NCBI GenBank assembly: GCA_013314735.1
Contig: JABUFD010000002.1
Location: 248,001-312,000 of the forward strand
Origin: Anaerolineae bacterium
GTDB lineage: Bacteria; Chloroflexota; Anaerolineae; Anaerolineales; Anaerolineaceae
Direction: 5' to 3'
Length of the DNA: 64,000 nt
Part shown: in pieces, positions 1 to 64,000 of the stretch
How positions within the stretch are numbered: the first letter of the stretch is position 1
How the letters are laid out: the number at the start of each line of letters is the position of its first letter
Program-made: the position numbers and the translations under genes
Notes under the pieces: generated by a model
Database searches by the model: none
Told to the model about the DNA's origin: nothing
What the model saw: the letters and a program-made list of their open reading frames with translations, nothing else

Positions 1-1
1 C

Positions 2-934
2 TGGGCAATGTTCAGCGGAAAACCAGACCTGGACCACGCCTTAGCATGTTTAACTGCTGCCTATGATGCAGGCTGCAATTATTTTGACAACGCCGAAGTC
101 TACGGAAATGGGCAATCTGTATTACTCATGGGCGCGGCACTTAAAAAGGCCGGCTGGTCACGCGATAGTTATATCATATCGAGTAAGGTGATGCATGGTT
201 CCCACGGGAAAAATGCAAAACCAACACAGGTGGGACTGAGCCGAAAACATGTCTATGAAGCCTGTCATCAGGCCATGAAAAGGCTCCAAGTGGATTATCT
301 GGATCTGTATTTTTGTCATCGACCTGATCCAGAAGTGCCGATTGAGGAAACCGTGCGTGCGATGACTGAATTAATTCTGCGCGGAGATGTGCTGTATTGG
401 GGCACTTCTGAATGGCCTGCAGAATTAATTATGGAAGCCTATCGTGTGGCACGCCAAAACAACTTAATACCACCGACAATGGAACAACCGCAATATAACT
501 TACTGCACCGAAATCGCGTGGAACAGGAATACAAGCGGCTTTATGACACTATTGGCCTGGGGACAACAATCTTTTCTCCGTTGGCTGCAGGATTGGTCAC
601 AGGTATCTACAATGATGGCTTTCCGGCAGAAGCATTGGCAAGCCAACCCGGCTTTGAATGGCTCCGGGAACGTCTGGAAGGCCCTTTGGGTGAGGCTCGT
701 CTAAACGCGATCCGTGAATGGTCAACAATTGCGAGTGAATTGGGGACCAGCATGCCGAGTCTTGCTCTGGCATGGTGCCTTAAAAACCCAAATGTCAGCA
801 CTGCCATCATGGGGGGGACAACGCCTGAGCAGGTTTCCGAGAATATGGAAGCCGTTGAAATACTGCCTATGCTGACTGATGAAGTGATGGCGAAAATCAA
901 TGCAATTAGCGTTGAGGGTATTGAAGTCGACTAA
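2..934 (+). CDS. Aldo/keto reductase, 5'-truncated by window edge
   Basis: NAD(P)H-dependent aldo/keto reductase of the voltage-gated K+ channel beta-subunit-like (AKR6/YghZ) type. It would reduce aldehydes or ketones in the cytoplasm. The catalytic tetrad is visible: Asp and Tyr in FDNAEVYG, Lys in ISSKV, His in LYFCHRPDPEVPIEE. The reading frame is open to base 2 (Trp-Ala before the first Met). The missing N-terminal strand, roughly 15-25 residues, therefore lies outside the window, and the ATG at 8 is not the true start. The C-terminal cofactor-binding region (SPLAAGLVTG, then AIMGGTTPEQVSENMEA) is complete. It ends 36 bp before a second aldo/keto reductase, so the two are probably co-transcribed. 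The physiological substrate cannot be read from the sequence. Confidence 0.9.
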   Translation, partial: WAMFSGKPDLDHALACLTAAYDAGCNYFDNAEVYGNGQSVLLMGAALKKAGWSRDSYIISSKVMHGSHGKNAKPTQVGLSRKHVYEACHQAMKRLQVDYLDLYFCHRPDPEVPIEETVRAMTELILRGDVLYWGTSEWPAELIMEAYRVARQNNLIPPTMEQPQYNLLHRNRVEQEYKRLYDTIGLGTTIFSPLAAGLVTGIYNDGFPAEALASQPGFEWLRERLEGPLGEARLNAIREWSTIASELGTSMPSLALAWCLKNPNVSTAIMGGTTPEQVSENMEAVEILPMLTDEVMAKINAISVEGIEVD

Positions 935-967
935 ACCCTGAAGCACAGGGTACATGAAAAGGAGTAA

Positions 968-1963
<996 letters not shown>

Positions 1964-2066
1964 TTAAGTAAATTCAATCCAATAAGTAATGCTGAAAATC
2001 AAAGTGGTCGTAGATGGCATATTGCGACAATTGAGCAAAAACGAATCAAAAGGAGTTGAATGTTTC

Positions 2067-2828
2067 ATGAGTACAAAAAAATATACTGTCATCACCGGTG
2101 CCAGCTCCGGAATTGGGTATGAGACCGCAAAGGTATTTGCTGCGCGAGGAAAAAACCTGATCATTGTTGCACGCCGCCTGGATCGCCTTGAAGCGCTGAA
2201 GGAGGAAATTTCTGCTATCGATCCTGATGTGGATGTCGTGATTCGGGCAGCAGACCTTTCTTCGAATGATGAGGCGATTGCGCTGTATGAATCTTTGAAA
2301 GACTATCCCATCGAAACCTGGGTCAATAACGCCGGCCGTGGAAATCGTGGCGATATTACTGATCCAGAATTGCCAAACACGCTTGGGATGATCCATCTGA
2401 ATGTGGATGCAGTGGCGATCCTCTCTTCGCTGTATGTCCGGGACTACAAGGAGGTGGAAGGCGCGCAGTTGATCAACGTGTCTTCGATCGGCGGGTATCT
2501 GGTGGTTCCCGGCGCAACGATGTATGTCGCCACCAAGTTCTTTGTCAGCGCACTGACCGAAGGCATCGACATGGAAATGCAGAAAGGTGGCTACAAACTA
2601 CGCGCCAAGGTGCTTGCACCGGCCACAACGGCCACCGAATTTGTGCAGACTGCGAATGACCTGGATGAAGCTGTTGATTATTCGCAGAAATATACCCGGT
2701 TCAGCACGGCGGAAGAAATGGCGGGATTTTTACTGGAGTTGTATGATGGCGATAAGACCGTGGGCGAAATGGATTTCGCGACGATGAAGATCAAACTGAG
2801 CGATCCCAAACATCCGCATTTGTGCTGA
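2067..2828 (+). CDS. Short-chain dehydrogenase/reductase (SDR)
   Basis: Classical SDR oxidoreductase of 253 residues using NAD(P)(H). The Rossmann motif TGASSGIG is at residues 10-17, the NNAG motif near 87-90, the catalytic Ser near 139-140, and YVATK gives Tyr153 and Lys157. I chose the ATG at 2067 because AAAAGGAG lies just upstream and the Rossmann strand begins directly after it. A longer frame from 1989 would add 26 residues without homology to the fold. It ends with the sequence KLSDPKHPH, as in many Firmicutes and Chloroflexi SDRs of this size. It follows the AKR genes after about 100 bp and may form part of the same transcript. The substrate is unknown. Confidence 0.93.
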   Translation: MSTKKYTVITGASSGIGYETAKVFAARGKNLIIVARRLDRLEALKEEISAIDPDVDVVIRAADLSSNDEAIALYESLKDYPIETWVNNAGRGNRGDITDPELPNTLGMIHLNVDAVAILSSLYVRDYKEVEGAQLINVSSIGGYLVVPGATMYVATKFFVSALTEGIDMEMQKGGYKLRAKVLAPATTATEFVQTANDLDEAVDYSQKYTRFSTAEEMAGFLLELYDGDKTVGEMDFATMKIKLSDPKHPHLC

Positions 2829-2954
2829 GAGCATTTCAAAATGCCCAAAGAGCATTCCCATCAGCACCTGGATGCCGGTCGTGGACAAAGTCTTAGGCCA
2901 GGGGAAACCGCTGGTCAAATCCGTTTAGAATCAGGTGGAAGAGGCAGGTATACG

Positions 2955-4073
2955 ATGAAGAAAACAGGCAGCAGCATGAACCGGCGCAAGGCATTGCAGG
3001 TAATGATCTTGGCGGTGGCGGCTGCCATTGTATCTTGCCGGAAAGATCCCCTGGTGGCACCTGAGCCGGAACCGATACAATCGTCAACAGAAGCCCAGTT
3101 ACCGACACAAACCCCGCTGCCCAGCGCAACTCCTGTTGCAGGGGAACCGGCAGCGGTGGAAACAGAAGCAACAATTGAACCACAGCAAGCAGAGGAAACA
3201 CAACCGATGAGTACAATCCCAACCGTTTATATGACCGCCGAAATCAGCGCCGATGGATTAATCAGGATCTATGAAGCCCTGGACCATAAGGCGCACGGGA
3301 AAGTCGCCGTGAAGATCTCCAGCGGTGAACCCGGCGGACATCACTTTCTATCCCCTGACCTGATCGAGCCATTGGTCAGCGAAGTGCAGGGCACGATCGT
3401 GGAGTGCAACACGGCTTATGGCGGGAAACGGGCAAACACAACAAGCCATGAGCAAACCCTGATCGATCATGGCTTCACCGCGATTGCTCCCACAGACATT
3501 ATGGATGCGGAAGGTGACCTGGAGCTGCCCATTGTAGGCGGCAAGTACCTGACAGCCGCCGTGGTTGGTTCGCACTATGCCAATTATAATTTCACGGTCA
3601 ACCTGGCGCATTTCAAAGGGCATGCCATGGCGGGATTCGGCGGGGTGATCAAGAATATGTCGATCGGTATCTCTTCTGCGAAAGGCAAAGGATTGATCCA
3701 CTCCGCAGGTGCCAGTACCCGGCCGATTTGGAGCACGGAACAGAACGCTTTCTTGGAATCCATGGTGGAAGCTGCCAAAGGAATGGCGGATTATGTCGGC
3801 GAGAATATCATCTACATCAATGTGATGAATAATCTCTCCGTGGACTGCGACTGCGACAGCCATCCTGCCGCCCCAACCATGGCGGATATCGGAATTTTGG
3901 CTTCGCTTGACCCGGTAGCCGTGGACCAGGCCTGCATCGATCTCGTGTATGCCGCATCCGACAGCCAGGATTTGGTAAAGAGGATTGAATCCAGAAACGG
4001 CTTGCACACGTTGGAACATGCCGCTGCGATGGGAATGGGCAGCCGTGAATATGAATTGGTGCGTATAGACTGA
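2955..4073 (+). CDS. DUF362 family lipoprotein
   Basis: DUF362-domain protein of 372 residues. The start at 2955 follows a purine-rich GGAAGAGGCAGG stretch. The N-terminus carries a twin-arginine-like RRKAL, a hydrophobic stretch and a lipobox-like IVSC, then a Pro/Thr/Glu-rich linker of about 60 residues. This predicts export and lipid anchoring outside the cell membrane. The DUF362 domain follows, with the conserved VDCDCDSHP and LASLDPVAVDQACIDL motifs. DUF362 proteins are often linked to iron-sulfur redox proteins, but their biochemical role is poorly defined, and no ferredoxin CxxCxxC set is visible here. A second DUF362 protein, with a Tat signal, lies at 58875-60218. The neighbours (SDR upstream, SnoaL-like downstream) do not fix its function. 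Confidence 0.85.
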   Translation: MKKTGSSMNRRKALQVMILAVAAAIVSCRKDPLVAPEPEPIQSSTEAQLPTQTPLPSATPVAGEPAAVETEATIEPQQAEETQPMSTIPTVYMTAEISADGLIRIYEALDHKAHGKVAVKISSGEPGGHHFLSPDLIEPLVSEVQGTIVECNTAYGGKRANTTSHEQTLIDHGFTAIAPTDIMDAEGDLELPIVGGKYLTAAVVGSHYANYNFTVNLAHFKGHAMAGFGGVIKNMSIGISSAKGKGLIHSAGASTRPIWSTEQNAFLESMVEAAKGMADYVGENIIYINVMNNLSVDCDCDSHPAAPTMADIGILASLDPVAVDQACIDLVYAASDSQDLVKRIESRNGLHTLEHAAAMGMGSREYELVRID

Positions 4074-4140
4074 GCAAATTAGAATAAACTCGCTAAACAT
4101 CACAACTAATTTATTTCTATATCGAAAAGGTGTTTTACTT

Positions 4141-4578
4141 ATGCATAATGAAGATAGATATAAAGAGATTCGGAAAACGATTGCAGCTCGAGTGAACGAT
4201 TACGCCCGTTCTATTAATGACGCAGATACCGATGCTGCTGAACAGATTTGGTCTACATCGGATGACGTCACCCTGATTCATCCGCGATCTCATGAACATG
4301 GGTGGGATCAGGTAAAAACAGAGTTCTATGAAAAGACAATGCGAGATAGATTCAGTCAACGCCACTTAGAAGTTTTCGATCTATCAATCTACCCGTATGA
4401 GAGTGTGGTGATTGTGGAATTCTATTGGGTGTTTGATGCTGTCTTCCGAATTGATGGTTCCGCCCATCAAACCAAAGGGAGAGAGACTCAGGTTTTTCAT
4501 GATGTGAATGGTCAATGGCTGCTCAAACATGTCCATTATTCAGGGATGCCTGTGACTGGAGAACGCGAAGGTTTCTAA
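4141..4578 (+). CDS. SnoaL/NTF2-like protein
   Basis: Small cytoplasmic protein of 145 residues with the NTF2/SnoaL alpha+beta cone pattern. A long N-terminal helix leads into ADTDAAEQIW, then strands around VTLIHPRSHEHGWDQV and a C-terminal sheet ending QWLLKHVHYSGMPV. The family is found in isomerases, dehydratases and many proteins of unknown activity, often as small-ligand pockets. An AAAAGG ribosome-binding site precedes the ATG by about 8 nt, in an AT-rich 67-bp gap that may hold a promoter. It is followed 28 bp later by the VOC-TolB fusion. No substrate can be assigned. Confidence 0.8.
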   Translation: MHNEDRYKEIRKTIAARVNDYARSINDADTDAAEQIWSTSDDVTLIHPRSHEHGWDQVKTEFYEKTMRDRFSQRHLEVFDLSIYPYESVVIVEFYWVFDAVFRIDGSAHQTKGRETQVFHDVNGQWLLKHVHYSGMPVTGEREGF

Positions 4579-4606
4579 AACAGAAAATGAATTGAGGTAA
4601 TTTTCA

Positions 4607-6019
4607 TTGAAAACAAAGCCAGTTATTACGCAAATTTGTATTGTTGTGAAGGATGTGAAGAAGGTCAGCGCCAATTGGGCAAAAGTGCTGGGGATACCCG
4701 AAGCTGAGATCGAAACCACCTTTCCTGATGGCGTCCCGCTGCTGCACTACACCCATGGCGCGGCTGCGGAATACAAAGATTTACGGGTTGCTAAATACCA
4801 TCTGGACAATTTCATCCTTGAATTGCTCCAGCCGGGTGAAACCCCGAGCCCCTGGAAGGCGCACCTGGATACTTATGGGCAAGGGGTGTTCCATTTCTGC
4901 CTGCTGGTGGATGACCGTAAGGTCTTTCAGCAAAGGTTGTCAGGGATTGACGTCGATCTGCCGTATCACATTGGTTATTTTCCCGGCGGTGCGTATAGTT
5001 ATGTGAACGCCCGGGAACAATTGGGCATTGAACTCAGTGTCAATCAACAGGGTGCTGACCCGGCCTTGTATAATGCTCTTCAGGCCGGTAACGCAGTACC
5101 TCTGGCAGAGCTGCAAGAATCAGTGGAGAACGAAACAATGGATATTGAGACATTACGAAAATATATGGCAATGCGTGATACGTACAGCCTATTAGAGATC
5201 GTGGATGTTCACACCGGTGAACGCACCGCGTTGAAAGAGTTTGACTTTGTCATCGAAGCGCCCAACTGGACCAATGATGGCAAGCATCTTATCTATAACA
5301 GCGGCGGACGCATGTACCGCTACGAACTGGAAACCGGAGAGATTGAAGAAATCAACACCGGTTTTACGATCGACTGCAACAACGACCATGTGCTTTCACC
5401 CGACAACAGCGAATTGGCAGTCAGCCATTTCACCAACGAAGATGTGGTCTCGCGCATCTACATCATCCCGTTTGCGGATGGCGAACCGCGCCTGGTGACC
5501 AAAAAGGGCCCCAGTTATCTGCATGGCTGGTCGCCGGATGGAAAGCGGTTGTCATACTGTGCGGAACGTAATGGGCAGTATGATGTGTACACCATATCCG
5601 TGAATGGTGGAGAAGAAACACAGTTGACGGATGAGCTCGGGCTGGATGATGGGCCGGAGTACTCACCCGATGGGAATTATATCTGGTTCAACTCGGTGCG
5701 CACCGGATTGATGCAGGTGTGGCGTATGCAAGCCGATGGCACGAACCCAACCCATATGGTGCAGGAAGATGCCAATTGCTGGTTCCCGCATGTTTCCCCG
5801 GATGGCCTTTGGGTGGCCTACATCGCCTATGCCAATGGCGACGTGGACCCCGGTGACCATCCTGCCAACAAGCATGTCGAACTGCGGCTGGCGCCGGCAG
5901 ATGGTGGGGAATCGGTAACGCTCGTAAAACTGTTTGGCGGCCAGGGCACGATCAATGTGAATTCCTGGGCGCCCGACAGCCGAAGGTTGGCCTTTGTATC
6001 CTATCGGTTAAAAGTCTAG
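4607..6019 (+). CDS. VOC-domain / TolB-like beta-propeller fusion
   Basis: Protein of 470 residues starting at a TTG preceded by GAGG. Residues about 6-150 form a glyoxalase/VOC fold ([38 protein letters not shown]). Residues about 178-470 form a TolB/PD40 beta-propeller with repeated units such as [37 protein letters not shown] and [12 protein letters not shown]. There is no signal peptide, so it is probably cytoplasmic. At 5138 an in-frame ATG is preceded by GGAG (5125-5128) at a normal distance. The propeller begins exactly there, so a free propeller may also be made. The two domains are usually separate proteins. Function unknown; a sugar-sensing or lyase-like role would be guesswork. Confidence 0.85.
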
Positions 6020-6041
6020 ACTCACAGGAGGAATGAAAACG

Positions 6042-6530
6042 ATGCGTACGGATACGCTGGTCGTTTATTACTCCCATTCCGGGAACACAGAGAAAATTGC
6101 AAGGATCATTCATGCAAAGGTGGGCGGCATGCTCCAGGCATTGCAGCCAGTGACACCGTATCCGCAGGTATACCGGGCGGTGGTGGACCAGGCCAAACAG
6201 GAAATTCAGGCGGGATACCTGCCCCCGTTGTTAACGAAGATCCCTGATATTGTGGGTTATAACACCCTGTTCGTTGGTTCGCCCAACTGGTGGAGTACAA
6301 TCGCACCTCCGGTGGCTGCTTTCCTTTCGGCTTATGACATGGCAGGGAAAACGATTGTGCCTTTCTTCACTCATGGTGGCGGTGGGCTGGCAGGAATGCA
6401 AAAAGAGGTCATCCGGTTATGTCCAAATGCCAGTGTGCTCAGCAGTTATACCGCCCATGCCGGCGGTGGACGGGATGTTGAGACCGAGATTGCAGAGTGG
6501 TTGGTAGGCCTGGGGCTGGTCAATGATTAA
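6042..6530 (+). CDS. Flavodoxin
   Basis: Flavodoxin-like FMN protein (Flavodoxin_4 type) of 162 residues, an electron carrier or NAD(P)H-quinone-type reductase in the cytoplasm. The phosphate-binding loop YYSHSGNTEKIAR lies at the N-terminus, the first FMN ring loop at FVGSPNWWSTIAPP, and the second at FTHGGGGLAG. An ATG at 6033 is also in frame, but it stands only 1 nt after AGGAGG (6026-6031). The ATG at 6042, 10 nt downstream, is the better start. It is the last gene of the + strand redox run and is followed by a hairpin with a T-tract. Confidence 0.9.
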   Translation: MRTDTLVVYYSHSGNTEKIARIIHAKVGGMLQALQPVTPYPQVYRAVVDQAKQEIQAGYLPPLLTKIPDIVGYNTLFVGSPNWWSTIAPPVAAFLSAYDMAGKTIVPFFTHGGGGLAGMQKEVIRLCPNASVLSSYTAHAGGGRDVETEIAEWLVGLGLVND

Positions 6531-6604
6531 AAGGCGCGGCAAACCGGATTGTATGCTCCAGATTTGCCCGGAAATGCAATTTCAGGCCATGCCTCCATCT
6601 GAGT

Positions 6605-6640
6605 AAAGCAAATGATTTGAATCGGGATTGCTTTCTTTTT
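6605..6640 (+). terminator. Rho-independent terminator
   Basis: AAAGCAA (6605-6611) pairs with TTGCTTT (6628-6634), with a possible inner GATT/AATC pair, and is followed by a T-run at 6636-6640. It lies between the convergent flavodoxin and aldehyde dehydrogenase genes and may serve both strands. Confidence 0.6.
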
Positions 6641-8024
6641 ATCGGCCAAACTTCTGCCAATATTCACCAAAAATCTGTCCCTCATTCGGTACAACCGGTG
6701 GAATGGGCATCGATACCCAGGTGGTGTTAATGAAATGCTTCCAATGCACATTTTCCGAGGTGATGTTACCTCCCCAGGTGCCGCAGCCCAGCGTGAGGGC
6801 AAATGGCATGCCGTTGTCATAATTCCCGCTGTTCCCGTAAGCCTGCGTCTGGCGCACCATCATGCGTGAAACCCGGGCACGTTCCGCCAACGCAAGGACA
6901 TGGGCGTGGTTGGTGGTATGAATCCCGCAGGAATGACCGTAGCCGCTGTAGCGGGTAATTTCTCCCACCAGGCGCACCGCATCATCGAATTCCCGATACT
7001 GCCACAGAGTCAGCACCGGCGACAATTTTTCACCGGAGAATGGATCTTCCCTGCCGACGGCCTCACCGATCACCATCAAGAATTGAACCTGTTCCCAGCT
7101 ATCAATCTCGGCCAGGCGCGCAATTTTCGAGGCAGGTTGTCCGACGATCTCCCGGCTGAGATGGGTTCCGTCCGGCCACATCACATCTCGCAGCCGGGCT
7201 TTTTCATCGGCACTGCACAGGTATCCGCCGTGTTGCTGGAAAAGGTCGACCATTTGATCAAAGACGGATGCGTGCATCACGCATGAATTTTCAGAAGAGC
7301 AGGAGGTGGCGTTGTCAAATACCTTGCCCAAAACGATTTTATTGGCGGCATCCGCCAGGTCGGCGGTTTCATCCACCACCACGACCGCGTTTCCCGCGCC
7401 AACTCCATAGGCCGGGGTGCCGCTGGAATAGGCTACTTTGACCATGGCAGCTCCGCCGGTGGCAACCACCAGGTCCACCTGTTTCATCAATTCCTGGGTC
7501 AGTTCCACGGTCGGATCCTCAACACTCTGCACCAGATCGACCGGTGCCCCGACTTTTGCCAATCCTTCCCGCAGGTAGCGTACAGTCAGAGCACAGGTTG
7601 CCCTGGCCTTGGGGTGGGGAGCGAAGATGACGGCGTTACGGGTTTTCAGCATCGGCAGTCCATTGCAGGCAATGGTGGAGGATGCGTTGGTGACCGGGGT
7701 CAGGGCACCAATCACGCCGACTGGTTTGGCGACTTTGATCAGCCCTCTGACCGGGTCCTCTTCGATGATGCCCACCGTTTTTAGCCCATGCAAGTCGCGC
7801 AGGGTGCCGAGTGTTTTCTTTTGATGTTTGGCAAGTTTGTGTTCGTAAATGCCCATGCCGGTTTCTTCCACCGCCAGACGGGCGCAGGTTTCGGCGTGGG
7901 AGCGTTCATAGGCACCCCAGCCAGCAGCTGCGACCATCTCATCCACCCGTTCCTGGTCCCAGAACTCAACCTGTACCTGGGCTTCACGGGCTTTCGCCAC
8001 CAATTTCTGGATTTCTTCTACCAT
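6639..8024 (-). CDS. CoA-acylating aldehyde dehydrogenase (SauS/EutE-like)
   Basis: Aldehyde dehydrogenase of 461 residues in the CoA-acylating branch, which oxidises an aldehyde to an acyl-CoA with NAD(P)+. The catalytic Cys242 lies in VFDNATSCSSENSC, a context I recall from sulfoacetaldehyde dehydrogenase (SauS) and related AdhE/EutE-type enzymes. The glycine-rich GGAAMVKVAYSSGTPAYGVG loop is present. It is not an IolA-type methylmalonate-semialdehyde dehydrogenase. It starts at an ATG after AAGGAG and is the last gene of the iol operon, 22 bp after iolG. Sulfoacetaldehyde and malonate semialdehyde are near-isosteres. I infer that it turns malonate semialdehyde from inositol into malonyl-CoA, or an aldehyde derived from it into acyl-CoA. 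Family assignment is firm; the substrate is inference. Confidence 0.9.
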   Translation of the reverse strand: MVEEIQKLVAKAREAQVQVEFWDQERVDEMVAAAGWGAYERSHAETCARLAVEETGMGIYEHKLAKHQKKTLGTLRDLHGLKTVGIIEEDPVRGLIKVAKPVGVIGALTPVTNASSTIACNGLPMLKTRNAVIFAPHPKARATCALTVRYLREGLAKVGAPVDLVQSVEDPTVELTQELMKQVDLVVATGGAAMVKVAYSSGTPAYGVGAGNAVVVVDETADLADAANKIVLGKVFDNATSCSSENSCVMHASVFDQMVDLFQQHGGYLCSADEKARLRDVMWPDGTHLSREIVGQPASKIARLAEIDSWEQVQFLMVIGEAVGREDPFSGEKLSPVLTLWQYREFDDAVRLVGEITRYSGYGHSCGIHTTNHAHVLALAERARVSRMMVRQTQAYGNSGNYDNGMPFALTLGCGTWGGNITSENVHWKHFINTTWVSMPIPPVVPNEGQIFGEYWQKFGR

Positions 8025-8046
8025 CGGTTACTCCTTGCTTTCTGGT

Positions 8047-9069
8047 TTAATCAATTTCAGATATCCTGACCGGGCGGTTCTCCTCCAGGGATTTCCTGGC
8101 AGCCATGGCGATTACGACCGGCTTCCGGCCGTCCGTGACGGTAACCGGAGTGGGTGTATTGTGGCGGACGGCGTCAATGAAATCCCGCATTTCAGCAAGG
8201 AAGGATTCCGCGTACCGTTCCAGGAAGAAATACAGCGGTTTTTCAGAAATCACTCCCTCTGCATTGCTGTAAACCGTCGTGTTGGGATGGTTATTGGCAG
8301 CAGCCGCCATACCAGCGGAGCCAAATACTTCCACCCGCTGGTCGTAACCGTAAACGGCTTTCCGGCTGTTATCAATGGTGCCAATAGCGCCGTTGGCAAA
8401 CTTGAGTGTGATGATGGCAGTATCAATGTCACCTGCCTGGCCGATTTCCGGGTCCACCAGCACAGTCCCGGCGGCAAACACTTCCACCACCTCGCTGCCG
8501 GAAAGGTAGCGCGCCATGTCGAAATCATGAATGGTCATATCAAGGAACATTCCACCGGAAACTTTGACGTAAGCAATCGGGGGCGGTGCCGGGTCGCGGC
8601 TGGTAATGCGCAGGATATGAACATCACCGATGCTGCCTGCCTGCACCAATTCCCGAACTTTCCTGAAATTGGCATCAAAACGCCGGTTGAACCCAATCTG
8701 GCATTGGACGCCAGCCTGCTCTACCGCCGCAATCGCCAGGTCGATTTTTTGAAGGCTGTAGTCGACCGGCTTCTCACAGAAGATATGCTTGCCTGCCGCC
8801 GCGGCGTCGATCATCAGGTCAGCGTGGGTGTTGGTTGAGGAGCAGATGATGACTGCACCGATGGCGGGATCACCGATGATCTTTTGGGGGTCATCATATA
8901 CCTGTGCAATGTGCAGCCCGTTTGCCAATTCCACTGCGGCTGCCAGGTTGACATCTGCAATGGCTGCCAGGTTGACAGCGGGAATGCGTGTGGCAAGATT
9001 CTGCGCGTGAATTTTGCCTATCCTGCCCGCGCCAATCACGCCAACTTGTAGTTCTTTTTGTGGTGACAT
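8047..9069 (-). CDS. iolG: Inositol 2-dehydrogenase IolG
   Basis: NAD-dependent Gfo/Idh/MocA dehydrogenase of 340 residues that oxidises myo-inositol to scyllo-inosose, the first step of inositol catabolism. The N-terminal Rossmann motif GVIGAGRIGKIH, the EKP signature (about residues 99-101) and the catalytic segment FLDMTIHDFDMARYL are all present. I placed the start at 9069, where GAGG precedes the ATG and the Rossmann strand begins. A longer frame to 9186 overlaps iolE and lacks homology. It lies between iolE and the acylating dehydrogenase. The Gfo/Idh family is broad, and the assignment rests on the flanking iolE, iolD and iolB. Confidence 0.9.
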   Translation of the reverse strand: MSPQKELQVGVIGAGRIGKIHAQNLATRIPAVNLAAIADVNLAAAVELANGLHIAQVYDDPQKIIGDPAIGAVIICSSTNTHADLMIDAAAAGKHIFCEKPVDYSLQKIDLAIAAVEQAGVQCQIGFNRRFDANFRKVRELVQAGSIGDVHILRITSRDPAPPPIAYVKVSGGMFLDMTIHDFDMARYLSGSEVVEVFAAGTVLVDPEIGQAGDIDTAIITLKFANGAIGTIDNSRKAVYGYDQRVEVFGSAGMAAAANNHPNTTVYSNAEGVISEKPLYFFLERYAESFLAEMRDFIDAVRHNTPTPVTVTDGRKPVVIAMAARKSLEENRPVRISEID

Positions 9070-9089
9070 GTTTTTCCATTCCTCTTTTG

Positions 9090-9989
9090 CTATAATCCAA
9101 TTGACTGGAGGTATTGCCGATTGCGGAGGGCAGAATCGAAGGGCTTTCCCATTCCAGGCAGTACGTCCTGTTCCACCACAATCCATCCATCATACGCATG
9201 CCGTTCCAGTTCCGCCTTAACCGCAGGGAAATCGACCGCTCCCTGACCCAGCTCACAGAAAACACCCGCACCAACGGACTGGAAATAATCCCAACCGGCC
9301 GCACGGGATTGTTCTGCGATGGTTGGGTGGCAGTCTTTGAAGTGTACGTGCCATACCCGGGCTCCGTGTTCTTTCAGTATCGAGAGTGGGTCACCGCCGG
9401 CAAACTGGAAGTGCCCGGTATCGAGGCACAACCCGACCAGGTTTGGATCGGTCATGGATAACAAATGCTGCACCTCCCAGGGCGCTTCAACATACCCGCC
9501 GCAGTGGTGGTGAAATACCAGGCGCAACCCGGTCTCTTCCCGAACAGATCTGGCAATTTGGTCTGTGCCTGCGGCAAATATTTCCCATTCCCTTTCGGTT
9601 AAACTCATGTCCGGTGTGATCCTGCCGGCATGACTTGTGCGCGCAGCTACTGTGCCATTCTCATCAGCCAGCACAATCAACGGCGATGACCCCTGTACAG
9701 CGGAGAGCAGCCGTGCAACCTTCAGGGCGGCATCCACACCCGGTTGGTGGTTGTCGTTAGACTTTAGTGCAACCGGTACAAACGCTCCCAACAACTGGAG
9801 GTTGCGCTGGATCAGCTCATCTTTCAATCTCGCGGGGTCGGTAGGCATAAAACCCCAGTCTCCCAACTCCGTTCCGGCATAGCCGGTTTGTTGAATTTCA
9901 TCAAGCACCACATTGTAAGTGGCGGGTTCACCCTGCAAATCGAATTCCAGGACACCCCATGAACACGGTGCGTTGGCAATTTTAATCAT
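9090..9989 (-). CDS. iolE: Inosose dehydratase IolE
   Basis: TIM-barrel metalloenzyme of the xylose-isomerase-like family, 299 residues, that dehydrates scyllo-inosose to 3D-(3,5/4)-trihydroxycyclohexane-1,2-dione. The N-terminus IANAPCSWGVLEFD and TELGDWGFMPTD are typical of IolE. Metal ligands are visible in LVFHHHCGGYVE, LCLDTGHFQFAGGDP and VWHVHFKDC. I chose the ATG at 9989, with GAGG about 10 nt upstream. It is spaced 44 bp from iolD and 20 bp from iolG, consistent with one transcript. Confidence 0.93.
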   Translation of the reverse strand: MIKIANAPCSWGVLEFDLQGEPATYNVVLDEIQQTGYAGTELGDWGFMPTDPARLKDELIQRNLQLLGAFVPVALKSNDNHQPGVDAALKVARLLSAVQGSSPLIVLADENGTVAARTSHAGRITPDMSLTEREWEIFAAGTDQIARSVREETGLRLVFHHHCGGYVEAPWEVQHLLSMTDPNLVGLCLDTGHFQFAGGDPLSILKEHGARVWHVHFKDCHPTIAEQSRAAGWDYFQSVGAGVFCELGQGAVDFPAVKAELERHAYDGWIVVEQDVLPGMGKPFDSALRNRQYLQSIGL

Positions 9990-10033
9990 CGGTTCAAACC
10001 TCATCTTTCGCATAAAAAAACCCGTGCCGCCAA

Positions 10034-11896
10034 TCATAGGAAATATCGTTCGCTCCGGCGCTTTTCCTCAAATTCGGTTCGTGCCTGCTGGACTTCCGGC
10101 ATGGTCGAGACCTCAGCCACCGGCACATCCCACCAGCTTTCGTAACCCGGTACGCGTACCTCACGGTCGGTTTCAACCACAACGACACAGGTATGCTGAC
10201 GTGACTTTGCTCCCCGCAGAGCTTCTTTGAAGGAGGCGATCGAGTCAGGGGTGAAGACTTCTGCGCCTAGGCTGGCCGCGTTTGCGGCGAAATCTATCGT
10301 CAGACGCTCGCCGGTTAGCTGCCCACTGAGCGGGTCGCGGTGACTGAAGCGGGTGCCGAAGCCACTGCTGCCGATGGATGCACTCAGACCGCCGATCGAG
10401 CCAAAACCATGGTTATCGACGACGATGATCGTCAGCTTGATGCCCTCCTGGATGGCTGTCAGGATTTCGGTTGGGTTCATCAGGTAGGTGCCGTCGCCAA
10501 CCCACACAAACACTTCGCGTGCAGGATCTGCCAGCTTGACCCCGATCCCAGCGGGGATTTCATACCCCATGCAGGAATAGCCGTATTCCATGTGGTAGGT
10601 ATTGGGTGCTGTTGCCCGCCAGAGTTTATGCAGGTCGCCTGGCTGACTACCCGCGGCAGAAAGAATCACATCATGTTCATCGGCCACCTCCCGGATGGCA
10701 CCGATCACCTCACTTTGTCCCGGGAGGGGCTGGTGATCCAGGTGGTATAGACGGTCGGTTTCCGCTTCCCACGCGGTTTTCAACTGCTTGATTTCTGAGC
10801 GGTAGTCAGCGTCAATCGAGAAACCATGCAAAGCCTGGATCAGCTCCGCCAGGGTCGCTTTGGCATCTGCTGTTACAGGGATACTGCTGTGTTTATAGGC
10901 ATCCATTTCAAACAGGTTAATATTGACGAATTTGACATCGGGGTTCTGGAAGGCGGTTTTGGAGGCGGTAGTGAAATCAGAATAACGGGTGCCAACCCCG
11001 ATCACCAGGTCTGCGCCGGCGGCAATGCGATTGGCGGGTAAGGTACCGGTGGCTCCGACTGCTCCCAGGCATGCCGGATGGTGATACGGCAGAGAGCCTT
11101 TCCCAGCCTGGGTTTCTCCGACCGGAATGCCTGTCTGGCGGGTGAGTTGATCCAATTCAGTGGTTGCCTCGCTATAAATAACACCACCGCCGGCAATGAT
11201 CAACGGGCGTTTTGAAGCTTTGATCATCGTTACCGCCCTGGCCAATTGGGCCCGGTCAGCCAATGGCCGAGGAATGAGCCAGACCCGTTTTTCGAACAAG
11301 ACCAGCGGGTACTCATAAGCCTCCGCCTGCACATCCTGGGGCAGGGCGAGGGTGACTGTCCCTGTGTCTGCCGGGGATGTTAATACTCGCATGGCTTCGG
11401 GGAGGGTTGTAATCAGCTGGTCTGGCCGATTGATCCGGTCCCAGTACCTTGATACTGGTTTGAAACAGTCATTCACGCTGATATCCTGGCTGCCCGGATG
11501 CTCAAGCTGCTGCAGCACTGGTGCCACGTTGCGACGGGCGAAGATATCACCGGGGAGAAGCAGGACCGGCAGGCGGTTGATGGTTGCCAGGGCGGCTCCG
11601 GTCACCATGTTGGTTGCTCCCGGCCCGATGGATGAGGTACAGGCGAAGGTCTGCATGCGGTTGCGCGCTTTGGCAAAACCGCTGGCGATGTGCACCGCTG
11701 CCTGTTCATTACGCACCATGATATAACGGAAGTCAGGATGTTCCTGCAGCGCCTGACCGATTCCGGCAACATTGCCGTGGCCGAAAATGCCCAGAATGCC
11801 GGCGAAAAACGGAAGCTGCACTCCGTCGCGTTCCACGTACTGGTGTTTCAGGTATCGAATCAAAGCCTGCGCCGTTGTTAAGCGAATTGTTTCCAT
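10034..11896 (-). CDS. iolD: Trihydroxycyclohexane-1,2-dione hydrolase IolD
   Basis: Thiamine-diphosphate enzyme of 620 residues that opens the inositol-derived ring to 5-deoxy-D-glucuronate. The N-terminal Pyr domain shows GIFGHGNVAGIGQAL and the catalytic-type Glu in VRNEQAAVHIASGFAK. The central domain follows, and the C-terminal PP domain contains VGDGTYLMNPTEILTAIQE for Mg-ThDP binding. Length and motifs match IolD rather than acetolactate synthase. The start follows GAGGAGGTTGAA. The next upstream gene is the transaldolase (29-bp gap). This ring-opening step commits the pathway to the canonical 5-deoxyglucuronate route, not the Thermotoga-type route. Confidence 0.95.
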   Translation of the reverse strand: METIRLTTAQALIRYLKHQYVERDGVQLPFFAGILGIFGHGNVAGIGQALQEHPDFRYIMVRNEQAAVHIASGFAKARNRMQTFACTSSIGPGATNMVTGAALATINRLPVLLLPGDIFARRNVAPVLQQLEHPGSQDISVNDCFKPVSRYWDRINRPDQLITTLPEAMRVLTSPADTGTVTLALPQDVQAEAYEYPLVLFEKRVWLIPRPLADRAQLARAVTMIKASKRPLIIAGGGVIYSEATTELDQLTRQTGIPVGETQAGKGSLPYHHPACLGAVGATGTLPANRIAAGADLVIGVGTRYSDFTTASKTAFQNPDVKFVNINLFEMDAYKHSSIPVTADAKATLAELIQALHGFSIDADYRSEIKQLKTAWEAETDRLYHLDHQPLPGQSEVIGAIREVADEHDVILSAAGSQPGDLHKLWRATAPNTYHMEYGYSCMGYEIPAGIGVKLADPAREVFVWVGDGTYLMNPTEILTAIQEGIKLTIIVVDNHGFGSIGGLSASIGSSGFGTRFSHRDPLSGQLTGERLTIDFAANAASLGAEVFTPDSIASFKEALRGAKSRQHTCVVVVETDREVRVPGYESWWDVPVAEVSTMPEVQQARTEFEEKRRSERYFL

Positions 11897-11925
11897 TTCA
11901 ACCTCCTCGTTTGTGGTTTTCGAAT

Positions 11926-13008
11926 TTATACGTCCGGATTGGGCAGCATGAATTCCCGCACCACGCCTTGCAGTTCATGATACGATGCGATAAAACCCCG
12001 CAGGGTGCGTAGCGTGGCGCCGAAGGTATCAAACTCCTCAACACCCATCCCATCCGGCTGGTAAGCCCGGACGAAATCCGGAAAATGGCACATCAGGCTC
12101 TCCAAAATGGAAGGATCAACCGGATCAGTAAGGCGTTCCCGGATTTCGATGGGTGTATCGTTCACCTGCAACTGCCATTCATATGGCACCGTTTGAACTG
12201 TATTGCCGCCCACCAGTTCAAAGAAATGGCCTACATGTCGGTACGCTGCCACCAACAGACGGGCACGGTATCCCTTTTGTTGATAAATGCGGTGGGCGTT
12301 TTTAAAACAAGCGATCCCGGCCCAGTTGAGCGCCTCCGTGTTCTCGAGGACGATGCCATCCCGTTTGGCAACGATCTTGAGCCAATCATCGAGACGGCCG
12401 ACCATGATGGTACACACCGGTGAGATGTCGGAAATGGTCTTGCCTTCTGCCGTGCGGCGATTCAACCCGCGCTCGACTGCTTCGGCCACGGCGATCGATT
12501 GCGGTACCGTGAAGCAGACGGTGGCATTGATCGATACCCCCTGGTAGGTGGCTTCCTCGATTGCCCACAAACCGGCTTTGGTCACCGGGAGTTTGACCTG
12601 CATATTGGGGGCTAGCGTGACGAAATGCAGGGCGTGATCTAGAATTCCCTGTGGGTTGCGGTACAGTGCTGGATTGGTTTGGATGCTGAGACGTCCCTTT
12701 TTCCCTTTCTCCCGCTGGAATACAGGCTCCAATAGTTGGGCACCGCGCACTGCCATTTCTTCGATCAACTGCCAGGTGATCTCCGTCTCGGGGGCAGTGG
12801 GTTGTTCTTCGATCATCTGGTGAATCCGTTCTTTCCACAGATGCATTTCTTTTTTCAAGACATTGACCACGATGGTGGGATTGGTGGTAGCGCCCACGGC
12901 CCCCTGCCCGATGGCAAATGTCAATTCCTGGATGGAACAGGAATCATTCCAATAATCTGTAGCGGTTTGTTGAACGACTTTCTGCAAATTGGTGAGTGCT
13001 TCTGGCAT
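11926..13008 (-). CDS. Transaldolase-family protein in iol operon
   Basis: Class I aldolase-fold transaldolase of 360 residues, longer than the roughly 215- or 320-residue housekeeping forms. Asp22 (WNDS), TTNPT (41-45), LSIQTNP (107-113), the Schiff-base lysine Lys139 in MQVKLPVTKAG and INATVCFT match the transaldolase active site. The ATG at 13008 is preceded by GGAG inside the end of iolB. It is embedded between iolB and iolD, where IolC kinase and IolJ aldolase would be expected. Transaldolases move a dihydroxyacetone unit from a ketose to glyceraldehyde-3-phosphate. The IolB product, 2-deoxy-5-keto-gluconate, has the required ketose end. I infer that this enzyme splits it to malonate semialdehyde plus fructose-6-phosphate. 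Family firm, role proposed. Confidence 0.9.
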   Translation of the reverse strand: MPEALTNLQKVVQQTATDYWNDSCSIQELTFAIGQGAVGATTNPTIVVNVLKKEMHLWKERIHQMIEEQPTAPETEITWQLIEEMAVRGAQLLEPVFQREKGKKGRLSIQTNPALYRNPQGILDHALHFVTLAPNMQVKLPVTKAGLWAIEEATYQGVSINATVCFTVPQSIAVAEAVERGLNRRTAEGKTISDISPVCTIMVGRLDDWLKIVAKRDGIVLENTEALNWAGIACFKNAHRIYQQKGYRARLLVAAYRHVGHFFELVGGNTVQTVPYEWQLQVNDTPIEIRERLTDPVDPSILESLMCHFPDFVRAYQPDGMGVEEFDTFGATLRTLRGFIASYHELQGVVREFMLPNPDV

Positions 13009-13009
13009 A

Positions 13010-13897
13010 TTACGCTCCATTCTTGGTGTTTTGCGCAAGCGAAACGACGGGAACACGGGGGTCCAATGCCCCCCAGGTGGTTTTTACCCAGGCATGGTCA
13101 GGATCATCGGTTGCGGTAAGAGACTGGTCTGATCCGGCGAGGAAATTCAGGTAATAGGTGGTGTAACCCGGTGCCGAAACGACCGGATGGTAACCCTCCG
13201 GTGAAAGCACCAGGTGGCTATCATGGACCAGGATCAATTCATCCAGGTTCCGGTCATCCGTATAGATGCGCTGGTAGGCAAAACCATCCTGCGGGTTGAT
13301 TTTGTAAAAGTACACTTCCTCCAGATCGGCTTCGAGCAACGTGCCCGTTGCATCCATTATGCGGTGGTCGTGTTTGTGTGGTGGATATGAACTCCAGTTG
13401 CCTGAAGGGGTGTACACTTCCACGGCGACCAGGCGGTCACAGGGAAAGCCAGGCGGAACCATGCGGTTGATCTGCCGTGAAACATTGCCCCCGCCGCGCA
13501 GTTCGATCTCGACCTCTTCGGGTGTCACCAGGCGAGGGGGATAGACGTTCGCCGATTTCGCCCAGCCGCAGGCGAAATCAGCCTGCGCACTGACGCAGGT
13601 CACAGTAAAGGAGGTGTGCTGTGAAAGGAACAGGCAGGTGGGCATCCCGCTGAATACATCCCGGCGGCTGCCAATCCCGAACCATTCCCCCCGGTTGGAG
13701 TGAATATCCAGGGTGCCACCGAGGATGACCAGTACGAGTTCGTTGGCATTCGTGTCGAATGCCCATTGTTCGCCTATCTTTAATTGAACAGCCTGGAAAG
13801 AGAGATGTTCCCATTCGGCGCTTTCTGGTGTCACCGTCAGGTAGGCGGGTTTTGAAAAATCGGGTTGTACTAACAAATGGGAAGTATAAGGCGTCAT
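13010..13897 (-). CDS. iolB: 5-deoxy-glucuronate isomerase IolB
   Basis: Bicupin isomerase of 295 residues that converts 5-deoxy-D-glucuronate to 2-deoxy-5-keto-D-gluconate. The diagnostic segments RGGGNVSRQINRMVPPGFP, YTPSGNWSSYPPHKHD (metal His residues) and LSPEGYHPVVSAPGY are all intact. The start at 13897 overlaps the lacI stop as ATGA, with GGAGG about 6 nt upstream, so translation is probably coupled to the repressor gene. It is the first catabolic gene of the operon. Together with iolD, iolE and iolG it completes the upper inositol pathway. Confidence 0.96.
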   Translation of the reverse strand: MTPYTSHLLVQPDFSKPAYLTVTPESAEWEHLSFQAVQLKIGEQWAFDTNANELVLVILGGTLDIHSNRGEWFGIGSRRDVFSGMPTCLFLSQHTSFTVTCVSAQADFACGWAKSANVYPPRLVTPEEVEIELRGGGNVSRQINRMVPPGFPCDRLVAVEVYTPSGNWSSYPPHKHDHRIMDATGTLLEADLEEVYFYKINPQDGFAYQRIYTDDRNLDELILVHDSHLVLSPEGYHPVVSAPGYTTYYLNFLAGSDQSLTATDDPDHAWVKTTWGALDPRVPVVSLAQNTKNGA

Positions 13898-14931
13898 AAT
13901 GTCCTCCGTTTGGAACAAGGGGCGGTTGATTCACGTACCAGCAGCTGACCCTGGATGCGGTGTTTGTGCGGAATCGCTGGGGTATCCGCAGCCTCTGGTT
14001 GTTCGATCAGTTGCAGCAGCATCCGGGCAGCTGCCATGCCAATCTCGTACTTGGGCTGATCGAAGGTTGTCAGGGCTGGGCTGGTATAAGCGGCATAGGC
14101 GATATTGTCAAATCCAGCGACTGAAATATCTTCGGGCACCTGTACCCCTTCTTGTTTGAGTGCTTTCAACGCCCCGATTGCCATCAGGTCATTGAAACAA
14201 AAGATGGCAGTGGGGGGGAGCGCATGGCGCAGCAGCAGCCGGGCACCTTCAGCGCCATTTTCAATCTCACTGCCCGGCATATCGATCACCAATGAAGTTG
14301 TCATACCCTCATCGACCTTTTTAATTTGTGCCAGAAAGCCTTGTTTGCGGTTGTGGTTGACGCGCGGAGAATGCCTGTCACCGAGGTAGGCAATGCGCTG
14401 ATGGCCCAATGATAGCAGGTGGCTGGTAACCATCCTGGCACCGTGGTAATCGTCGTGGGCAATTGAGTAGCGGTAATTACGCGGGGTCTGGTTGTTGATC
14501 ACCACGATGGGGATGCCGTATTGCTTCAATAGGGAAGTGTGTTCCCGGTTGAAGGTAACCGAACCGATTAAGATTCCATCCACGCGGTGTTCACCCAATG
14601 CCCGGATAATGTTTTTCTCGCGTTCTTCGTCCAGCCGCGATGAAGCAACGAAGATACTGTACCCGGAGTCCTGAATGGCATCTTCGATGCCCTGGATGAT
14701 CTCGCCAAAATAGGGATTGTCGATGCTGCTGACAATGAGGCCGAGGGCATGGGAGTGGTTGGTTTTCAAGCCACGAGCAGCCGCGCTGGGCAGGTAGCCC
14801 ATCTCATGCGCAATGGTGCGGATATGGGCAGCTGTTGATTCCGGGATGACTGGATTGCCATTCAAGGCGCGCGAAACTGTGGTATGCGATACCCCGGCTC
14901 GTTTTGCGATATCTTTGATCGTTACAGCCAT
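13894..14931 (-). CDS. LacI-family repressor of the iol operon
   Basis: LacI/GalR transcription regulator of 345 residues. The DNA-binding domain MAVTIKDIAKRAGVSHTTVS and hinge are at residues 1-60. A periplasmic-binding-protein-like effector domain follows (LGLIVSSIDNPYFGEIIQGIE, VDGILIGSVTF, ISVAGFDNIAYAAYTSPALTT). The start at 14931 has GAGGAG 4 nt upstream; a longer frame would run back into the promoter. It is the promoter-proximal gene of the iol operon and overlaps iolB by ATGA. A perfect palindrome covers the predicted transcription start, so it probably represses its own operon and is relieved by inositol or a pathway intermediate. It is unrelated to the DeoR-type Bacillus IolR. Confidence 0.93.
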   Translation of the reverse strand: MAVTIKDIAKRAGVSHTTVSRALNGNPVIPESTAAHIRTIAHEMGYLPSAAARGLKTNHSHALGLIVSSIDNPYFGEIIQGIEDAIQDSGYSIFVASSRLDEEREKNIIRALGEHRVDGILIGSVTFNREHTSLLKQYGIPIVVINNQTPRNYRYSIAHDDYHGARMVTSHLLSLGHQRIAYLGDRHSPRVNHNRKQGFLAQIKKVDEGMTTSLVIDMPGSEIENGAEGARLLLRHALPPTAIFCFNDLMAIGALKALKQEGVQVPEDISVAGFDNIAYAAYTSPALTTFDQPKYEIGMAAARMLLQLIEQPEAADTPAIPHKHRIQGQLLVRESTAPCSKRRTL

Positions 14932-14941
14932 GCACTCCTCA

Positions 14942-14963
14942 TTTATGCACACGTGTGCATAAA
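14942..14963. promoter_or_regulatory. LacI-type operator of iol operon
   Basis: A perfect 22-bp palindrome with core ATGCACACGTGTGCAT, centred on CG as in LacI-family operators. It sits directly downstream of the -10 box and 11 bp before the repressor start codon, so bound repressor would block initiation. Confidence 0.8.
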
Positions 14964-14991
14964 GAATAGCAAATTTTGATATACCTGTCAA
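14963..14991 (-). promoter_or_regulatory. Sigma-70-type promoter of iol operon
   Basis: On the - strand TTGACA (14991-14986) and TATTCT (14968-14963) are separated by 17 bp. The LacI-type palindrome begins at the -10 box. The leader to the lacI start would be about 25-30 nt. Confidence 0.7.
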
Positions 14992-15045
14992 GCATCAACC
15001 GACGAAAATACGCCATTCAAAAAAGCTGTGATTGACTTGTTTCCC

Positions 15046-15074
15046 TTTCATAGACAACCATTTTCCTGTATACT
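15046..15074 (+). promoter_or_regulatory. Weak promoter for ROK gene
   Basis: TTTCAT (15046-15051) and TATACT (15069-15074) with 17-bp spacing lie about 50 bp before the ROK start. The -10 box is good and the -35 box poor. Confidence 0.35.
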
Positions 15075-15121
15075 GCGAGGGATTGAGATCATGCACCAGC
15101 TTTGTTTGAAAGGATACTCTA

Positions 15122-16303
15122 ATGTCCACCACCAAGAATCCTTACCCAGTCCTTTGTGCCGGTGATGTTCAGAAAATGAACCAATTTTCTGTGCTGGCGT
15201 TGATCCGCGAGCAAGGTCCGGTGACCTGTGCCCAGATTGCAGAACAGGTGCCGCTTGGTCTGCCGGAGATTTCTCAAACCGTGGCAAATTGGGTTGCGGC
15301 GGGGTGGGTGATCGCGAAAGAACTGCCTGCAGCATCTGATCCATACTCGGCGATGGAATTTGCATTTAACGGTTCAGGCCGCCTGGTTTTAGGGGTCGAT
15401 CTGGGCGGGACCAAGCTGTACGGGGCGGTTGCCACAATGGACGGAAACATCCTGTACGAGATTCAGGTCACCCATGGTCAGTCAACGGCTGAGGGAAGTT
15501 TCACCGCCCTGTGTGAGGGGATCGACGTTTTGCTGGCACAGGCCCAAACCTGTGGGCTTCCGATCAGTGGAATCGGGGTTGGTGTTCCCGGTGTGGTGGA
15601 TGCGGAAGCGGGGACGGTCTCTTTCGCCCCTGCCCTGGGTTGGCAGTCTTTTCCACTGCGGGAACGGCTTGTGGAGCGCTATCAAACTCTGGTTGTGGTT
15701 GAGAACGATGTCAACCTGGCAGCCCTGGGTGAGTTCCTGTTTGGCCTGGAGCCGCCGGTCCAAAGCATGGTGCTGCTGGCGATTGGCACCGGGATTGGGG
15801 CAGGGATCATCCTCAACGGCGCGGTCTTCAGCGGTTCACATCATGTTGCCGGTGAAGTGGGTTACTTTTTACCGGAACCCTCTTACCTTGGCAGGGATTA
15901 CCCGGGATTTGGGGCACTGGAACAACTCGCCTCGGGCAGTGGGATTGCGGATCGGGCCCGTGAAACACTGGCGGATGTTCTTTCTGAGGATGAGCTAGCC
16001 CGACTGACGGCCGCAGATGTGTTTGCCGCGGTGCGCAATGGCGCCACATGGGCAATAGCCATTCGGGACGAAACTGCAGACTACCTGGCACTGTTGATTC
16101 ATGCCATGATGTTATGCCTGGACCCGGATTGCCTGGTACTGAGTGGTGGGGTGGCGGCTGCCGCAGACGTCCTGCTGGAACCGCTCCAGCAGCGGCTGGA
16201 ACCAGCCTTGCTCACAAAACTGGATGTGCGCGTTTCCAAACTGGGTCCACGAGCCTCCATCCTGGGGAGTGTGGCACAATTGCTGAAGACTGCAGCGATA
16301 TGA
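15122..16303 (+). CDS. ROK-family regulator/kinase (NagC/XylR type)
   Basis: Protein of 393 residues with an N-terminal winged helix-turn-helix (about residues 20-65, SVLALIREQGPVTCAQIAEQ). A ROK sugar-kinase-like domain follows: LGVDLGGTKLYGAVA for ATP, ENDVNLAALGE with the catalytic Asp, and GTGIGAGIILNG...AGEVGY. The CxCGxxGC zinc cluster that usually follows in ROK proteins is missing, replaced by FLPEPSYLGRDYPGFG. AAAGGA precedes the ATG. It is transcribed divergently from the iol operon. Most likely it is a sugar-responsive repressor. Because the operon lacks IolC and the catalytic Asp is retained, residual kinase activity cannot be excluded. Confidence 0.88.
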   Translation: MSTTKNPYPVLCAGDVQKMNQFSVLALIREQGPVTCAQIAEQVPLGLPEISQTVANWVAAGWVIAKELPAASDPYSAMEFAFNGSGRLVLGVDLGGTKLYGAVATMDGNILYEIQVTHGQSTAEGSFTALCEGIDVLLAQAQTCGLPISGIGVGVPGVVDAEAGTVSFAPALGWQSFPLRERLVERYQTLVVVENDVNLAALGEFLFGLEPPVQSMVLLAIGTGIGAGIILNGAVFSGSHHVAGEVGYFLPEPSYLGRDYPGFGALEQLASGSGIADRARETLADVLSEDELARLTAADVFAAVRNGATWAIAIRDETADYLALLIHAMMLCLDPDCLVLSGGVAAAADVLLEPLQQRLEPALLTKLDVRVSKLGPRASILGSVAQLLKTAAI

Positions 16304-16346
16304 CATACCACAGGGGGGCAGCCGTTACAGGAAAGACATCCCGGGA

Positions 16347-18113
16347 TTAGTCGGTTGGTGATAATAACCGGCGATGAACGGTGGTCAGGGCATCCCTGTC
16401 CATTTTTTCCACCTTGCGGTCGTAGGTCAAATACCCGTTGACCTCGATTTCCACATCTGTGGTCTGGGTGTAAATGGCAGCTGCCAGGCCACGTGGGATC
16501 AACGGCAGCAACTGCTGTTCCAGCAAATCCACATAAGCAGTTGTGAGTGATTCTGAATCCGGGTAAAAGCGGTAGCCAAATTTTTCATCGACTTTCCACA
16601 GGTGTCCGTCAATTTGCTGGCTGTACCCTCCAAATTCCGAGAGTGTGAAGGCACGGTTCTCGTGCCTGGGCGGAGCTGGCAATTTCCTCACATATACATG
16701 CCGGCTGGCCCAATCCCCACCGCCCTGGTCGAACCACCCCGAAGCGTGATCCACCAGGCGGGTGGGATCGTAAGCTTGAACCCACTCGGCGGTTTGACGG
16801 GCATGGAACTGACCCCAGCTTTCATTGAACGGCACCCATACAGCGATGCATGCGAAATGGCGCAGATGGTCGATCATCTCCTGCAGTTGTTGGCGATAGA
16901 AAGCGCGGTGATCGGGATCACTCCGTCCAAAGCGCTTCAGGCCTTTCCGGTCGCTCCGCCCCCAGCCCAGCATCATCGAGAGGGTTGCCTGGAGTGGGGT
17001 GTCTGCCAAACCGCCGTTCGGCATATCCTGCCAGACGACCAGTCCCAACCGGTCGCAGTGGTAATACCAGCGTGCGGGTTCCACCTTGACATGTTTGCGG
17101 ATCATGTTGCAGCCGATGGCTTTGGTGTACGCAATATCGAACAGCATGGCCTGTTCAGAGGGTGGGGTGTACAACCCGTCCGGGAAGTATCCCTGGTCCA
17201 ACGGCCCAAACAGGAATAAAGGTTCATCGTTGATGGTAAAGCGGAGATGTCCCTGTGTGTCTGGTGCCAGGCCGAATTGGCGCATAGCAAAATATGATTG
17301 GATTCTGTCCACTTCTGTAGGTCCATCCATCAATGTGATGTCCAGGTGATACAGATGGGGTCTATCCGGATGCCACAACACCGGTTGTGGGATTTGGATA
17401 TTGATGGCTTCCAATGGGCTGGCAGTCACCTGGGCTGCAACGGTATCACCTGACCGAACCGTGATTTCCAGCGACAGCCCTTGCCCATCCGCTTTCGTCG
17501 GAAGGTGGACTGCTACCAGCACCTGTTGAGCATCCACGTCCGGTGTCACCTGGATGGATTCAATATAGGTTGCATTGACAGCTTCCAACCATACGGTTTG
17601 CCAGATACCGGAGATGGCCGTGTACCAGATGCCCCTGGGTTTCAGCACCTGTTTACCGCGTTCCTGCAAACCAGTGTCTGTCGGGTCGCTTACCGCGACC
17701 ACGATCTCATTATCGAGCGGTTGTAGGGTGTTTGTGATTTCCAGTGTAAATGGGAGGTAACCACCGCGATGGCTGCCAACTGGCTCTCCATTGACCCATA
17801 CCGTACACTCGAAGTCGACTGCGCCAAAATGGAGGTAAACGCGTTTGTCGTGCCAATCTGCTGGAACGGTGAAGCTGCGGTGGTACCACAACTGTTCCTG
17901 TGGCAACAGCGCGTGCTGAACCCCTGATAATGCGCTTTCCACCGGGTAAGGAACCAGGATCGTGCCCTGGTAGGTTTCGGGTTGTGGCGCGTCAATGGGA
18001 TGGATCGCGTACTCCCAGTTTCCATTCAGGTTGAGCCAATCCTGACGGATCATCTGCGGCCTGGGGTAATCAGGGAGAGGAATGGGCAGGTCAGGCGTCC
18101 AGCGGGTTTTCAT
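16347..18113 (-). CDS. Glycoside hydrolase family 2 protein
   Basis: Beta-glycosidase of 588 residues without signal peptide, so it should act on imported oligosaccharides. A jelly-roll sugar-binding domain (about 20-175), an Ig-like domain (about 180-280) and a TIM barrel follow. The acid/base is probably Glu431 in [10 protein letters not shown] and the nucleophile Glu493 in [11 protein letters not shown]2 covers beta-galactosidase, glucuronidase and mannosidase, and the exact specificity is not readable. It starts at 18113 after AAAGGAAG and overlaps the end of the GH127 gene by 23 bp, so the two are co-expressed. It ends 43 bp from the convergent ROK gene. Confidence 0.92.
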
Positions 18114-20082
18114 GTTTGCTTCCTTTTGTTTTCGTTGTCGCATTCACCCATACTGTCATTCGGGCTTCACCGCGGTTAGCCCACAGGTGGTATGGAATCA
18201 AGATCAGGTGATGGTTGCGGGTGGATTTCGCATGGATGGCACAGATGCCGCCCAGCAAACCTTCATCCCATACCGGCTGCAAACTGTTGGTATCCAACTC
18301 GAGGGAAAAGATGTCTTCCTGGGGTTGGTCTGTGCTTTCCAGGCAGTAGACCAGCGGACCGCGAGCGACGGCTGCTTTGCCGTGGTGTCCTTTCACCCTG
18401 GGATGGGCGTGCAGCAGACGGGGAGCAATGTCAAATACAAGTTCCACCTGGTCGCCGGCCTGCCAGGTACGTTCCAGGGTGATCCAGTCTGAACGGTTTG
18501 GGTCCAGCCGGTCGTGTATTGGGTTGTGGAATTCCTCACCGGGGCTGCCATTGAGCGTTACGCGGGTCGTCGCGCTCCAGGATGGATTGCGCAGCTTTAA
18601 CGTGAAGTTGGCTTGCGATTCGAGATGGATGCGGAGGAATGCCCGTCCATCCCACGGCAACCTCGAATCGATCTCGATGTGGAGGCTGTCGCCATTCGCG
18701 GTATTGGACAACACCACCTGGCTGGAAATGTATTGGTGAATCCAGACCTGGTCTTGATCTGCACTGGCAATGATCTGGTCCAGGGAGGCAAGGAAGCGCG
18801 AGATGTTGGAGGGGCAGCAGGGGATGGCATACCAAGCCCGTCGCTCGATGCCGCCGCGGGAAGCAAGCGGGTTGTTGTACAGGTAGCAATGCCCGTCTTG
18901 CCCCATCCCCACCAGGGCGGCATTGTACAACTGCCATTCCAGCAGATCGCTGTAAGCCGCTTTCGCAGTAGTCTGTGCCATTTCCCAGTTCCAGAAGATA
19001 CTGCCCAATGCGGCACAGGTTTCAGCATAAGCCACTTCCGGATCCAATTCGTAATCGCGTCCGAATCCCTCCATTTCCGGCAGGGAGCCGATCCCACCCG
19101 TGATATACATACGGCGCTGTACCATCCGTTGCCAGGCCTGTTCCAGTGTGGGCAGGAATGCGCGTGTGCCGGTCAAGCGTTCCATCATGGCGGCAGCCGT
19201 CATCAGGTAGGTAAACCGGACAGAGTGGCCGACCGGTGTCGTCTGCCGTTGTAGAGGGTGGTGCTGTTGAAAGTATTGGCCCGTCAGCGCGCCCAGGTAC
19301 CAGCGCAGTACAGCGTTCCATGGCTTTTTGGCTGCATTACCGGGTGGCACCCGGTTTTCCAGAATCATCTGGTGTTGGTTGGCGAAATCCACCCGTTGCG
19401 TGGCAACGGTTTGGGTACGCCGTCCAACGGAGAGAAACTGGCGAATCACTGAGACCCCAAATAAAGGATCCCGTCCGCGCTGATTGAGGAACTGGCCTGC
19501 CATTTCGAGGTATGAACCTTGCCGTGTTACCTGGTACAGGCGCAGCAGGGCGATCTCTATCTCCTCATGTCCGGGTGTATGTCGGGGACCTTTGCCAAGG
19601 AAATCAGAGACGATTCGATCGGCTGCTTTGCACGCCACCATTAGCAGGCGTTCGCTGCTAGTAGCTTCGTAGTGGGAAACGCCGGCTTCAATCAGGTGTC
19701 CGTGGCAGTACAGCTCGTGTTCGATCTGGAGGTTGACCCAGCGTTGACCGGGAAAGTGAATCTGGTTGTAGGTGAACAGGTAGCCGTCTTCCGCCTGAGC
19801 TGCCTCCAGCAGGGAGATGAATGATTCCACCCGTTCACGCAGTGCTGGAATATCCTGTGTGCGGAGAATGCGTGCTGCCGCATCCAGCCATTTATGGGCA
19901 TCGGAATCGGCAAAAAACCAGCCCTGGCGAAATCCATCCATTAGCCCGGCAGTAATGCGGAAATTGTCAATGCACCCGGAAGCCTCCAACTGCGCCCATT
20001 GGTGTTCGATGGCAGACTGATGGTTAACCGTGATCCACTCCTGCCAGAATCCGGGTTTGATGGTGGCTGATACAAGCTTCAT
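18091..20082 (-). CDS. GH127 beta-L-arabinofuranosidase-like (DUF1680)
   Basis: Protein of 663 residues of the GH127/DUF1680 (alpha/alpha)6-barrel family, typified by bifidobacterial HypBA1 that removes beta-L-arabinofuranose from hydroxyproline-linked arabino-oligosaccharides. The characteristic catalytic zinc-cysteine set is present: Glu and Cys in [10 protein letters not shown] (about 354-356) and the CC pair in IPCCPSN (about 421-422). The start at 20082 overlaps the MFS stop as ATGA, implying translational coupling; a longer frame is only the antisense of the transporter. There is no signal peptide, so it is cytoplasmic. Together with GH2 and the transporter it suggests uptake and internal cleavage of an arabinose-containing oligosaccharide. 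Confidence 0.92.
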
Positions 20083-21371
20083 CTTTGGGTGGGGTCCTTC
20101 ATGAATGCCAGTGGAATCAGGGCAAGCAGGGAGAGAATGGAACCAACCTGGAAAATGATCGGAACCGGGACAAAGCCAGCCTGTCCATTCAGCGTGGTGG
20201 CAATCCCAAATTGCTGGATCAGGGCGGATCCGATCCATGGTCCTACCACCATCGGAATGGCGATCCAAAAGATCATGCGGATGCCCAGGAATTTTCCCCG
20301 GTTTTCTTCCGGGAGCAAGTCCTTCAACCAGGCAACCGAGGCGATCCCGGCGGCAACCGAAAATGCCTGCCACAATAAACCGGTGATAGACAGCAGCGGT
20401 AAGCTGTTTACCAGCGAGAGCAGGATTCCGCCAGCGCTGCTGACCACGGTGGCGATGGCGATCATCAGGCGTTTGTTCCAGCGGTCAGCCAGCACCCCGA
20501 AGGGGATGGCAAACACAGCCGATCCCAACATCACCGCTCCACCAATCACACTGAATTCCGACTTGGTAACGCCAACGTAATTTTCCAGGTAAACAATCAG
20601 GTACGGCATCGAAACCTGCATCCCAATACTGGAAATCATAATGAACAGCAGCAGGATGAACAATTGTTTGTTTTCCCGCAGGACCCGCAGGTTGAACAAC
20701 TGAGCAAATTCCTGCAGGAAAGGGATTGTTCCGCGGGAGCGCTCCGTTTCGAGCGGTGTCGCATCCTTCAGAAACAATCCGCCAACCAGGCCGACCACGA
20801 TCACGATTCCACCAAGGGCGTAGAAAAAAGTGAAATATCCAAATACATCAATCAGCATACCGGCGGCCACCATGGCGACAATTTGCGCCAGGAACACGCT
20901 CAGATTCAACACCCCCTCCACCCGTCCGCGGGTATTGGGTGTGGCAACATCCACAGTCCAGGCGCTGAAGGCGGCGTCATTGGCGGTTGAGCCAAAAAAT
21001 GTCATCATTGAATCCGCAAGGATCACCATCACAACAGCAAGTGTGGTGGTTTTGATATAAGCAACCGTTGGGAACAGGATTGTTGACAGACCCCAGAGGA
21101 TGTATCCAAACAGGATATAGGGGCGCCTTCGGCCCCAGCGGGAGCGGGTGCGGTCACTGAGGGTACCCATCACCAGTGTGGTCAAGGTAGCCGTAATGGC
21201 GCTGGCAGCCACCATCCATGCCACCGGGCGGGGGTCAGGGGTGATGGTGTCATACACAAATGTGTTGAACCAGGAGTTTTCTACCGCCCAGGCGATCTGG
21301 CCGGTAAGCGCCAGTGCCAACATTACAATCCACGTAACCGTGGTGATCGGTTTGCGTTTCGAATGTTCCAT
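20079..21371 (-). CDS. MFS sugar transporter (GPH-like)
   Basis: Major facilitator of 430 residues with about 12 membrane segments. The loop 2-3 signature MGTLSDRTRSRWGRRRPYI is intact and resembles the glycoside-pentoside-hexuronide cation symporters and related MFS proteins. The start at 21371 is preceded by GGAG. It is the first gene of a transporter-GH127-GH2 unit with overlapping reading frames, so its cargo is probably the substrate of GH127, an arabinofuranosyl oligosaccharide. The cargo is inference from context. Confidence 0.9.
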   Translation of the reverse strand: MEHSKRKPITTVTWIVMLALALTGQIAWAVENSWFNTFVYDTITPDPRPVAWMVAASAITATLTTLVMGTLSDRTRSRWGRRRPYILFGYILWGLSTILFPTVAYIKTTTLAVVMVILADSMMTFFGSTANDAAFSAWTVDVATPNTRGRVEGVLNLSVFLAQIVAMVAAGMLIDVFGYFTFFYALGGIVIVVGLVGGLFLKDATPLETERSRGTIPFLQEFAQLFNLRVLRENKQLFILLLFIMISSIGMQVSMPYLIVYLENYVGVTKSEFSVIGGAVMLGSAVFAIPFGVLADRWNKRLMIAIATVVSSAGGILLSLVNSLPLLSITGLLWQAFSVAAGIASVAWLKDLLPEENRGKFLGIRMIFWIAIPMVVGPWIGSALIQQFGIATTLNGQAGFVPVPIIFQVGSILSLLALIPLAFMKDPTQR

Positions 21372-21423
21372 GGATCTCCTATCTGGTGATGGAAATGAGT
21401 GCCATTGATCCTGGCATCCCTTT

Positions 21424-21429
21424 ATTATA
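21424..21429 (-). promoter_or_regulatory. Possible -10 box before MFS gene
   Basis: A consensus TATAAT on the - strand lies 53 bp before the transporter start. No convincing -35 box is visible at 16-18 bp. It may give the MFS-GH127-GH2 unit its own promoter. Confidence 0.35.
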
Positions 21430-21492
21430 ACCCCAGCCATTTCATGAGGAGAGGAAAGATGTTGGGATATTTCTTAGGTTGGTTGGCGCTAC

Positions 21493-22035
21493 TTATCGTC
21501 CACGTTTTTTAACCAACCCGGCATGAATGATGGTTGGTACATACCGGTCGGACAACATTTTGAGCAGGATGCGGACGCGCTCTTCGCCCTGCAAGTGTTC
21601 TTCAAAAACTGCTTCATATCCAGCAAAAGCACCGCCGGTAATCTCAATCGAATCACCCGGGTGGATCTCAAAAAAAGTCTGCCCGCCAGCTTCGGCGATC
21701 GCTGCCAATTTCCGGTCAATTTGCCGAAGTAAACTTTCCGCCACAGGTGGAACATAATCATCGAACATGACCAGCCCGATTGCGTCAGGGATGCGGTTGA
21801 GCGGAGCAGTACCAGTAATCTCAAGGTTAACATGGACGAACATGTATCCGGGAAAATACGGAACCAGCTTGCGTGACCTCGGATTGACGGGATTGACCTG
21901 CAACTGCGGAAAAAAAACCTGGTAATCACGGGCTAATAATTCGCGGTACAGGGGACCTTCCTTATTGGCCTTACTGCGAATGGCATACCATTGTGCTGGA
22001 ACTGAATTGGTTGGGTGCCTCCATTGATCATCCAT
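21493..22035 (-). CDS. NusG/RfaH-like transcription elongation factor
   Basis: Specialised NusG paralogue of 180 residues. The NGN domain (WYAIRSKANKEGPLYREL, YFPGYMFVHVNLE) is followed by a KOW domain (EIHPGDSIEITGGAFAGYEAVFEE). Such RfaH/LoaP/UpxY-type factors bind RNA polymerase and let it read long accessory operons. The start at 22035 follows AAAGAGG. No secE, rplK or rplA neighbours are present, so this is not the housekeeping nusG. It stands between the GH116-ending operon and the MFS-GH127-GH2 unit. Its target could be these glycan genes or the roughly 25-kb polysaccharide locus downstream in the window; the sequence does not decide. Confidence 0.88.
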   Translation of the reverse strand: MDDQWRHPTNSVPAQWYAIRSKANKEGPLYRELLARDYQVFFPQLQVNPVNPRSRKLVPYFPGYMFVHVNLEITGTAPLNRIPDAIGLVMFDDYVPPVAESLLRQIDRKLAAIAEAGGQTFFEIHPGDSIEITGGAFAGYEAVFEEHLQGEERVRILLKMLSDRYVPTIIHAGLVKKRGR

Positions 22036-22171
22036 GGCTGGCCTCTTTCGATGCAGGTTTCCGGTAAGTTGATTGTGATCACCTGGCAATCAGGAAATCT
22101 ATCCAATCAGCACTTAAATTGATAGGGTACCTTCCCACTATCCCCCAACGCCGCGATGACTATCTCAATTC

Positions 22172-22180
22172 AGTATAGCA
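22172..22180 (-). promoter_or_regulatory. Extended -10 promoter of NusG-like gene
   Basis: On the - strand TGCTATACT forms an extended -10 element (TGn plus TATACT), just after the terminator of the preceding operon. The leader to the start codon would be about 130 nt. Confidence 0.45.
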
Positions 22181-22199
22181 TGGTTATTCGCAGGTCAGT

Positions 22200-22225
22200 A
22201 AAAAAATGACCATCGTTTCTGGTCA
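22200..22225 (-). terminator. Terminator of the GH116 operon
   Basis: On the - strand TGACCA, which includes the GH116 stop codon, pairs with TGGTCA across a 7-nt loop and is followed by seven T. It marks the end of the operon that starts near 35.4 kb. Confidence 0.7.
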
Positions 22226-24784
22226 ATGGTAGGCGATCTTTACCATCTTTCCAGCCGTAACCAGGAGATTGGGGTGCAGTTGATAATGCTGATCGCGGAT
22301 GTGGACTGCCAGATTTTCGATTTTCAGTGTCCCCATCTTGAGATCGATACTTACCATGCCGGATTGTCGATCGAGAGTAAATGCCCCCCAGCCCGAAGCG
22401 GTTGAGAAGAAGCTGGTTAAGGGGTCTGCGTCCAGGCGTGGTTCGATTTGCATTGACCCTGTGACTGCCGAATACTGAAATCCTGTTAACGCCTGGAGTA
22501 ACGCATACGACGCCATGGCACGGGCATAATAATTCCCACATTCATACTCATTCCAGGGATTACGGGCACGGCCGTTATAACGTGACCGTAATGTCTTGAC
22601 AATCGTTAAGCCTTCCGCCACCATACCGTTGGCAATCATGTGGGAGGCTGTCTGGTATTCAATCCCAGTCCAGACTTCATTAGAATACACAAATGGCAGG
22701 ATGGGTTTCCCGCCGTTGGGCCAACTGCATAACAGCAAACCGCCTTCGTCACCTATGGCATAGCCCGGCCGCTGGGTGTTGGCATGCGACCAGAGTGTTG
22801 GTTTGAAGTTATGCTGCCAAATGGATTGTAGATGCTGTCGGATGTGATGATGGTCCTGGGGGGTGTCGATACCGCAAGCCCACGAAAGCCAGGCGCCAAG
22901 AACCCCGTCCGATAGAACTCCGCTGCCATACTGGTATTTGGGGCCCTCCTCGATCAGCAACTTCTGTTCTTCGGTGGGTTGACTGCCAAAGCTTTCCAGC
23001 AACTTCATGAAACTTTGGTCGGTCAATTCTGCATACTGAACCTGCTGCTGGTAATAATTGCCGTTAAAGCATACTGTTTCAATATTTCGGGCACCAGTAT
23101 TCGCCAGGCCCGCATACTTCACCGCTTCAGCCTCTTCCCCCATGGCTTTGGCCAATTGTGCCATTGCGTTCAGCGCGGCTATGTAGAAGCTGTTGCACAT
23201 CCCCTCCGGTCCCCAGAATTCAATGTCATAGGTGTTATGGTGGGGTTCTTCGATCAGCCCAACCCGGCGCGGATCCCAGTGCCCGATGCCGAAATCGATG
23301 CTGCGTTTGGCGAACGGATACATTTTTTTCAACCATTGGTTGTCACCGCTGATCTGCCAGTCACGGTACACTTTCAGGATGCCGCCAAGCTGTCCGTCAG
23401 CGGCAGCATGATAGGTGTGCGTTGTTTCCTGACCTGGGGGGGCACTGCGAAAATTGATGTGTCCCTCGTCATTCATCGAACGCAACAGTTCCTGTTCCCG
23501 GAAGGATCGTTCCAGCGTCGGGAACAGGTGTGGAATGGCCTGGGCATAGTTCCATACATGGGTACAGGAACCTGAGCAGCAGCCACAGTTCGAGAAACAT
23601 CCCTCCCACGCCCACAGACTGCCGTCGGCATTGCGCAGGATGGTTGGAGACTTGATGATGGCCAGGTTGGCAGAGATGGCCTCGAGTGCGATGGGAGGAA
23701 GGTTCGAGGAAAAGAACGTATCGTGAAATGTTTCGGTCTGCGCTTTCAGGGCGGTGTAATGTTGTTCGATGTAACGCAGGAGGTCTGCTGCATCACGCCA
23801 TTGAGTGGCGTAATAGGGATGCCAGCGTTGACACTGACAGCAACTGCCATCAGCGCAACTGCTGTCGATGATGTTGGGAAAGTACCATGTAATTATGATG
23901 GGGTAGGTGATTGATTCGCCGGGGGCCAGATTACCACTCGCCATGACTGAACCGCCAACACGCTCATTGCGTTGGATGGCGTTTGTGTCACCAACCGGTT
24001 GAAAATTTCCATTGGATACTTCACGCCATAGAACCGAAAGCGCATCGAACCAGCCTCCGCGGAACCAGCACGCTTTGATGATGGGATCAGCATTCAGGAT
24101 TCCAAGAACAGCATTACCATAACTGGCAGCTTGTGGGGGATCATTGTTTTCAAAGAACACCCCCAACCCGTCCAATACCCTGGCATGGGCGGTTGTCTGG
24201 CATTCTTTTTGCGGGAGATGGTTCAGGTGGTAGGAGAACTGGTAGGGCACCGCTTGCTGTGTCTGGTTGGAAAGGGTGTATTCCAGGATGGCACAGGGCA
24301 TGCTGGAGTGCCTGTCATCCAGCGGTATGAACGGGTTGTAGGCACGCAAGGACACATCGAGCGGAAGCTCTGGGTCGGAGAGTTGTACATAAGCAAATGG
24401 GTACTCACCGCGGAAACTCACATATCGCAAGCGAGGAAGGCCTTCATATCCGGCACCGTTGTAGCCCTGTGATTTCAACCCCTGGTTGTAGATCCTTTCC
24501 GGCGGAAATGGGCCTTCCAACAGGCGTGTCTGGTCGGTCTCAGGCAGGTGCAGCAGAGCGAAACCGCCGTCCAACGGAAGGTGGCGGTCCGGCTCAGCGG
24601 ATGTCGCCGGTGTGTTGCGAATGGCAAAATCCTGTAACCCGCCAAAGCCGTTGATGCAAATGCAGCCTGCCCCGATCCCGCCCAAGGGAAAGGCGATCTG
24701 GAGCAGGTCATGCCCGGTATACGTTTTCTGAGGGCGGTGTTGTAGCAGTTGTTCCAGGGGCAGCGGTGTTGGTTGTTCGGGCAT
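22223..24784 (-). CDS. GH116 glycoside hydrolase (GBA2-like)
   Basis: Protein of 853 residues matching GH116, the family of bacterial beta-glucosidases/xylosidases and mammalian GBA2 glucosylceramidase. The N-terminal beta domain begins IAFPLGGIGAGCICINGFGGL. The (alpha/alpha)6 catalytic domain shows CTHVWNYAQAIPHLFP, NPWNEYECGNYYARAMASY and the C-terminal FSTASGWGAFTL. The Cys-rich segments DSSCADGSCCQC and NCGCCSGSC look like metal or disulfide sites. There is no signal peptide. It is the last gene of the operon, 58 bp after the permease, and its stop codon lies in the terminator stem. Likely role: cleaving a beta-linked sugar from an imported oligosaccharide or glycoside. Confidence 0.9.
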   Translation of the reverse strand: MPEQPTPLPLEQLLQHRPQKTYTGHDLLQIAFPLGGIGAGCICINGFGGLQDFAIRNTPATSAEPDRHLPLDGGFALLHLPETDQTRLLEGPFPPERIYNQGLKSQGYNGAGYEGLPRLRYVSFRGEYPFAYVQLSDPELPLDVSLRAYNPFIPLDDRHSSMPCAILEYTLSNQTQQAVPYQFSYHLNHLPQKECQTTAHARVLDGLGVFFENNDPPQAASYGNAVLGILNADPIIKACWFRGGWFDALSVLWREVSNGNFQPVGDTNAIQRNERVGGSVMASGNLAPGESITYPIIITWYFPNIIDSSCADGSCCQCQRWHPYYATQWRDAADLLRYIEQHYTALKAQTETFHDTFFSSNLPPIALEAISANLAIIKSPTILRNADGSLWAWEGCFSNCGCCSGSCTHVWNYAQAIPHLFPTLERSFREQELLRSMNDEGHINFRSAPPGQETTHTYHAAADGQLGGILKVYRDWQISGDNQWLKKMYPFAKRSIDFGIGHWDPRRVGLIEEPHHNTYDIEFWGPEGMCNSFYIAALNAMAQLAKAMGEEAEAVKYAGLANTGARNIETVCFNGNYYQQQVQYAELTDQSFMKLLESFGSQPTEEQKLLIEEGPKYQYGSGVLSDGVLGAWLSWACGIDTPQDHHHIRQHLQSIWQHNFKPTLWSHANTQRPGYAIGDEGGLLLCSWPNGGKPILPFVYSNEVWTGIEYQTASHMIANGMVAEGLTIVKTLRSRYNGRARNPWNEYECGNYYARAMASYALLQALTGFQYSAVTGSMQIEPRLDADPLTSFFSTASGWGAFTLDRQSGMVSIDLKMGTLKIENLAVHIRDQHYQLHPNLLVTAGKMVKIAYH

Positions 24785-24842
24785 GGTTCAGGATCACCTT
24801 TCGTAGGAATTTGGATGTGTTTTGCGGGGATGAAGCGGCAGT

Positions 24843-25727
24843 TCAGCCTTTCACCGAACCCATTTTCAGACCGGTGATGAAATAGCGCTGCAAGAAGGGG
24901 TAAACCACCAGGATCGGGATCATGGCGATAAAGATCTGTGCGGCACGGGTGGTTCGGTTACTGATGATCTGCAGCAAAGCCAGGTCCCGTTCTGACAGGA
25001 AGCGTGGGTCCGGATTGATGATGACGGTTTGCAGGTAGCTTTGCAGGGGGTATTTGTCGGGAGAATTCATCAGCAGCAAACCATCAAACCATGAATTCCA
25101 ATGCCCCACAGCAACAAACAAAGTCAGGGTTGCCAGGATTGGCAGGGAGAGTGGCAGCAATACCCGGAACAAAATATCCCAATGGGTAGCGCCGTCCATG
25201 GCAGCCGCCTCTTCCAGTTCTTTGGGGATGTTACGGAAGAAATTCACCAGCAGGATCACATTAAACACCGGAAGGGCCCCGGGTATGACCAGCGCCCAAA
25301 AGCTGTCGATCAAACCGGTTTGGCGGATGACCATGTAATAGGGAATCATTCCGCCCGAAAACAGCACCGTGATCAGGAAGAACCACACAAAGAAATCGCG
25401 GGCTCGGAATTCACCGCGATTGCGGGAGAGCGGATAGGCTACCAGGACGGTTAGGATCATACTGATGGGTGTGCCCACCAGGACGCGCATCAAGGAAATA
25501 CCAAACGCACGCACAAATGCAGGGTTCTCGATGACGAATTGGTACGATTGGAGGGTGAAATCGATCGGAAACACAGTGACCAGTCCGCTGTTGGCTGCTG
25601 TTGCCGATGAGAGTGATAATGCAAAGATGTGCATGATCGGGAAGGCACACACCAGCGCCAGGGTGCCCAGGACAACCATGTTGACAATATTCCATATGGG
25701 AGGTAGTTTTGTGATTTTTGGATTCAT
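24843..25727 (-). CDS. Sugar ABC permease (YtcP/LplC type)
   Basis: Inner-membrane permease of 294 residues with six predicted helices, the MalG-like partner of a CUT1 importer. The EAA loop that docks the ATPase is at ELEEAAAMDGATHWDILFRVLLPLSLP, and the C-terminus RYFITGLKMGSVKG is typical of this subfamily. AAAGGTGA precedes the ATG. It is paired with the permease 15 bp upstream and the large binding lipoprotein. No ATP-binding subunit is in the operon, so a shared MsmX-like ATPase elsewhere in the genome is expected. Confidence 0.94.
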   Translation of the reverse strand: MNPKITKLPPIWNIVNMVVLGTLALVCAFPIMHIFALSLSSATAANSGLVTVFPIDFTLQSYQFVIENPAFVRAFGISLMRVLVGTPISMILTVLVAYPLSRNRGEFRARDFFVWFFLITVLFSGGMIPYYMVIRQTGLIDSFWALVIPGALPVFNVILLVNFFRNIPKELEEAAAMDGATHWDILFRVLLPLSLPILATLTLFVAVGHWNSWFDGLLLMNSPDKYPLQSYLQTVIINPDPRFLSERDLALLQIISNRTTRAAQIFIAMIPILVVYPFLQRYFITGLKMGSVKG

Positions 25728-25742
25728 GCGGTCACCTTTCCG

Positions 25743-26651
25743 TTAGAAGATGCGGTAATCGGCAAATTTGGCGGCCAATTTGTAGGCGATGCCAATCAGC
25801 AAGAGAGAAACTACGGATTTGAATAGCCCAACCGCGGTTGCCACACCGTACTGGTAATTGGCAATACCGGTGCGGTAAACGAGGGTGTCGATGATGTCGC
25901 CGGTTCGATACACCAACGGGCTGTACAGGTTGAAGATCTGGTCGAAGCCGGCGTTGAGGATGTTTCCCAGGCTGAGGGTGGTGAGCATGATGATAGTTCC
26001 CATAATCCCAGGGAGGGTGATATGCCAGGTTTGTTGCCAGCGGTTGGCCCCGTCGACAGTTGCGGCTTCATACAGGGTAGGGTCAATATCTGTCAGGGCT
26101 GCCAGATATACAATCGTGCCGAATCCAAATGATTTCCAGATATCGGTTGCCACCATGGTCCATGGGAAAACATTGTCATTACCCAGGAAGAAGATGGGCT
26201 GCATTCCCACAGCCTTTAGCAATAAGTTGACCACGCCATCTGAAGGTGAGAGGATATCCACGAAGATACCGGCAAGGATGATCCACGATAAAAAGTGAGG
26301 CAAGTAGACAACCGTCTGCACAGTGCGCTTGAATAACTTGCTGGTAACATTGTTCAACATCAAAGCAACGCTGACCGGCACGATCACCCCTGCGATTGCC
26401 TTTAAACCTGCGATAAAAACCGTATTCCAGATCACCTGGTAGAAGTTTGGCATCTGAAAGACATATTTGAAATTATCCCACCCAATCCAGGGGGAACCGA
26501 ACAACCCTTTGCCAGGCAGAACGCGCTGGAATGCCATCACAATACCTACCATCGGGCCATAAGAAAAGACCAGGGCCAGAATGACAGCAGGCAGCAGCAT
26601 CAGGTACAGGGGGAATTCTCGATTGATTTTTATTGTCTTTGTTTTTGCCAT
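25743..26651 (-). CDS. Sugar ABC permease (YteP/LplB type)
   Basis: Inner-membrane permease of 302 residues, the MalF-like partner of the YtcP-type permease. Features are the N-terminal FPLYLMLLPAVILALVFSYGPM helix, the EAA loop at YEAATVDGANRWQQTWHITLPG and the C-terminal KLAAKFADYRIF. I prefer the start at 26651 (MAKTKTIKINREFP), which is conserved in type and has AGAGG upstream; a frame from 26690 would add 13 residues. This subfamily takes up complex oligosaccharides such as rhamnogalacturonan or lipo-linked sugars in Firmicutes. The cargo here is unknown. Confidence 0.93.
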   Translation of the reverse strand: MAKTKTIKINREFPLYLMLLPAVILALVFSYGPMVGIVMAFQRVLPGKGLFGSPWIGWDNFKYVFQMPNFYQVIWNTVFIAGLKAIAGVIVPVSVALMLNNVTSKLFKRTVQTVVYLPHFLSWIILAGIFVDILSPSDGVVNLLLKAVGMQPIFFLGNDNVFPWTMVATDIWKSFGFGTIVYLAALTDIDPTLYEAATVDGANRWQQTWHITLPGIMGTIIMLTTLSLGNILNAGFDQIFNLYSPLVYRTGDIIDTLVYRTGIANYQYGVATAVGLFKSVVSLLLIGIAYKLAAKFADYRIF

Positions 26652-26688
26652 GGGGGTTATACCTCTCTGGTCATCTACTGCGGTTTTC

Positions 26689-26724
26689 ATCGGCGGGTTA
26701 GGCGCGCAGAGGCGATGTGCCGAT
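26689..26724 (-). other. Possible intergenic stem-loop
   Basis: ATCGGC (26689-26694) can pair with GCCGAT (26719-26724) in the 85-bp gap between binding protein and permease. Such hairpins often stabilise binding-protein mRNA, but the loop is long and the call is tentative. Confidence 0.25.
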
Positions 26725-26736
26725 CATTGACATTCT

Positions 26737-28398
26737 TTATTGATTTTTCTCAGCCCAGGTATTCACTTCTTCGACGATCTCGGAGCCGCCCAACTGATAC
26801 CAATCCTCGACAAACTGGTCAAACAGTTCAATCGAATCTCCCATGATGACTTTGGTGATCATGACATCCTCCATAGTCTGGAGCGTGGGCATTTTTTCTG
26901 CCATGGCCGGGGTGGGGACACCATAAAACTGGTTCATCATTCCCCGGTCGACAGCGATCTGTTCCAGGATGGAAACCGCACCGTTGGGGCCGTTGGTCGC
27001 CACTTCAACCCAGGCTTCAAGGATTCCCTGTTCAAAATAGGCCTGGATGATGCGGTAACGCCATTGGGCATCCAGGTCGAGGCCTGAAGGATCCTTGCTG
27101 GCCAGGGCTTCGCGCAATTTCTTTCCACCGATCAGGGTTGCGTCCGGTTCCCAGAGCTGCACATTGGTGTATTTGTACAGGACAACATCCGGTGCCTCGA
27201 TGTCGCCAAGGAAGATGCGGCGAATTTCATCATCTTCGGAATCCAGAATATTGTCGGTCCAGAAGTTGACCATGCGGATCAGTGCTTCGGGGTGTTCATA
27301 ACCGTTGCGCACCACCAGCAGCGCTCCCACGTTCGAAGTATACTGACTCTTCGCGACCTGGTCATCGACTGAGGGGATGGGGAAAGCGGTCCAGAATGCA
27401 GTGGGATCATTCTGCTGGCTGAGGTTCAGGGGATGGTATGGATTCCACCACACGCCAAATTGCATGCCGCACTGTCCCTGGGCAATAGTTTCGGTGACCT
27501 GGTTGATGTCTTTTACGCCGAATTCCTGGTCAATCTGACCTTCTGCGTACATTTTCTGCAAAGCCAATAATGCCTCGCGCATCTCAGGCTGGACTGAGCC
27601 GTACACCAGGCTGCCCTCTTTCTCATACCAGATGGTTGGGTACGCATGATAACCGTTGAAGAAACCCTGCAAGCTGGCGACCGCACCCCATAAGTTCTGG
27701 GTAATGCACAATCCGATGGTGTCGTCCACCCCGTTGCCATTGGGGTCTTCCTCTGTGAAACGCCTGGAGATTTCCATCACATCGGCGATGGAGGTCGGGG
27801 CTGCGATGCCCAACTGGTCCATCCAATCCTGGCGAACCCACAGAAGCGAAGCGGTTGCCACCGGCGCATCGGTCAACGGGATCCCAATCAACTTTCCGTC
27901 AATGGTAGCTGCTTTCAGCGCGGTTGGATTCTGGTTTAAAACATCACGCGTGTTCTCTGATGCTTCCTGCTCATACACATCAGTCAGGTCTGCCAGCAAG
28001 CCCGCTTCATAATACAATTGCATTTGCGCGGGGGTCACCCGGAACATATCCGGTATCTGGCCTGAATTGATTGACAGTCCCAGCTTTTCATTGAACATGG
28101 AACCGTCCGCCACCCACTGGTAATCCATATCAATCCCCAGCAACTGGGAATACGCGCGTGTCCAGACATTGTTGTAGATATCATTATCGCCCAGGAATTT
28201 CACCGTGGCATCAACGGCCATGACGGATTCCATCGTGATGGGGGGATCATACTTATCGGGCACGGTCAAATTGAGGGTATCAAATCCATCCATTGTGGTT
28301 GATGTGGTTTCGCTGACCTCCGGTGCCGGCTGGCCGCAGGATGCCAGGAGTCCGGCAAACACTATCAGTATCAGGCAAGTTTTCACGATATATTTCAT
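26737..28398 (-). CDS. Extracellular sugar-binding lipoprotein
   Basis: Solute-binding protein of 553 residues, the large LipO/YtcQ class that works with YteP/YtcP permeases. The N-terminus MKYIVKTCLILIVFAGLLAS-Cys is a lipoprotein signal with an LASC lipobox, so the mature protein is anchored outside the membrane. The bilobal family-1 fold follows (NIYNNVWTRAYSQLLGIDM, LLADLTDVYEQEASENTRD, EDPNGNGVDDTIGLCI with a Ca-like loop). I set the start at 28398 with AAGGAG 6 nt upstream. It abuts the small membrane protein upstream. The ligand is unknown, presumably the glycan attacked by the GH172 and GH116 enzymes. Confidence 0.93.
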   Translation of the reverse strand: MKYIVKTCLILIVFAGLLASCGQPAPEVSETTSTTMDGFDTLNLTVPDKYDPPITMESVMAVDATVKFLGDNDIYNNVWTRAYSQLLGIDMDYQWVADGSMFNEKLGLSINSGQIPDMFRVTPAQMQLYYEAGLLADLTDVYEQEASENTRDVLNQNPTALKAATIDGKLIGIPLTDAPVATASLLWVRQDWMDQLGIAAPTSIADVMEISRRFTEEDPNGNGVDDTIGLCITQNLWGAVASLQGFFNGYHAYPTIWYEKEGSLVYGSVQPEMREALLALQKMYAEGQIDQEFGVKDINQVTETIAQGQCGMQFGVWWNPYHPLNLSQQNDPTAFWTAFPIPSVDDQVAKSQYTSNVGALLVVRNGYEHPEALIRMVNFWTDNILDSEDDEIRRIFLGDIEAPDVVLYKYTNVQLWEPDATLIGGKKLREALASKDPSGLDLDAQWRYRIIQAYFEQGILEAWVEVATNGPNGAVSILEQIAVDRGMMNQFYGVPTPAMAEKMPTLQTMEDVMITKVIMGDSIELFDQFVEDWYQLGGSEIVEEVNTWAEKNQ

Positions 28399-28399
28399 T

Positions 28400-29125
28400 T
28401 CATTCTCCTTGTTCAACGCTTTGTGGCGCAGCTTTTTGTTCGGTTTGTTGTTGACTGAACCGGGTACTGATCCAGGCCAACAGCAGGAATACCAGGCCGG
28501 GCAGGAGGAATCGTAGCCGGATTACCTGGGTACTGGTCTGGATCATCCGCCCAACAGCAGGATCGCCGGGCTTGAATAAAAATGCCAGTACGGTCACATA
28601 AATCGGGTAGAAGGAGGTGACCAACACTACCAGGAATCCCACCAGTGAGATCCAGCGCACACCGCGCGGCATTGACCGGCCGGTTGCCAGAATGATGAAC
28701 AGAATGCTCATCGGCAGGAAGAAGAGCAAGGTGACGACAGCGCCGGCGATGACACTGCCAGCGCCCATGGTGGGGATGCCGATCACATTGAAGAGCAATC
28801 CTTCCACCCTTCCAGCCAGGATTGGCGAGAGGGCTGCCACGGCGCCGATGGCGAAAGCAGTCCGCACCCGGCCGGATGATCGGATGGCAGTCAGGAGGAA
28901 CATGACCAACAATATAATGCCTGTCACCAGGCCGGCCGTCTGTTCAAATCCTGTCAGACGCGAACGATATACCGGGGCAGTGATGAGGCCGCTCATCGCC
29001 CGGTTGGCTAACCAGGTGTTCATCACGGCGGTCAGTAAGCCGTAAACAACCATCACAGCCCCCAGTAAAATCAACGGTAGATGGGTGTTGGCCAATATAG
29101 GGCGTTTTTCAACAATTTGTTTCAT
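28400..29125 (-). CDS. Six-helix membrane protein of unknown function
   Basis: Hydrophobic protein of 241 residues with about six membrane segments (near 17-37, 63-83, 88-106, 121-145, 156-180, 205-225) and a polar Gln/Glu-rich tail. I do not recognise a family. AAGGAG precedes the ATG by 5 nt. It lies in the ABC importer operon, ending 1 base before the binding-protein start codon, and the two are surely co-translated. Position and size would suit an accessory subunit or energy-coupling helper of the transporter, but there is no direct evidence. It lacks the EAA loop of an ABC permease. Confidence 0.75.
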   Translation of the reverse strand: MKQIVEKRPILANTHLPLILLGAVMVVYGLLTAVMNTWLANRAMSGLITAPVYRSRLTGFEQTAGLVTGIILLVMFLLTAIRSSGRVRTAFAIGAVAALSPILAGRVEGLLFNVIGIPTMGAGSVIAGAVVTLLFFLPMSILFIILATGRSMPRGVRWISLVGFLVVLVTSFYPIYVTVLAFLFKPGDPAVGRMIQTSTQVIRLRFLLPGLVFLLLAWISTRFSQQQTEQKAAPQSVEQGE

Positions 29126-29222
29126 GGGTACTCCTTGCGGGTTGGTGATAGGGAATTTGAATCATGGTGGTGGGGTATTGATTTGGGTATCGTATGATCC
29201 TCCTTGCGTTCAGAATTCAAGG

Positions 29223-30230
29223 TTAACTGTTCATTATCGAGGGGTAATTCCCAGGCGAGGGTGAGGTTGAATATATGCGCTCAAAGTTTTGGAAGTAGAT
29301 CTTATCCAAAACATCATCTGGCAGATTGAGAGCATGAACCATTTTTCCATCGGTATGTCGAAACGGACCTTCCCATTCCAGGAAACGGCGAATCAATGAG
29401 GCAACCGACCGCATGAAACGGTTTCCATCGGGACCGCGTTTCAATACGCGCGTGTCCAGGTCTGTCCCATACAGGATGCGGTCCGAATGTTTGATAAAGA
29501 ACGTTCTTGCGGCTGTGGCGTTGGCGGAGAAATCAAAATACATGTCGAGATGGGGGGCGAGGTCAAAACTGACGGACGGGTGCTTCGCCAAAAAGGCATC
29601 GGCAGCTTCCAGATCGGTACTCATAAACTTAAAATGTGCCAGGGTCATTCTTATGCGCGGGAAGCGAGCGAGGATATGGTCCACTTCGGTGTACAATGCT
29701 GATTTGCTGGGATAACTGCCATCGGTATAATCCCAACCGTTCTTTCTGGCCCAATCCGGGCAGGATTCGGGATCCCAGAAGAAATCCGGATCAGCGATGT
29801 GCAGGAGCAGCGGGAATTGTTCCTGTTCCACGGTCTCCCATAATCCGTCATAGGCAGGATCATCCAACCGGAGGTTGACCATTTTGCGCACATTCGGTTT
29901 GCCTTCAATCATTTTCATCCCATCAAATCCCCGTCCGATCAACGCCCGTACCTGGCGGGGAAGGTCTGCCGCGAAGCGCTCAGGCTGCTCCAGCAGCAAG
30001 CGGTATTCGACCGCACCGGAAACGAATATCCGATTGGGATATTGCTTTTTAAATGCAAAGGCAATGTCATTCTGGGTGCTGCCGTTCGGGTTCGGCAGGC
30101 AAACCAGGTTGGCGGCACGATAACCGATGGTATCGAACAGGGCGAGCATTTCATCCATGCATTCCGGATGGATGAAATGAACATGGCTGTCAATGATCGG
30201 CCGTTGCGCCAGGTTAGTAAAATCAATCAC
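29223..30230 (-). CDS. Amidohydrolase-family TIM-barrel protein
   Basis: Protein of 335 residues of the amidohydrolase-2 type. Metal-binding and catalytic residues are in IDSHVHF (HxH), LLLHIADPDFF, MTLAHFKFM and LYGTDLDTR. The family includes sugar-acid isomerases, lactonases, decarboxylases and hydrolases, so a lactonase or carbohydrate role is plausible but unproven. The start is GTG in a GTGA overlap with the stop of the GH172 gene upstream, giving translational coupling. The 97-bp gap after it separates the enzyme block from the transporter block of the operon. Confidence 0.88.
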   Translation of the reverse strand: MIDFTNLAQRPIIDSHVHFIHPECMDEMLALFDTIGYRAANLVCLPNPNGSTQNDIAFAFKKQYPNRIFVSGAVEYRLLLEQPERFAADLPRQVRALIGRGFDGMKMIEGKPNVRKMVNLRLDDPAYDGLWETVEQEQFPLLLHIADPDFFWDPESCPDWARKNGWDYTDGSYPSKSALYTEVDHILARFPRIRMTLAHFKFMSTDLEAADAFLAKHPSVSFDLAPHLDMYFDFSANATAARTFFIKHSDRILYGTDLDTRVLKRGPDGNRFMRSVASLIRRFLEWEGPFRHTDGKMVHALNLPDDVLDKIYFQNFERIYSTSPSPGNYPSIMNS

Positions 30231-31399
30231 GACTGTCCTCCCTGTGTGTGTTTTTCGAGCATCTGGCGCATCTCATCATTAAGAGGCACGGCTGCACCCG
30301 GGTTCTGGTTCTCAGTGGGGGTGATCCAATGACCGCGGTTGTCACGCAATACTGCCCGGCGTTGGGGTGCAGGCGGGATGGCTGCTGCACTTACCGGCTG
30401 ACAGGCATACCAGTATGCTGTACTGCTCATTTCATTGGCAAGATGATTACCATGGCCGTGTTCGATGGTTACTTTGATCTCCCGGGTGAAGCGAATGGGA
30501 TTCTCAAGGTGGAACACATAGGAGGTCTGGTAGCCACTTTCACCGCGCCACAGTGACAATTCTGGTGTTGCGATGGTATAGCCCTCATAGATGGAAGAAC
30601 CATTGCGTAAATGTGTCTCTGGCTGCATTCCGCCGGCATGCCCGAGGTAATCTTCCGAACCCGTCCCGTGCAAATCAGGGGGCCATTTATAGCCGTCCAC
30701 CCAGATCATATCGTCGCCTTCGCCCCACCAGTCACCACTGAAATTTGTGACCGAAAGATTGCAGCCGATGTAATGGCCGGTTCCGCTGGTCTCCAGGATG
30801 ACATAATTATTTTGATACGCCATTTGTTCCCGGTTGCAGATATCAACATGCGGGGTGTTGGGTCTGATGTGCGCGCCCCAACCGCCGAACGGATTGGTTC
30901 GGCGGAACTCGGCATGGAAATAGAGCATGGTGGGGTCGAAAGCCGGAAGGACTTCGTAGTCGACGTAGAAATAGAAAAGATGATCCTCATTGCTTTCGTT
31001 TACCAGTTCCACCACTGCCCGTTGCGCGAATGGCATGGGCACATAGCTGTTGAAGGCGACGGGTTTTTCAAATTGATGCGGAAAATTGGTGGAAGCACTG
31101 AACAACACGCTGTCAAAGGAATTTACCATGCCATGTCCCAGGCAGAAGAAATCCCCCAGGGGCACCTGTACTGAAGGGGTAACCTGGTGATCATAGGTGA
31201 TTTTTAATACGCAATCGCGGTAGTGGTTGTACTGGGTCATCCAGATGTGGGTAATACGGCCAGGCCCCTCAATATCTGCGAGAATCATGCTTTGGCCCGA
31301 AGGAATGATGAAGCGGTCCTGATTTCTCCCGCTCCGGTCCCATGATGAACAGCGACCGGTGCGGTAGGGTCTGATACGAGTCAGTTCATGCAGGTTCAT
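30227..31399 (-). CDS. GH172-family protein (DUF2961), copy 2
   Basis: Protein of 390 residues of the DUF2961/GH172 family, which includes difructose-anhydride and D-arabinofuranoside-acting enzymes. The N-terminal SSWDRSGRNQDRFIIPSGQ and the central WWGEGDDMIWVDG...HGTGSEDYLGHA are family hallmarks; acidic residues in the second are likely active-site residues. No signal peptide. It is a clear paralogue of the gene at 32589-33764, with matching blocks along the whole length and the same ending NDEMR. It overlaps the serine hydrolase by 14 bp and the amidohydrolase by 4 bp. Probable role: cleaving furanosidic linkages of an imported oligosaccharide. Confidence 0.9.
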   Translation of the reverse strand: MNLHELTRIRPYRTGRCSSWDRSGRNQDRFIIPSGQSMILADIEGPGRITHIWMTQYNHYRDCVLKITYDHQVTPSVQVPLGDFFCLGHGMVNSFDSVLFSASTNFPHQFEKPVAFNSYVPMPFAQRAVVELVNESNEDHLFYFYVDYEVLPAFDPTMLYFHAEFRRTNPFGGWGAHIRPNTPHVDICNREQMAYQNNYVILETSGTGHYIGCNLSVTNFSGDWWGEGDDMIWVDGYKWPPDLHGTGSEDYLGHAGGMQPETHLRNGSSIYEGYTIATPELSLWRGESGYQTSYVFHLENPIRFTREIKVTIEHGHGNHLANEMSSTAYWYACQPVSAAAIPPAPQRRAVLRDNRGHWITPTENQNPGAAVPLNDEMRQMLEKHTQGGQS

Positions 31400-32585
31400 G
31401 ATGTGTCTCCATTAAAACGTAACTGGCAGCAATCCGGGTGAAATCAGCTGCAATAGCAACCGGTATGGTGCTGACATATTGCATCATCAGGATGCCGATC
31501 AATTCATGGTCGGGGTCAATCCAGAAGGTGGTACCGGCTGCGCCGCTGCCGCCAAAAGATCCGGCAGTACCTGGTAGTTGGGCTTTTTGTGGGTCTGTCA
31601 TCACACTCAGCCCGTAGCCCAAGTTCATCCCCGGGACGGGGTTCTGGTGTTCATGCAGCTGAGGGGAGGTCATTGTCTGGAAAGTGTGTTCAGTGATCAG
31701 GCGTTTTCCTTTAAATTCGCCCCGATTGGCGAGCATCTGTGCGAAATGAGAATAATCGTTCATGGAAGATACCAACCCACCACCACCGGAGAGAAACCGT
31801 GGTTTCTGGTCCTTGTTGACCCAGGCATCGCGCAGGAATGTGGGCCGCAATTGTGGCGGTGTGATTTCGATATCCAACAATGGGAGGTGCTTCAATCTGG
31901 TATACAGGGGGCCTAACCGGCGGCGTTTGTGTTCTGGAACATCAAACGCGGTATCGACCATTTCGAGCGGATCAAAGATGCGGTCTTTTAAGAAACGATC
32001 GAAAGGTTGTTTGCTGATGACTTCCACCAGGTACCCCAGCACATCGGTGGCAACGCTGTAAGTGAAACGTGCACCGGGTTGATGGTGGAGTGGAATGGCC
32101 GCAATCCGTTCAATCTTGTGACTGATCGGTTCATCAGTGCGAAGGATGTTTTCCTGAGCATACAGGCGTTCCACCGGGGTGGATGGGTCCAGCCCATACC
32201 CCAGGCCAGAAGTGTGGGTTAATAAATCGTGAAAGGTAATCGGACGGTCCAATGGTTGTGGTTCCCCATTTGGATTGAACACCGAAAGGCGCTTGAAGGC
32301 TGGTAGAAAGCACTCTACTGATTCCTGCAGATCGAAATGGCCTTCTTCCCACAGCATCAGAATTGCCAACGATGTGATCGGTTTGGTCATTGAAAAGATG
32401 CGATACAGGCTGTCTCCGTTCAAAGGGCTGCGCAGGTAGAGGCGGCGGTATCCGTAACACCGCTCGTGGATTACCTGTCCACGCTGTGCCAGCAGGACTT
32501 GCACCCCCGCCAGTCTACCACTGTGGATATATTCCTGCATCGCCGTATCCATGGCGGCCTGGTCAAACCTGGTTTCATGTCCCAC
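31386..32585 (-). CDS. Beta-lactamase-family serine hydrolase
   Basis: Cytoplasmic serine hydrolase of 399 residues with the class C beta-lactamase/EstB fold. The nucleophile motif SxxK is in FSMTKPITS. The second motif is YSVATDVLG, with Val where class C lactamases have Asn, as in many esterases of this group. The third is the glycine-rich FGGSGAAGTTFWIDP. No signal peptide, so a cell-wall or antibiotic role is unlikely. An esterase removing acyl groups from the imported glycan fits better. The start is GTG, with GGAGG 11 nt upstream inside the preceding GH172 gene, which ends 3 bp before. It is inserted between the two GH172 paralogues. Confidence 0.88.
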   Translation of the reverse strand: MGHETRFDQAAMDTAMQEYIHSGRLAGVQVLLAQRGQVIHERCYGYRRLYLRSPLNGDSLYRIFSMTKPITSLAILMLWEEGHFDLQESVECFLPAFKRLSVFNPNGEPQPLDRPITFHDLLTHTSGLGYGLDPSTPVERLYAQENILRTDEPISHKIERIAAIPLHHQPGARFTYSVATDVLGYLVEVISKQPFDRFLKDRIFDPLEMVDTAFDVPEHKRRRLGPLYTRLKHLPLLDIEITPPQLRPTFLRDAWVNKDQKPRFLSGGGGLVSSMNDYSHFAQMLANRGEFKGKRLITEHTFQTMTSPQLHEHQNPVPGMNLGYGLSVMTDPQKAQLPGTAGSFGGSGAAGTTFWIDPDHELIGILMMQYVSTIPVAIAADFTRIAASYVLMETHHEPA

Positions 32586-32588
32586 TGC

Positions 32589-33764
32589 TCAGGCGCCTCC
32601 GCCGTACTTTTTGGCCCATTTCGCCTTCATGGCGCGCATTTCGTCATTAATGGGCACAGGTTTTCCCGGGCATTCGCGATCGGGATCCTTGATCCATTGG
32701 CCCTGATTATCACGCCGGACAGGCAGGCGTTGCAGAACGGGGGGAACCGCAACCGCCGGAGCTGGTTGTGCTGCGTACCAGTAGGCGGTGCTGCTCATTT
32801 CGTTCGCCAGGTGATTGGCGTGGCCGTGTTCGATCGTGACCTTGACGGATTGGTTGAAACGCACCGGGTTTTCCAGATGGAACAGATAACTGGTGTGGTA
32901 CCCACCGTTACCGCGCCAGAGCTCTATTTCGGGGGATGGAATAGTCCCTCCCTCATAAATGCTGGAACCATTGTGTAGAAATGCATTGGGCTGCATTCCC
33001 CACGCCTGCCCGAAGTAATCTTCCGAGCCGGTTCCATGCAGATCTGGCGGCCATTTGTACCCATCCACCCAGATCATGTCGTCGCCTTCACCCCACCAGG
33101 TGTCGTTGAAATTGGTCACGGACAGGTTGCAGCCGATATAATGTCCGCGCCCCTGGGTTTCGAGGATGACGTAGTTATTGTGCCAGGCTTCTTCTCCAAT
33201 GTTGATTACATTGGCTTCTTCATTGTTGACCCGGATTTCCGGTCCCCAACCGCCGAACGGATTGGTGCGGCGAAATTCGGCATGGAAATAGGCAGTTTCC
33301 TGGTTAAATTCGGGCAGTGTTTCATAATCGACATAGAAATACTGGCGATGCGGTTCATTGCTTTCGTTGACCAGTTCCACTATAGCCCGTTTGGCAAAAG
33401 GCATGATCGCGTACGAGTTTAATGCTGTCGGTTTGTTGAATTGATAGGGAAAAAAGGTCGTGGTCGAAAACAGGGCAGATTGGAATGAATTGACCAATCC
33501 GTGGCCCATGCAGAAAAAATCACCAAGCGGTACCAGCACACTGGGGAATGGAGCATCGTCATAAGTAATTTTCAACAGGCATTCACGGTAATGGTTTAAT
33601 TGCGTCATCCAGATGTGGGTGATCTGGGCAGGCCCTTTGATATCTGCGAGGATACGGGTTTCGCCCGGGGGAATAATCCAGAGGTCATGGTTGCGACCGG
33701 AGGTATCCCAGGATGAGAAGCGGCCGGTTTTCCCTGTTTTTAGATGGGTGAGTTCAGATAACAT
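32589..33764 (-). CDS. GH172-family protein (DUF2961), copy 1
   Basis: Protein of 391 residues of the DUF2961/GH172 family, paralogous to the gene at 30227-31399. It shares SSWDTSGRN, GPAQITHIWMTQLNHYRECL, the RRTNPFGGWGPEIR core and HGTGSEDYFGQAWGMQP. AAAGGA precedes the ATG. The two copies diverge most around residues 185-200 and 340-375, which may give different linkage or chain-length preference. It follows the LacI-HTH/ADP-ribosylglycohydrolase gene by 39 bp and precedes the serine hydrolase by 3 bp. Cytoplasmic; probably acts on furanose-containing oligosaccharides. Confidence 0.9.
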   Translation of the reverse strand: MLSELTHLKTGKTGRFSSWDTSGRNHDLWIIPPGETRILADIKGPAQITHIWMTQLNHYRECLLKITYDDAPFPSVLVPLGDFFCMGHGLVNSFQSALFSTTTFFPYQFNKPTALNSYAIMPFAKRAIVELVNESNEPHRQYFYVDYETLPEFNQETAYFHAEFRRTNPFGGWGPEIRVNNEEANVINIGEEAWHNNYVILETQGRGHYIGCNLSVTNFNDTWWGEGDDMIWVDGYKWPPDLHGTGSEDYFGQAWGMQPNAFLHNGSSIYEGGTIPSPEIELWRGNGGYHTSYLFHLENPVRFNQSVKVTIEHGHANHLANEMSSTAYWYAAQPAPAVAVPPVLQRLPVRRDNQGQWIKDPDRECPGKPVPINDEMRAMKAKWAKKYGGGA

Positions 33765-33803
33765 GGGTTTCCTTTCATGCAGGTGAATGAATCAAATTGA
33801 CCT

Positions 33804-35396
33804 TCAACTTGCAGGTTCAAAATGGTTGGAAAGTATCTTTTGTGCCAGGGCGGTCATCCGCCCCGCGATACTCGATATGCTCGTTTCTGGGAATTGTGCG
33901 AGTGAATTGTGAACCGTGTTCTCCAACGGATGGACCCAGTGGGGGGAAATACCCCGGCTACCATGCAATAAACCGAGGATGGAACCGGTGGAGGCAGCAT
34001 TCGCATCTGCGTCGAAGCCGCAGGCAACCGCGATCGACAGGCTTTGCTCAAAATTCCCTGCGCCATACAGCAGGGCGAGTGCCACCCAGAGCGTATTGGG
34101 GATGGCATGAATGGGCAGATAATCACCATATTTTAACAGCAACTGCTCATAAGCAATTTCCCAATCTTCCACTTCCTGGTGTAATGTCAGGACAAACCGC
34201 AGCCCTTCTGCTAGGCGGGAATTTTTGGGAATTTCTGACAGACCTGCTGCCACAAGTTCAGAAGGATCAGCAGAGACATAGGCCCATGCCAGCATGGCAG
34301 CCATGAACATGGCACTGTAGATGCCGTTGCGGGTATGGGAGAGGGATGCATCCCGGTAAGCGAGTGAAGCAGCCAGGGCGGGCCTGCCGGGACAGATGTA
34401 GCCGTACAGGTCGGCGCGCATCCGGGCGCCGATGAACTCTGCTTCCGGGTTAACAAAGGTGGCAGCATCCTGGGGCGATACGTTCCATACCAGGTTGCGA
34501 TAAACGGTTCGGTCGGTGTTGTGGGTGTGAAAGAAGGTCAGGCGTTCCAACCAGGCAGTGGCGACATCGACTGTGGTGAACTGGACACCAAAGGATTCAA
34601 GGATGGATAAAGCCAGGAGCGTACCATCTAAATCATCATCAAATGGTGCACCATGGATCTCCCCACGGTAACAGTACGCGGCATCCGGCCGCTGGCGGTA
34701 TCCATCCGGGTGAGGAAAGATTTGGGGAATGTAATCTGCCAATGGGTAACTTCGGGCAATCTTTAGAAATTCGATCACCCGTTTCTTGGAAAGACCCGGC
34801 TCAATGGGGCGTGCCAGGACAGAGCCAATGATGCGTCCCTGCCAGGCGCCTGAAATGCGGTTGGAAAGGTCCTGCGCGGTCAGGCTGATACTGGTTTCAC
34901 GCGGGTTGTCAGGACGTAGTTGGATGATTTCAGCCAGGGAATCCGGTTCGCGATAAGGGTAATCCGGGCGCTGCGGCGTGGCCAACACCTGGCGATAAAT
35001 ATCATATAATTTCTTTTTGGCGAGTTTTGAGAATTCCTCGATCGAATGCTGCAAATGCGCAGCATCATAACCCTGTTCCACTCTTTGGCGTATTTCGAGC
35101 ATCAGGTTCTCCGCCAATTCAGGAATATGGTAAAAACTCATGATACTAGGCGGGGGCATGTACTTTTCAAGGTTTTTCTTGCGTGGTTTGCCCTGGGCCT
35201 GCATGCGTGAACGTTGTGCCAGGTTCTGCGCATAGCGATCTGGCTGGTAGGATAGTTCCTCCACCACTTCCAAAATGCGCTCCTTGGTCTCCTGGGAAAT
35301 GCGTCCTTTGCCAGACAGTGCCTGCGAGACGGCAGCCACAGAAACCCCGACCCGTTCAGCGATGTCGTCCAACGTGACTTTTGATGTATTCTCCAT
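33804..35396 (-). CDS. LacI-HTH / ADP-ribosylglycohydrolase fusion
   Basis: Protein of 530 residues that joins two families. Residues about 7-62 are a LacI DNA-binding domain with hinge helix (VTLDDIAERVGVSVAAVSQA, SYQPDRYAQNLAQ). A basic and helical linker follows to about 175. Residues about 178-525 are an ADP-ribosylglycohydrolase (DraG-like) domain with the di-metal motifs FDDDLDGT (Asp253-255) and GFDADANAA (460-468), so the hydrolase centre looks intact. The usual periplasmic-binding-protein-like effector domain of LacI is absent. The ATG at 35396 starts directly before the HTH. It heads the GH172-ABC-GH116 operon, with a promoter and LacI-type operator 20-70 bp upstream, so autoregulation is likely. 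A regulator whose sensor is a glycohydrolase fold is the simplest reading. Confidence 0.88.
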   Translation of the reverse strand: MENTSKVTLDDIAERVGVSVAAVSQALSGKGRISQETKERILEVVEELSYQPDRYAQNLAQRSRMQAQGKPRKKNLEKYMPPPSIMSFYHIPELAENLMLEIRQRVEQGYDAAHLQHSIEEFSKLAKKKLYDIYRQVLATPQRPDYPYREPDSLAEIIQLRPDNPRETSISLTAQDLSNRISGAWQGRIIGSVLARPIEPGLSKKRVIEFLKIARSYPLADYIPQIFPHPDGYRQRPDAAYCYRGEIHGAPFDDDLDGTLLALSILESFGVQFTTVDVATAWLERLTFFHTHNTDRTVYRNLVWNVSPQDAATFVNPEAEFIGARMRADLYGYICPGRPALAASLAYRDASLSHTRNGIYSAMFMAAMLAWAYVSADPSELVAAGLSEIPKNSRLAEGLRFVLTLHQEVEDWEIAYEQLLLKYGDYLPIHAIPNTLWVALALLYGAGNFEQSLSIAVACGFDADANAASTGSILGLLHGSRGISPHWVHPLENTVHNSLAQFPETSISSIAGRMTALAQKILSNHFEPAS

Positions 35397-35415
35397 GCAG
35401 TACTCTCGATTATTG

Positions 35416-35435
35416 TTGATTAATCGCTTAACCAA
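35416..35435. promoter_or_regulatory. LacI-type operator of GH172 operon
   Basis: TTGATTAATCGCTTAACCAA is a 20-bp imperfect palindrome centred on CG, with 8 of 10 base pairs symmetric. It begins 4 bp downstream of the -10 box and covers the expected transcription start of the fusion regulator gene. A second GATTAATCG copy lies at 35451-35459, inside the promoter spacer. Confidence 0.65.
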
Positions 35436-35439
35436 TTCG

Positions 35440-35468
35440 ATCATACAGCAGATTAATCGTTATGTCAA
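35440..35468 (-). promoter_or_regulatory. Promoter of GH172/ABC/GH116 operon
   Basis: On the - strand TTGACA (35468-35463) and TATGAT (35445-35440) are separated by exactly 17 bp. The start codon of the LacI-HTH fusion lies about 44 bp downstream of the -10 box. Confidence 0.75.
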
Positions 35469-35552
35469 TAGAATTCGTGTTTTTAACCACTCTGGTCATT
35501 AACGGCTGCCTGCCGCCCACAGGGTTGAACTCCGGGCTGAGGTCGATGTATA

Positions 35553-36413
35553 ATGAGTGTGGAGGATGTCTTTCGAGACCGAAAGATTCTGGTTATGGAG
35601 TCTATCAAACTCCCAGGCAATTCCCAACCCCCTGCCTGTGGCATTCAAACCTGGCGGCAATTCACCTCTGAAATCAGGCAAACCGGTTGCAAGCTGTTAA
35701 AAAAGCTGGATCAATACCCCGATGCAGTTCTGGTTACTGGTTGCCAGCGTTCTGGAACTACCATGCTTTCCAGGATCATCACCCAATCCGCTGGGATGGT
35801 GAATTATTGGACAGGCCTAGACGATGAGCTGGATGCAGCCTTAATTTTGGCTGGGCGCAAGACCTTTCCAGTACCTGGCCGATATTGTTTTCAGACAACC
35901 TATGTTGATGAAAATTATCCTGAATATTTTGAACATACCGGATTGTACAAAATTATCTGGATGCTGCGCAACCCGTTCTCCGTGGTGTATTCATTGTTGT
36001 ATAACTGGCGGCCGGCATCGCTCGATGGCACTTTTAAAAAATGCGGTGCGGCTGGCTTACAGGGCTTCTCTGCATTGCTATATCAGGCTCTTGGCCTGCC
36101 GGCCGTTTCACGTACGCGCAGGGCATGCGCACTGTATCAAACCAAAACGCAGCAATTACTGGAATTGTTTGATCGGTTGGGTAAAGCAAAAATGCTGGTG
36201 ATTGATTATGATGACCTGGTGCTGCACAAAAATTCTGTCCTGCCGCACATATTCCAATTCATCCATTTGCCGTACCAGTCCGGATATGCACAGTCGATTC
36301 ATCCTGACAGCCTTCATAAGCATAACCTTCTGACCAGAAAGGAGCGGAGGGTCATCCAACAGGTTGCCCTTCCCCTGTACCAGAGGGCATTACCATTAAC
36401 CCATAACCGGTAA
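35553..36413 (+). CDS. PAPS-dependent sulfotransferase-like protein
   Basis: P-loop sulfotransferase of 286 residues that would move sulfate from PAPS to a hydroxyl of a glycan, lipid or peptide. The 5'-phosphosulfate loop TGCQRSGTTMLSRII is near residues 62-76. The 3'-phosphate site is in IIWMLRNPFSVVYSLLYNW, as in the Sulfotransfer_1/3 families. GAGG (35539-35542) lies 10 nt before the ATG at 35553. However, a TTGAAC / TATAAT pair (35524-35529, 35549-35554) with 19-bp spacing overlaps this ATG; if that is the promoter, translation would start at 35595. It is the first gene of the + strand block leading to the polysaccharide locus, so sulfation of the surface glycan is a reasonable inference. 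Confidence 0.82.
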   Translation: MSVEDVFRDRKILVMESIKLPGNSQPPACGIQTWRQFTSEIRQTGCKLLKKLDQYPDAVLVTGCQRSGTTMLSRIITQSAGMVNYWTGLDDELDAALILAGRKTFPVPGRYCFQTTYVDENYPEYFEHTGLYKIIWMLRNPFSVVYSLLYNWRPASLDGTFKKCGAAGLQGFSALLYQALGLPAVSRTRRACALYQTKTQQLLELFDRLGKAKMLVIDYDDLVLHKNSVLPHIFQFIHLPYQSGYAQSIHPDSLHKHNLLTRKERRVIQQVALPLYQRALPLTHNR

Positions 36414-36891
36414 ATTCTACACGGTGCAAAATGGATTGACGTTAAGTTACACTGCATTGTCCGTGGTGATGACTTCTCATGCTAATGGAAGGGGGCGTTT
36501 TGCGCCATCTGGGGGGGAGGGTATGTTGACTGGTGAGATACAAATTGCTACAATGTTAATATAAGTTAGAGTCAAATCAACAGAACTCTTTACTTTCGTA
36601 CCCGATTCTTCCTGCCTGGAAGACTGCAGCGTGATAATTTGTGTCAGGGCACCAGGCCTCCAACAGCACACTTCTCACAGATGCAGCGTTATGGCAATTA
36701 TCTCTCAGGTTTCATGATTGATGCGATATTCTCATTTCCTCTGTTGGAGGCGGAGGCGAGCGAGTTGACCCAAAGCTGATCTTGTCCCCTATTCGATCAA
36801 TTGAAGACGAAATTGGAAATGAATGGATGAAGTATAGGTAGGGATGGTTGCAGACAGGCAACAGCGGTGTCGCGGACGAGGGATGTGTTGA
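36414..36891 (+). other. Intergenic region with long leader
   Basis: These 478 bp hold no convincing gene on either strand. A G-rich stretch (36488-36521) precedes a strong promoter at 36526-36554. About 330 nt of transcribed leader then run to the regulator gene. I see no known riboswitch core or tRNA in it. Confidence 0.5.
36526..36554 (+). promoter_or_regulatory. Sigma-70-type promoter before regulator gene
   Basis: TTGACT (36526-36531) and TACAAT (36549-36554) with 17-bp spacing. The predicted transcript has an unusually long leader of about 330 nt before the GTG start at 36892. Confidence 0.65.
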
Positions 36892-37569
36892 GTGGAGAAA
36901 AAGACTTCAAAAGAATACCAGTTGGGGGTTGTCATCATCGAAAAGCAAGCTTTAATTCGGGCTGGACTGGTGTTGATGGTTGATTCGCGCCTGGAGATGC
37001 GGGTCTTGGGCGAAACAGGTGATATTGCAGGCTCATATGAGCTTGTTGAACATCACCAACCTGACATAATCTTATTGGGCATGGATGCCACTGAAGGGAT
37101 TACTCCCAATATGATCCCCTCATTATTAAAGCGATCCCATCAATCTCGGGTTATTGTTCTATCAACACAGTCAGAAGAAGAAAGTAACCTGGAAGCTCTT
37201 AAGCACGGCGCACTGGGGATTGTGTTTTATTCTGACACTCCAGCCATCCTGGGAAAGGCAATCCGGAAGGTGGTAGCCGGGGAAGCCTGGGTGGAGCGCT
37301 CGTTGATCGCGAATGTGTTACATACGCTAGCGGATGGAAATCATCCTGCGCCCAATCATTCTGAAAAGGATCAGATTGATGAGTTGACCCTGCGTGAACG
37401 TGATGTGATTCAACTGATTGGCCGGGGTTTTAAAAATCAACAGATTGCGGAGAAATTATGCTTGAGTGAATCCACTATCCGCCACCATCTCACATCCATC
37501 TATCATAAATTGGGTGTATCCAGCCGGTTGGAATTACTGGTGTACGCAAATCACAACACCATCACATAA
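36892..37569 (+). CDS. NarL/LuxR-type regulator with degenerate receiver
   Basis: Regulator of 225 residues: a receiver-like domain (about 11-125) and a LuxR/GerE helix-turn-helix (about 165-218, LTLRERDVIQLIGRGFKNQQIAEKLCLSESTIRHHL). The phosphorylation pocket is lost. The usual acidic pair is Glu17-Lys18 (VVIIEKQALIRAGL), the phospho-acceptor Asp is Gly63 (DIILLGMDA), and the conserved Lys is Tyr113 (GIVFYSDTP). It therefore probably does not take phosphate from a histidine kinase, and none is adjacent. The GTG start follows GAGGGA at a normal distance; the ATG 9 bp upstream runs into a stop. It lies just ahead of PilZ and the polysaccharide locus, and probably controls them through protein or ligand contact. 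Confidence 0.9.
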   Translation: MEKKTSKEYQLGVVIIEKQALIRAGLVLMVDSRLEMRVLGETGDIAGSYELVEHHQPDIILLGMDATEGITPNMIPSLLKRSHQSRVIVLSTQSEEESNLEALKHGALGIVFYSDTPAILGKAIRKVVAGEAWVERSLIANVLHTLADGNHPAPNHSEKDQIDELTLRERDVIQLIGRGFKNQQIAEKLCLSESTIRHHLTSIYHKLGVSSRLELLVYANHNTIT

Positions 37570-37652
37570 TCATTCCTGCCTGAGACGCATGATAATGGGC
37601 GGAATGCTGGTGGTGATAATCTGCTCATATCGAAAGCATATTAATGCCATTG

Positions 37653-37678
37653 CTATCAGGGATATTTATCCCTGATAG
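37653..37678. repeat. 26-bp perfect inverted repeat
   Basis: CTATCAGGGATA and TATCCCTGATAG flank two T. The 12-bp arms are perfect and no T-run follows. It could be a transcription-factor site or a hairpin processing or weak termination site between the regulator and PilZ genes. Confidence 0.6.
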
Positions 37679-37776
37679 TCAATTTAAATGGGATGAATGT
37701 GGCAAGCCAAGTGCGCCGGTTGCGACGATGTAAAACCATGCCTGCCTCGTTATAGTTAAGTAAGGGTTTTCTTAAC

Positions 37777-37798
37777 CACTTATCAGTTTTGATAGGTG
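37777..37798. repeat. Inverted repeat before PilZ gene
   Basis: CACTTATCA and TGATAGGTG flank GTTT, with 8 of 9 base pairs. It shares the TATCA/TGATA half-sites of the repeat at 37653-37678 and lies 19 bp before the PilZ start codon, where it could act as an operator or affect ribosome access. Confidence 0.4.
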
Positions 37799-37817
37799 TA
37801 GAAGGTGAAGGGTTCCC

Positions 37818-38156
37818 GTGGGACAGGAAACTGGTCAAGCTTTCATTGGAGAGCGGCGTTTGCATCCCCGGATGCACTGTGATTATTCTGCCATTGTTCG
37901 CGGCCGTGATGAAGATGGAAAACGGTTTGAAGAAATCGTCAAGGTGCGGAATCTCAGCGCATGCGGGGCATACTTTCAGATCAACCGAAATTTGCACACC
38001 GGTCAAATGGTCACGGTTCGGATTGCATTTCCTACTGGTTCATTGACCTATGGAAGTTCCAAGGTGACCATCCGTGCGGTCGTGATCAGGGTGGAACCAC
38101 TCTCTGATGAATTGTTACAAATCGGGATCAAATTCCTCAATTTTCGTTTTCTATGA
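37818..38156 (+). CDS. PilZ-domain protein (c-di-GMP receptor)
   Basis: Single-domain PilZ protein of 112 residues. The c-di-GMP motifs are recognisable: the arginine-rich ERRLHPRMHC (RxxxR type) and VRNLSACGAYFQ, matching [D/N]xSxxG with Asn in place of Asp. The beta-barrel ends QIGIKFLNF. The start is GTG after GAAGG at 37801-37805 or GAAGGG at 37808-37812. It lies 335 bp upstream of the polyprenyl-phosphate sugar transferase, so c-di-GMP control of polysaccharide synthesis is likely, as for alginate and cellulose systems. There is no membrane segment; it would act on a partner in the cytoplasm. Confidence 0.85.
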   Translation: MGQETGQAFIGERRLHPRMHCDYSAIVRGRDEDGKRFEEIVKVRNLSACGAYFQINRNLHTGQMVTVRIAFPTGSLTYGSSKVTIRAVVIRVEPLSDELLQIGIKFLNFRFL

Positions 38157-38491
38157 TATTGCTGTTTTACCCTTTACCAACTCCTTATTGATACTCTGTT
38201 ACAGCAAGTCATTTATCGGTAAATTCCTTTTTCGGTAGTCAGATTCACCATACTCATTGACCGAAGCTATGTCGGAATGGCGGAGCGCGCCACCTGAATG
38301 GAAGCAGCAGGCACATCCCAAGTCATGCTGGACTGTCAACCGTCCAACCAATGTGGATTTGATAGGACCCTTAAAAGATCAGCATGAAGGGAAACCAGAC
38401 GCAGGATTGGATTGACGGGTTGTTGATTCAGGAACCCTGGTGCGTGTGAAGTCAGTAGAAAGGTTGTCAGATAAAGCATGGGAGAGCGTAT
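38157..38491 (+). other. Intergenic region before polysaccharide genes
   Basis: These 335 bp hold no gene that I can support. A GGGTT/AACCC pair (about 38417-38437) is a weak hairpin, and I find no promoter with good boxes. It is probably the leader and control region of the sugar-transferase gene. Confidence 0.4.
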
Positions 38492-40003
38492 ATGCGAAGT
38501 GAAGTAATTGAACACAATCTGGGTTTGTCTCGCAGGATCCATACCTCGCTGGCAGAACTGCCGACCACTGTCCTGCGGCAGTCCCAATGGAAATTCCTGC
38601 GGATAGGATTGGTGGCCATGGATATTCTGATGATTTCCGTGGGATTCATGCTGGCGTATCTTGTTCGTTTCAACATGGATATTCCATTCTTCTATCCTCA
38701 TGCAGACAATGTAATGCTGGGCTTCTATTCGGTTGTGGCGGCACTGCTCCTGCCAGTGTGGATCCTGACTTTCCGCTTATATGGTTTGTATGCCGTGAAA
38801 GAAAATCTGTCACGGCGGCATATCTGCGCCAAACTTTTCAATGCCACCACCATTCCCATGTTTGTGGTGATCGTGGTGGATTTTTTCCTGCCCCGCTTCG
38901 TGATCGCCCGCGGTTGGTTGTTGTTGATGTGGGTTTTTGTGTATGGTTTCGCCGTTTTTGGACGTTTCCTCATGCGGCGGTTGGTTAGGCACCTGCGCAC
39001 AAAAGGTTATTTCCTGGTGCCGGCGATCATTGTGGGCGCGAATGAAGAATCCAAATTATTGGCCGGGCAATTCCTGGATGAGAGAGTTTCCGGGTTGTTG
39101 TTATGCGGTTTCATCTCTGATGAGGTTGCTTCCGGTACGCAGGTGATGGAGCACCTGAGAGTATTGGGTTCGTTATCCAACCTTGAGCACCTGGTACAGG
39201 AGATGAAAGCAGAAGAAGTGATCGTTACTTCCAGTGCGGTTTCCTCCCAGGATGTGCTGACCCTGTTTAAATTGTACGGGGTTTCGAATGAAGTCACACT
39301 GCGACTTTCATCCGGCTTGTACGAAATTATCACCACCGGTTTACAGATCCAGGAATTCGCTTCCGTACCGCTGGTCAAAGTGAGTGAATTCCGTTTATCC
39401 GGTATTGACCACTTCTTAAAATTTGCATTGGATTACTGTTTCTCAATCGCGGCGATGCTTGTTGTAATTCCCTTATGTATCGTTGTGGGTATATTGATCA
39501 AACTTGATTCGAAAGGTCCTGTCTTTCATCGACGGCGGGTGATGGGGGTGAAAGGCAAGGAGTTTGACGCTTTCAAATTCCGTACAATGGTTGTCAACGG
39601 TGATGAAGTGCTTGCTGCTTATCCGGAGCTGAAGAAAAAACTGGATGAAGAACATAAGCTAAAAGATGATCCTCGGGTTACGCGTATGGGACGCATCATA
39701 CGCAAGCTCAGCCTGGATGAATTCCCGCAATTCTTCAATGTGCTGCGAGGAGAGATGTCAGTCGTTGGCCCGCGGATGATTTCACCCTGTGAGATGCAGG
39801 AATACCGGAAAAACGGCATGAACCTGCTTACCGTCCGCCCGGGTATCACTGGTTTGTGGCAGGTGAGTGGCAGATCGGATGTGACCTACCAGGAACGGGT
39901 CCAGATGGATATGTACTACATACGCAATTGGAGCGTATGGATGGACATTAACCTGATTGTGAAAACGATCCCGGCGCTGATCAGCCGCCGCGGTGCGTAC
40001 TGA
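38492..40003 (+). CDS. Polyprenyl glycosylphosphotransferase
   Basis: Initiating enzyme of surface glycan synthesis, 503 residues, of the WbaP/CpsE type. It transfers a sugar-1-phosphate from a nucleotide sugar to undecaprenyl phosphate at the inner membrane. N-terminal helices occupy about residues 35-165, a Rossmann-like domain follows (FLVPAIIVGANEESKLLAGQ). After a further helix near 310-335 comes the catalytic bacterial sugar transferase domain, with FHRRRVMGVKGKEFDAFKFRTM, RKLSLDEFPQFFNVLRGEMS-VVGPRM and RPGITGLWQVSGRSD. GGGAG precedes the ATG. It is the first biosynthetic gene of the locus, 42 bp before the epimerase. The first sugar cannot be read from sequence. Confidence 0.95.
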   Translation: MRSEVIEHNLGLSRRIHTSLAELPTTVLRQSQWKFLRIGLVAMDILMISVGFMLAYLVRFNMDIPFFYPHADNVMLGFYSVVAALLLPVWILTFRLYGLYAVKENLSRRHICAKLFNATTIPMFVVIVVDFFLPRFVIARGWLLLMWVFVYGFAVFGRFLMRRLVRHLRTKGYFLVPAIIVGANEESKLLAGQFLDERVSGLLLCGFISDEVASGTQVMEHLRVLGSLSNLEHLVQEMKAEEVIVTSSAVSSQDVLTLFKLYGVSNEVTLRLSSGLYEIITTGLQIQEFASVPLVKVSEFRLSGIDHFLKFALDYCFSIAAMLVVIPLCIVVGILIKLDSKGPVFHRRRVMGVKGKEFDAFKFRTMVVNGDEVLAAYPELKKKLDEEHKLKDDPRVTRMGRIIRKLSLDEFPQFFNVLRGEMSVVGPRMISPCEMQEYRKNGMNLLTVRPGITGLWQVSGRSDVTYQERVQMDMYYIRNWSVWMDINLIVKTIPALISRRGAY

Positions 40004-40045
40004 TACCTGACGCAGGCATTCTGAGTAGCAAAGGAGGATGCAACA

Positions 40046-40978
40046 TTGAAAATTCTTGTCACGGGAGGAGCGGGTTTCATCGCTTCGCATGTAGTAGACC
40101 TATATCTTGCCAGGGGGCATGAGGTTGTGATCATTGATGACCTTTCAACAGGCCGGTTATCCAATGTGAATCCGTCTGCGAAACTGATCAGGATGGATAT
40201 TCGCAGCCCTCAACTCGCAGAGGTTTTTACCCGTGAACATCCCGATGTGGTCAATCACCATGCAGCGCAGATGGATGTGCGCCGGTCGGTGGCAGATCCG
40301 TTTTTTGATGCTGATGTGAATATCCTTGGTTCATTGAACCTGATCGAAAACGCAAGCAAGCATTCCGTCCAACATTTCGTTTACATCAGTTCCGGCGGAG
40401 CCGCATACGGGGAACCCCAATACCTGCCGTGTGATGAGAACCATCCGATTAATCCAATTTGCCCATACGGTGTCAGTAAACACACCGTCGAGCATTACCT
40501 GTACCTGTTCCATATCAATTATGGCCTGAACTACACCGTGCTGCGATATCCCAATGTGTTTGGTCCACGGCAGGACCCACATGGTGAAGCCGGTGTAGTT
40601 GCGATCTTCACCGGGCGGATGCTGCGCGGTGAACCGGTGCGTATCCACGGTGATGGGGAGCAGGTACGTGATTTTGTGCATGTCAGCGATTGTGCCGCTG
40701 CAAATTTGCTGGCAGTTGAGGTGCCGCATGATAGTGGAATCTATAACCTGGGTTCCGGGCGGGGAACTTCGGTAAACCAGGTCTTCGACATGATCCGGGA
40801 AGCCACCGGGTATGATCAGGCACCAATCCATGAGCCGGCGAAATTAGGTGAAACCCGGACGATTTACCTGGATGCCAGAAAAGCCCAAGCCGAATTTGGC
40901 TGGCGCCCGCAGGTGACTATGATGGAAGGGATTCGTGGTGTCGTGCAATATTTCCATGAAAAGGAGCTAACGAAGTGA
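40046..40978 (+). CDS. NAD-dependent sugar epimerase (GalE-like)
   Basis: Extended SDR of 310 residues, UDP-glucose 4-epimerase-like, that interconverts nucleotide sugars for the glycan. It has the Rossmann motif [14 protein letters not shown], catalytic Tyr and Lys in [12 protein letters not shown], and the substrate segment [20 protein letters not shown]. The start is TTG with a strong AAAGGAGG 9 nt upstream. It overlaps the following kinase gene by GTGA, so the two are translationally coupled. The exact nucleotide sugar is unknown. Confidence 0.93.
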
Positions 40979-41964
40979 TTATCGTGCAGGCTCCCCTGCG
41001 CATCAGCTTGTTCGGCGGTGGGACCGACTTTCCGGACTTTTACCACCAGGAAGGCGGTTGCGTACTTTCCACTGCCATTGATAAGTACATCTTCGTGGTT
41101 ATCAAACAGCGTTATGACGATATGCTGCGGATCGGATACACAAAAACCGAACTGGTGGAACAGGTGGGCCAGGTGGAGCATGAACTGATCCGGCACGCTT
41201 TGCTGAGGACCGGGATTCACAAAGGTGTGGAAATCACCACCATGGGGGATATTCCGGCCGGTTCAGGGTTGGGTTCATCCAGCGCGGTGACGGTAGGTTC
41301 GCTGCATGCGATGTATTCGTATTTGAATGAATCGGTGACTGCATCGCGGCTGGCGGAGGAAGCGTGTCATATTGAGATTGATGAACTAAAGAAGCCCATC
41401 GGGGTACAGGATCAATACATCTCAGCTTTTGGTGATTTGCGTTTCATCGAATTTCACCCGGACGGCAGGATTGAAGTAAAACGTGTCGAGATGGATCCGG
41501 CCATTAAACGGTTATTGAATGAAAATTTGCTGATCTTTTTCACAGGATTGACGCGCCAGGCCAGCACAATACTGGAGGAACAGCAGCACAATATCGCTCT
41601 ACATATGTGTGTGCTGCGTGAAATGAAAGAAATTACCCGGACAGCCTACCAGGAACTTATTACGGGGAATATCGATGCGTTGGGCCAATTGTTACATGAA
41701 AGCTGGCAACTGAAAAAACAACTGGCCAGCCGCATCAACAATGGGTTTATTGAAGAAGCTTACCAGGCAGCCCTGGGTGCCGGAGCGATCGGGGGCAAAA
41801 TCACCGGTGCAGGTGGTGGGGGGTTCCTGTTATTGTATTGTCCGTATTCCAGGCGGGCGGCGGTGCGCAGTGCGCTGCACAAACTGAAGGAACTGCCCAT
41901 CCAATTGGAACCGGATGGCAGCAAAGTCATATTCAATTACCAGCATTCTTCATTGATGTATTGA
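40975..41964 (+). CDS. GHMP kinase (heptose-7-P kinase HddA-like)
   Basis: GHMP-family sugar kinase of 329 residues. The N-terminal [18 protein letters not shown], the phosphate loop [15 protein letters not shown] and the C-terminal [16 protein letters not shown] match D-glycero-D-manno-heptose-7-phosphate kinases and L-fucokinase-like enzymes. HddA makes the alpha-1,7-bisphosphate used for GDP-heptose. The GmhB-type phosphatase directly downstream (convergent, 18 bp away) supports this reading. GmhA and HddC partners are not in the window. The GTG start overlaps the epimerase stop. Confidence 0.9.
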
Positions 41965-41982
41965 CTCATGGATCGACAGTAT

Positions 41983-42537
41983 TTATACGTGCAGCACAGA
42001 TATATAATCAAATGCTTCGGCGAGGGAATCGAAGACAACCAGCGGCTGGATCTGGAGGGCCTCCGGAAGGACTTCCTGCGTTGCCCCTCGTCCGGTACGG
42101 ATAAGCACCGATTCCATAACACCGGCTGCGCGCCCTGCGACGATATCGCTGAGGGCATCACCAACCAGGTAGGAGCGCCGGAGATCCAGTTCCAGTGCGC
42201 TGGCAGCTTGCATGATCAGACCAGGCTGCGGCTTGCGACAATCACAGTAGTCATCAGGGGTGTGGGGACACATGAAAACGGCATCAATCCTGCCGCCCGC
42301 CTCTGTGATACAGGTCAAGACATATTCATTGATCAATTCACCCTGGGTCAATGAGATCAAGCCGCGGCCGATGACAGACTGGTTGGTGATTACGACGATT
42401 TTGAACGGAGAACAAGCCATAGCACGCAGTGCAGACAGCGCGCCGGGAATAAAAATGACATCCGCACATGAACGTATGTAATTTTCCCGATTTTCAATGA
42501 TGACCCCATCACGGTCCAGAAAAATGGCAGGTTTCAT
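41983..42537 (-). CDS. gmhB: D-glycero-D-manno-heptose bisphosphate phosphatase
   Basis: HAD-family histidinol-phosphatase/GmhB protein of 184 residues. It removes the 7-phosphate from heptose-1,7-bisphosphate. The nucleophile motif is FLDRDGVI, Thr/Ser motif II is VITNQS, and the zinc loop [14 protein letters not shown] holds Cys, His, Cys and Cys. Motif III/IV is [10 protein letters not shown]. It is the only - strand gene inside the polysaccharide locus. The ATG at 42537 begins the fold directly and has no ribosome-binding site; a TATAAT lies just 6 nt before it, suggesting a leaderless mRNA. Together with the HddA-like kinase it points to a heptose in the glycan. Confidence 0.92.
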
Positions 42538-42543
42538 ACATTG

Positions 42544-42549
42544 ATTATA
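42544..42549 (-). promoter_or_regulatory. -10 box abutting gmhB start (leaderless)
   Basis: Consensus TATAAT on the - strand ends 6 nt before the gmhB ATG, so transcription would begin at or next to the start codon. The -35 region is poor. Confidence 0.5.
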
Positions 42550-42647
42550 GCCACCCGTGCGACCATCCGGTACAGCCAAATGTAGAAAATCTCCAGGATT
42601 TGTTCCTTTGTACTGCTCAATCCAGAAAGAAAGGATTTGATATCCCT

Positions 42648-43394
42648 GTGAAAGCCATTCATCACCAATCTAGCCGACAACAGCCGGGCCTTGGCTTATA
42701 TGTGCGCCGCCAGGCAGATGGGTGGATACGTTACCTGTGGGAACAGGCATTCTTTCTGTTACTGGGATGGATTCCTACCGTGGCTGGGATCGGAATCCGC
42801 AGCCTGCTGTACCGGGTGATCTTAAAAATGGACGGATGGGCTGCGATTGAGGATGATGTGCGTTTACGATTTGCCAATCACATTCGCCTTGGCCATGGGG
42901 TGTACCTGGATCATGGAACCTACCTGCATGCCTGTCCGGGCGGGATTGTGATTGGACGGAATACCATCATCATGCATGGCGCGGTGCTGCATGTGTATAA
43001 CTTCCGTGAATTGCCGCATGCCGGCATCCATATCGGGTGCGACAGCCTGGTGGGAGAGTATACAGTCATCCGCGGACAGGGAGGGGTTGCGATTGGAGAC
43101 CGGGTGTACACCTCACCCTTCACGCAGATCCTGGCGGTTAACCATGTTTTTGATGATCCCGCGCGTCCGTTTATCGAACAAGGGATCACGGCGGAAGGGA
43201 TTGTGATTGAGGATGATGTGTGGATTGGCGCCGGTGCCATCATCACGGACGGCGTCACGGTTGGAAAAGGGGCTGTGGTGGCTGCCGGTGCTGTGGTTAC
43301 CGGTGATGTGGCGGCTCATACCGTGGTGGCGGGCATTCCAGCCCGGGTCATCCGGCAAATCAAGAACAGTACCTCAGCGGATGGTGAACAATGA
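42648..43394 (+). CDS. Hexapeptide-repeat acetyltransferase
   Basis: Left-handed beta-helix acyltransferase (WcaF/CatB/NodL-like), about 248 residues, that would O- or N-acetylate a sugar of the glycan using acetyl-CoA. Hexapeptide turns run from about residue 85 to 235: [50 protein letters not shown] and [26 protein letters not shown] holds the likely catalytic His, and the VAGIPARVI end is typical. I prefer the GTG at 42648, with AAGGA 12 nt upstream; a frame from TTG 42600 is also open. It follows gmhB divergently. Confidence 0.88.
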
Positions 43395-43422
43395 ACGGCC
43401 AATCTTTCGTAGGAGGACTTCC

Positions 43423-44628
43423 ATGACCATGTTATCGATTGTGATTCCTGCTTACAACGAGGAAAACGGCATCCAGGCCATTATGGAGCGGGTGCTGCAA
43501 ACCCGTGATAGCCTGAATGCAGCTGGGGTGACTGAATTGGAACTGCTCGTGGTTAATGACGGTTCCAAAGACGCCACCCTGCACAAGGCGGATGAACTGG
43601 CGGTGCAAAATGAATGTGTGCGCATTATTAACCACCCGCATAACCGCGGGTACGGGGCGGCATTGAAAACTGGCTTTAGCCAGGCGCGGGGGCAGCTGGT
43701 TGGTTTTTTGGATGCGGATGGGACATATCCGCCGGAATATTTTCCACAATTGTGTACCGCTGCCATCAATGGGGCAGACCTGGTGATCGGAACACGGATG
43801 ACCGGGGAGGAATCACAAATGCCGTTGACACGGCGACTGGGGAATGTGATTTTTGCAACCTTGCTCAACCTGCTGGGCTGGCAGCATGTAACGGACTGCG
43901 CCAGCGGTATGCGCGTGTTTCGCAAAGAGGTCTTGCATCTGTTATCTCCCCTGCCAGATGGCCTGAACCTGACCCCTGTGATGAGCACCCGTGCAGTGCA
44001 TGAAGGCGTCAGGATGGTGGAAGTTCCCATACCGTACAGCGAGCGGGTTGGGCGGTCGAAGCTATGTGTCATCCGCGATGGGCAGTTGTTCCTGACCTCG
44101 ATGGTATGGACGGTTTTGTGTTACAACCCGGTGCGTATCCTGGGCATGGCGGGATTGGTTGGCGTCGGGATCGCCTTTCTGGCCGGTGTTGCCCTGGTGA
44201 TTGCGCGCCTGGCCGGTGTCACGACCCTGACCCCTTGGGCTGTGTTTGGACTTTTCCTGGGATTGGTATCTGGCGTGGCAGGGATCAGCCTGTTTGCGCT
44301 GGGGGCAACTTTTAACTACCTGGTTTCTCTTTTTTATAAGGAACCCGTGCACCAGGGGTTATTTGGCAGGCGTATTTTTAAGAAACCGCTGGAATATCAA
44401 TTTGGCTGGATGGGACTGGGCGGCTTTGCTACGGGATTTCTGGTCATGGTTGTATCCCTGGCTTTGAGTTTTACAGGCTGGGATGTTGCCCGTTTATGGC
44501 TTTACCTGCTGGGTGGGGCATTGATAAACCTGGTGGGCATTCAACTGGTCATCTACTGGTTGTTGATTACAGTTCTGGATCAACTCCGCCAACGCGAGGT
44601 GGTGGTGGCTGCTGACCTGGCAGGTTAA
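43423..44628 (+). CDS. Membrane-associated GT2 glycosyltransferase
   Basis: Family 2 glycosyltransferase of 401 residues, dolichyl-phosphate-mannose-synthase-like. The GT-A domain has IVIPAYNEENGI, VNDGSKDAT, the metal site FLDADGTYPPEYF and DLVIGTRM. About four C-terminal membrane helices follow (from about residue 230). It probably transfers a sugar to polyprenyl phosphate or to the growing lipid-linked glycan on the cytoplasmic face. The ATG at 43423 follows a strong AGGAGG; the frame is open further upstream but overlaps the acetyltransferase. It overlaps the next gene as TAATG. Confidence 0.93.
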   Translation: MTMLSIVIPAYNEENGIQAIMERVLQTRDSLNAAGVTELELLVVNDGSKDATLHKADELAVQNECVRIINHPHNRGYGAALKTGFSQARGQLVGFLDADGTYPPEYFPQLCTAAINGADLVIGTRMTGEESQMPLTRRLGNVIFATLLNLLGWQHVTDCASGMRVFRKEVLHLLSPLPDGLNLTPVMSTRAVHEGVRMVEVPIPYSERVGRSKLCVIRDGQLFLTSMVWTVLCYNPVRILGMAGLVGVGIAFLAGVALVIARLAGVTTLTPWAVFGLFLGLVSGVAGISLFALGATFNYLVSLFYKEPVHQGLFGRRIFKKPLEYQFGWMGLGGFATGFLVMVVSLALSFTGWDVARLWLYLLGGALINLVGIQLVIYWLLITVLDQLRQREVVVAADLAG

Positions 44629-46325
44629 TGCCGGATGCGGTGTCGACGATTGTTTGCTATTTGCGAGATGCTAGTGTGAGAAACCATTCTGATCAGGCAA
44701 GAAAAACATATCGAAACCTGGGAACAGGAAAACTTCCGGTGGTAGGTTCTGCCAACTTTCCATCCGCTGATGCAGTTGTAAGAGAGTCAATTTCGCGTCA
44801 ACAGCGACCTGCGGACGCGGTTGATATCATGCTGGTTAACCCACCTTCTCCCGATGGGGGCATCTGGATCCGCTCCCAGCATCGGGTGGGGCGGCGCTCC
44901 CGCGAGAACATGGTTTGGCCACAGGTATCGCTGGCGCAAATGGCTGCGATTTTGAAGGATCAGTACCGTGTCAAGGTGGTTGATTGTATTGGATCGAAGG
45001 TGGGGTGGAAGGAATTTACTGACCTGTTGGACCATTACCAACCGCGGTACTATTTGACCCAGGTCACTGCGCCAACGCTGGAGAACGATATGTACGGTGC
45101 TTTCCTGGCGAAGAATCGTGGAGCCGTTACAATGGCCTTTGGTACCCATGTGACACCGATACCGATGGAAACCATGCGCGGGTTTATCACCCTGGATTAT
45201 GTGCTGTTCGGGGAGCCAGACCTGACCATCCGGGATGTATTGGACCATCTGGATGGACATATCGAAAATAGGCCGCCCGGGATTCAAGCCATGTTTGATA
45301 AAGAGCCTGATTATTCATTGGCGATGGTTGATGGAAGACTGGACCTTCATAGGATCCGGGGGATTGCCTGGCGGGATGGGAGTCAGATCGTGAAAAATCC
45401 ACCGCGGCCTTTCATTGCTGATCTGGACGACCTTCCCATCCCGGCGCATGAATTGCTTCCACTGCACAGCTACAAAATCCCGATGATCAAAGGGCCTTTT
45501 ACGTTCATTGTTACCGAACGGGGATGTCCTGCTGGCTGCAACTTTTGCATCAAGCATGTCAGTTACCAGGGTACGGTCCGTTTGCGATCCGCTGAAAAAA
45601 TCATTGACGAGATTATCGTGCTGGAGCAATTGGGTATTCACAATATCCACATGTACGCCGATCTGTTCACAGTCAGCCGAGACCAGGTGATCGCTTTATG
45701 CCGCGGAATCCTGGCGCATGGGTTGAAGATCAGGTGGACTTGCAACAGCCGGGTGGATTATGTGGACCAGGAAATGCTGGAATTGATGGCAAAATCTGGC
45801 TGCTGGTACATATCCTGGGGCATCGAAAGTGGGAGTGAGGAAATTTTACGAGGTGTCCACAAAGGCATCACATTGGACCGGGTGCGAGAAGCTTTGACGC
45901 TTTCAAGGCAGGCCGGGATTCATAATTGGGGGTATTTTATTATCGGGCTGCCAGGTGAAACAGAAGAAACCATCCGTCAGACGATTGATTTTGCCAAAAG
46001 CCTGCCGCTCGATATCGCCTTGTTCCATATTGCCGCACCACACCCGGGTACGCCATTATTCTTTGATGTGGTGAAGCATGGTTGGTTCCGGCAGGGAACG
46101 CGGTGGGAACAAGTTGATATGGACAAGGAAACCGTCCTGGATTATCCAGATCTATCGGCGGATCAGTTGATGTATTGGCAGAAGCGTGCCTGGCGTGAAT
46201 GGGCGCTGCGGCCCGGGCCAGCTCTCACGTACCTAAAAATGTTGCTGGCAGACCCATCCACCTTCATCAATGCGCTGAATATTGGCATCCAGCATCTTGC
46301 CTGGCAGATCGGGCGTAAATCATAA
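44628..46325 (+). CDS. B12-binding-domain-type radical SAM protein
   Basis: Radical SAM enzyme of 565 residues. The N-terminal part (about 65-190) resembles a cobalamin-binding Rossmann domain (IMLVNPPSPDGG, VSLAQMAAILKDQYRVKVVDC) but lacks the DxHxxG histidine, so base-on B12 binding is doubtful. The 4Fe-4S site is CPAGCNFC (CxxxCxxC) near residues 303-310, and the SPASM-less barrel continues with SWGIESGSEEILRGVHKG and YFIIGLPGETEETIRQTI. Close relatives in glycan loci include methylases and rearrangement enzymes. The start overlaps the GT2 stop. Probable role: radical-based modification of a sugar or of a carrier-bound unit in the polysaccharide locus. Confidence 0.9.
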   Translation: MPDAVSTIVCYLRDASVRNHSDQARKTYRNLGTGKLPVVGSANFPSADAVVRESISRQQRPADAVDIMLVNPPSPDGGIWIRSQHRVGRRSRENMVWPQVSLAQMAAILKDQYRVKVVDCIGSKVGWKEFTDLLDHYQPRYYLTQVTAPTLENDMYGAFLAKNRGAVTMAFGTHVTPIPMETMRGFITLDYVLFGEPDLTIRDVLDHLDGHIENRPPGIQAMFDKEPDYSLAMVDGRLDLHRIRGIAWRDGSQIVKNPPRPFIADLDDLPIPAHELLPLHSYKIPMIKGPFTFIVTERGCPAGCNFCIKHVSYQGTVRLRSAEKIIDEIIVLEQLGIHNIHMYADLFTVSRDQVIALCRGILAHGLKIRWTCNSRVDYVDQEMLELMAKSGCWYISWGIESGSEEILRGVHKGITLDRVREALTLSRQAGIHNWGYFIIGLPGETEETIRQTIDFAKSLPLDIALFHIAAPHPGTPLFFDVVKHGWFRQGTRWEQVDMDKETVLDYPDLSADQLMYWQKRAWREWALRPGPALTYLKMLLADPSTFINALNIGIQHLAWQIGRKS

Positions 46326-46371
46326 CGCCAGGGAATGCACCGGGTTAGCTGGCAATCTACCATCCTTTTAA

Positions 46372-47292
46372 ATGAAGAAGGTACCTACCAGAAGAATGGA
46401 AGCGGTAACGGTTTTTGATAATTTACTGACAGCACTGAAGGCTGAATGGCATGGATTGCCGGATAAGCCTGACGAAACCCCACTCTCGACCCTACGGGCG
46501 TTGTGGTATTTTGTCGTTGGTCTTTCCCTGGACGGGGAAGATGATGTTGCGGAATGGCCGGTACTTTCTGCAGATGCTGTTGGGCGACTGCGCCAACTGG
46601 TGGCTCAACGGATCAGCGGGGTACCGCTTGCCTACCTGACAGGCAGCCAGACCTATATGGGGCTGGCGTTGAAAAGCTCTCCCGCTGCGATGATCCCGCG
46701 TAAAGAAACGGAACTGCTGGGATATGCTGCCCTGGAGAGAGCACGTGAACTGGCCGCAGTGCGCGGAAACATTTATGGTTTGGACCTTTGCACTGGATCA
46801 GGGAATGTTGTTCTGGCGCTGGCGCATTTCCTGCCAGCATACCAGGGAATGGCTTCTGATATATCTTCAGAATCGGTTCAGTTGGCAACTGACAATGCAA
46901 GGAGTCTAGGGCTGGATACCCGGGTCACATTCCAGGTAGGGGATTTGTTTCAACCTTTTTCCAGTCCGCAATATGCACAGGTTTTTGATCTGATCACATG
47001 CAATCCGCCTTACATTGCCACAGCCAACACGGAAAAAATGGCAGCAGAAATCGCCTTGTTTGAACCACGGGCAGCATTCGATGGGGGAGCATTCGGTGTC
47101 AACTTGATCATGCGGTTGGTGCGGGAAGCCCCTGCGTTCCTCAAGCCGGCGTCATGGTTGATGCTGGAAGTTGGGTTAGGACAGGGGGAGGCGGTGGTTC
47201 GTTTGTTTGAGAAGACAGGCCAGTACCAGGTTGTCGGCAACTGCAAGGATCCGGATGAGAATATCCGTGTTGTTTTCGGACAAGTACCCTGA
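46372..47292 (+). CDS. PrmC/HemK-like methyltransferase
   Basis: SAM-dependent methyltransferase of 306 residues. Motif I is LDLCTGSGNVVLALA and the NPPY motif is in CNPPYIATANTEKM, as in HemK/PrmC N-methyltransferases of amide groups. An N-terminal helical domain (about 1-120) has the PrmC-like LRQLVAQRISGVPLAYLTGSQTYMG. The start is unclear: 46372 has no ribosome-binding site, and an in-frame ATG at 46396 is also possible. The true prmC usually lies by prfA, which is not here. N-methylation of an amide made by the neighbouring ligase/carrier/AsnB module is a possible role. Confidence 0.85.
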   Translation: MKKVPTRRMEAVTVFDNLLTALKAEWHGLPDKPDETPLSTLRALWYFVVGLSLDGEDDVAEWPVLSADAVGRLRQLVAQRISGVPLAYLTGSQTYMGLALKSSPAAMIPRKETELLGYAALERARELAAVRGNIYGLDLCTGSGNVVLALAHFLPAYQGMASDISSESVQLATDNARSLGLDTRVTFQVGDLFQPFSSPQYAQVFDLITCNPPYIATANTEKMAAEIALFEPRAAFDGGAFGVNLIMRLVREAPAFLKPASWLMLEVGLGQGEAVVRLFEKTGQYQVVGNCKDPDENIRVVFGQVP

Positions 47293-47323
47293 TATATTTT
47301 CCGATTCATTTAAGAGGTGACGA

Positions 47324-48859
47324 TTGCTGGTTCACGAATTTTTGGAACGCACTACAGCCTTAACACCAGAAAAAATTGCCCTGGTTTGTGGGCAGCGACG
47401 ATTCACATATCAACAGATCAACCGCTATGCCAACCAGCTGGCAGCTTTTTTGCAGGATCAAGGCTTGCAGCGGGGAGATCGGGTGGCGGTGTACCTGCCA
47501 AATTGCGAAGAGGCGGTAATCAGCATCTTCGGCATACTCAAAGCAGGCGGCGTCTTTGTGGTGTTGAACCACACCACAAAGGTTGATAAACTCATAACGA
47601 TTTTGAATGATTGCGGGGCTGCGGCAATTGTTACCACCTGGCAAGATGTGGATTTTCTCCACAACCTGCGGCAGTCAGTGCCTTCATTGCGGGTGGTTCT
47701 TTACAAGGATTCACCGAAGCAATCGGAGAATCTCCCCTCAGTAGATGGCGTTTATGGCTATTTTGCCGCACTCGAGCGCCAGTGCGATTCGAATCTGCCT
47801 CATGTTAATATTGATCTCGACCTGGCCTGCCTCGTGTATACCTCCGGCAGTACGGGTGAATCCAAGGGCGTGATGGAAGATCATAGCAATGTTGACTTCG
47901 CCACGGATGCCATTATTTCCTACCTCGACAACCGCGCGGATGATATCGTGCTGAACTGCCTGCCATTGTCCTTTGATTATGGTTTGTATCAACTGCTGAT
48001 GGTGTTCAAATTCGGGGGCACCCTGGTTCTGGAAAAAGGGTTTGCTTTCCCGGCGGTGATCCTGAAACAAATCCAAGACGAGCACGTAACCGGTTTTCCG
48101 GGTGTCCCCACCATTTTTTCCATTCTGATGAATACCGATTTATCCTCGTATGACCTTTCCAGCCTGCGTTATATAACCAACACCGCTGCCGCCCTTCCGG
48201 TCAGCCATATCCGCCAACTGCGAGCAACTTTCCCTCATGTGCAGATGTTCTCGATGTACGGCCTTACCGAAACCAAGCGTACCTTGTATATGCCGCCGGC
48301 AATCCTGGATCAACATCCGGGTTCTGTTGGGATTGCAATTCCTGGGACAGAGGTGTGGCTGGAAGATGAAACGGGCAACACGCTTGGAGCGGGAGAAATC
48401 GGCGAGCTGGTAGTACGCGGCAGGCATGTAATGCGCGGTTATTGGAACGCGCCGGAAATGACCGCACAGCGTTTCCGCCCCGGCAGGCTGCCTCACGAGT
48501 GGGTGTGTTACACGGGCGACCTGTTTCGTCGGGATGAAGAAGGGTACTACACCTTTATAGCACGCAAGGATGACATCATCAAAACCCGCGGTGAAAAAGT
48601 TTCCCCGGTGGAATTGGAGCGGGTGTTGTATGGGATGGCTGGTGTCCTTCGGGTGGCGGTGATCGGGGTACCGGATGCTGTACTGGGTGAGGCAATCAAA
48701 GTCTACGTCGTCAGTGGCGATCCGGCGCTAACCGAAAATGATGTGTTGTTGTACTGCCGAACCCATGTCGAGGACTACATGGTACCCAAAACGATTGTCT
48801 TTGCCGATGATCTGCCCCTGACAGAATCCGGCAAGGTCCTGAAGAGTGCGCTGCGCTGA
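47324..48859 (+). CDS. AMP-forming acyl/aminoacyl ligase
   Basis: ANL-superfamily adenylating enzyme of 511 residues. It has LVYTSGSTGESKGVMEDH (ATP loop), MYGLTETKR, YTGDLFRRDEEGYYTF, the hinge region RKDDIIKTRGEKVSP and the C-terminal catalytic Lys in SGKVLKSALR. It activates an acid as acyl-AMP and loads it, most likely on the carrier protein encoded 52 bp downstream. The architecture resembles exosortase-locus-associated ligases and DltA. The start is TTG with AAGAGGTGA upstream. The acid is unknown; the residues after the A3 loop do not allow a safe guess. Confidence 0.93.
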   Translation: MLVHEFLERTTALTPEKIALVCGQRRFTYQQINRYANQLAAFLQDQGLQRGDRVAVYLPNCEEAVISIFGILKAGGVFVVLNHTTKVDKLITILNDCGAAAIVTTWQDVDFLHNLRQSVPSLRVVLYKDSPKQSENLPSVDGVYGYFAALERQCDSNLPHVNIDLDLACLVYTSGSTGESKGVMEDHSNVDFATDAIISYLDNRADDIVLNCLPLSFDYGLYQLLMVFKFGGTLVLEKGFAFPAVILKQIQDEHVTGFPGVPTIFSILMNTDLSSYDLSSLRYITNTAAALPVSHIRQLRATFPHVQMFSMYGLTETKRTLYMPPAILDQHPGSVGIAIPGTEVWLEDETGNTLGAGEIGELVVRGRHVMRGYWNAPEMTAQRFRPGRLPHEWVCYTGDLFRRDEEGYYTFIARKDDIIKTRGEKVSPVELERVLYGMAGVLRVAVIGVPDAVLGEAIKVYVVSGDPALTENDVLLYCRTHVEDYMVPKTIVFADDLPLTESGKVLKSALR

Positions 48860-48911
48860 CCGGTGGTTTGCCTGCACGCTGGTAGTTTGAAGTTTGATTG
48901 TAGGAGGTAAC

Positions 48912-49184
48912 ATGTCAATGGCCGTTGAAGATTTGATCCGTAATTATATAGCACATAACATATTGTTCAGCAACAAGGGCTATCCCTACCCTGATGACAC
49001 ATCGTTCCTGGACAATGGGATTGTGGATTCCATCAATGTCATGGAAATTGTCATGTTTGTTGAGGAGAATTTTCATTTCAAGGTCCGCGACGAAGAAATC
49101 ATACCGGATAATTTTGATTCTGTGGCAGCTCTGACGGCTTATATTCAACGAAAGCGAACGCCAGCTGTCCAACCCGGAGCATAA
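48912..49184 (+). CDS. Acyl carrier protein
   Basis: Carrier protein of 90 residues. A phosphopantetheine attaches at the Ser of IVDSINVMEIVMFVEE, near residue 41, in the DS motif. The four-helix pattern is complete, with VRDEEIIPDNFDSVAALTAYI. TAGGAGG lies just upstream of the ATG at 48912, and a second in-frame ATG at 48918 has better spacing. It follows the AMP-forming ligase and precedes three glycosyltransferases, so it probably carries an acyl or aminoacyl group to be placed on the glycan. It is not in a fatty-acid synthesis context. Confidence 0.92.
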   Translation: MSMAVEDLIRNYIAHNILFSNKGYPYPDDTSFLDNGIVDSINVMEIVMFVEENFHFKVRDEEIIPDNFDSVAALTAYIQRKRTPAVQPGA

Positions 49185-49207
49185 GTACGTCGGTTTGAGA
49201 ATCTGTG

Positions 49208-50455
49208 ATGAGAATCCTGTTTCTTACCCAAATTTTGCCATATCCGCCAGATGCCGGGCCGAAATTTAAGACATGGCAGGTACTGCGATACCTGGTCAGT
49301 CGGGGGCATCAGGTAACCCTGGTGTCGATGGTGCGTGCTGAAGAGCTGCCTTATTGCCGTACCGTGCAGCAATTGGTGTCAGATTTCCATGCAGTGTCGC
49401 TTCACCGCTCCAGGATCAACGATGGTTTCTACTTGCTCCGATCTTTGTTCACCCGGCATCCGTTTTTGATCGAGCGGGATAATATTCGGAAGATGCGACA
49501 ATTGGTACGCCAACTGGTTATGGAAAATGATTATGATGCCATCCATGCGGATCAGCTTACAATGACGCAATTCGTTTTACCGTTTGCCGGCAGGGATCAG
49601 CAGAAAGCGCCATTGCTGTTGTTTGATGCGCACAATGCCACCTGGAAAATCCTTGAGCGGTATGCTGATGAGAGCAGTGGTATGAAGCGATGGGTCATGC
49701 AGGTGGAAGCGGACCGTTTGCGTCGTTATGAGGCAGATATAGTCTCACGATTTGATTTCGTATTCACCGTATCAGCGATGGATCGGGCGGCCCTGATGGC
49801 GGCCGTCACGTGCTCTGGTCTTTCTGAATCCGATTGGGAAAAAAAGTTCAGAGTCATTCCCATCACGGTGGATACGCAGTCGATCCAGCCCGTGGATCGG
49901 GCCGTAAAATCTGGCAATATCTTCACGATGGGAACTTTGCATTATCCGCCCAATGCCGACGGTATTCGCTGGTTTATCAACGAGATATTTCCGCTGGTCC
50001 GCAATGCGGTACCAGGTGTGACATTGACCATCGTCGGAAAAAATCCGCCGGCAGATTTCGTCAATCTCCAGAAAACAATGCCTGAAGTGTTCCATGTACC
50101 GGGATATGTACCCGACCTGACACCCTGGTTCGCACAGGCTGCGGTCATGATTGTACCGGTGCGGATTGGCGGTGGGATGCGTGTGCGGATATTGGAGGCT
50201 TTTGCGCGGGGGATGCCTGTAGTCACAACCACCGTTGGCCTGGAGGGGATTGAGGCCATATCCGGTGAGCATGTGCTGGTTGCCGACGATCCTGGTAATT
50301 TTGCTGGTGCTGTGATCGACTTGCTGCGGAACGAGCAACTGCAACAAACACTTGGGAACAACGGTCGAAAACTGGTGGAACAGCATTATGACCAGCAAAT
50401 CGTTTTAAGGAAATTGGATGAACTGTATCCGCCAGTCGATCAGGTGAAAGAATGA
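49208..50455 (+). CDS. GT4-type glycosyltransferase
   Basis: GT-B fold glycosyltransferase of 415 residues, of the GT4/stealth-like group that TIGR03087-type exosortase loci also carry. The N-terminal ILFLTQILPYPPDAGPKFKTWQVLRYL is acceptor-binding. The C-terminal donor domain has FTMGTLHYPPNADGIRWFINEIFP, LTIVGKNPP, the VHVPGYVPDL-type segment and MRVRILEAFARGMPVV. GTG at 49205 and ATG at 49208 are adjacent starts. It overlaps the next gene by ATGA. Cytoplasmic or membrane-peripheral; the sugar is unknown. Confidence 0.92.
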   Translation: MRILFLTQILPYPPDAGPKFKTWQVLRYLVSRGHQVTLVSMVRAEELPYCRTVQQLVSDFHAVSLHRSRINDGFYLLRSLFTRHPFLIERDNIRKMRQLVRQLVMENDYDAIHADQLTMTQFVLPFAGRDQQKAPLLLFDAHNATWKILERYADESSGMKRWVMQVEADRLRRYEADIVSRFDFVFTVSAMDRAALMAAVTCSGLSESDWEKKFRVIPITVDTQSIQPVDRAVKSGNIFTMGTLHYPPNADGIRWFINEIFPLVRNAVPGVTLTIVGKNPPADFVNLQKTMPEVFHVPGYVPDLTPWFAQAAVMIVPVRIGGGMRVRILEAFARGMPVVTTTVGLEGIEAISGEHVLVADDPGNFAGAVIDLLRNEQLQQTLGNNGRKLVEQHYDQQIVLRKLDELYPPVDQVKE

Positions 50456-51807
50456 AAACCATATTTTGCTGGCTTAAATCACCATCGCACTTTCTGATCC
50501 TGATTCTGGCCTTCTCCGTGGTGGCGCGCCTGGCTGGAGCGGTGTATATGGGAGATCGCGTTGAAGAGCTGCCTGGCACCTTTGACCAGATTTCCTATCA
50601 TCTACTGGCGCAGCGTGTTTTAGGCGGGTATGGCTTTACCTTTGGGCAGACATGGTGGCCGATGACAGGCGCAGGAGAACCCACCGCGCATTGGAGTTTT
50701 CTATATACCTTATACCTGGCAGCTGTGTATTCGATCTTTGGGGTGCATCCCCTGGTGGCCCGGATCATGCAGGCAATCCTGTTTGGTATCCTGCAGCCGT
50801 ACCTGACTTTTCGAATTGGGCGCCGACTTTATGGGCCGGCTGCCGGATTGATCGGCGCGCTGCTAGCGGCCGGTTATGCGTATTTCATTTACTACGGCGG
50901 GACGCTGATGACAGAACCGTTCTACATTACTACGATCCTCCTGGCAATGGATCTGTGCCTGGACCTTGTGATGGATACAAAGCGAGGCAACAAACCAATC
51001 AATTGGGGAATCCTGGGATTGGTGTTGGGGATTACTGTCCTGTTACGGCAGGTGTTCTTATTGATGATTCCGTTCATTCTGGTTTGGGTGGCATGGGCAA
51101 TTCATTACCGTGGCCGAAGGCTTTCATTGCGGCTGTTGGTTCTGCCAATCCTGGTGGTGATTGCCATGATCCTGCCATTTACCATCTTCAATACCTACCG
51201 GTTTGGACATCCTGTCCTGCTCAACACCAATGCCGGGTATGCATTTTTCTGGGGGAACCATCCCTCTTACGGCACCAAATTCCAATCGATTCTGCCCACT
51301 GAAACCTATCAGCAGATGATCCCGGAAGCATTAAGAAGCCTCGATGAAGCCGAGTTAGATTCGGTATTGATGAAGCTTGCCCTGCAAAATGTTGTCGATG
51401 ACCCGGGGCGCTATGTTTTACTGTCGTTCAGCCGAGTTAAGGACTTTTTTATGTTCTGGCCGTCGCCAGATTCAGTGATGATCAGTAATATTTCCCGCGT
51501 GGTCAGCTTTGGCATTCTGTGGCCGTTCATGCTGGCGGGTTTGGTTCTCTCGCTGTGGCAACTTCGGGGTAAATTTGAAGAGGCAATGGCTGCAGGGAGC
51601 ATTCTTCTGATCCTGTTTATCGTTGTTTACAGCGGGATTCATTTAATGACCTGGGCATTGGTACGTTACCGTTTACCGGTTGATGCGGTAGCACTGGTCT
51701 TTGCCGCGATGTTGATTGCGAAAATTGATGCACGCTTTTTCCACCTGGGGAAGCGATGGTTTGGTATCCCAGAGTCGGCAGCTCCCAGGGAGATGTTTGT
51801 GAAATGA
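50452..51807 (+). CDS. GT-C membrane glycosyltransferase (ArnT/PMT-like)
   Basis: Polytopic membrane protein of 451 residues with about 10-11 helices, resembling GT39/GT83 polyprenyl-phosphate-sugar-dependent transferases. The first periplasmic loop has Asp in LPGTFDQISYHLLAQRVL, the usual catalytic position, followed by EPTAHWSFLYTLYLAAVYSIFG and YIYYGG-like segments. It would add a sugar from a polyprenyl-phosphate donor on the outer face, consistent with the GT2 gene upstream making such donors. Both ends overlap neighbours by ATGA, giving tight coupling with the two GT4 genes. Confidence 0.88.
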   Translation: MKTIFCWLKSPSHFLILILAFSVVARLAGAVYMGDRVEELPGTFDQISYHLLAQRVLGGYGFTFGQTWWPMTGAGEPTAHWSFLYTLYLAAVYSIFGVHPLVARIMQAILFGILQPYLTFRIGRRLYGPAAGLIGALLAAGYAYFIYYGGTLMTEPFYITTILLAMDLCLDLVMDTKRGNKPINWGILGLVLGITVLLRQVFLLMIPFILVWVAWAIHYRGRRLSLRLLVLPILVVIAMILPFTIFNTYRFGHPVLLNTNAGYAFFWGNHPSYGTKFQSILPTETYQQMIPEALRSLDEAELDSVLMKLALQNVVDDPGRYVLLSFSRVKDFFMFWPSPDSVMISNISRVVSFGILWPFMLAGLVLSLWQLRGKFEEAMAAGSILLILFIVVYSGIHLMTWALVRYRLPVDAVALVFAAMLIAKIDARFFHLGKRWFGIPESAAPREMFVK

Positions 51808-53057
51808 AAGTCTTGTTTATTGTTCCGTATGTTCCCAACTTGATTCGCGTTCGGCCATATAACCTGATCCGGCATCTCGCACTGCTGGGTCATTCGGTCA
51901 GTGTCGCAGCGATTGTTTCCGACGCAACAGAGAACGAGGACATATTGCGGCTGAAGGGTATTTGTGGTGATGTGTTCACGACAACCATTCCTGCCTGGAA
52001 GTCCATGATTCAAAGCCTGCTTGCCTTTCCGCAACATATCCCGATGCAAGCGCGGTATTCCTGGGACCCCGCGTTTGCCCGTCAGATCCGGTCTGTGGTG
52101 GAAACCAACCTGGCAGAGAGCGCCTTCGACGTCATCCATGTAGAACATGTGCGGGGGATGGAATACGGCTTGCACTTGCTGAAACCGGGCAGGGGAGAGA
52201 GCAAACGGATTGTTCAACCTGTCGTGTGGGATAGTGTAGACTGCATCTCATCGCTGATGCAACAAACCGCCCGATATGGGAGCAGCTTAAAAAGCCGGGT
52301 GACAGGGGCGTTGGAATACCGCAATACTGCTCGTTATGAAGCAATGGGGGTCCGTTCTTTTGACCGTGTACTGGTGACTTCCCCAATGGACCGCAAAGAT
52401 CTGGCGCGGACCACAGGAGGCGATTCGCGTTCAGTCAAAATCGACGTACTGCAGAACGGTGTCGACCTCAAATACTTCCTGCCTGGCGAGGGGAAACGTC
52501 ACAAGGAAACCATCGTTGTCAGTGGTAAAATGAGTTACCACGCCAATATCGCCATGGTCAAACACCTGGTTGAAGTCATAATGCCCCAGATTTGGGCGCA
52601 AAAACCGGAGGCGAAGCTGCAAATAGTGGGAAAAGATCCACCGCGTTTGATCCGCGCCATGGGAGAGCAACCGCGGGTCACGGTGACCGGAACGGTCAGT
52701 GACATTCGGCCGTATTTGCAAAAGGCAACCCTCGCAGTGGTTCCGATCACGTATGGCACCGGGATCCAAAACAAGATCCTCGAAGCGATGGCATGCGCTA
52801 CGCCCGTGGTGGTTTCTTCCCATGCGGCGTCATCACTTCAGGCAGTGGAAGGACATGAGGTGTTGGTGGCTGATACCGCCAGTGATTTTGCGTCTGCTGT
52901 GCTGGCTTTGCTTGGTGACAGCGGCAGGCGAACCTCATTGGGGACTGCAGGCAGATCGTATGTGGAACGGAACCATGATTGGTTCCGGGTGGCTGCCCAA
53001 TTGGTTGATATTTATGATATGGCGATTCAGGAGCGCCGTTGGGCATCGAGGCGGTGA
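51804..53057 (+). CDS. GT4-type glycosyltransferase
   Basis: GT-B glycosyltransferase of 417 residues related to the gene at 49208-50455, with VLFIVPYVPNLIRVRPYNLIRHL at the N-terminus. The C-terminal half has VVSGKMSYHANIAMVKHLVEVI, LQIVGKDPP, VTVTGTVSDIRPYLQKATLAVVP and NKILEAMACATPVVVS. The two are likely paralogues with different acceptors. I set the start at 51804, the ATGA overlap with the membrane glycosyltransferase; the fold begins at once. It ends 11 bp before asnB. Confidence 0.92.
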   Translation: MKVLFIVPYVPNLIRVRPYNLIRHLALLGHSVSVAAIVSDATENEDILRLKGICGDVFTTTIPAWKSMIQSLLAFPQHIPMQARYSWDPAFARQIRSVVETNLAESAFDVIHVEHVRGMEYGLHLLKPGRGESKRIVQPVVWDSVDCISSLMQQTARYGSSLKSRVTGALEYRNTARYEAMGVRSFDRVLVTSPMDRKDLARTTGGDSRSVKIDVLQNGVDLKYFLPGEGKRHKETIVVSGKMSYHANIAMVKHLVEVIMPQIWAQKPEAKLQIVGKDPPRLIRAMGEQPRVTVTGTVSDIRPYLQKATLAVVPITYGTGIQNKILEAMACATPVVVSSHAASSLQAVEGHEVLVADTASDFASAVLALLGDSGRRTSLGTAGRSYVERNHDWFRVAAQLVDIYDMAIQERRWASRR

Positions 53058-53068
53058 CCAGGTAAACT

Positions 53069-55051
53069 ATGTGCGGCATTGTGGGAATCGTGAATCTGAA
53101 CCAGCAGCAACCCGCTGACCTGGAAACGGCTAAGGAGATGCTGGCTGCCATCCGGCACCGTGGACCTGACAGCGCCGGTATTTACCGGGATTCGCACGTC
53201 ATGTTGGGTAATGTGCGGTTGAATATCATTGACCTCTCCGGTGGGGATCAGCCGATTGGGAATGAATCCGGTACTTTGTGGATTGTTTACAATGGAGAAG
53301 TTTTTAACTATGTTGAATTGCGGCCGGAACTGGAGCGCCGCGGTCACCGGTTTTCCACCCAAACCGATACCGAGGTGATCCTTCACCTTTACGAAGAAGA
53401 AGGCCCCGCCTGTTTGAATCGTTTGAACGGTCAGTTTGCGTTTGCTATCTGGGACACAATTCGCCAACAGCTATTCCTTGCACGCGACCGTGTGGGCATT
53501 CGTCCCCTCTTTTACAGCCACCAGGGCCACCGCTTCATTTTTGGCTCAGAGATCAAGGGAATCCTTGCCAGCGGTGAGGTGCCTGCTGCGATTAATCCTT
53601 CAGCAATGGTTGAGGTTTTTACCTATTGGAGTGCGCAGTCTCCTCACACCTTTTTTAAAAACATTGTGGAGCTGCCGCCGGGGCATTATCTCCTGTTGGA
53701 GCGGGGGAAAATCAACATACAGTCCTATTGGGATGTAAATCTTATGCCAGAAGATGAAACCCGCAGCCCGGATAGTTATTGCGAAGAGTTGGAAGCTTTA
53801 CTGATAGACGCGGCCCGGTTACGGCTGCGAGCAGATGTCCCGGTTGGTGCCTATCTGAGCGGTGGATTGGATTCATCCCTGACGACCGCTCTGATCCGCG
53901 ACCATACCCAAAATCAGCTGAACACGTTTTCCATCGCTTTTAGCGATCCAGAATTTGATGAAAGCTCCTACCAGGCACAAATGGCAGATTACCTGGGTAC
54001 AGACCATCATTTTTTAAGGTGTGATTACCCGGATATCGCCGGGGCATTTCCAGAAGTGGTCTGGCATGCTGAAACCCCAATCCTCCGAACCGCCCCTGTT
54101 CCCATGTTTTTGTTATCGCAGTTTGTACGGGAGCATGGTTTCAAAGTGGTGGTTACAGGAGAGGGTGCGGATGAGTTCCTGGCTGGTTACGATATATTCA
54201 AAGAGATGAAGATCCGTCGATTCTGGGCTGAAGAGCCGGAATCGGTACTTCGTCCAAAATTGCTGGCACGACTCTACCCCGATATCCGCCGGATCAGTGC
54301 GAACGCTGCCTTTATGACTGGTTTTTTCCGGAAAGGCCTGGAACAAATTCAATCGCCGTATTATTCACACCTGCTCCGATGGCAAAACACCTCACGAACG
54401 CAAAAATTTCTAAATGATGACATCAAAAGTGTCCTTCCTCCAACAGGGTATGAACCATCTTTTCGTATACCGACCGATTTTTCAAAATGGCCATCGCTGA
54501 GCCAGGCGCAGTATTGGGAGATTACCACGTTCCTCTCCCCCTACTTATTATCATCCCAGGGTGACCGGATGGCGATGGCGCATTCTGTGGAGGGGCGATA
54601 TCCGTTTCTGGACTACCGGGTGATCGAGTTCTGCAACCGTCTACCACCGGCGTTGAAATTGCCTGTATTGATGGAAAAATGGTTGTTGAAACAACTGGGC
54701 CGGAAGTATCTGCCCGAACAAATTTGGCGGCGCAACAAGCGGCCTTACCGGGCCCCCATCAGCCGCAGCTTCTTCCAACCAGCTCCCCCCGATTATGTCC
54801 GCGAAACTCTTTCACCTCCTGCCATCCGTGATGCCGGTTTGTTTCAGCCTGCTGCGGTTCAGATGTTATATGACAAGGCTGTCAGCGCATCCAACGGCCA
54901 ATTTGGTCTCAGCGAAGTGGAAGATATGGCACTGGTTGGCATTCTATCAACCCAATTGGTCTATCAGCAGTTTATCCGGGGGGAAGGGATGCGGAAGCGG
55001 TGTGCTAGCATGAGCGCTATCAAAATCATTGATTGTGTGCTTCATGAATGA
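53069..55051 (+). CDS. asnB: Glutamine-dependent asparagine synthase-like amidotransferase
   Basis: AsnB-family protein of 660 residues. The N-terminal class II glutaminase has the nucleophile Cys2 in MCGIVGIV plus GPDSAGIY and YNGEVFNY. The C-terminal ATP-pyrophosphatase domain has AYLSGGLDSSLTTAL and TGEGADEFLAGYD. In exosortase and polysaccharide loci such proteins are called amidotransferases and may amidate a glycan or a carrier-bound acid rather than make free asparagine. Its place between glycosyltransferases and a NadE-like ligase favours that. Ammonia from Gln is channelled to a carboxyl activated as AMP ester. The acceptor is not known. Confidence 0.92.
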   Translation: MCGIVGIVNLNQQQPADLETAKEMLAAIRHRGPDSAGIYRDSHVMLGNVRLNIIDLSGGDQPIGNESGTLWIVYNGEVFNYVELRPELERRGHRFSTQTDTEVILHLYEEEGPACLNRLNGQFAFAIWDTIRQQLFLARDRVGIRPLFYSHQGHRFIFGSEIKGILASGEVPAAINPSAMVEVFTYWSAQSPHTFFKNIVELPPGHYLLLERGKINIQSYWDVNLMPEDETRSPDSYCEELEALLIDAARLRLRADVPVGAYLSGGLDSSLTTALIRDHTQNQLNTFSIAFSDPEFDESSYQAQMADYLGTDHHFLRCDYPDIAGAFPEVVWHAETPILRTAPVPMFLLSQFVREHGFKVVVTGEGADEFLAGYDIFKEMKIRRFWAEEPESVLRPKLLARLYPDIRRISANAAFMTGFFRKGLEQIQSPYYSHLLRWQNTSRTQKFLNDDIKSVLPPTGYEPSFRIPTDFSKWPSLSQAQYWEITTFLSPYLLSSQGDRMAMAHSVEGRYPFLDYRVIEFCNRLPPALKLPVLMEKWLLKQLGRKYLPEQIWRRNKRPYRAPISRSFFQPAPPDYVRETLSPPAIRDAGLFQPAAVQMLYDKAVSASNGQFGLSEVEDMALVGILSTQLVYQQFIRGEGMRKRCASMSAIKIIDCVLHE

Positions 55052-55082
55052 TTATGGCAGTAAGAACCCGGAGTTTAGAGAA

Positions 55083-56063
55083 ATGAAACCCATCGAGCAC
55101 CCACCTTTTTCAAGGCAATCGCTTCAACTCAATGCCCCGAAAGAAATTGATCGCATTGTGGAGGCTATCCATGGGGCGGTTCATCATCACCTGCACCGCC
55201 AGGGGGCTGTGGTTGGCATCAGCGGGGGTATTGATTCCTCAGTGGTGCTTGCGCTTTGTGTAAAAGCACTGGGTGCGGAGCATGTGGTTGGGGTGATGCT
55301 GCCGGAAAAAGAATCCAGCCCTCAAAGCACGCTGCTGGCCGAAGAGCTGGCAGGGCATTATCATGTTTCTACGATGACGATTGATATCACGCCAGCGCTG
55401 GAAGGATTTGGCTGTTATGAAAAGCGAAACGAAGCGATCTGCCGCATTGTCCCGCAGTTTGAGCAGGGTTGGGGTGTTAAAATTGTGCTGCCCAATGACT
55501 TGCTGACCCAGGGTTCGTTGAATGTCTTTCAACTGGTAGTGACAACACCAGAGGGGCAAATCCTGCGTCAGCGACTAACACCGCATGAGTATTTTCAGAT
55601 TGTGGCTTCTTCAAATTTCAAACAACGGGTGCGCACAACCCATCTATACTACCAGGCTGAATTGCGAAATTATGCTGTGATCGGTACGCCAAATAAGAAC
55701 GAACATGACCTGGGGTTCTTTGTCAAAGGCGGGGACGGCTTGTATGATTTCGCGCCAATCAGACATTTGTTTAAGACGCAGGTTTTTCAGTTGGCTGAAA
55801 CATTGGGGATTCCTGACAGCATTCGCACCCGCCCACCGATCACAGATACCTACCCGGGCGGTGGAACCCAGGAGGAATTTTTCTTCCGGCTTCCTTTCGA
55901 AACCTTGGATACCATCTGGTACGGCTATGAGAACAATGTACCGCTGGAAGAGATCACTGCTGCCCTGAATTTATCACCGGAGCAAGTATTACGGGTGATC
56001 AAAGACATCAACAGCAAACAATCCGCCACCATGTATCTTCGTGAATCACCGCATGGCATGTAA
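55083..56063 (+). CDS. NadE-like ATP-pyrophosphatase amide ligase
   Basis: NAD synthase-family protein of 326 residues. The PP-loop is VGISGGIDSSVVLAL, the acceptor segment is VIGTPNKNEHDLGFFVKGGDG, and DTYPGGGTQEEFFFRLPFETLDTIWYG replaces the usual NadE segment. The usual ammonia-dependent NadE is about 275 residues; here there is extra length and no nitrilase glutaminase domain. It follows asnB by 31 bp. GGAG stands 9 nt before the ATG at 55083; upstream in-frame starts at 55029 and 55044 overlap asnB or lack a site. It may be a housekeeping NadE, but position and variant motif suggest a paralogue that amidates a locus-specific carboxylate. Confidence 0.8.
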   Translation: MKPIEHPPFSRQSLQLNAPKEIDRIVEAIHGAVHHHLHRQGAVVGISGGIDSSVVLALCVKALGAEHVVGVMLPEKESSPQSTLLAEELAGHYHVSTMTIDITPALEGFGCYEKRNEAICRIVPQFEQGWGVKIVLPNDLLTQGSLNVFQLVVTTPEGQILRQRLTPHEYFQIVASSNFKQRVRTTHLYYQAELRNYAVIGTPNKNEHDLGFFVKGGDGLYDFAPIRHLFKTQVFQLAETLGIPDSIRTRPPITDTYPGGGTQEEFFFRLPFETLDTIWYGYENNVPLEEITAALNLSPEQVLRVIKDINSKQSATMYLRESPHGM

Positions 56064-56097
56064 CTTATTTTCATCACACATTAGAGAATCGCAGCGT

Positions 56098-58815
56098 ATG
56101 AATAAAACAATGAAAAAACATCTTTACAGAAAAAAGACGCACTGGCAATACTCACTGGTTGCTGGACTCATCAGTCTGTTCCTCCTCCTGGGAAACATCG
56201 GTGAGGTTTTTGGTCAGATAGATGCGGGTGATGACTGGACTCAGCCCGTCAACGTATCCAACTCGGGATCATCCTCGGATCCAATCGTCCTGGTTGACTC
56301 ACAATCAGTGACACACCTGTTTTGGACCGATGATTTTGAAGGCAACCGGTATGCCCAGGTGGGAGTGGATGGCACCTGGAGTGAACCCAGGTCGGTTATC
56401 GTTCCATTTTCGGGAAATGAGTCAATGGTGATTCCTGGGCCGGCTGATACCTTCTACGCATTCTGGCTGATCGAGGGTGAACTGTTTTACAGTTGGGCAA
56501 AGCCAGCGAATTTGGGCCTCAATGCTGCCTGGCAGCCTGTTCGTCGGTTGGCCGAATTTGTACTTTGCTTTGATGTGTTCATGGATGAAGACCAGGCAAT
56601 TCACCTGGCATATCTTACCCAATCCCAGCCGAATGCAGACCCGGCAGGAATTTATTACACCCAGAAACCATTGGGAAGAGGATGGACGGTCGGGCAGCCG
56701 GTGTATACCTCGCCCTACTTCCGAACGATGGATGTTACCCGGGCGCATGTACAGGTGACTGCTGGAGTGATTACACTGGAATCAACCCAGGATGAATCCG
56801 GCCAGACCGAGAAACAAATCTATGTTGCCTGGGATGAACCTTACCTGTACCGGTCGATGATCAACCGGAGTACGGATGGAAGCAACTATTGGCCTGAACC
56901 ACTGGAGATTGATGCGATTGAAGTCATGTCCGGGTCCAGTATGGTGTTCGGGTCTGACCTGATTGTATGGAATAACCAGGTATTGATGGTCTGGAAAAAC
57001 CAGGTATCCCAAACCGATTGCGAAATTCTTTACAAAACGTATGATGGTGCGGGGGATTGGGGTGACGATTTACCTTTATACAGCAGCCTGACCGGTTGCC
57101 CTGCCAAATCCGGGTTTATCGCGGGATTGGAGAATTACCTGTTGTGGTATGCTGAAGATGGATCGGAGTTGGTGCTTTCTGCCTGGAACGGATCTCAATG
57201 GAGTGATGTAAGGAGTGAAACCAGCTTGAGCGGATTTTGGGATCCAGTTTCAGAGAAGACACTGACCCTGGAAGGACGACACCTTGCCTATCATGCAGGC
57301 GAAAATCAGCTGGTAGCTGTGGGATCTGATGTGAACGGCAGTCAGGATATCTGGTACACCAGGAAAGCACTCGAGGATGTGGATACCTGGTATGCCCCTT
57401 ATGCTTCGTGGTCCTCGATTCAAAGGATCAATTATGCCCAACATGGATTGAGCGATGTTCATATTCTCACTGACAGCCAGGGTTCACGCTACATGGCCTG
57501 GCTCCAGTCACCAGATTTGTTGGCGGAGCGACAGCCGCTGATGGATGCCCTGCCTGTGCAAATTCATTTTGCCAGGCTCGATGAAACCGGGTGGTCTGAA
57601 CCAGTGGCGATTACGGTTGGGGGGGAACATAACCCGACCCAATTCATGGCAGTGACTGCCGATTCCGATGATTTAATGGCTGCCTGGCGGAATGAATCGG
57701 GCTGCCAGATCACATTCACTAGCGTCCCAATCCATCGGGCTTTAAGTACACGGGAGTGGATGGACCCCGTTCTGGTTCCTACTCCCCCGGGGATTTGCAG
57801 TTCACCGATGCTAGTATCTGCCGGGGAAGGCCATGTCTATGCCGCCTATGCGGTTCTTGTCAATGAAGGACGGGGCATTTACATTAACCATTCTGCTGAT
57901 GGAGGGCGTAGCTGGGAACAGGCGGTACAGGTGTTTGATGGGCAGGCATCAGGCTGGGAAATGGTGGATCAACCCATTCTGGTGATATCCGGCAGCCGGA
58001 TGCATGTATTATGGCAGCAGCCATCACCTTATGATCCACAAATCAGTCAGGGAGTGGGGTATGCCTATTCGGATGATGGTGGAATGACCTGGCGTGTTGC
58101 CGATGAACAATTGGAAGAGAAAATGGAATGGGCTGGCCTGGCCGCATCCTCCAACAACTCCCTGTTGCGCTCATGGGAATATTCCGACTTTGGGTTGATC
58201 CAGATCACCACCCAGATTTCATTGGATGGTGGGCAAAACTGGTCAATGGCAGTCACCATCGAACGGCAGGGGGAACTAATAGGTGCTCCGGTGATGGTCC
58301 CTGACGGTGTTGGTGGGATTCATCTGCTGCTATTGATCTATGGTGCGCAAGGAAAAGCGACATTGGAGCATTGGGTATGGGATAATGGCGGCTGGAATGC
58401 CCGTGAGAACCTGGACACCGGGTATGTTACAAACGGAGACGCTGGCGAACTGTCGGCTGTTGTTTCGCCGCAGAATGAATTGGGTGTGGCTTATAGCACC
58501 ATGAATGGGCAGAATGGAGCGCAGTCGTTGTATGTAGTGTTCAGCCAGGGCGGAGAAGGCCTGCAAGATGACCAGGCTCCTCTGGTTTCCTGGGAAAGCC
58601 TTTTGCCATCTACAACGAATCCAGAAATTTTGGAGAATGACGTATTGGCATCGGATGATCTCGCTGCGGCTACACCGACACCTGCCACATTCTCAAAAAC
58701 GCCGGAACGTGTTCATTCGTTCAGCACATGGATTGCGCCGATTGGCGGTGCACTTGCAGCTGGTTTGATCGTTACCCTGGTGTTTTGGAAAAGGATGACT
58801 CGAGATAAAAAATGA
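56098..58815 (+). CDS. Membrane-anchored Asp-box beta-propeller protein
   Basis: Exported protein of 905 residues. An N-terminal signal (KTHWQYSLVAGLISLFLLLGNIGEVFG) precedes a long sialidase-like propeller region with Asp-boxes SADGGRSW, SDDGGMTW and SLDGGQNW at about residues 598-712. A Pro/Thr-rich segment (TPTPATFSKTPERV) then leads to a C-terminal FST motif (about 875), a hydrophobic helix GGALAAGLIVTLVFW and the basic tail KRMTRDKK. It is thus a type I surface protein. No catalytic sialidase Arg triad is evident, so binding of the glycan or a scaffold role is more likely. A shorter relative with the same C-terminal plan is at 61480-62997. Start chosen at 56098; ribosome site weak. Confidence 0.82.
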   Translation: MNKTMKKHLYRKKTHWQYSLVAGLISLFLLLGNIGEVFGQIDAGDDWTQPVNVSNSGSSSDPIVLVDSQSVTHLFWTDDFEGNRYAQVGVDGTWSEPRSVIVPFSGNESMVIPGPADTFYAFWLIEGELFYSWAKPANLGLNAAWQPVRRLAEFVLCFDVFMDEDQAIHLAYLTQSQPNADPAGIYYTQKPLGRGWTVGQPVYTSPYFRTMDVTRAHVQVTAGVITLESTQDESGQTEKQIYVAWDEPYLYRSMINRSTDGSNYWPEPLEIDAIEVMSGSSMVFGSDLIVWNNQVLMVWKNQVSQTDCEILYKTYDGAGDWGDDLPLYSSLTGCPAKSGFIAGLENYLLWYAEDGSELVLSAWNGSQWSDVRSETSLSGFWDPVSEKTLTLEGRHLAYHAGENQLVAVGSDVNGSQDIWYTRKALEDVDTWYAPYASWSSIQRINYAQHGLSDVHILTDSQGSRYMAWLQSPDLLAERQPLMDALPVQIHFARLDETGWSEPVAITVGGEHNPTQFMAVTADSDDLMAAWRNESGCQITFTSVPIHRALSTREWMDPVLVPTPPGICSSPMLVSAGEGHVYAAYAVLVNEGRGIYINHSADGGRSWEQAVQVFDGQASGWEMVDQPILVISGSRMHVLWQQPSPYDPQISQGVGYAYSDDGGMTWRVADEQLEEKMEWAGLAASSNNSLLRSWEYSDFGLIQITTQISLDGGQNWSMAVTIERQGELIGAPVMVPDGVGGIHLLLLIYGAQGKATLEHWVWDNGGWNARENLDTGYVTNGDAGELSAVVSPQNELGVAYSTMNGQNGAQSLYVVFSQGGEGLQDDQAPLVSWESLLPSTTNPEILENDVLASDDLAAATPTPATFSKTPERVHSFSTWIAPIGGALAAGLIVTLVFWKRMTRDKK

Positions 58816-58874
58816 ACCAGCTGTGAACCGCGATTCTCATTTATCGGTGGGTAAGCACAGCATGGAGGTACAGG

Positions 58875-60218
58875 ATGAGTGATAAGTTGACACGGCGTGA
58901 TTTTCTGAAGGGCGGTATGATCCTGGCAGGTGGTGGGGCGGTGTGGGCAGTGACCTACTGGTTGAATCGGTTGCTGATTCACAAAGGCTCGCCCGTACCG
59001 ACGATGCCGGCTGGGAACCCGGATACTAGTAACGAGCGTACTACCCCCACCATTTTTCCAGCAAACACAAATCAGGAAAATGCGATCACTCAAACGGTAT
59101 CGAGTGCCGTCACGGAAGCACCGACGTTAACCAGTCAACCGCCGCAGGAATCTGCTTTGGTGACACCTGTGCCGAATGGGCTTCCCGGAGAAGCAGGCTT
59201 GCGCTTTCCTGGACGAGTTGTGATGGTAACCCACCCGGAAGTTCACACCTGGAATTATCAGGACCTGGATTACTGGGACGCGGTCAACCAGACCGCAGTC
59301 GATGCGATGGTTGATGCTGGCATCATGCAGCTGACCGGGCAATCCAGCCTGGCAGATGCCTGGCGTGCCCTGATCCCCAATTACCAGGCCGGGGAGGTAG
59401 TCGCGATCAAGGTCAGTTTCAACAACTCGCATGATGAAGCCGGTTCGATTCAGGAAATTGATGGGATCATTGAGCCGGTCAATGCGATCATTCGTGGCCT
59501 GCATAACCTGAGCGTGCCAAATTCATCCATCGTTGTGTATGATTCATCCCGGTACCTGCCGAAACGTTTTATGGATGGCTGTGATTACCCCGGGATCCAA
59601 TTCCGGTATGCCATTCATGACCCATGGGGTGAAGGCGCATCGGATGTGCAGTTTTTACCGCCTGGTGCCAGTGCTTTTACAGAGCGACTTTCCCGGGAAG
59701 TGACCCAGGCCAGCTATCTCATCAATATCCCGATTTTAAAATGGCACGGTATGACCCACTTCAGTATGGCGATGAAAAACCATTATGGCAGTGTTGAAAA
59801 ACCGGATCAGCTTCACCAGTGGTCATCGCTGGGCAGCCCTGATTATTCGGCAAAGTATAATCCCATGGTTGACCTGAACAATACCCCGCACATCCGTGAA
59901 AAGACGGTTCTGACGGTTGGCGATGCGATCTTCGCGGCGTTTAAGAATTTCGACACGGCATCCTTCCCGCGGCCGTGGAAAACATTCGGAAACCAGACAC
60001 CGAAAACCCTTTACTTTTCGACAGACCCGGTATCCATCGACTGTGTGATGGCGGACACATTAAGTATTGAGAAGGCTGCGCTGGGCTCAGGGGAAATCAA
60101 TCCTGTCGCTTATGAATTTTTGAGCCTGGCGGAATCGATTGGCCTGGGTGTGTATGACCGGGGGAATCCCTTGAAGAATTCATATACGAAAATTGAGTTG
60201 ATAAAACTGGATCTGTGA
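58875..60218 (+). CDS. DUF362 protein with Tat signal
   Basis: DUF362 protein of 447 residues. The N-terminus LTRRDFLKGGMILAGGGAVWAV is a twin-arginine signal (RRDFLK), so it is exported folded and probably kept at the membrane. A Thr/Pro-rich linker (about 40-110) leads to the DUF362 domain: VAIKVSFNNSHDEAG, INIPILKWHGMTHFSMAMKNHYG and STDPVSIDCVMADTL. GGAGG precedes the ATG. The use of Tat hints at a cofactor or metal inserted in the cytoplasm. It is the second DUF362 protein of the window (first at 2955-4073). It lies between the two propeller proteins, so a surface glycan or glycoprotein function is likely, but the activity is unknown. Confidence 0.85.
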   Translation: MSDKLTRRDFLKGGMILAGGGAVWAVTYWLNRLLIHKGSPVPTMPAGNPDTSNERTTPTIFPANTNQENAITQTVSSAVTEAPTLTSQPPQESALVTPVPNGLPGEAGLRFPGRVVMVTHPEVHTWNYQDLDYWDAVNQTAVDAMVDAGIMQLTGQSSLADAWRALIPNYQAGEVVAIKVSFNNSHDEAGSIQEIDGIIEPVNAIIRGLHNLSVPNSSIVVYDSSRYLPKRFMDGCDYPGIQFRYAIHDPWGEGASDVQFLPPGASAFTERLSREVTQASYLINIPILKWHGMTHFSMAMKNHYGSVEKPDQLHQWSSLGSPDYSAKYNPMVDLNNTPHIREKTVLTVGDAIFAAFKNFDTASFPRPWKTFGNQTPKTLYFSTDPVSIDCVMADTLSIEKAALGSGEINPVAYEFLSLAESIGLGVYDRGNPLKNSYTKIELIKLDL

Positions 60219-60302
60219 AAGCAAAACGATTGTCTGGCTGGATAGGATCATCCAGGAATGGCAAACACGAAAATAAGGCAGGCATAGAGAACGGCGGTTG
60301 AT

Positions 60303-60737
60303 ATGAATAAACGTTTACTTACACTGAGTGGTCTGGCCATTCTGGCGGTGGTGATGAACCATGCCAGCCATTATGGTTTCATTGCCATGTTCTGGTGGAC
60401 GGATCGGTACCTGCCGGTGGCTGTGCCAAATTATGACCAGATGGGATCAATTGCGTATTATGGGTTGATTGCTGCGCAAAAACTGGCAGTATTTAGTGTT
60501 CCAGCCTTCCTGTTCATAACGGGAATGTTCCTGTCTTACGCTGCCCGTGGAGAAAAAACCCATCTCACCTGGGAAATGGTCAAACGCAGAATCCTGAACC
60601 TGGTGTTCCCATACCTGATCTGGAGCGTGGTGTATTTTGCGGTTGATTTCGCGATTGGCAACCGGCTGACACCTATTGAATATGTGTTGGGGCTGGTCAC
60701 CGTCTCCAATTCTGTTTTCTTCTTTATCCCATTTTGA
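60303..60737 (+). CDS. Acyltransferase-3 N-terminal part (frameshifted)
   Basis: N-terminal 144 residues of an OafA/acyltransferase-3 membrane protein that would O-acylate surface sugars. The conserved His is in LAILAVVMNHASHYG, and the membrane pattern continues through FSVPAFLFITGMFLSYAARG and RRILNLVFPYLIWSVVYF. The frame stops in FFFIPF just where the next frame continues the same helix. One extra T in the TTTT run at 60732-60735 would rejoin the two parts. The gene is therefore broken by a 1-base deletion, a sequencing error, or read by frameshifting. Confidence 0.75.
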   Translation: MNKRLLTLSGLAILAVVMNHASHYGFIAMFWWTDRYLPVAVPNYDQMGSIAYYGLIAAQKLAVFSVPAFLFITGMFLSYAARGEKTHLTWEMVKRRILNLVFPYLIWSVVYFAVDFAIGNRLTPIEYVLGLVTVSNSVFFFIPF

Positions 60738-61414
60738 TCCTGTATTACCTGGTGTCACCATTCCTGGCGCCGCTTGCCAGAAAACGTCCCTGGTTGCTGT
60801 TGGGTGTGGGATCGGTCGTGTTGCTTGCCGGCATTACCAGTGGGTATGTCCATTTCTTAGCCCGAATGAACCAGGTTGACAGCCAATTTTTAAGCCAACC
60901 AGCTTCGTATTTGCTTGAGCGACAGGTGTTTGAGTACTTCTTCTATTATGTCGCTGGATTCACAGCTGGATTTCACCAGGCGCAACTCAAGGCTGTGATT
61001 CACCGCCTGCGATGGGTACTATTGGGCGGGTTGGTGGTCATGGCGGCCGCAATGATTATGGAAGCCGAGTGGGTGTACCAGACGACTGAAATGACCTGGT
61101 GGTCACGCACACTGACCCTGCCATCGGCACTGTACGCCATCAGCTTCATTCTCACGTTTCTCGCTTTCGAAAAGCTGGAATTGCCCGTCGTTTTGTATCA
61201 TATCGGTGTAAACACACTCGGAATTTACCTGATCCACAAGACGGTACTGCTGGTTGCGCCGAAAATTGTGTACCATGTACTCCCAGCCATTCTGGGAATG
61301 CAAATTGTCTACCAGCCATTATTGATCGCTTTGGGTGCAGGACTTCCTCTATTGTTGATGTTGATCATACGCAAGACGCCACTGCGCAAATTTTACCGGG
61401 TCCTATTCGGCTAA
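60734..61414 (+). CDS. Acyltransferase-3 C-terminal part (frameshifted)
   Basis: C-terminal 226 residues of the acyltransferase-3 protein, with helices ILYYLVSPFLAPLARK, VLLGGLVVMAAAMIM, LPSALYAISFILTFLAF and LGIYLIHKTVLLVAPKI, ending in the family-typical YHIGVNTLGIYLIHK block. It overlaps the upstream part by TTGA, and the joined protein would have the normal length of about 370 residues. A separate TTG start here has no ribosome-binding site, so it is unlikely to be an independent gene unless coupled through the overlap. Confidence 0.72.
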   Translation: MILYYLVSPFLAPLARKRPWLLLGVGSVVLLAGITSGYVHFLARMNQVDSQFLSQPASYLLERQVFEYFFYYVAGFTAGFHQAQLKAVIHRLRWVLLGGLVVMAAAMIMEAEWVYQTTEMTWWSRTLTLPSALYAISFILTFLAFEKLELPVVLYHIGVNTLGIYLIHKTVLLVAPKIVYHVLPAILGMQIVYQPLLIALGAGLPLLLMLIIRKTPLRKFYRVLFG

Positions 61415-61479
61415 TTGCGATGTTTCAACGGAAACTATGTTCTTCTCTCGTGCCCGGAGCAGGTGAAACCAGGAAGAAA

Positions 61480-62997
61480 ATGAAACGAGACCACCATTCG
61501 AAAACGTATTCATTCAAAGCGCAATGGAACGATTTGAAACGCAGCCATTCCCCACGCTGGCTCATGATTGCGGCTGCATTAGTGTTCTTGCTTGGGGTTG
61601 GCATCCAACCAGTTCGATCCGCTTCCCGATTGGACTGGGAAACCCCGCAGTGGATACCAGGGCTGGCAGATTCGGGACTTGATCCTTGCTTTGTTACAGA
61701 TACTGCTGGTGATGTGCATGTGTTCCATTCCCAATGGAACAACGGTCAGGTGGCGATCCTGTACAGTCAATGGATTCCCGGGGTCGGCTGGTTGTCTTCG
61801 GTGGACATTGTCGCCCCGGTCATTCAACAGGCACGAATCGCCGGTGCATTTTCTGACAATACCGGCATGTTGAATATGCTGTATTGGCTTGGTACAGATG
61901 TGCACGCTGACATGTTTTTTAGCCGGGCTCCAGGTGAAACCGCAATTCGGTCAACAGCCTGGACACCCTCAATCATGATCGGACCAGACGCAATCACGCC
62001 TACGACAGCGGGTGTGGTCAGCGATCAGGCGGGAACCATTGTCGTTGTGTACAGCGGGAATGAAGAAGGCAATGGTTTGTATGCCACCCAGTCCTTTGAT
62101 TACGGAGACACATGGACTGTAGCGAGCCCTCTTTTTTTGACCGGGAATGAGGTCTTATGGCCGACCGCGTTAAAAATGATCATGTCAGAGGACGGTTCTG
62201 TTCATATTGTATGGGCGGTTGCCGATGAAACCGGAAACAGCCGGCAGGTGTTCTATGCATCGCTGCCCTACGGACAAACCGATTGGTCATCGCCGGTAGT
62301 TTTGGCAGAAGCAATCGATTTTGAAGCCGATACCCCCAATATCGTGGAATTTGATGGTCGTTTGATTGTGGTATTGCATAATGACTTTCCCACAACCCGG
62401 TATATGACTGTGTCATCGGATAATGGAGTTACCTGGTTACCGCCGGTGCGCCTGTTTAGCCAGGTGGGCAGCAATGGACCAGCTTCATTTGTTATTGACG
62501 GCAGCAATAATTTGCATATGTTTTTTGGTAATCGAGACGATACTTTACATGAACACGGTATCTGGCACAGCATCTGGTTGGGCGAGGGATGGAGTACGCC
62601 CATGGCGGTGGTATCCGGTCCGCAAGTTCTGGGAGGTGAGAATGGGGAGGAAGGTTTTGATCCATCCTTTGTTCAGGCAGTGATCAGCCAGGGCAATTTG
62701 CTGCTGTTGACCTGGCGACAGGACCCCATGGCAGGGCCGACCCATATCTGGTTCAGTTATCGCTATCTGGATGTTCCTTCGGAGACTTCGCAGTTGGATC
62801 AGTCACCCGAAACAGAATTGACGCCAACCCCGGATGAGCTGGAACCGCAGAGCCCGTTATCGATTGAGAATGGAGAGTATGACCGAACACAGGATGTCAG
62901 TAGAACATTTTCAACCGGTGTGATTTTAATGCTCGGTCTTGCACCCGTGTTCCTGGTAGTCGTTTTTTTGGCTGCGCGCAGGTGGTTACGACAATGA
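61480..62997 (+). CDS. Membrane-anchored Asp-box protein, smaller relative
   Basis: Exported protein of 505 residues. The N-terminal signal is RWLMIAAALVFLLGVGIQPVRSA. A propeller region has Asp-boxes SFDYGDTW and SSDNGVTW. A Thr/Pro/Glu-rich linker (TPTPDELEPQ) precedes a C-terminal FST (nt 62908), a hydrophobic helix and the basic end AARRWLRQ. The layout mirrors the larger protein at 56098-58815. Start at 61480, with AGGA 6 nt upstream; the frame is open much further up inside the acyltransferase gene but that part is not homologous. Probably a surface protein that binds or processes the glycan; no enzyme triad is visible. Confidence 0.82.
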   Translation: MKRDHHSKTYSFKAQWNDLKRSHSPRWLMIAAALVFLLGVGIQPVRSASRLDWETPQWIPGLADSGLDPCFVTDTAGDVHVFHSQWNNGQVAILYSQWIPGVGWLSSVDIVAPVIQQARIAGAFSDNTGMLNMLYWLGTDVHADMFFSRAPGETAIRSTAWTPSIMIGPDAITPTTAGVVSDQAGTIVVVYSGNEEGNGLYATQSFDYGDTWTVASPLFLTGNEVLWPTALKMIMSEDGSVHIVWAVADETGNSRQVFYASLPYGQTDWSSPVVLAEAIDFEADTPNIVEFDGRLIVVLHNDFPTTRYMTVSSDNGVTWLPPVRLFSQVGSNGPASFVIDGSNNLHMFFGNRDDTLHEHGIWHSIWLGEGWSTPMAVVSGPQVLGGENGEEGFDPSFVQAVISQGNLLLLTWRQDPMAGPTHIWFSYRYLDVPSETSQLDQSPETELTPTPDELEPQSPLSIENGEYDRTQDVSRTFSTGVILMLGLAPVFLVVVFLAARRWLRQ

Positions 62998-63007
62998 GGA
63001 ATGGTTG

Positions 63008-64000
63008 ATGGCTGAGGTTGTTTCTTTCTTGAATGTTTCCAAAAAGTATCATCTCGGTATGACACGTACCAGCTTACCAGTCCTGTTATCACGCTGGATC
63101 AAGACTGTGATGCGGCGGTCAAACCAGGAATTCGGGCATACAGGGGATTTTTGGGCGTTACAGGATGTCAGTTTTTCACTGCGGGAAGGCGAATCTTTGG
63201 CGTTGGTGGGTGAAAATGGAGCCGGAAAAACCACGATCCTGAAATTGCTGGCGAAAATTACCAAACCTACGATGGGTACCATTCGGGCCAATGGTACGTT
63301 ATCGGCGTTGATCGAACTGGGTGCTGGATTTCACCCCGATCTTTCAGGGCGTGAAAACATATATCTCAACGGCACCATCCTTGGGTTGAAGCGACAGGAA
63401 ATTGAGCAGCGCTTTGACCAGATTGTGGATTTTGCAGAACTGGAAAAATTCATCGATACCCCGGTCAAACGCTACTCATCCGGGATGGCAGTACGATTGG
63501 GCTTCGCAGTGGCAGCATCCATTGATCCCGATATCCTCCTTGTGGATGAAGTGCTGGCCGTGGGCGATTCCGCTTTTCGATTGAAGTGTATGAACCGGAT
63601 CCAGGAATTGATTGAAAATGGGACAACATTGATCTTTGTATCTCACAACATGGGCCTGGTGAAGGCGGTTTGTGAAAAAGCGATCTACATCGAAAAAGGA
63701 ACGATCAAGCAATTTGGCGAAACTGGTGACGTGGTGGATGCCTACAACCATGCACTCGACCAGCGCAGGATCCATGCACATGACCATGTACGGGGAGGGG
63801 TAACGAATCAAAAAGGTGTATGTGAAATCTCCCGGGTAACAATCATCGGTAAGGGACTGGATCAAGACCCATTAATGCCTTCCCGGGCCGCATTGATTGG
63901 AATCGAATATCATGCATTCCGGGACGTGGGAGAAATTGCCATTGTTCTGCGCATCATCCGCTCCGATGGATTGCCCTGTGCCGCATTGTATTCCCAGAAG
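63008..64000 (+). CDS. Polysaccharide ABC export ATPase (Wzt-like), 3'-truncated
   Basis: ATP-binding subunit of an O-antigen/teichoic-acid-type exporter, 331 residues visible with no stop before the window end. Walker A is GENGAGKTT, the Q-loop region LIELGAGFHPDLSGRENIYLNG is diagnostic of Wzt/TagH, the signature is YSSGM, Walker B is DILLVDE, and the H-loop is FVSHNM. The downstream part (from about residue 250) would be the glycan-recognition domain that continues beyond 64000. GAGG precedes the ATG at 63008. It implies export of the finished lipid-linked glycan by an ABC permease (Wzm), which should lie next to it outside the window. Confidence 0.92.
   Translation, partial: MAEVVSFLNVSKKYHLGMTRTSLPVLLSRWIKTVMRRSNQEFGHTGDFWALQDVSFSLREGESLALVGENGAGKTTILKLLAKITKPTMGTIRANGTLSALIELGAGFHPDLSGRENIYLNGTILGLKRQEIEQRFDQIVDFAELEKFIDTPVKRYSSGMAVRLGFAVAASIDPDILLVDEVLAVGDSAFRLKCMNRIQELIENGTTLIFVSHNMGLVKAVCEKAIYIEKGTIKQFGETGDVVDAYNHALDQRRIHAHDHVRGGVTNQKGVCEISRVTIIGKGLDQDPLMPSRAALIGIEYHAFRDVGEIAIVLRIIRSDGLPCAALYSQK

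Follow-up and report, generated by a model that had tools for sequence, protein, structure and literature searches.

In the three-component and Arn systems (ArnC/ArnE/ArnF/ArnT; GtrABC) polyprenyl phosphate is charged, after which a flippase and a GT-C enzyme act, and auxiliary enzymes (DprE1/E2, ORF13) may alter the lipid-linked sugar, as for the Citrobacter pentofuranose (PMC11127046). In the HpnI-HpnK-HpnJ pathway to the hopanoid cyclitol ether a glycosyltransferase likewise adds a sugar to a lipid, and a radical SAM enzyme converts it later (PMC12583986). AprD4 is a radical SAM diol dehydratase that acts on an aminosugar; class B methylases of sugars include GenK and GenD1 (PMC5461906). 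A different type of tailoring is represented by the Sinorhizobium meliloti ligase SMb20650, which is reported to acylate the carrier protein SMb20651 in vivo (PMC7232532); this carrier, for which PMC12391972 names a DST motif, was the subject of a 2009 paper, and papers of 2017 and 2025 still give its function as unknown. In the Wbp/Vim pathway of Porphyromonas, WbpS performs an AsnB-type amidation in surface-sugar synthesis (PMC7468200).

The genes considered here lie in the window, the whole 64,000-nucleotide stretch of DNA that was analysed, from an Anaerolineae bacterium that is probably one of the Anaerolineaceae, and belong to an exopolysaccharide-type locus with the following features, among them the members of two modules, A and B:

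38492..40003, + strand: WcaJ/WbaP-type sugar-phosphate transferase of the glycan locus (TIGR03025, 392.9 bits, cut-off 295.55)
40975..41964, + strand: HddA-like GHMP sugar kinase (NF049969, 158.7 bits, cut-off 600)
41983..42579, - strand: GmhB-like heptose bisphosphate phosphatase (NF006506, 175.3 bits, slightly under the cut-off of 178)
42600..43394, + strand: module A hexapeptide-repeat acyltransferase (Hexapep, 55.6 bits)
43423..44628 (open frame from 43207), + strand: module A GT2, AglJ/ArnC-like polyprenyl-phosphate type (Glycos_transf_2, 121.3 bits)
44628..46325, + strand: module A radical SAM enzyme, 565 aa, whose N-terminal domain is Rossmann-like (Pfam Radical_SAM, 92.7 bits)
46372..47292, + strand: PrmC-like methyltransferase, 306 aa (TIGR03534, 202.3 bits, cut-off 199.1)
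47324..48859, + strand: module B adenylate-forming ligase, SMb20650-like type I, 511 aa, TTG start (AMP-binding, 298.5 bits)
48912..49184 (ORF 48894-49184), + strand: module B carrier protein (PP-binding, 23.6 bits, cut-off 20.8)
49205..50455, + strand: GT4 glycosyltransferase, TIGR03087-like (below cut-off)
50452..51807, + strand: PMT_2 (GT-C type) membrane glycosyltransferase (PMT_2, 38.1 bits, cut-off 26.1)
51756..53057, + strand: GT4 glycosyltransferase, TIGR03087-like (below cut-off)
53069..55051, + strand: module B AsnB-type glutamine-dependent amidotransferase (TIGR01536, 524.8 bits)
55029..56063, + strand: module B NadE-like amide ligase, NF002048 subfamily (419.7 bits, cut-off 313)
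56041..58815, + strand: BNR-repeat protein (BNR models below cut-off)
58875..60218, + strand: DUF362 protein (DUF362, 54.9 bits)
60303..60737, + strand: Acyl_transf_3 membrane acyltransferase, N-terminal piece (48.0 bits, cut-off 31)
60734..61414, + strand: Acyl_transf_3 membrane acyltransferase, C-terminal piece in another frame (43.8 bits, cut-off 31)
63005..64000, + strand: Wzt-like ABC exporter ATPase, extending past the window end (ABC_tran, 81.4 bits)

The four genes at 44628-49184 are intact open reading frames on the + strand, and as orthologues more than 55% identical are found across many genomes, chance reading frames are excluded. The original prediction that the radical SAM, PrmC-like, ligase and carrier genes are consecutive on one strand is confirmed by the reading frames and their Pfam families; AsnB and the NadE-like gene indeed follow on the same strand, with three glycosyltransferase genes between the carrier and AsnB. 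The GT2 stop and the radical SAM start overlap by one base, and the gaps downstream of the radical SAM gene measure 46, 31 and 52 bases. A promoter scan yielded no more sites than chance would (13, with 13.4 expected), and a terminator scan yielded 20, with 14.5 expected. Reading frames were called by simple rules, so that carrier counts are low estimates. Downstream of module B the Acyl_transf_3 gene is split over two overlapping frames, and proteins similar to the BNR-repeat protein (22-30% identity) recur in 41 of the radical SAM loci compared, which are those of the best 80 of 239 relatives. We interpret the locus as two independent tailoring modules that adjoin each other and act by the mechanism proposed below, and give this reading a probability of roughly 55%; gene content, conservation, separability, families and folds are observed here, and all substrates, products and the sequence of steps are inferred.

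Module A is a conserved unit in which a hexapeptide transferase is followed by a polyprenyl-phosphate-type GT2 and, as third gene, the radical SAM enzyme. Two peptide patterns retrieved 239 relatives, of which the loci of the best 80 were compared, so that the counts describe the closest ones; the locus sets overlap (Bellilinea, for example, is present as L040, L118 and L168) and hence are not independent. Among these best 80 of 239, a GT2 label is present in 75, one of them only 35% identical, and a hexapeptide label in 68. The GT2 adjoins the radical SAM gene in 68 of the 77 loci from this set in which this was testable, and both partners are in place in 59 of 72, the strict arrangement being missing in the other 13. 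In 298 genomes searched at E up to 1e-75, with kinship ignored, the radical SAM gene is found in 103, the GT2 in 100 and both in 88; at this cut-off the GT2 is missing in 15 of the 103 and the radical SAM gene in 12 of the 100, many of the genomes being drafts. The unit also occurs in records labelled Cyanobacteria and Acidobacteria, and the radical SAM gene is present in three named strains, Longilinea arvoryzae KOME-1, Anaerolinea thermolimosa IMO-1 and Bellilinea caldifistulae GOMI-1; no radical SAM relatives were found on plasmids at E up to 1e-60.

The best NCBIfam matches of the GT2, all below their cut-offs, are AglJ (105.6 bits, cut-off 325), dolichyl-phosphate hexose transferase (102, 375) and ArnC (93.6, 529). 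Some radical SAM loci add an ArnE/F-like or a GT-C protein: the ArnE/F-like small membrane protein is present in 8 of the best 80 of 239, and in three loci labelled cyanobacterial its gene follows the radical SAM gene at a distance of up to 200 bases; two of these loci also have a PMT_2 gene. NCBIfam matches of such flippase-like proteins (4 of 8 tested) remain below cut-off. In the window the PMT_2 glycosyltransferase is of GT-C type and above cut-off. A profile search confined to the ArnE/F type of flippase found no such protein there; this and the low count in related loci may set module A apart from the three-component and Arn systems, as does the nature of its auxiliary enzyme, which would be the radical SAM protein. 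The proposal that module A acts on a lipid-linked sugar is a tentative one, to which we give a little under even odds. No title or abstract opening among the matches listed in the literature search dealt with radical SAM chemistry in a polysaccharide locus.

The PrmC-like methyltransferase looks like a lineage-specific insertion: the gene is in none of the best 80 of 239 related loci, and a search of 297 other genomes of the class revealed no close counterpart, the matches at E up to 1e-35 being in 15 genomes and at 39-43% identity. It matches methyltransferase families of Pfam (best 47.7 bits). That it is merely a second release-factor glutamine methyltransferase which landed in the locus is nearly an even question. 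The protein barely reaches the PrmC cut-off of NCBIfam and its NPPY motif is intact, but PrmC_N is matched only in part and below cut-off, the genome already has another PrmC adjoining prfA (the locus gene being a second copy), and the position in a glycan operon is equally compatible with a tailoring role. No prfA was seen among the scanned genes neighbouring the locus copy.

The ligase, carrier, AsnB and NadE-like genes are a separate conserved cassette, module B. The carrier, with DSI at its phosphopantetheine site, more likely starts at the ATG at 48912, after GGAGG; AsnB has Cys2 and SGGLDSS; and the NadE-like protein, encoded in 22 of 298 genomes, is paralogous to the host's other NadE, which reaches NF010587 (330.2 bits, cut-off 255). 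The same four families form an operon (asnB, carrier, ligase, nadE) beside minCDE on pSymB of S. meliloti, with identities of 47% for AsnB, 37% for the carrier, 50% for the ligase and 45% for the NadE-like protein. We very probably have SMb20650 before us in this ligase and SMb20651 in this carrier, since the carrier shows the DST motif named in PMC12391972 and its ligase comes next, in agreement with PMC7232532; the gene numbers are our assignment, the Rm1021 record being unannotated. Carrier loading and amidation by module B are plausible. AsnB-type amidation is shared with the Wbp/Vim pathway, whose description in the excerpt of PMC7468200 includes neither ligase nor carrier. We found no paper on the cassette among the matches listed in the literature search. 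The ligases of Rahnella, Tritonibacter and Gemmobacter, each adjoined by a carrier and 42-44% identical to that of S. meliloti, were set aside as belonging to other pathways; acyl-CoA dehydrogenases and 3-oxoacyl synthases lie alongside, and the stretches shown contain no annotated AsnB or NadE.

The likeness to exosortase-associated loci that had been noted for the ligase, carrier and AsnB holds at the level of families. XrtA-system models are among the best matches of the ligase, AsnB and the two GT4 proteins, but all are below cut-off (TIGR03098 ligase, 453.6 bits against 592.35; TIGR03108 amidotransferase, 441.8 against 816.9). An exosortase system is rejected, as PF09721 has no match at E up to 1 in the genome, which is 95.5% complete. 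A NadE-like gene is not known to be part of the XrtA/PEP-CTERM set.

Unlike the S. meliloti cassette, that of the window lies in a glycan locus, is interrupted by glycosyltransferase genes and has Acyl_transf_3 and DUF362 genes downstream. The Acyl_transf_3 family is a frequent companion of module B (15 of 30 AsnB loci; DUF362 in 7 of 30), and in Azospirillum thermophilum its gene follows glycosyltransferases and a polysaccharide deacetylase and precedes a GNAT-type gene. These contexts speak against the alternative that module B makes a free small molecule or a lipid amide and sits in a glycan locus by chance or for export. In favor of this alternative, the 9-12 kb around the cassettes of S. 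meliloti, Shinella and Nitratireductor show no glycan genes (the plasmid gene table is incomplete), and 9 of 19 NadE-seeded Anaerolineae loci, many on short contigs, show no other glycan gene of the window type in the stretch covered. Because only 10 of the 19 show such a gene, we rate the possibility that module B feeds the glycan of this locus somewhat below even, and consider the alternative less probable but a serious contender.

The radical SAM protein has C300, C304 and C307 invariant in 33 aligned sequences. Its NCBIfam matches, in order HpnJ (TIGR03471, 223 bits), the RiPP enzyme ApyD (155.2), MgmA (129.8), BchE (129.1) and AprD4 (NF033070, 127.2), all stay far under their cut-offs, which are 577.6 for HpnJ and 500 for AprD4. 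By sequence and by fold, the top solved structure is AprD4 (6fd2), which spans both domains of the model (residues 63-533; Z 35.8, rmsd 2.6, 420 aligned, the next at Z 28.3) with 22-26% identity within the fold alignments. The fold list also includes peptide and amino-acid enzymes as well as CysS (Z 26.7) and TokK (Z 21.1), whose structures were solved with pantetheine-linked substrates. With neighbours so mixed and profiles below cut-off, likeness does not fix the substrate, and we observe that the best profile, HpnJ, and the best fold, AprD4, are both sugar enzymes. A role as hopanoid enzyme is rejected on the HpnJ score and because the genome has no hopene cyclase over cut-off (a single weak match, 20.4 bits against 431.1); module A would share with the HpnJ pathway the logic of a glycosyltransferase followed by a radical SAM enzyme, with different partners. 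In contrast to AprD4, no constant AprD3-like partner was identified.

It is rather unlikely that, instead of remodelling a lipid-linked sugar, the enzyme is a cobalamin-dependent C-methyltransferase or has a nucleotide sugar as its substrate, ahead of the loading onto lipid. The N-terminal Rossmann-like region superposes on cobalamin-type enzymes (MgmA 28.3, OxsB 26.8, TsrM 26.4), and GenK and GenD1 offer precedents among sugars; however, there is no B12-binding Pfam match at E up to 0.001, the dehydratase AprD4, which is not known to use cobalamin, is the best template, and the constant partner is a GT2 of polyprenyl-phosphate type.

That modules A and B are two modules and not one conserved unit we regard as very likely. 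The hexapeptide transferase and GT2 accompany the radical SAM gene with or without the cassette; in a genome of the same family (G271) the radical SAM module and the cassette are on different contigs; and a strictly defined ligase together with AsnB occurs in no more than 11 of the loci compared around the radical SAM gene (the best 80 of 239). The cassette does lie directly behind the radical SAM gene in Longilinea arvoryzae (L136), and of the 22 genomes with the cassette 16 also carry the radical SAM gene, more than expected with kinship ignored, the other 6 being without it at the cut-off. This co-occurrence above expectation makes a looser link of the modules through the same glycan possible. 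A single pathway, in which the radical SAM and PrmC-like enzymes modify a carrier-bound acyl group that AsnB amidates and a surface sugar receives, is very improbable: adjacency on one strand, the Longilinea order, the 16 genomes, and CysS and TokK in the fold list speak for it, but it is rejected on the separate contigs, the 11 of 80 loci and the lack of PrmC in all of the best 80 of 239, with the 6 exceptions and the better AprD4 template also against it. The comparison of loci across relatives thus speaks against the single module of the original prediction and for two conserved modules side by side; a carrier-bound, amidated acyl pathway gains partial support from the cassette and the activity of the S. 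meliloti ligase (PMC7232532, in excerpt), while a place in it for the radical SAM and PrmC-like enzymes is not supported.

In the mechanism proposed for module A, the GT2 would load a sugar onto polyprenyl phosphate on the cytoplasmic side, and the radical SAM enzyme would abstract a hydrogen from the lipid-linked sugar, followed by dehydration, epimerisation, ring change or C-methylation; we infer such a radical remodelling of the polyprenyl-linked sugar. The hexapeptide enzyme probably acylates the lipid-linked sugar, a flippase would carry it outward and a GT-C enzyme, perhaps the PMT_2 protein, would transfer it to the glycan, so that module A would follow three-component or Arn logic with an added radical step. 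In module B, conceived as ligase, carrier, AsnB and NadE-like enzyme, often with Acyl_transf_3 and sometimes DUF362, the ligase would adenylate a carboxylic acid and load the carrier, AsnB and the NadE-like enzyme would form amides, and the glycan may receive the product from the membrane acyltransferase. We take the PrmC-like methyltransferase for a lineage-specific insertion.

Through module B the locus is connected with SMb20651, the carrier of S. meliloti, which thereby gains partners (AsnB, NadE-like enzyme, acyltransferase) and genomic contexts that make its role testable, just as the named strains with the radical SAM gene make module A testable. We tentatively propose, as a reading somewhat less likely than not, that module A represents a widespread, as yet unnamed type of pathway. 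Here a sugar bound to polyprenyl phosphate would be rewritten by a radical SAM enzyme before its flipping and transfer to a surface polysaccharide. This would be a four-component version of the three-component systems, present in Chloroflexota and, to judge from the labels of the records, also in Cyanobacteria and Acidobacteria. If so, radical enzymes in several phyla would help to build the surface polysaccharides of bacteria while the sugar is still linked to lipid, and their chemistry could yield sugars new to surface glycans.

The draft genome around the window measures 4.09 Mb. The features of the window that concern us here are as follows:

33804-35444, minus strand: fusion of a LacI-type DNA-binding domain with an ADP-ribosylglycohydrolase domain, a pairing that looks unusual
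35553-36413: sulfotransferase-family gene, directly upstream of the glycan locus
38492 to past the window end at 64000: glycan-type locus
5' part of the locus, in order: WcaJ-type transferase, epimerase, HddA-like kinase, GmhB-like phosphatase (opposite strand)
continuing: hexapeptide transferase, GT2 (putative polyprenyl-phosphate type), radical SAM gene (44628-46325), PrmC-like, ligase, carrier, GT4, PMT_2, GT4
3' part: AsnB, NadE-like, BNR protein, DUF362, Acyl_transf_3 (two frames), second BNR protein, Wzt-like ABC ATPase
56041-58815 and about 61480-62997: large BNR-repeat proteins
60303-60737 and 60734-61414: Acyl_transf_3 split over two overlapping frames

The original prediction had joined the radical SAM protein, the PrmC-like protein, the ligase and the carrier in a single module that, with AsnB and the NadE-like ligase, could make an amidated, methylated acyl group on the carrier for transfer to a surface sugar. 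Every gene it named is present in the window; the boundary it drew is wrong, as the radical SAM unit and the ligase cassette are separate. The radical SAM protein has matches in 204 of the 298 Anaerolineae class genomes at E<=1e-30 and in 103 at E<=1e-75, the GT2 in 100 at the latter threshold. At 1e-75 both occur together in 88 of these genomes, the radical SAM protein alone in 15, the GT2 alone in 12 and neither in 183, counts that ignore kinship between the genomes. Across 84,980 species genomes, 239 radical SAM relatives were detected, and the loci of the best 80 were retained. Among these best 80 of 239 the GT2 label is found in 75 loci (though the copy in locus L165 is just 35% identical), the hexapeptide label in 68 and the PrmC label in none. 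The GT2 adjoins the radical SAM gene in 68 of the 77 such loci with sufficient upstream DNA, and in 59 of 72 testable ones both GT2 and hexapeptide partner are in place, leaving 13 exceptions. A BNR-like protein also recurs, in 41 of the best 80 of 239.

The best 80 of 239 include records labeled as cyanobacteria (L191, L196, L207, L210), acidobacteria (L206, L211, L213, L214), one Kiritimatiellae and one Desulfobacterales. As these records are metagenome bins, single taxon labels may be wrong. Their radical SAM proteins show 59-66% identity, similar to values inside Anaerolineae, and beyond the unit the cyanobacterial loci have little in common with the window. Two further genes in related loci deserve mention. 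A carbamoyltransferase (L193:14142-16004, the copy on which the assignment was tested) belongs to a family found in 6 of the best 80 of 239 loci, with a median distance of about 4.2 kb to the start of the radical SAM gene; at L137:6487-7653 a SIS (GmhA-like) domain is fused to GAF domains inside a heptose-type gene block.

The PrmC-like gene of the window is intact and carries NPPY, and judging by its sequence the protein may be functional. A second PrmC in the genome adjoins prfA. At E<=1e-35 the PrmC-like protein has matches in 15 of the 297 other class genomes (39-43% identity), with prfA nearby in 7 of these loci and neither ligase nor carrier at any of the 15. Across the class genomes and loci searched, nothing outside the window genome links this gene to the radical SAM unit or to the cassette.

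The NadE-like protein of the cassette is found in 22 of the 298 class genomes (E<=1e-50). In most of the loci retrieved its gene adjoins AsnB, and on contigs of sufficient length the ligase and carrier are there too. Of these 22 genomes, 16 have a radical SAM match at cut-off and 6 do not; in one genome (G271) the two genes lie on different contigs, and in Longilinea arvoryzae (L136) the cassette stands directly behind the radical SAM gene. The two modules co-occur above chance, kinship again ignored, which counts against reading them as two. Among the AsnB loci, Acyl_transf_3 is found in 15 of 30 and DUF362 in 7 of 30. The split Acyl_transf_3 of the window may reflect a sequencing error, a frameshift or a decayed gene; the relative in L121 has it in a single frame of 372 aa.

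Among 27 aligned ligases (some contigs counted twice) the motif is FDYG, as in the window, in 17 and YCFG in 9, with L170 as an outlier. At L115:5391-8732 one carrier gene is flanked by two ligases, one of each type. The FDYG aspartate aligns with FDGS and FDIS of gramicidin synthetase adenylation domains, and in amino-acid-activating adenylation domains that aspartate binds the amino group; an amino acid as the ligase substrate is hence a lead, and no more.

A tblastn search of plasmids with the NadE-like protein gave 117 records, 76 of them from Sinorhizobium. S. meliloti pSymB carries the genes as asnB, carrier, ligase, nadE, adjoining minCDE; Shinella and Nitratireductor share this order, while that of Mesorhizobium differs. 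In Azospirillum thermophilum, carrier, ligase, asnB, nadE and a GNAT-type gene lie 3' of glycosyltransferases and a polysaccharide deacetylase. In Shinella and Nitratireductor a gene of about 370 aa lies 5' of asnB (L216:5141-6250, L218:4098-5210), with no Pfam or NCBIfam match for either copy. The S. meliloti ligase, carrier and AsnB are respectively 50%, 37% and 47% identical to those of the window, and we infer the first two to be SMb20650 and SMb20651. A DST motif, which PMC12391972 states for SMb20651, is present in the S. meliloti carrier. According to PMC7232532, smb20650 is cotranscribed with the SMb20651 gene, SMb20650 does not replace FadD, and expression of SMb20650 is said, quoting a 2009 paper, to yield acylated SMb20651 in E. 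coli. This is in effect a positive precedent for the carrier-loading test proposed with the original prediction. The cassette has a published orphan counterpart. Another window-type glycan gene occurs, within the available stretch, in 10 of 19 AsnB loci found through NadE rather than through the radical SAM gene; the other 9 and the Rhizobiales, which lack visible glycan genes, count against the cassette feeding a glycan.

The literature searches listed no paper describing the conserved radical SAM unit. In profile searches HpnJ scores highest for the radical SAM protein (223 bits), followed by the RiPP enzyme ApyD (155.2), MgmA (129.8), BchE (129.1) and AprD4 (127.2), all far under cut-off. 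AprD4 is the top solved-structure match by sequence (113.4 bits), and the AlphaFold model (mean pLDDT 81) is closest in fold to AprD4 with paromamine (420 residues, Z 35.8); MgmA comes second (Z 28.3). Both best matches, HpnJ by profile and AprD4 by structure, are thus sugar enzymes; peptide and amino-acid enzymes also appear lower in the lists. The substrate of HpnJ is a glucosamine bound to a lipid (PMC12583986). For the GT2, the similarity is to AglJ, dolichyl-phosphate hexose transferase and ArnC, each below cut-off. A small membrane protein recurs in 8 of the best 80 of 239 loci; 4 of these 8 copies were compared with NCBIfam, and their best models are ArnF and ArnE, again below cut-off. 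The protein lies 113-185 bases 3' of the radical SAM gene in L196, L207 and L210, the last two of which also have a PMT_2 gene. Arn and three-component systems share this layout; in them auxiliary epimerases work on lipid-linked sugars (PMC11127046). Against a lipid-linked sugar count the few loci with a flippase-like protein and its absence from the window, the GT2 and flippase scores under their cut-offs, and the fifth place of AprD4 by profile. Cobalamin-dependent sugar methylation, or action on a nucleotide sugar, is a less likely alternative. The best reading is that the radical SAM protein would serve in the auxiliary role of an Arn-like or three-component system, where it would hold the position of the auxiliary enzyme and modify a lipid-linked sugar.
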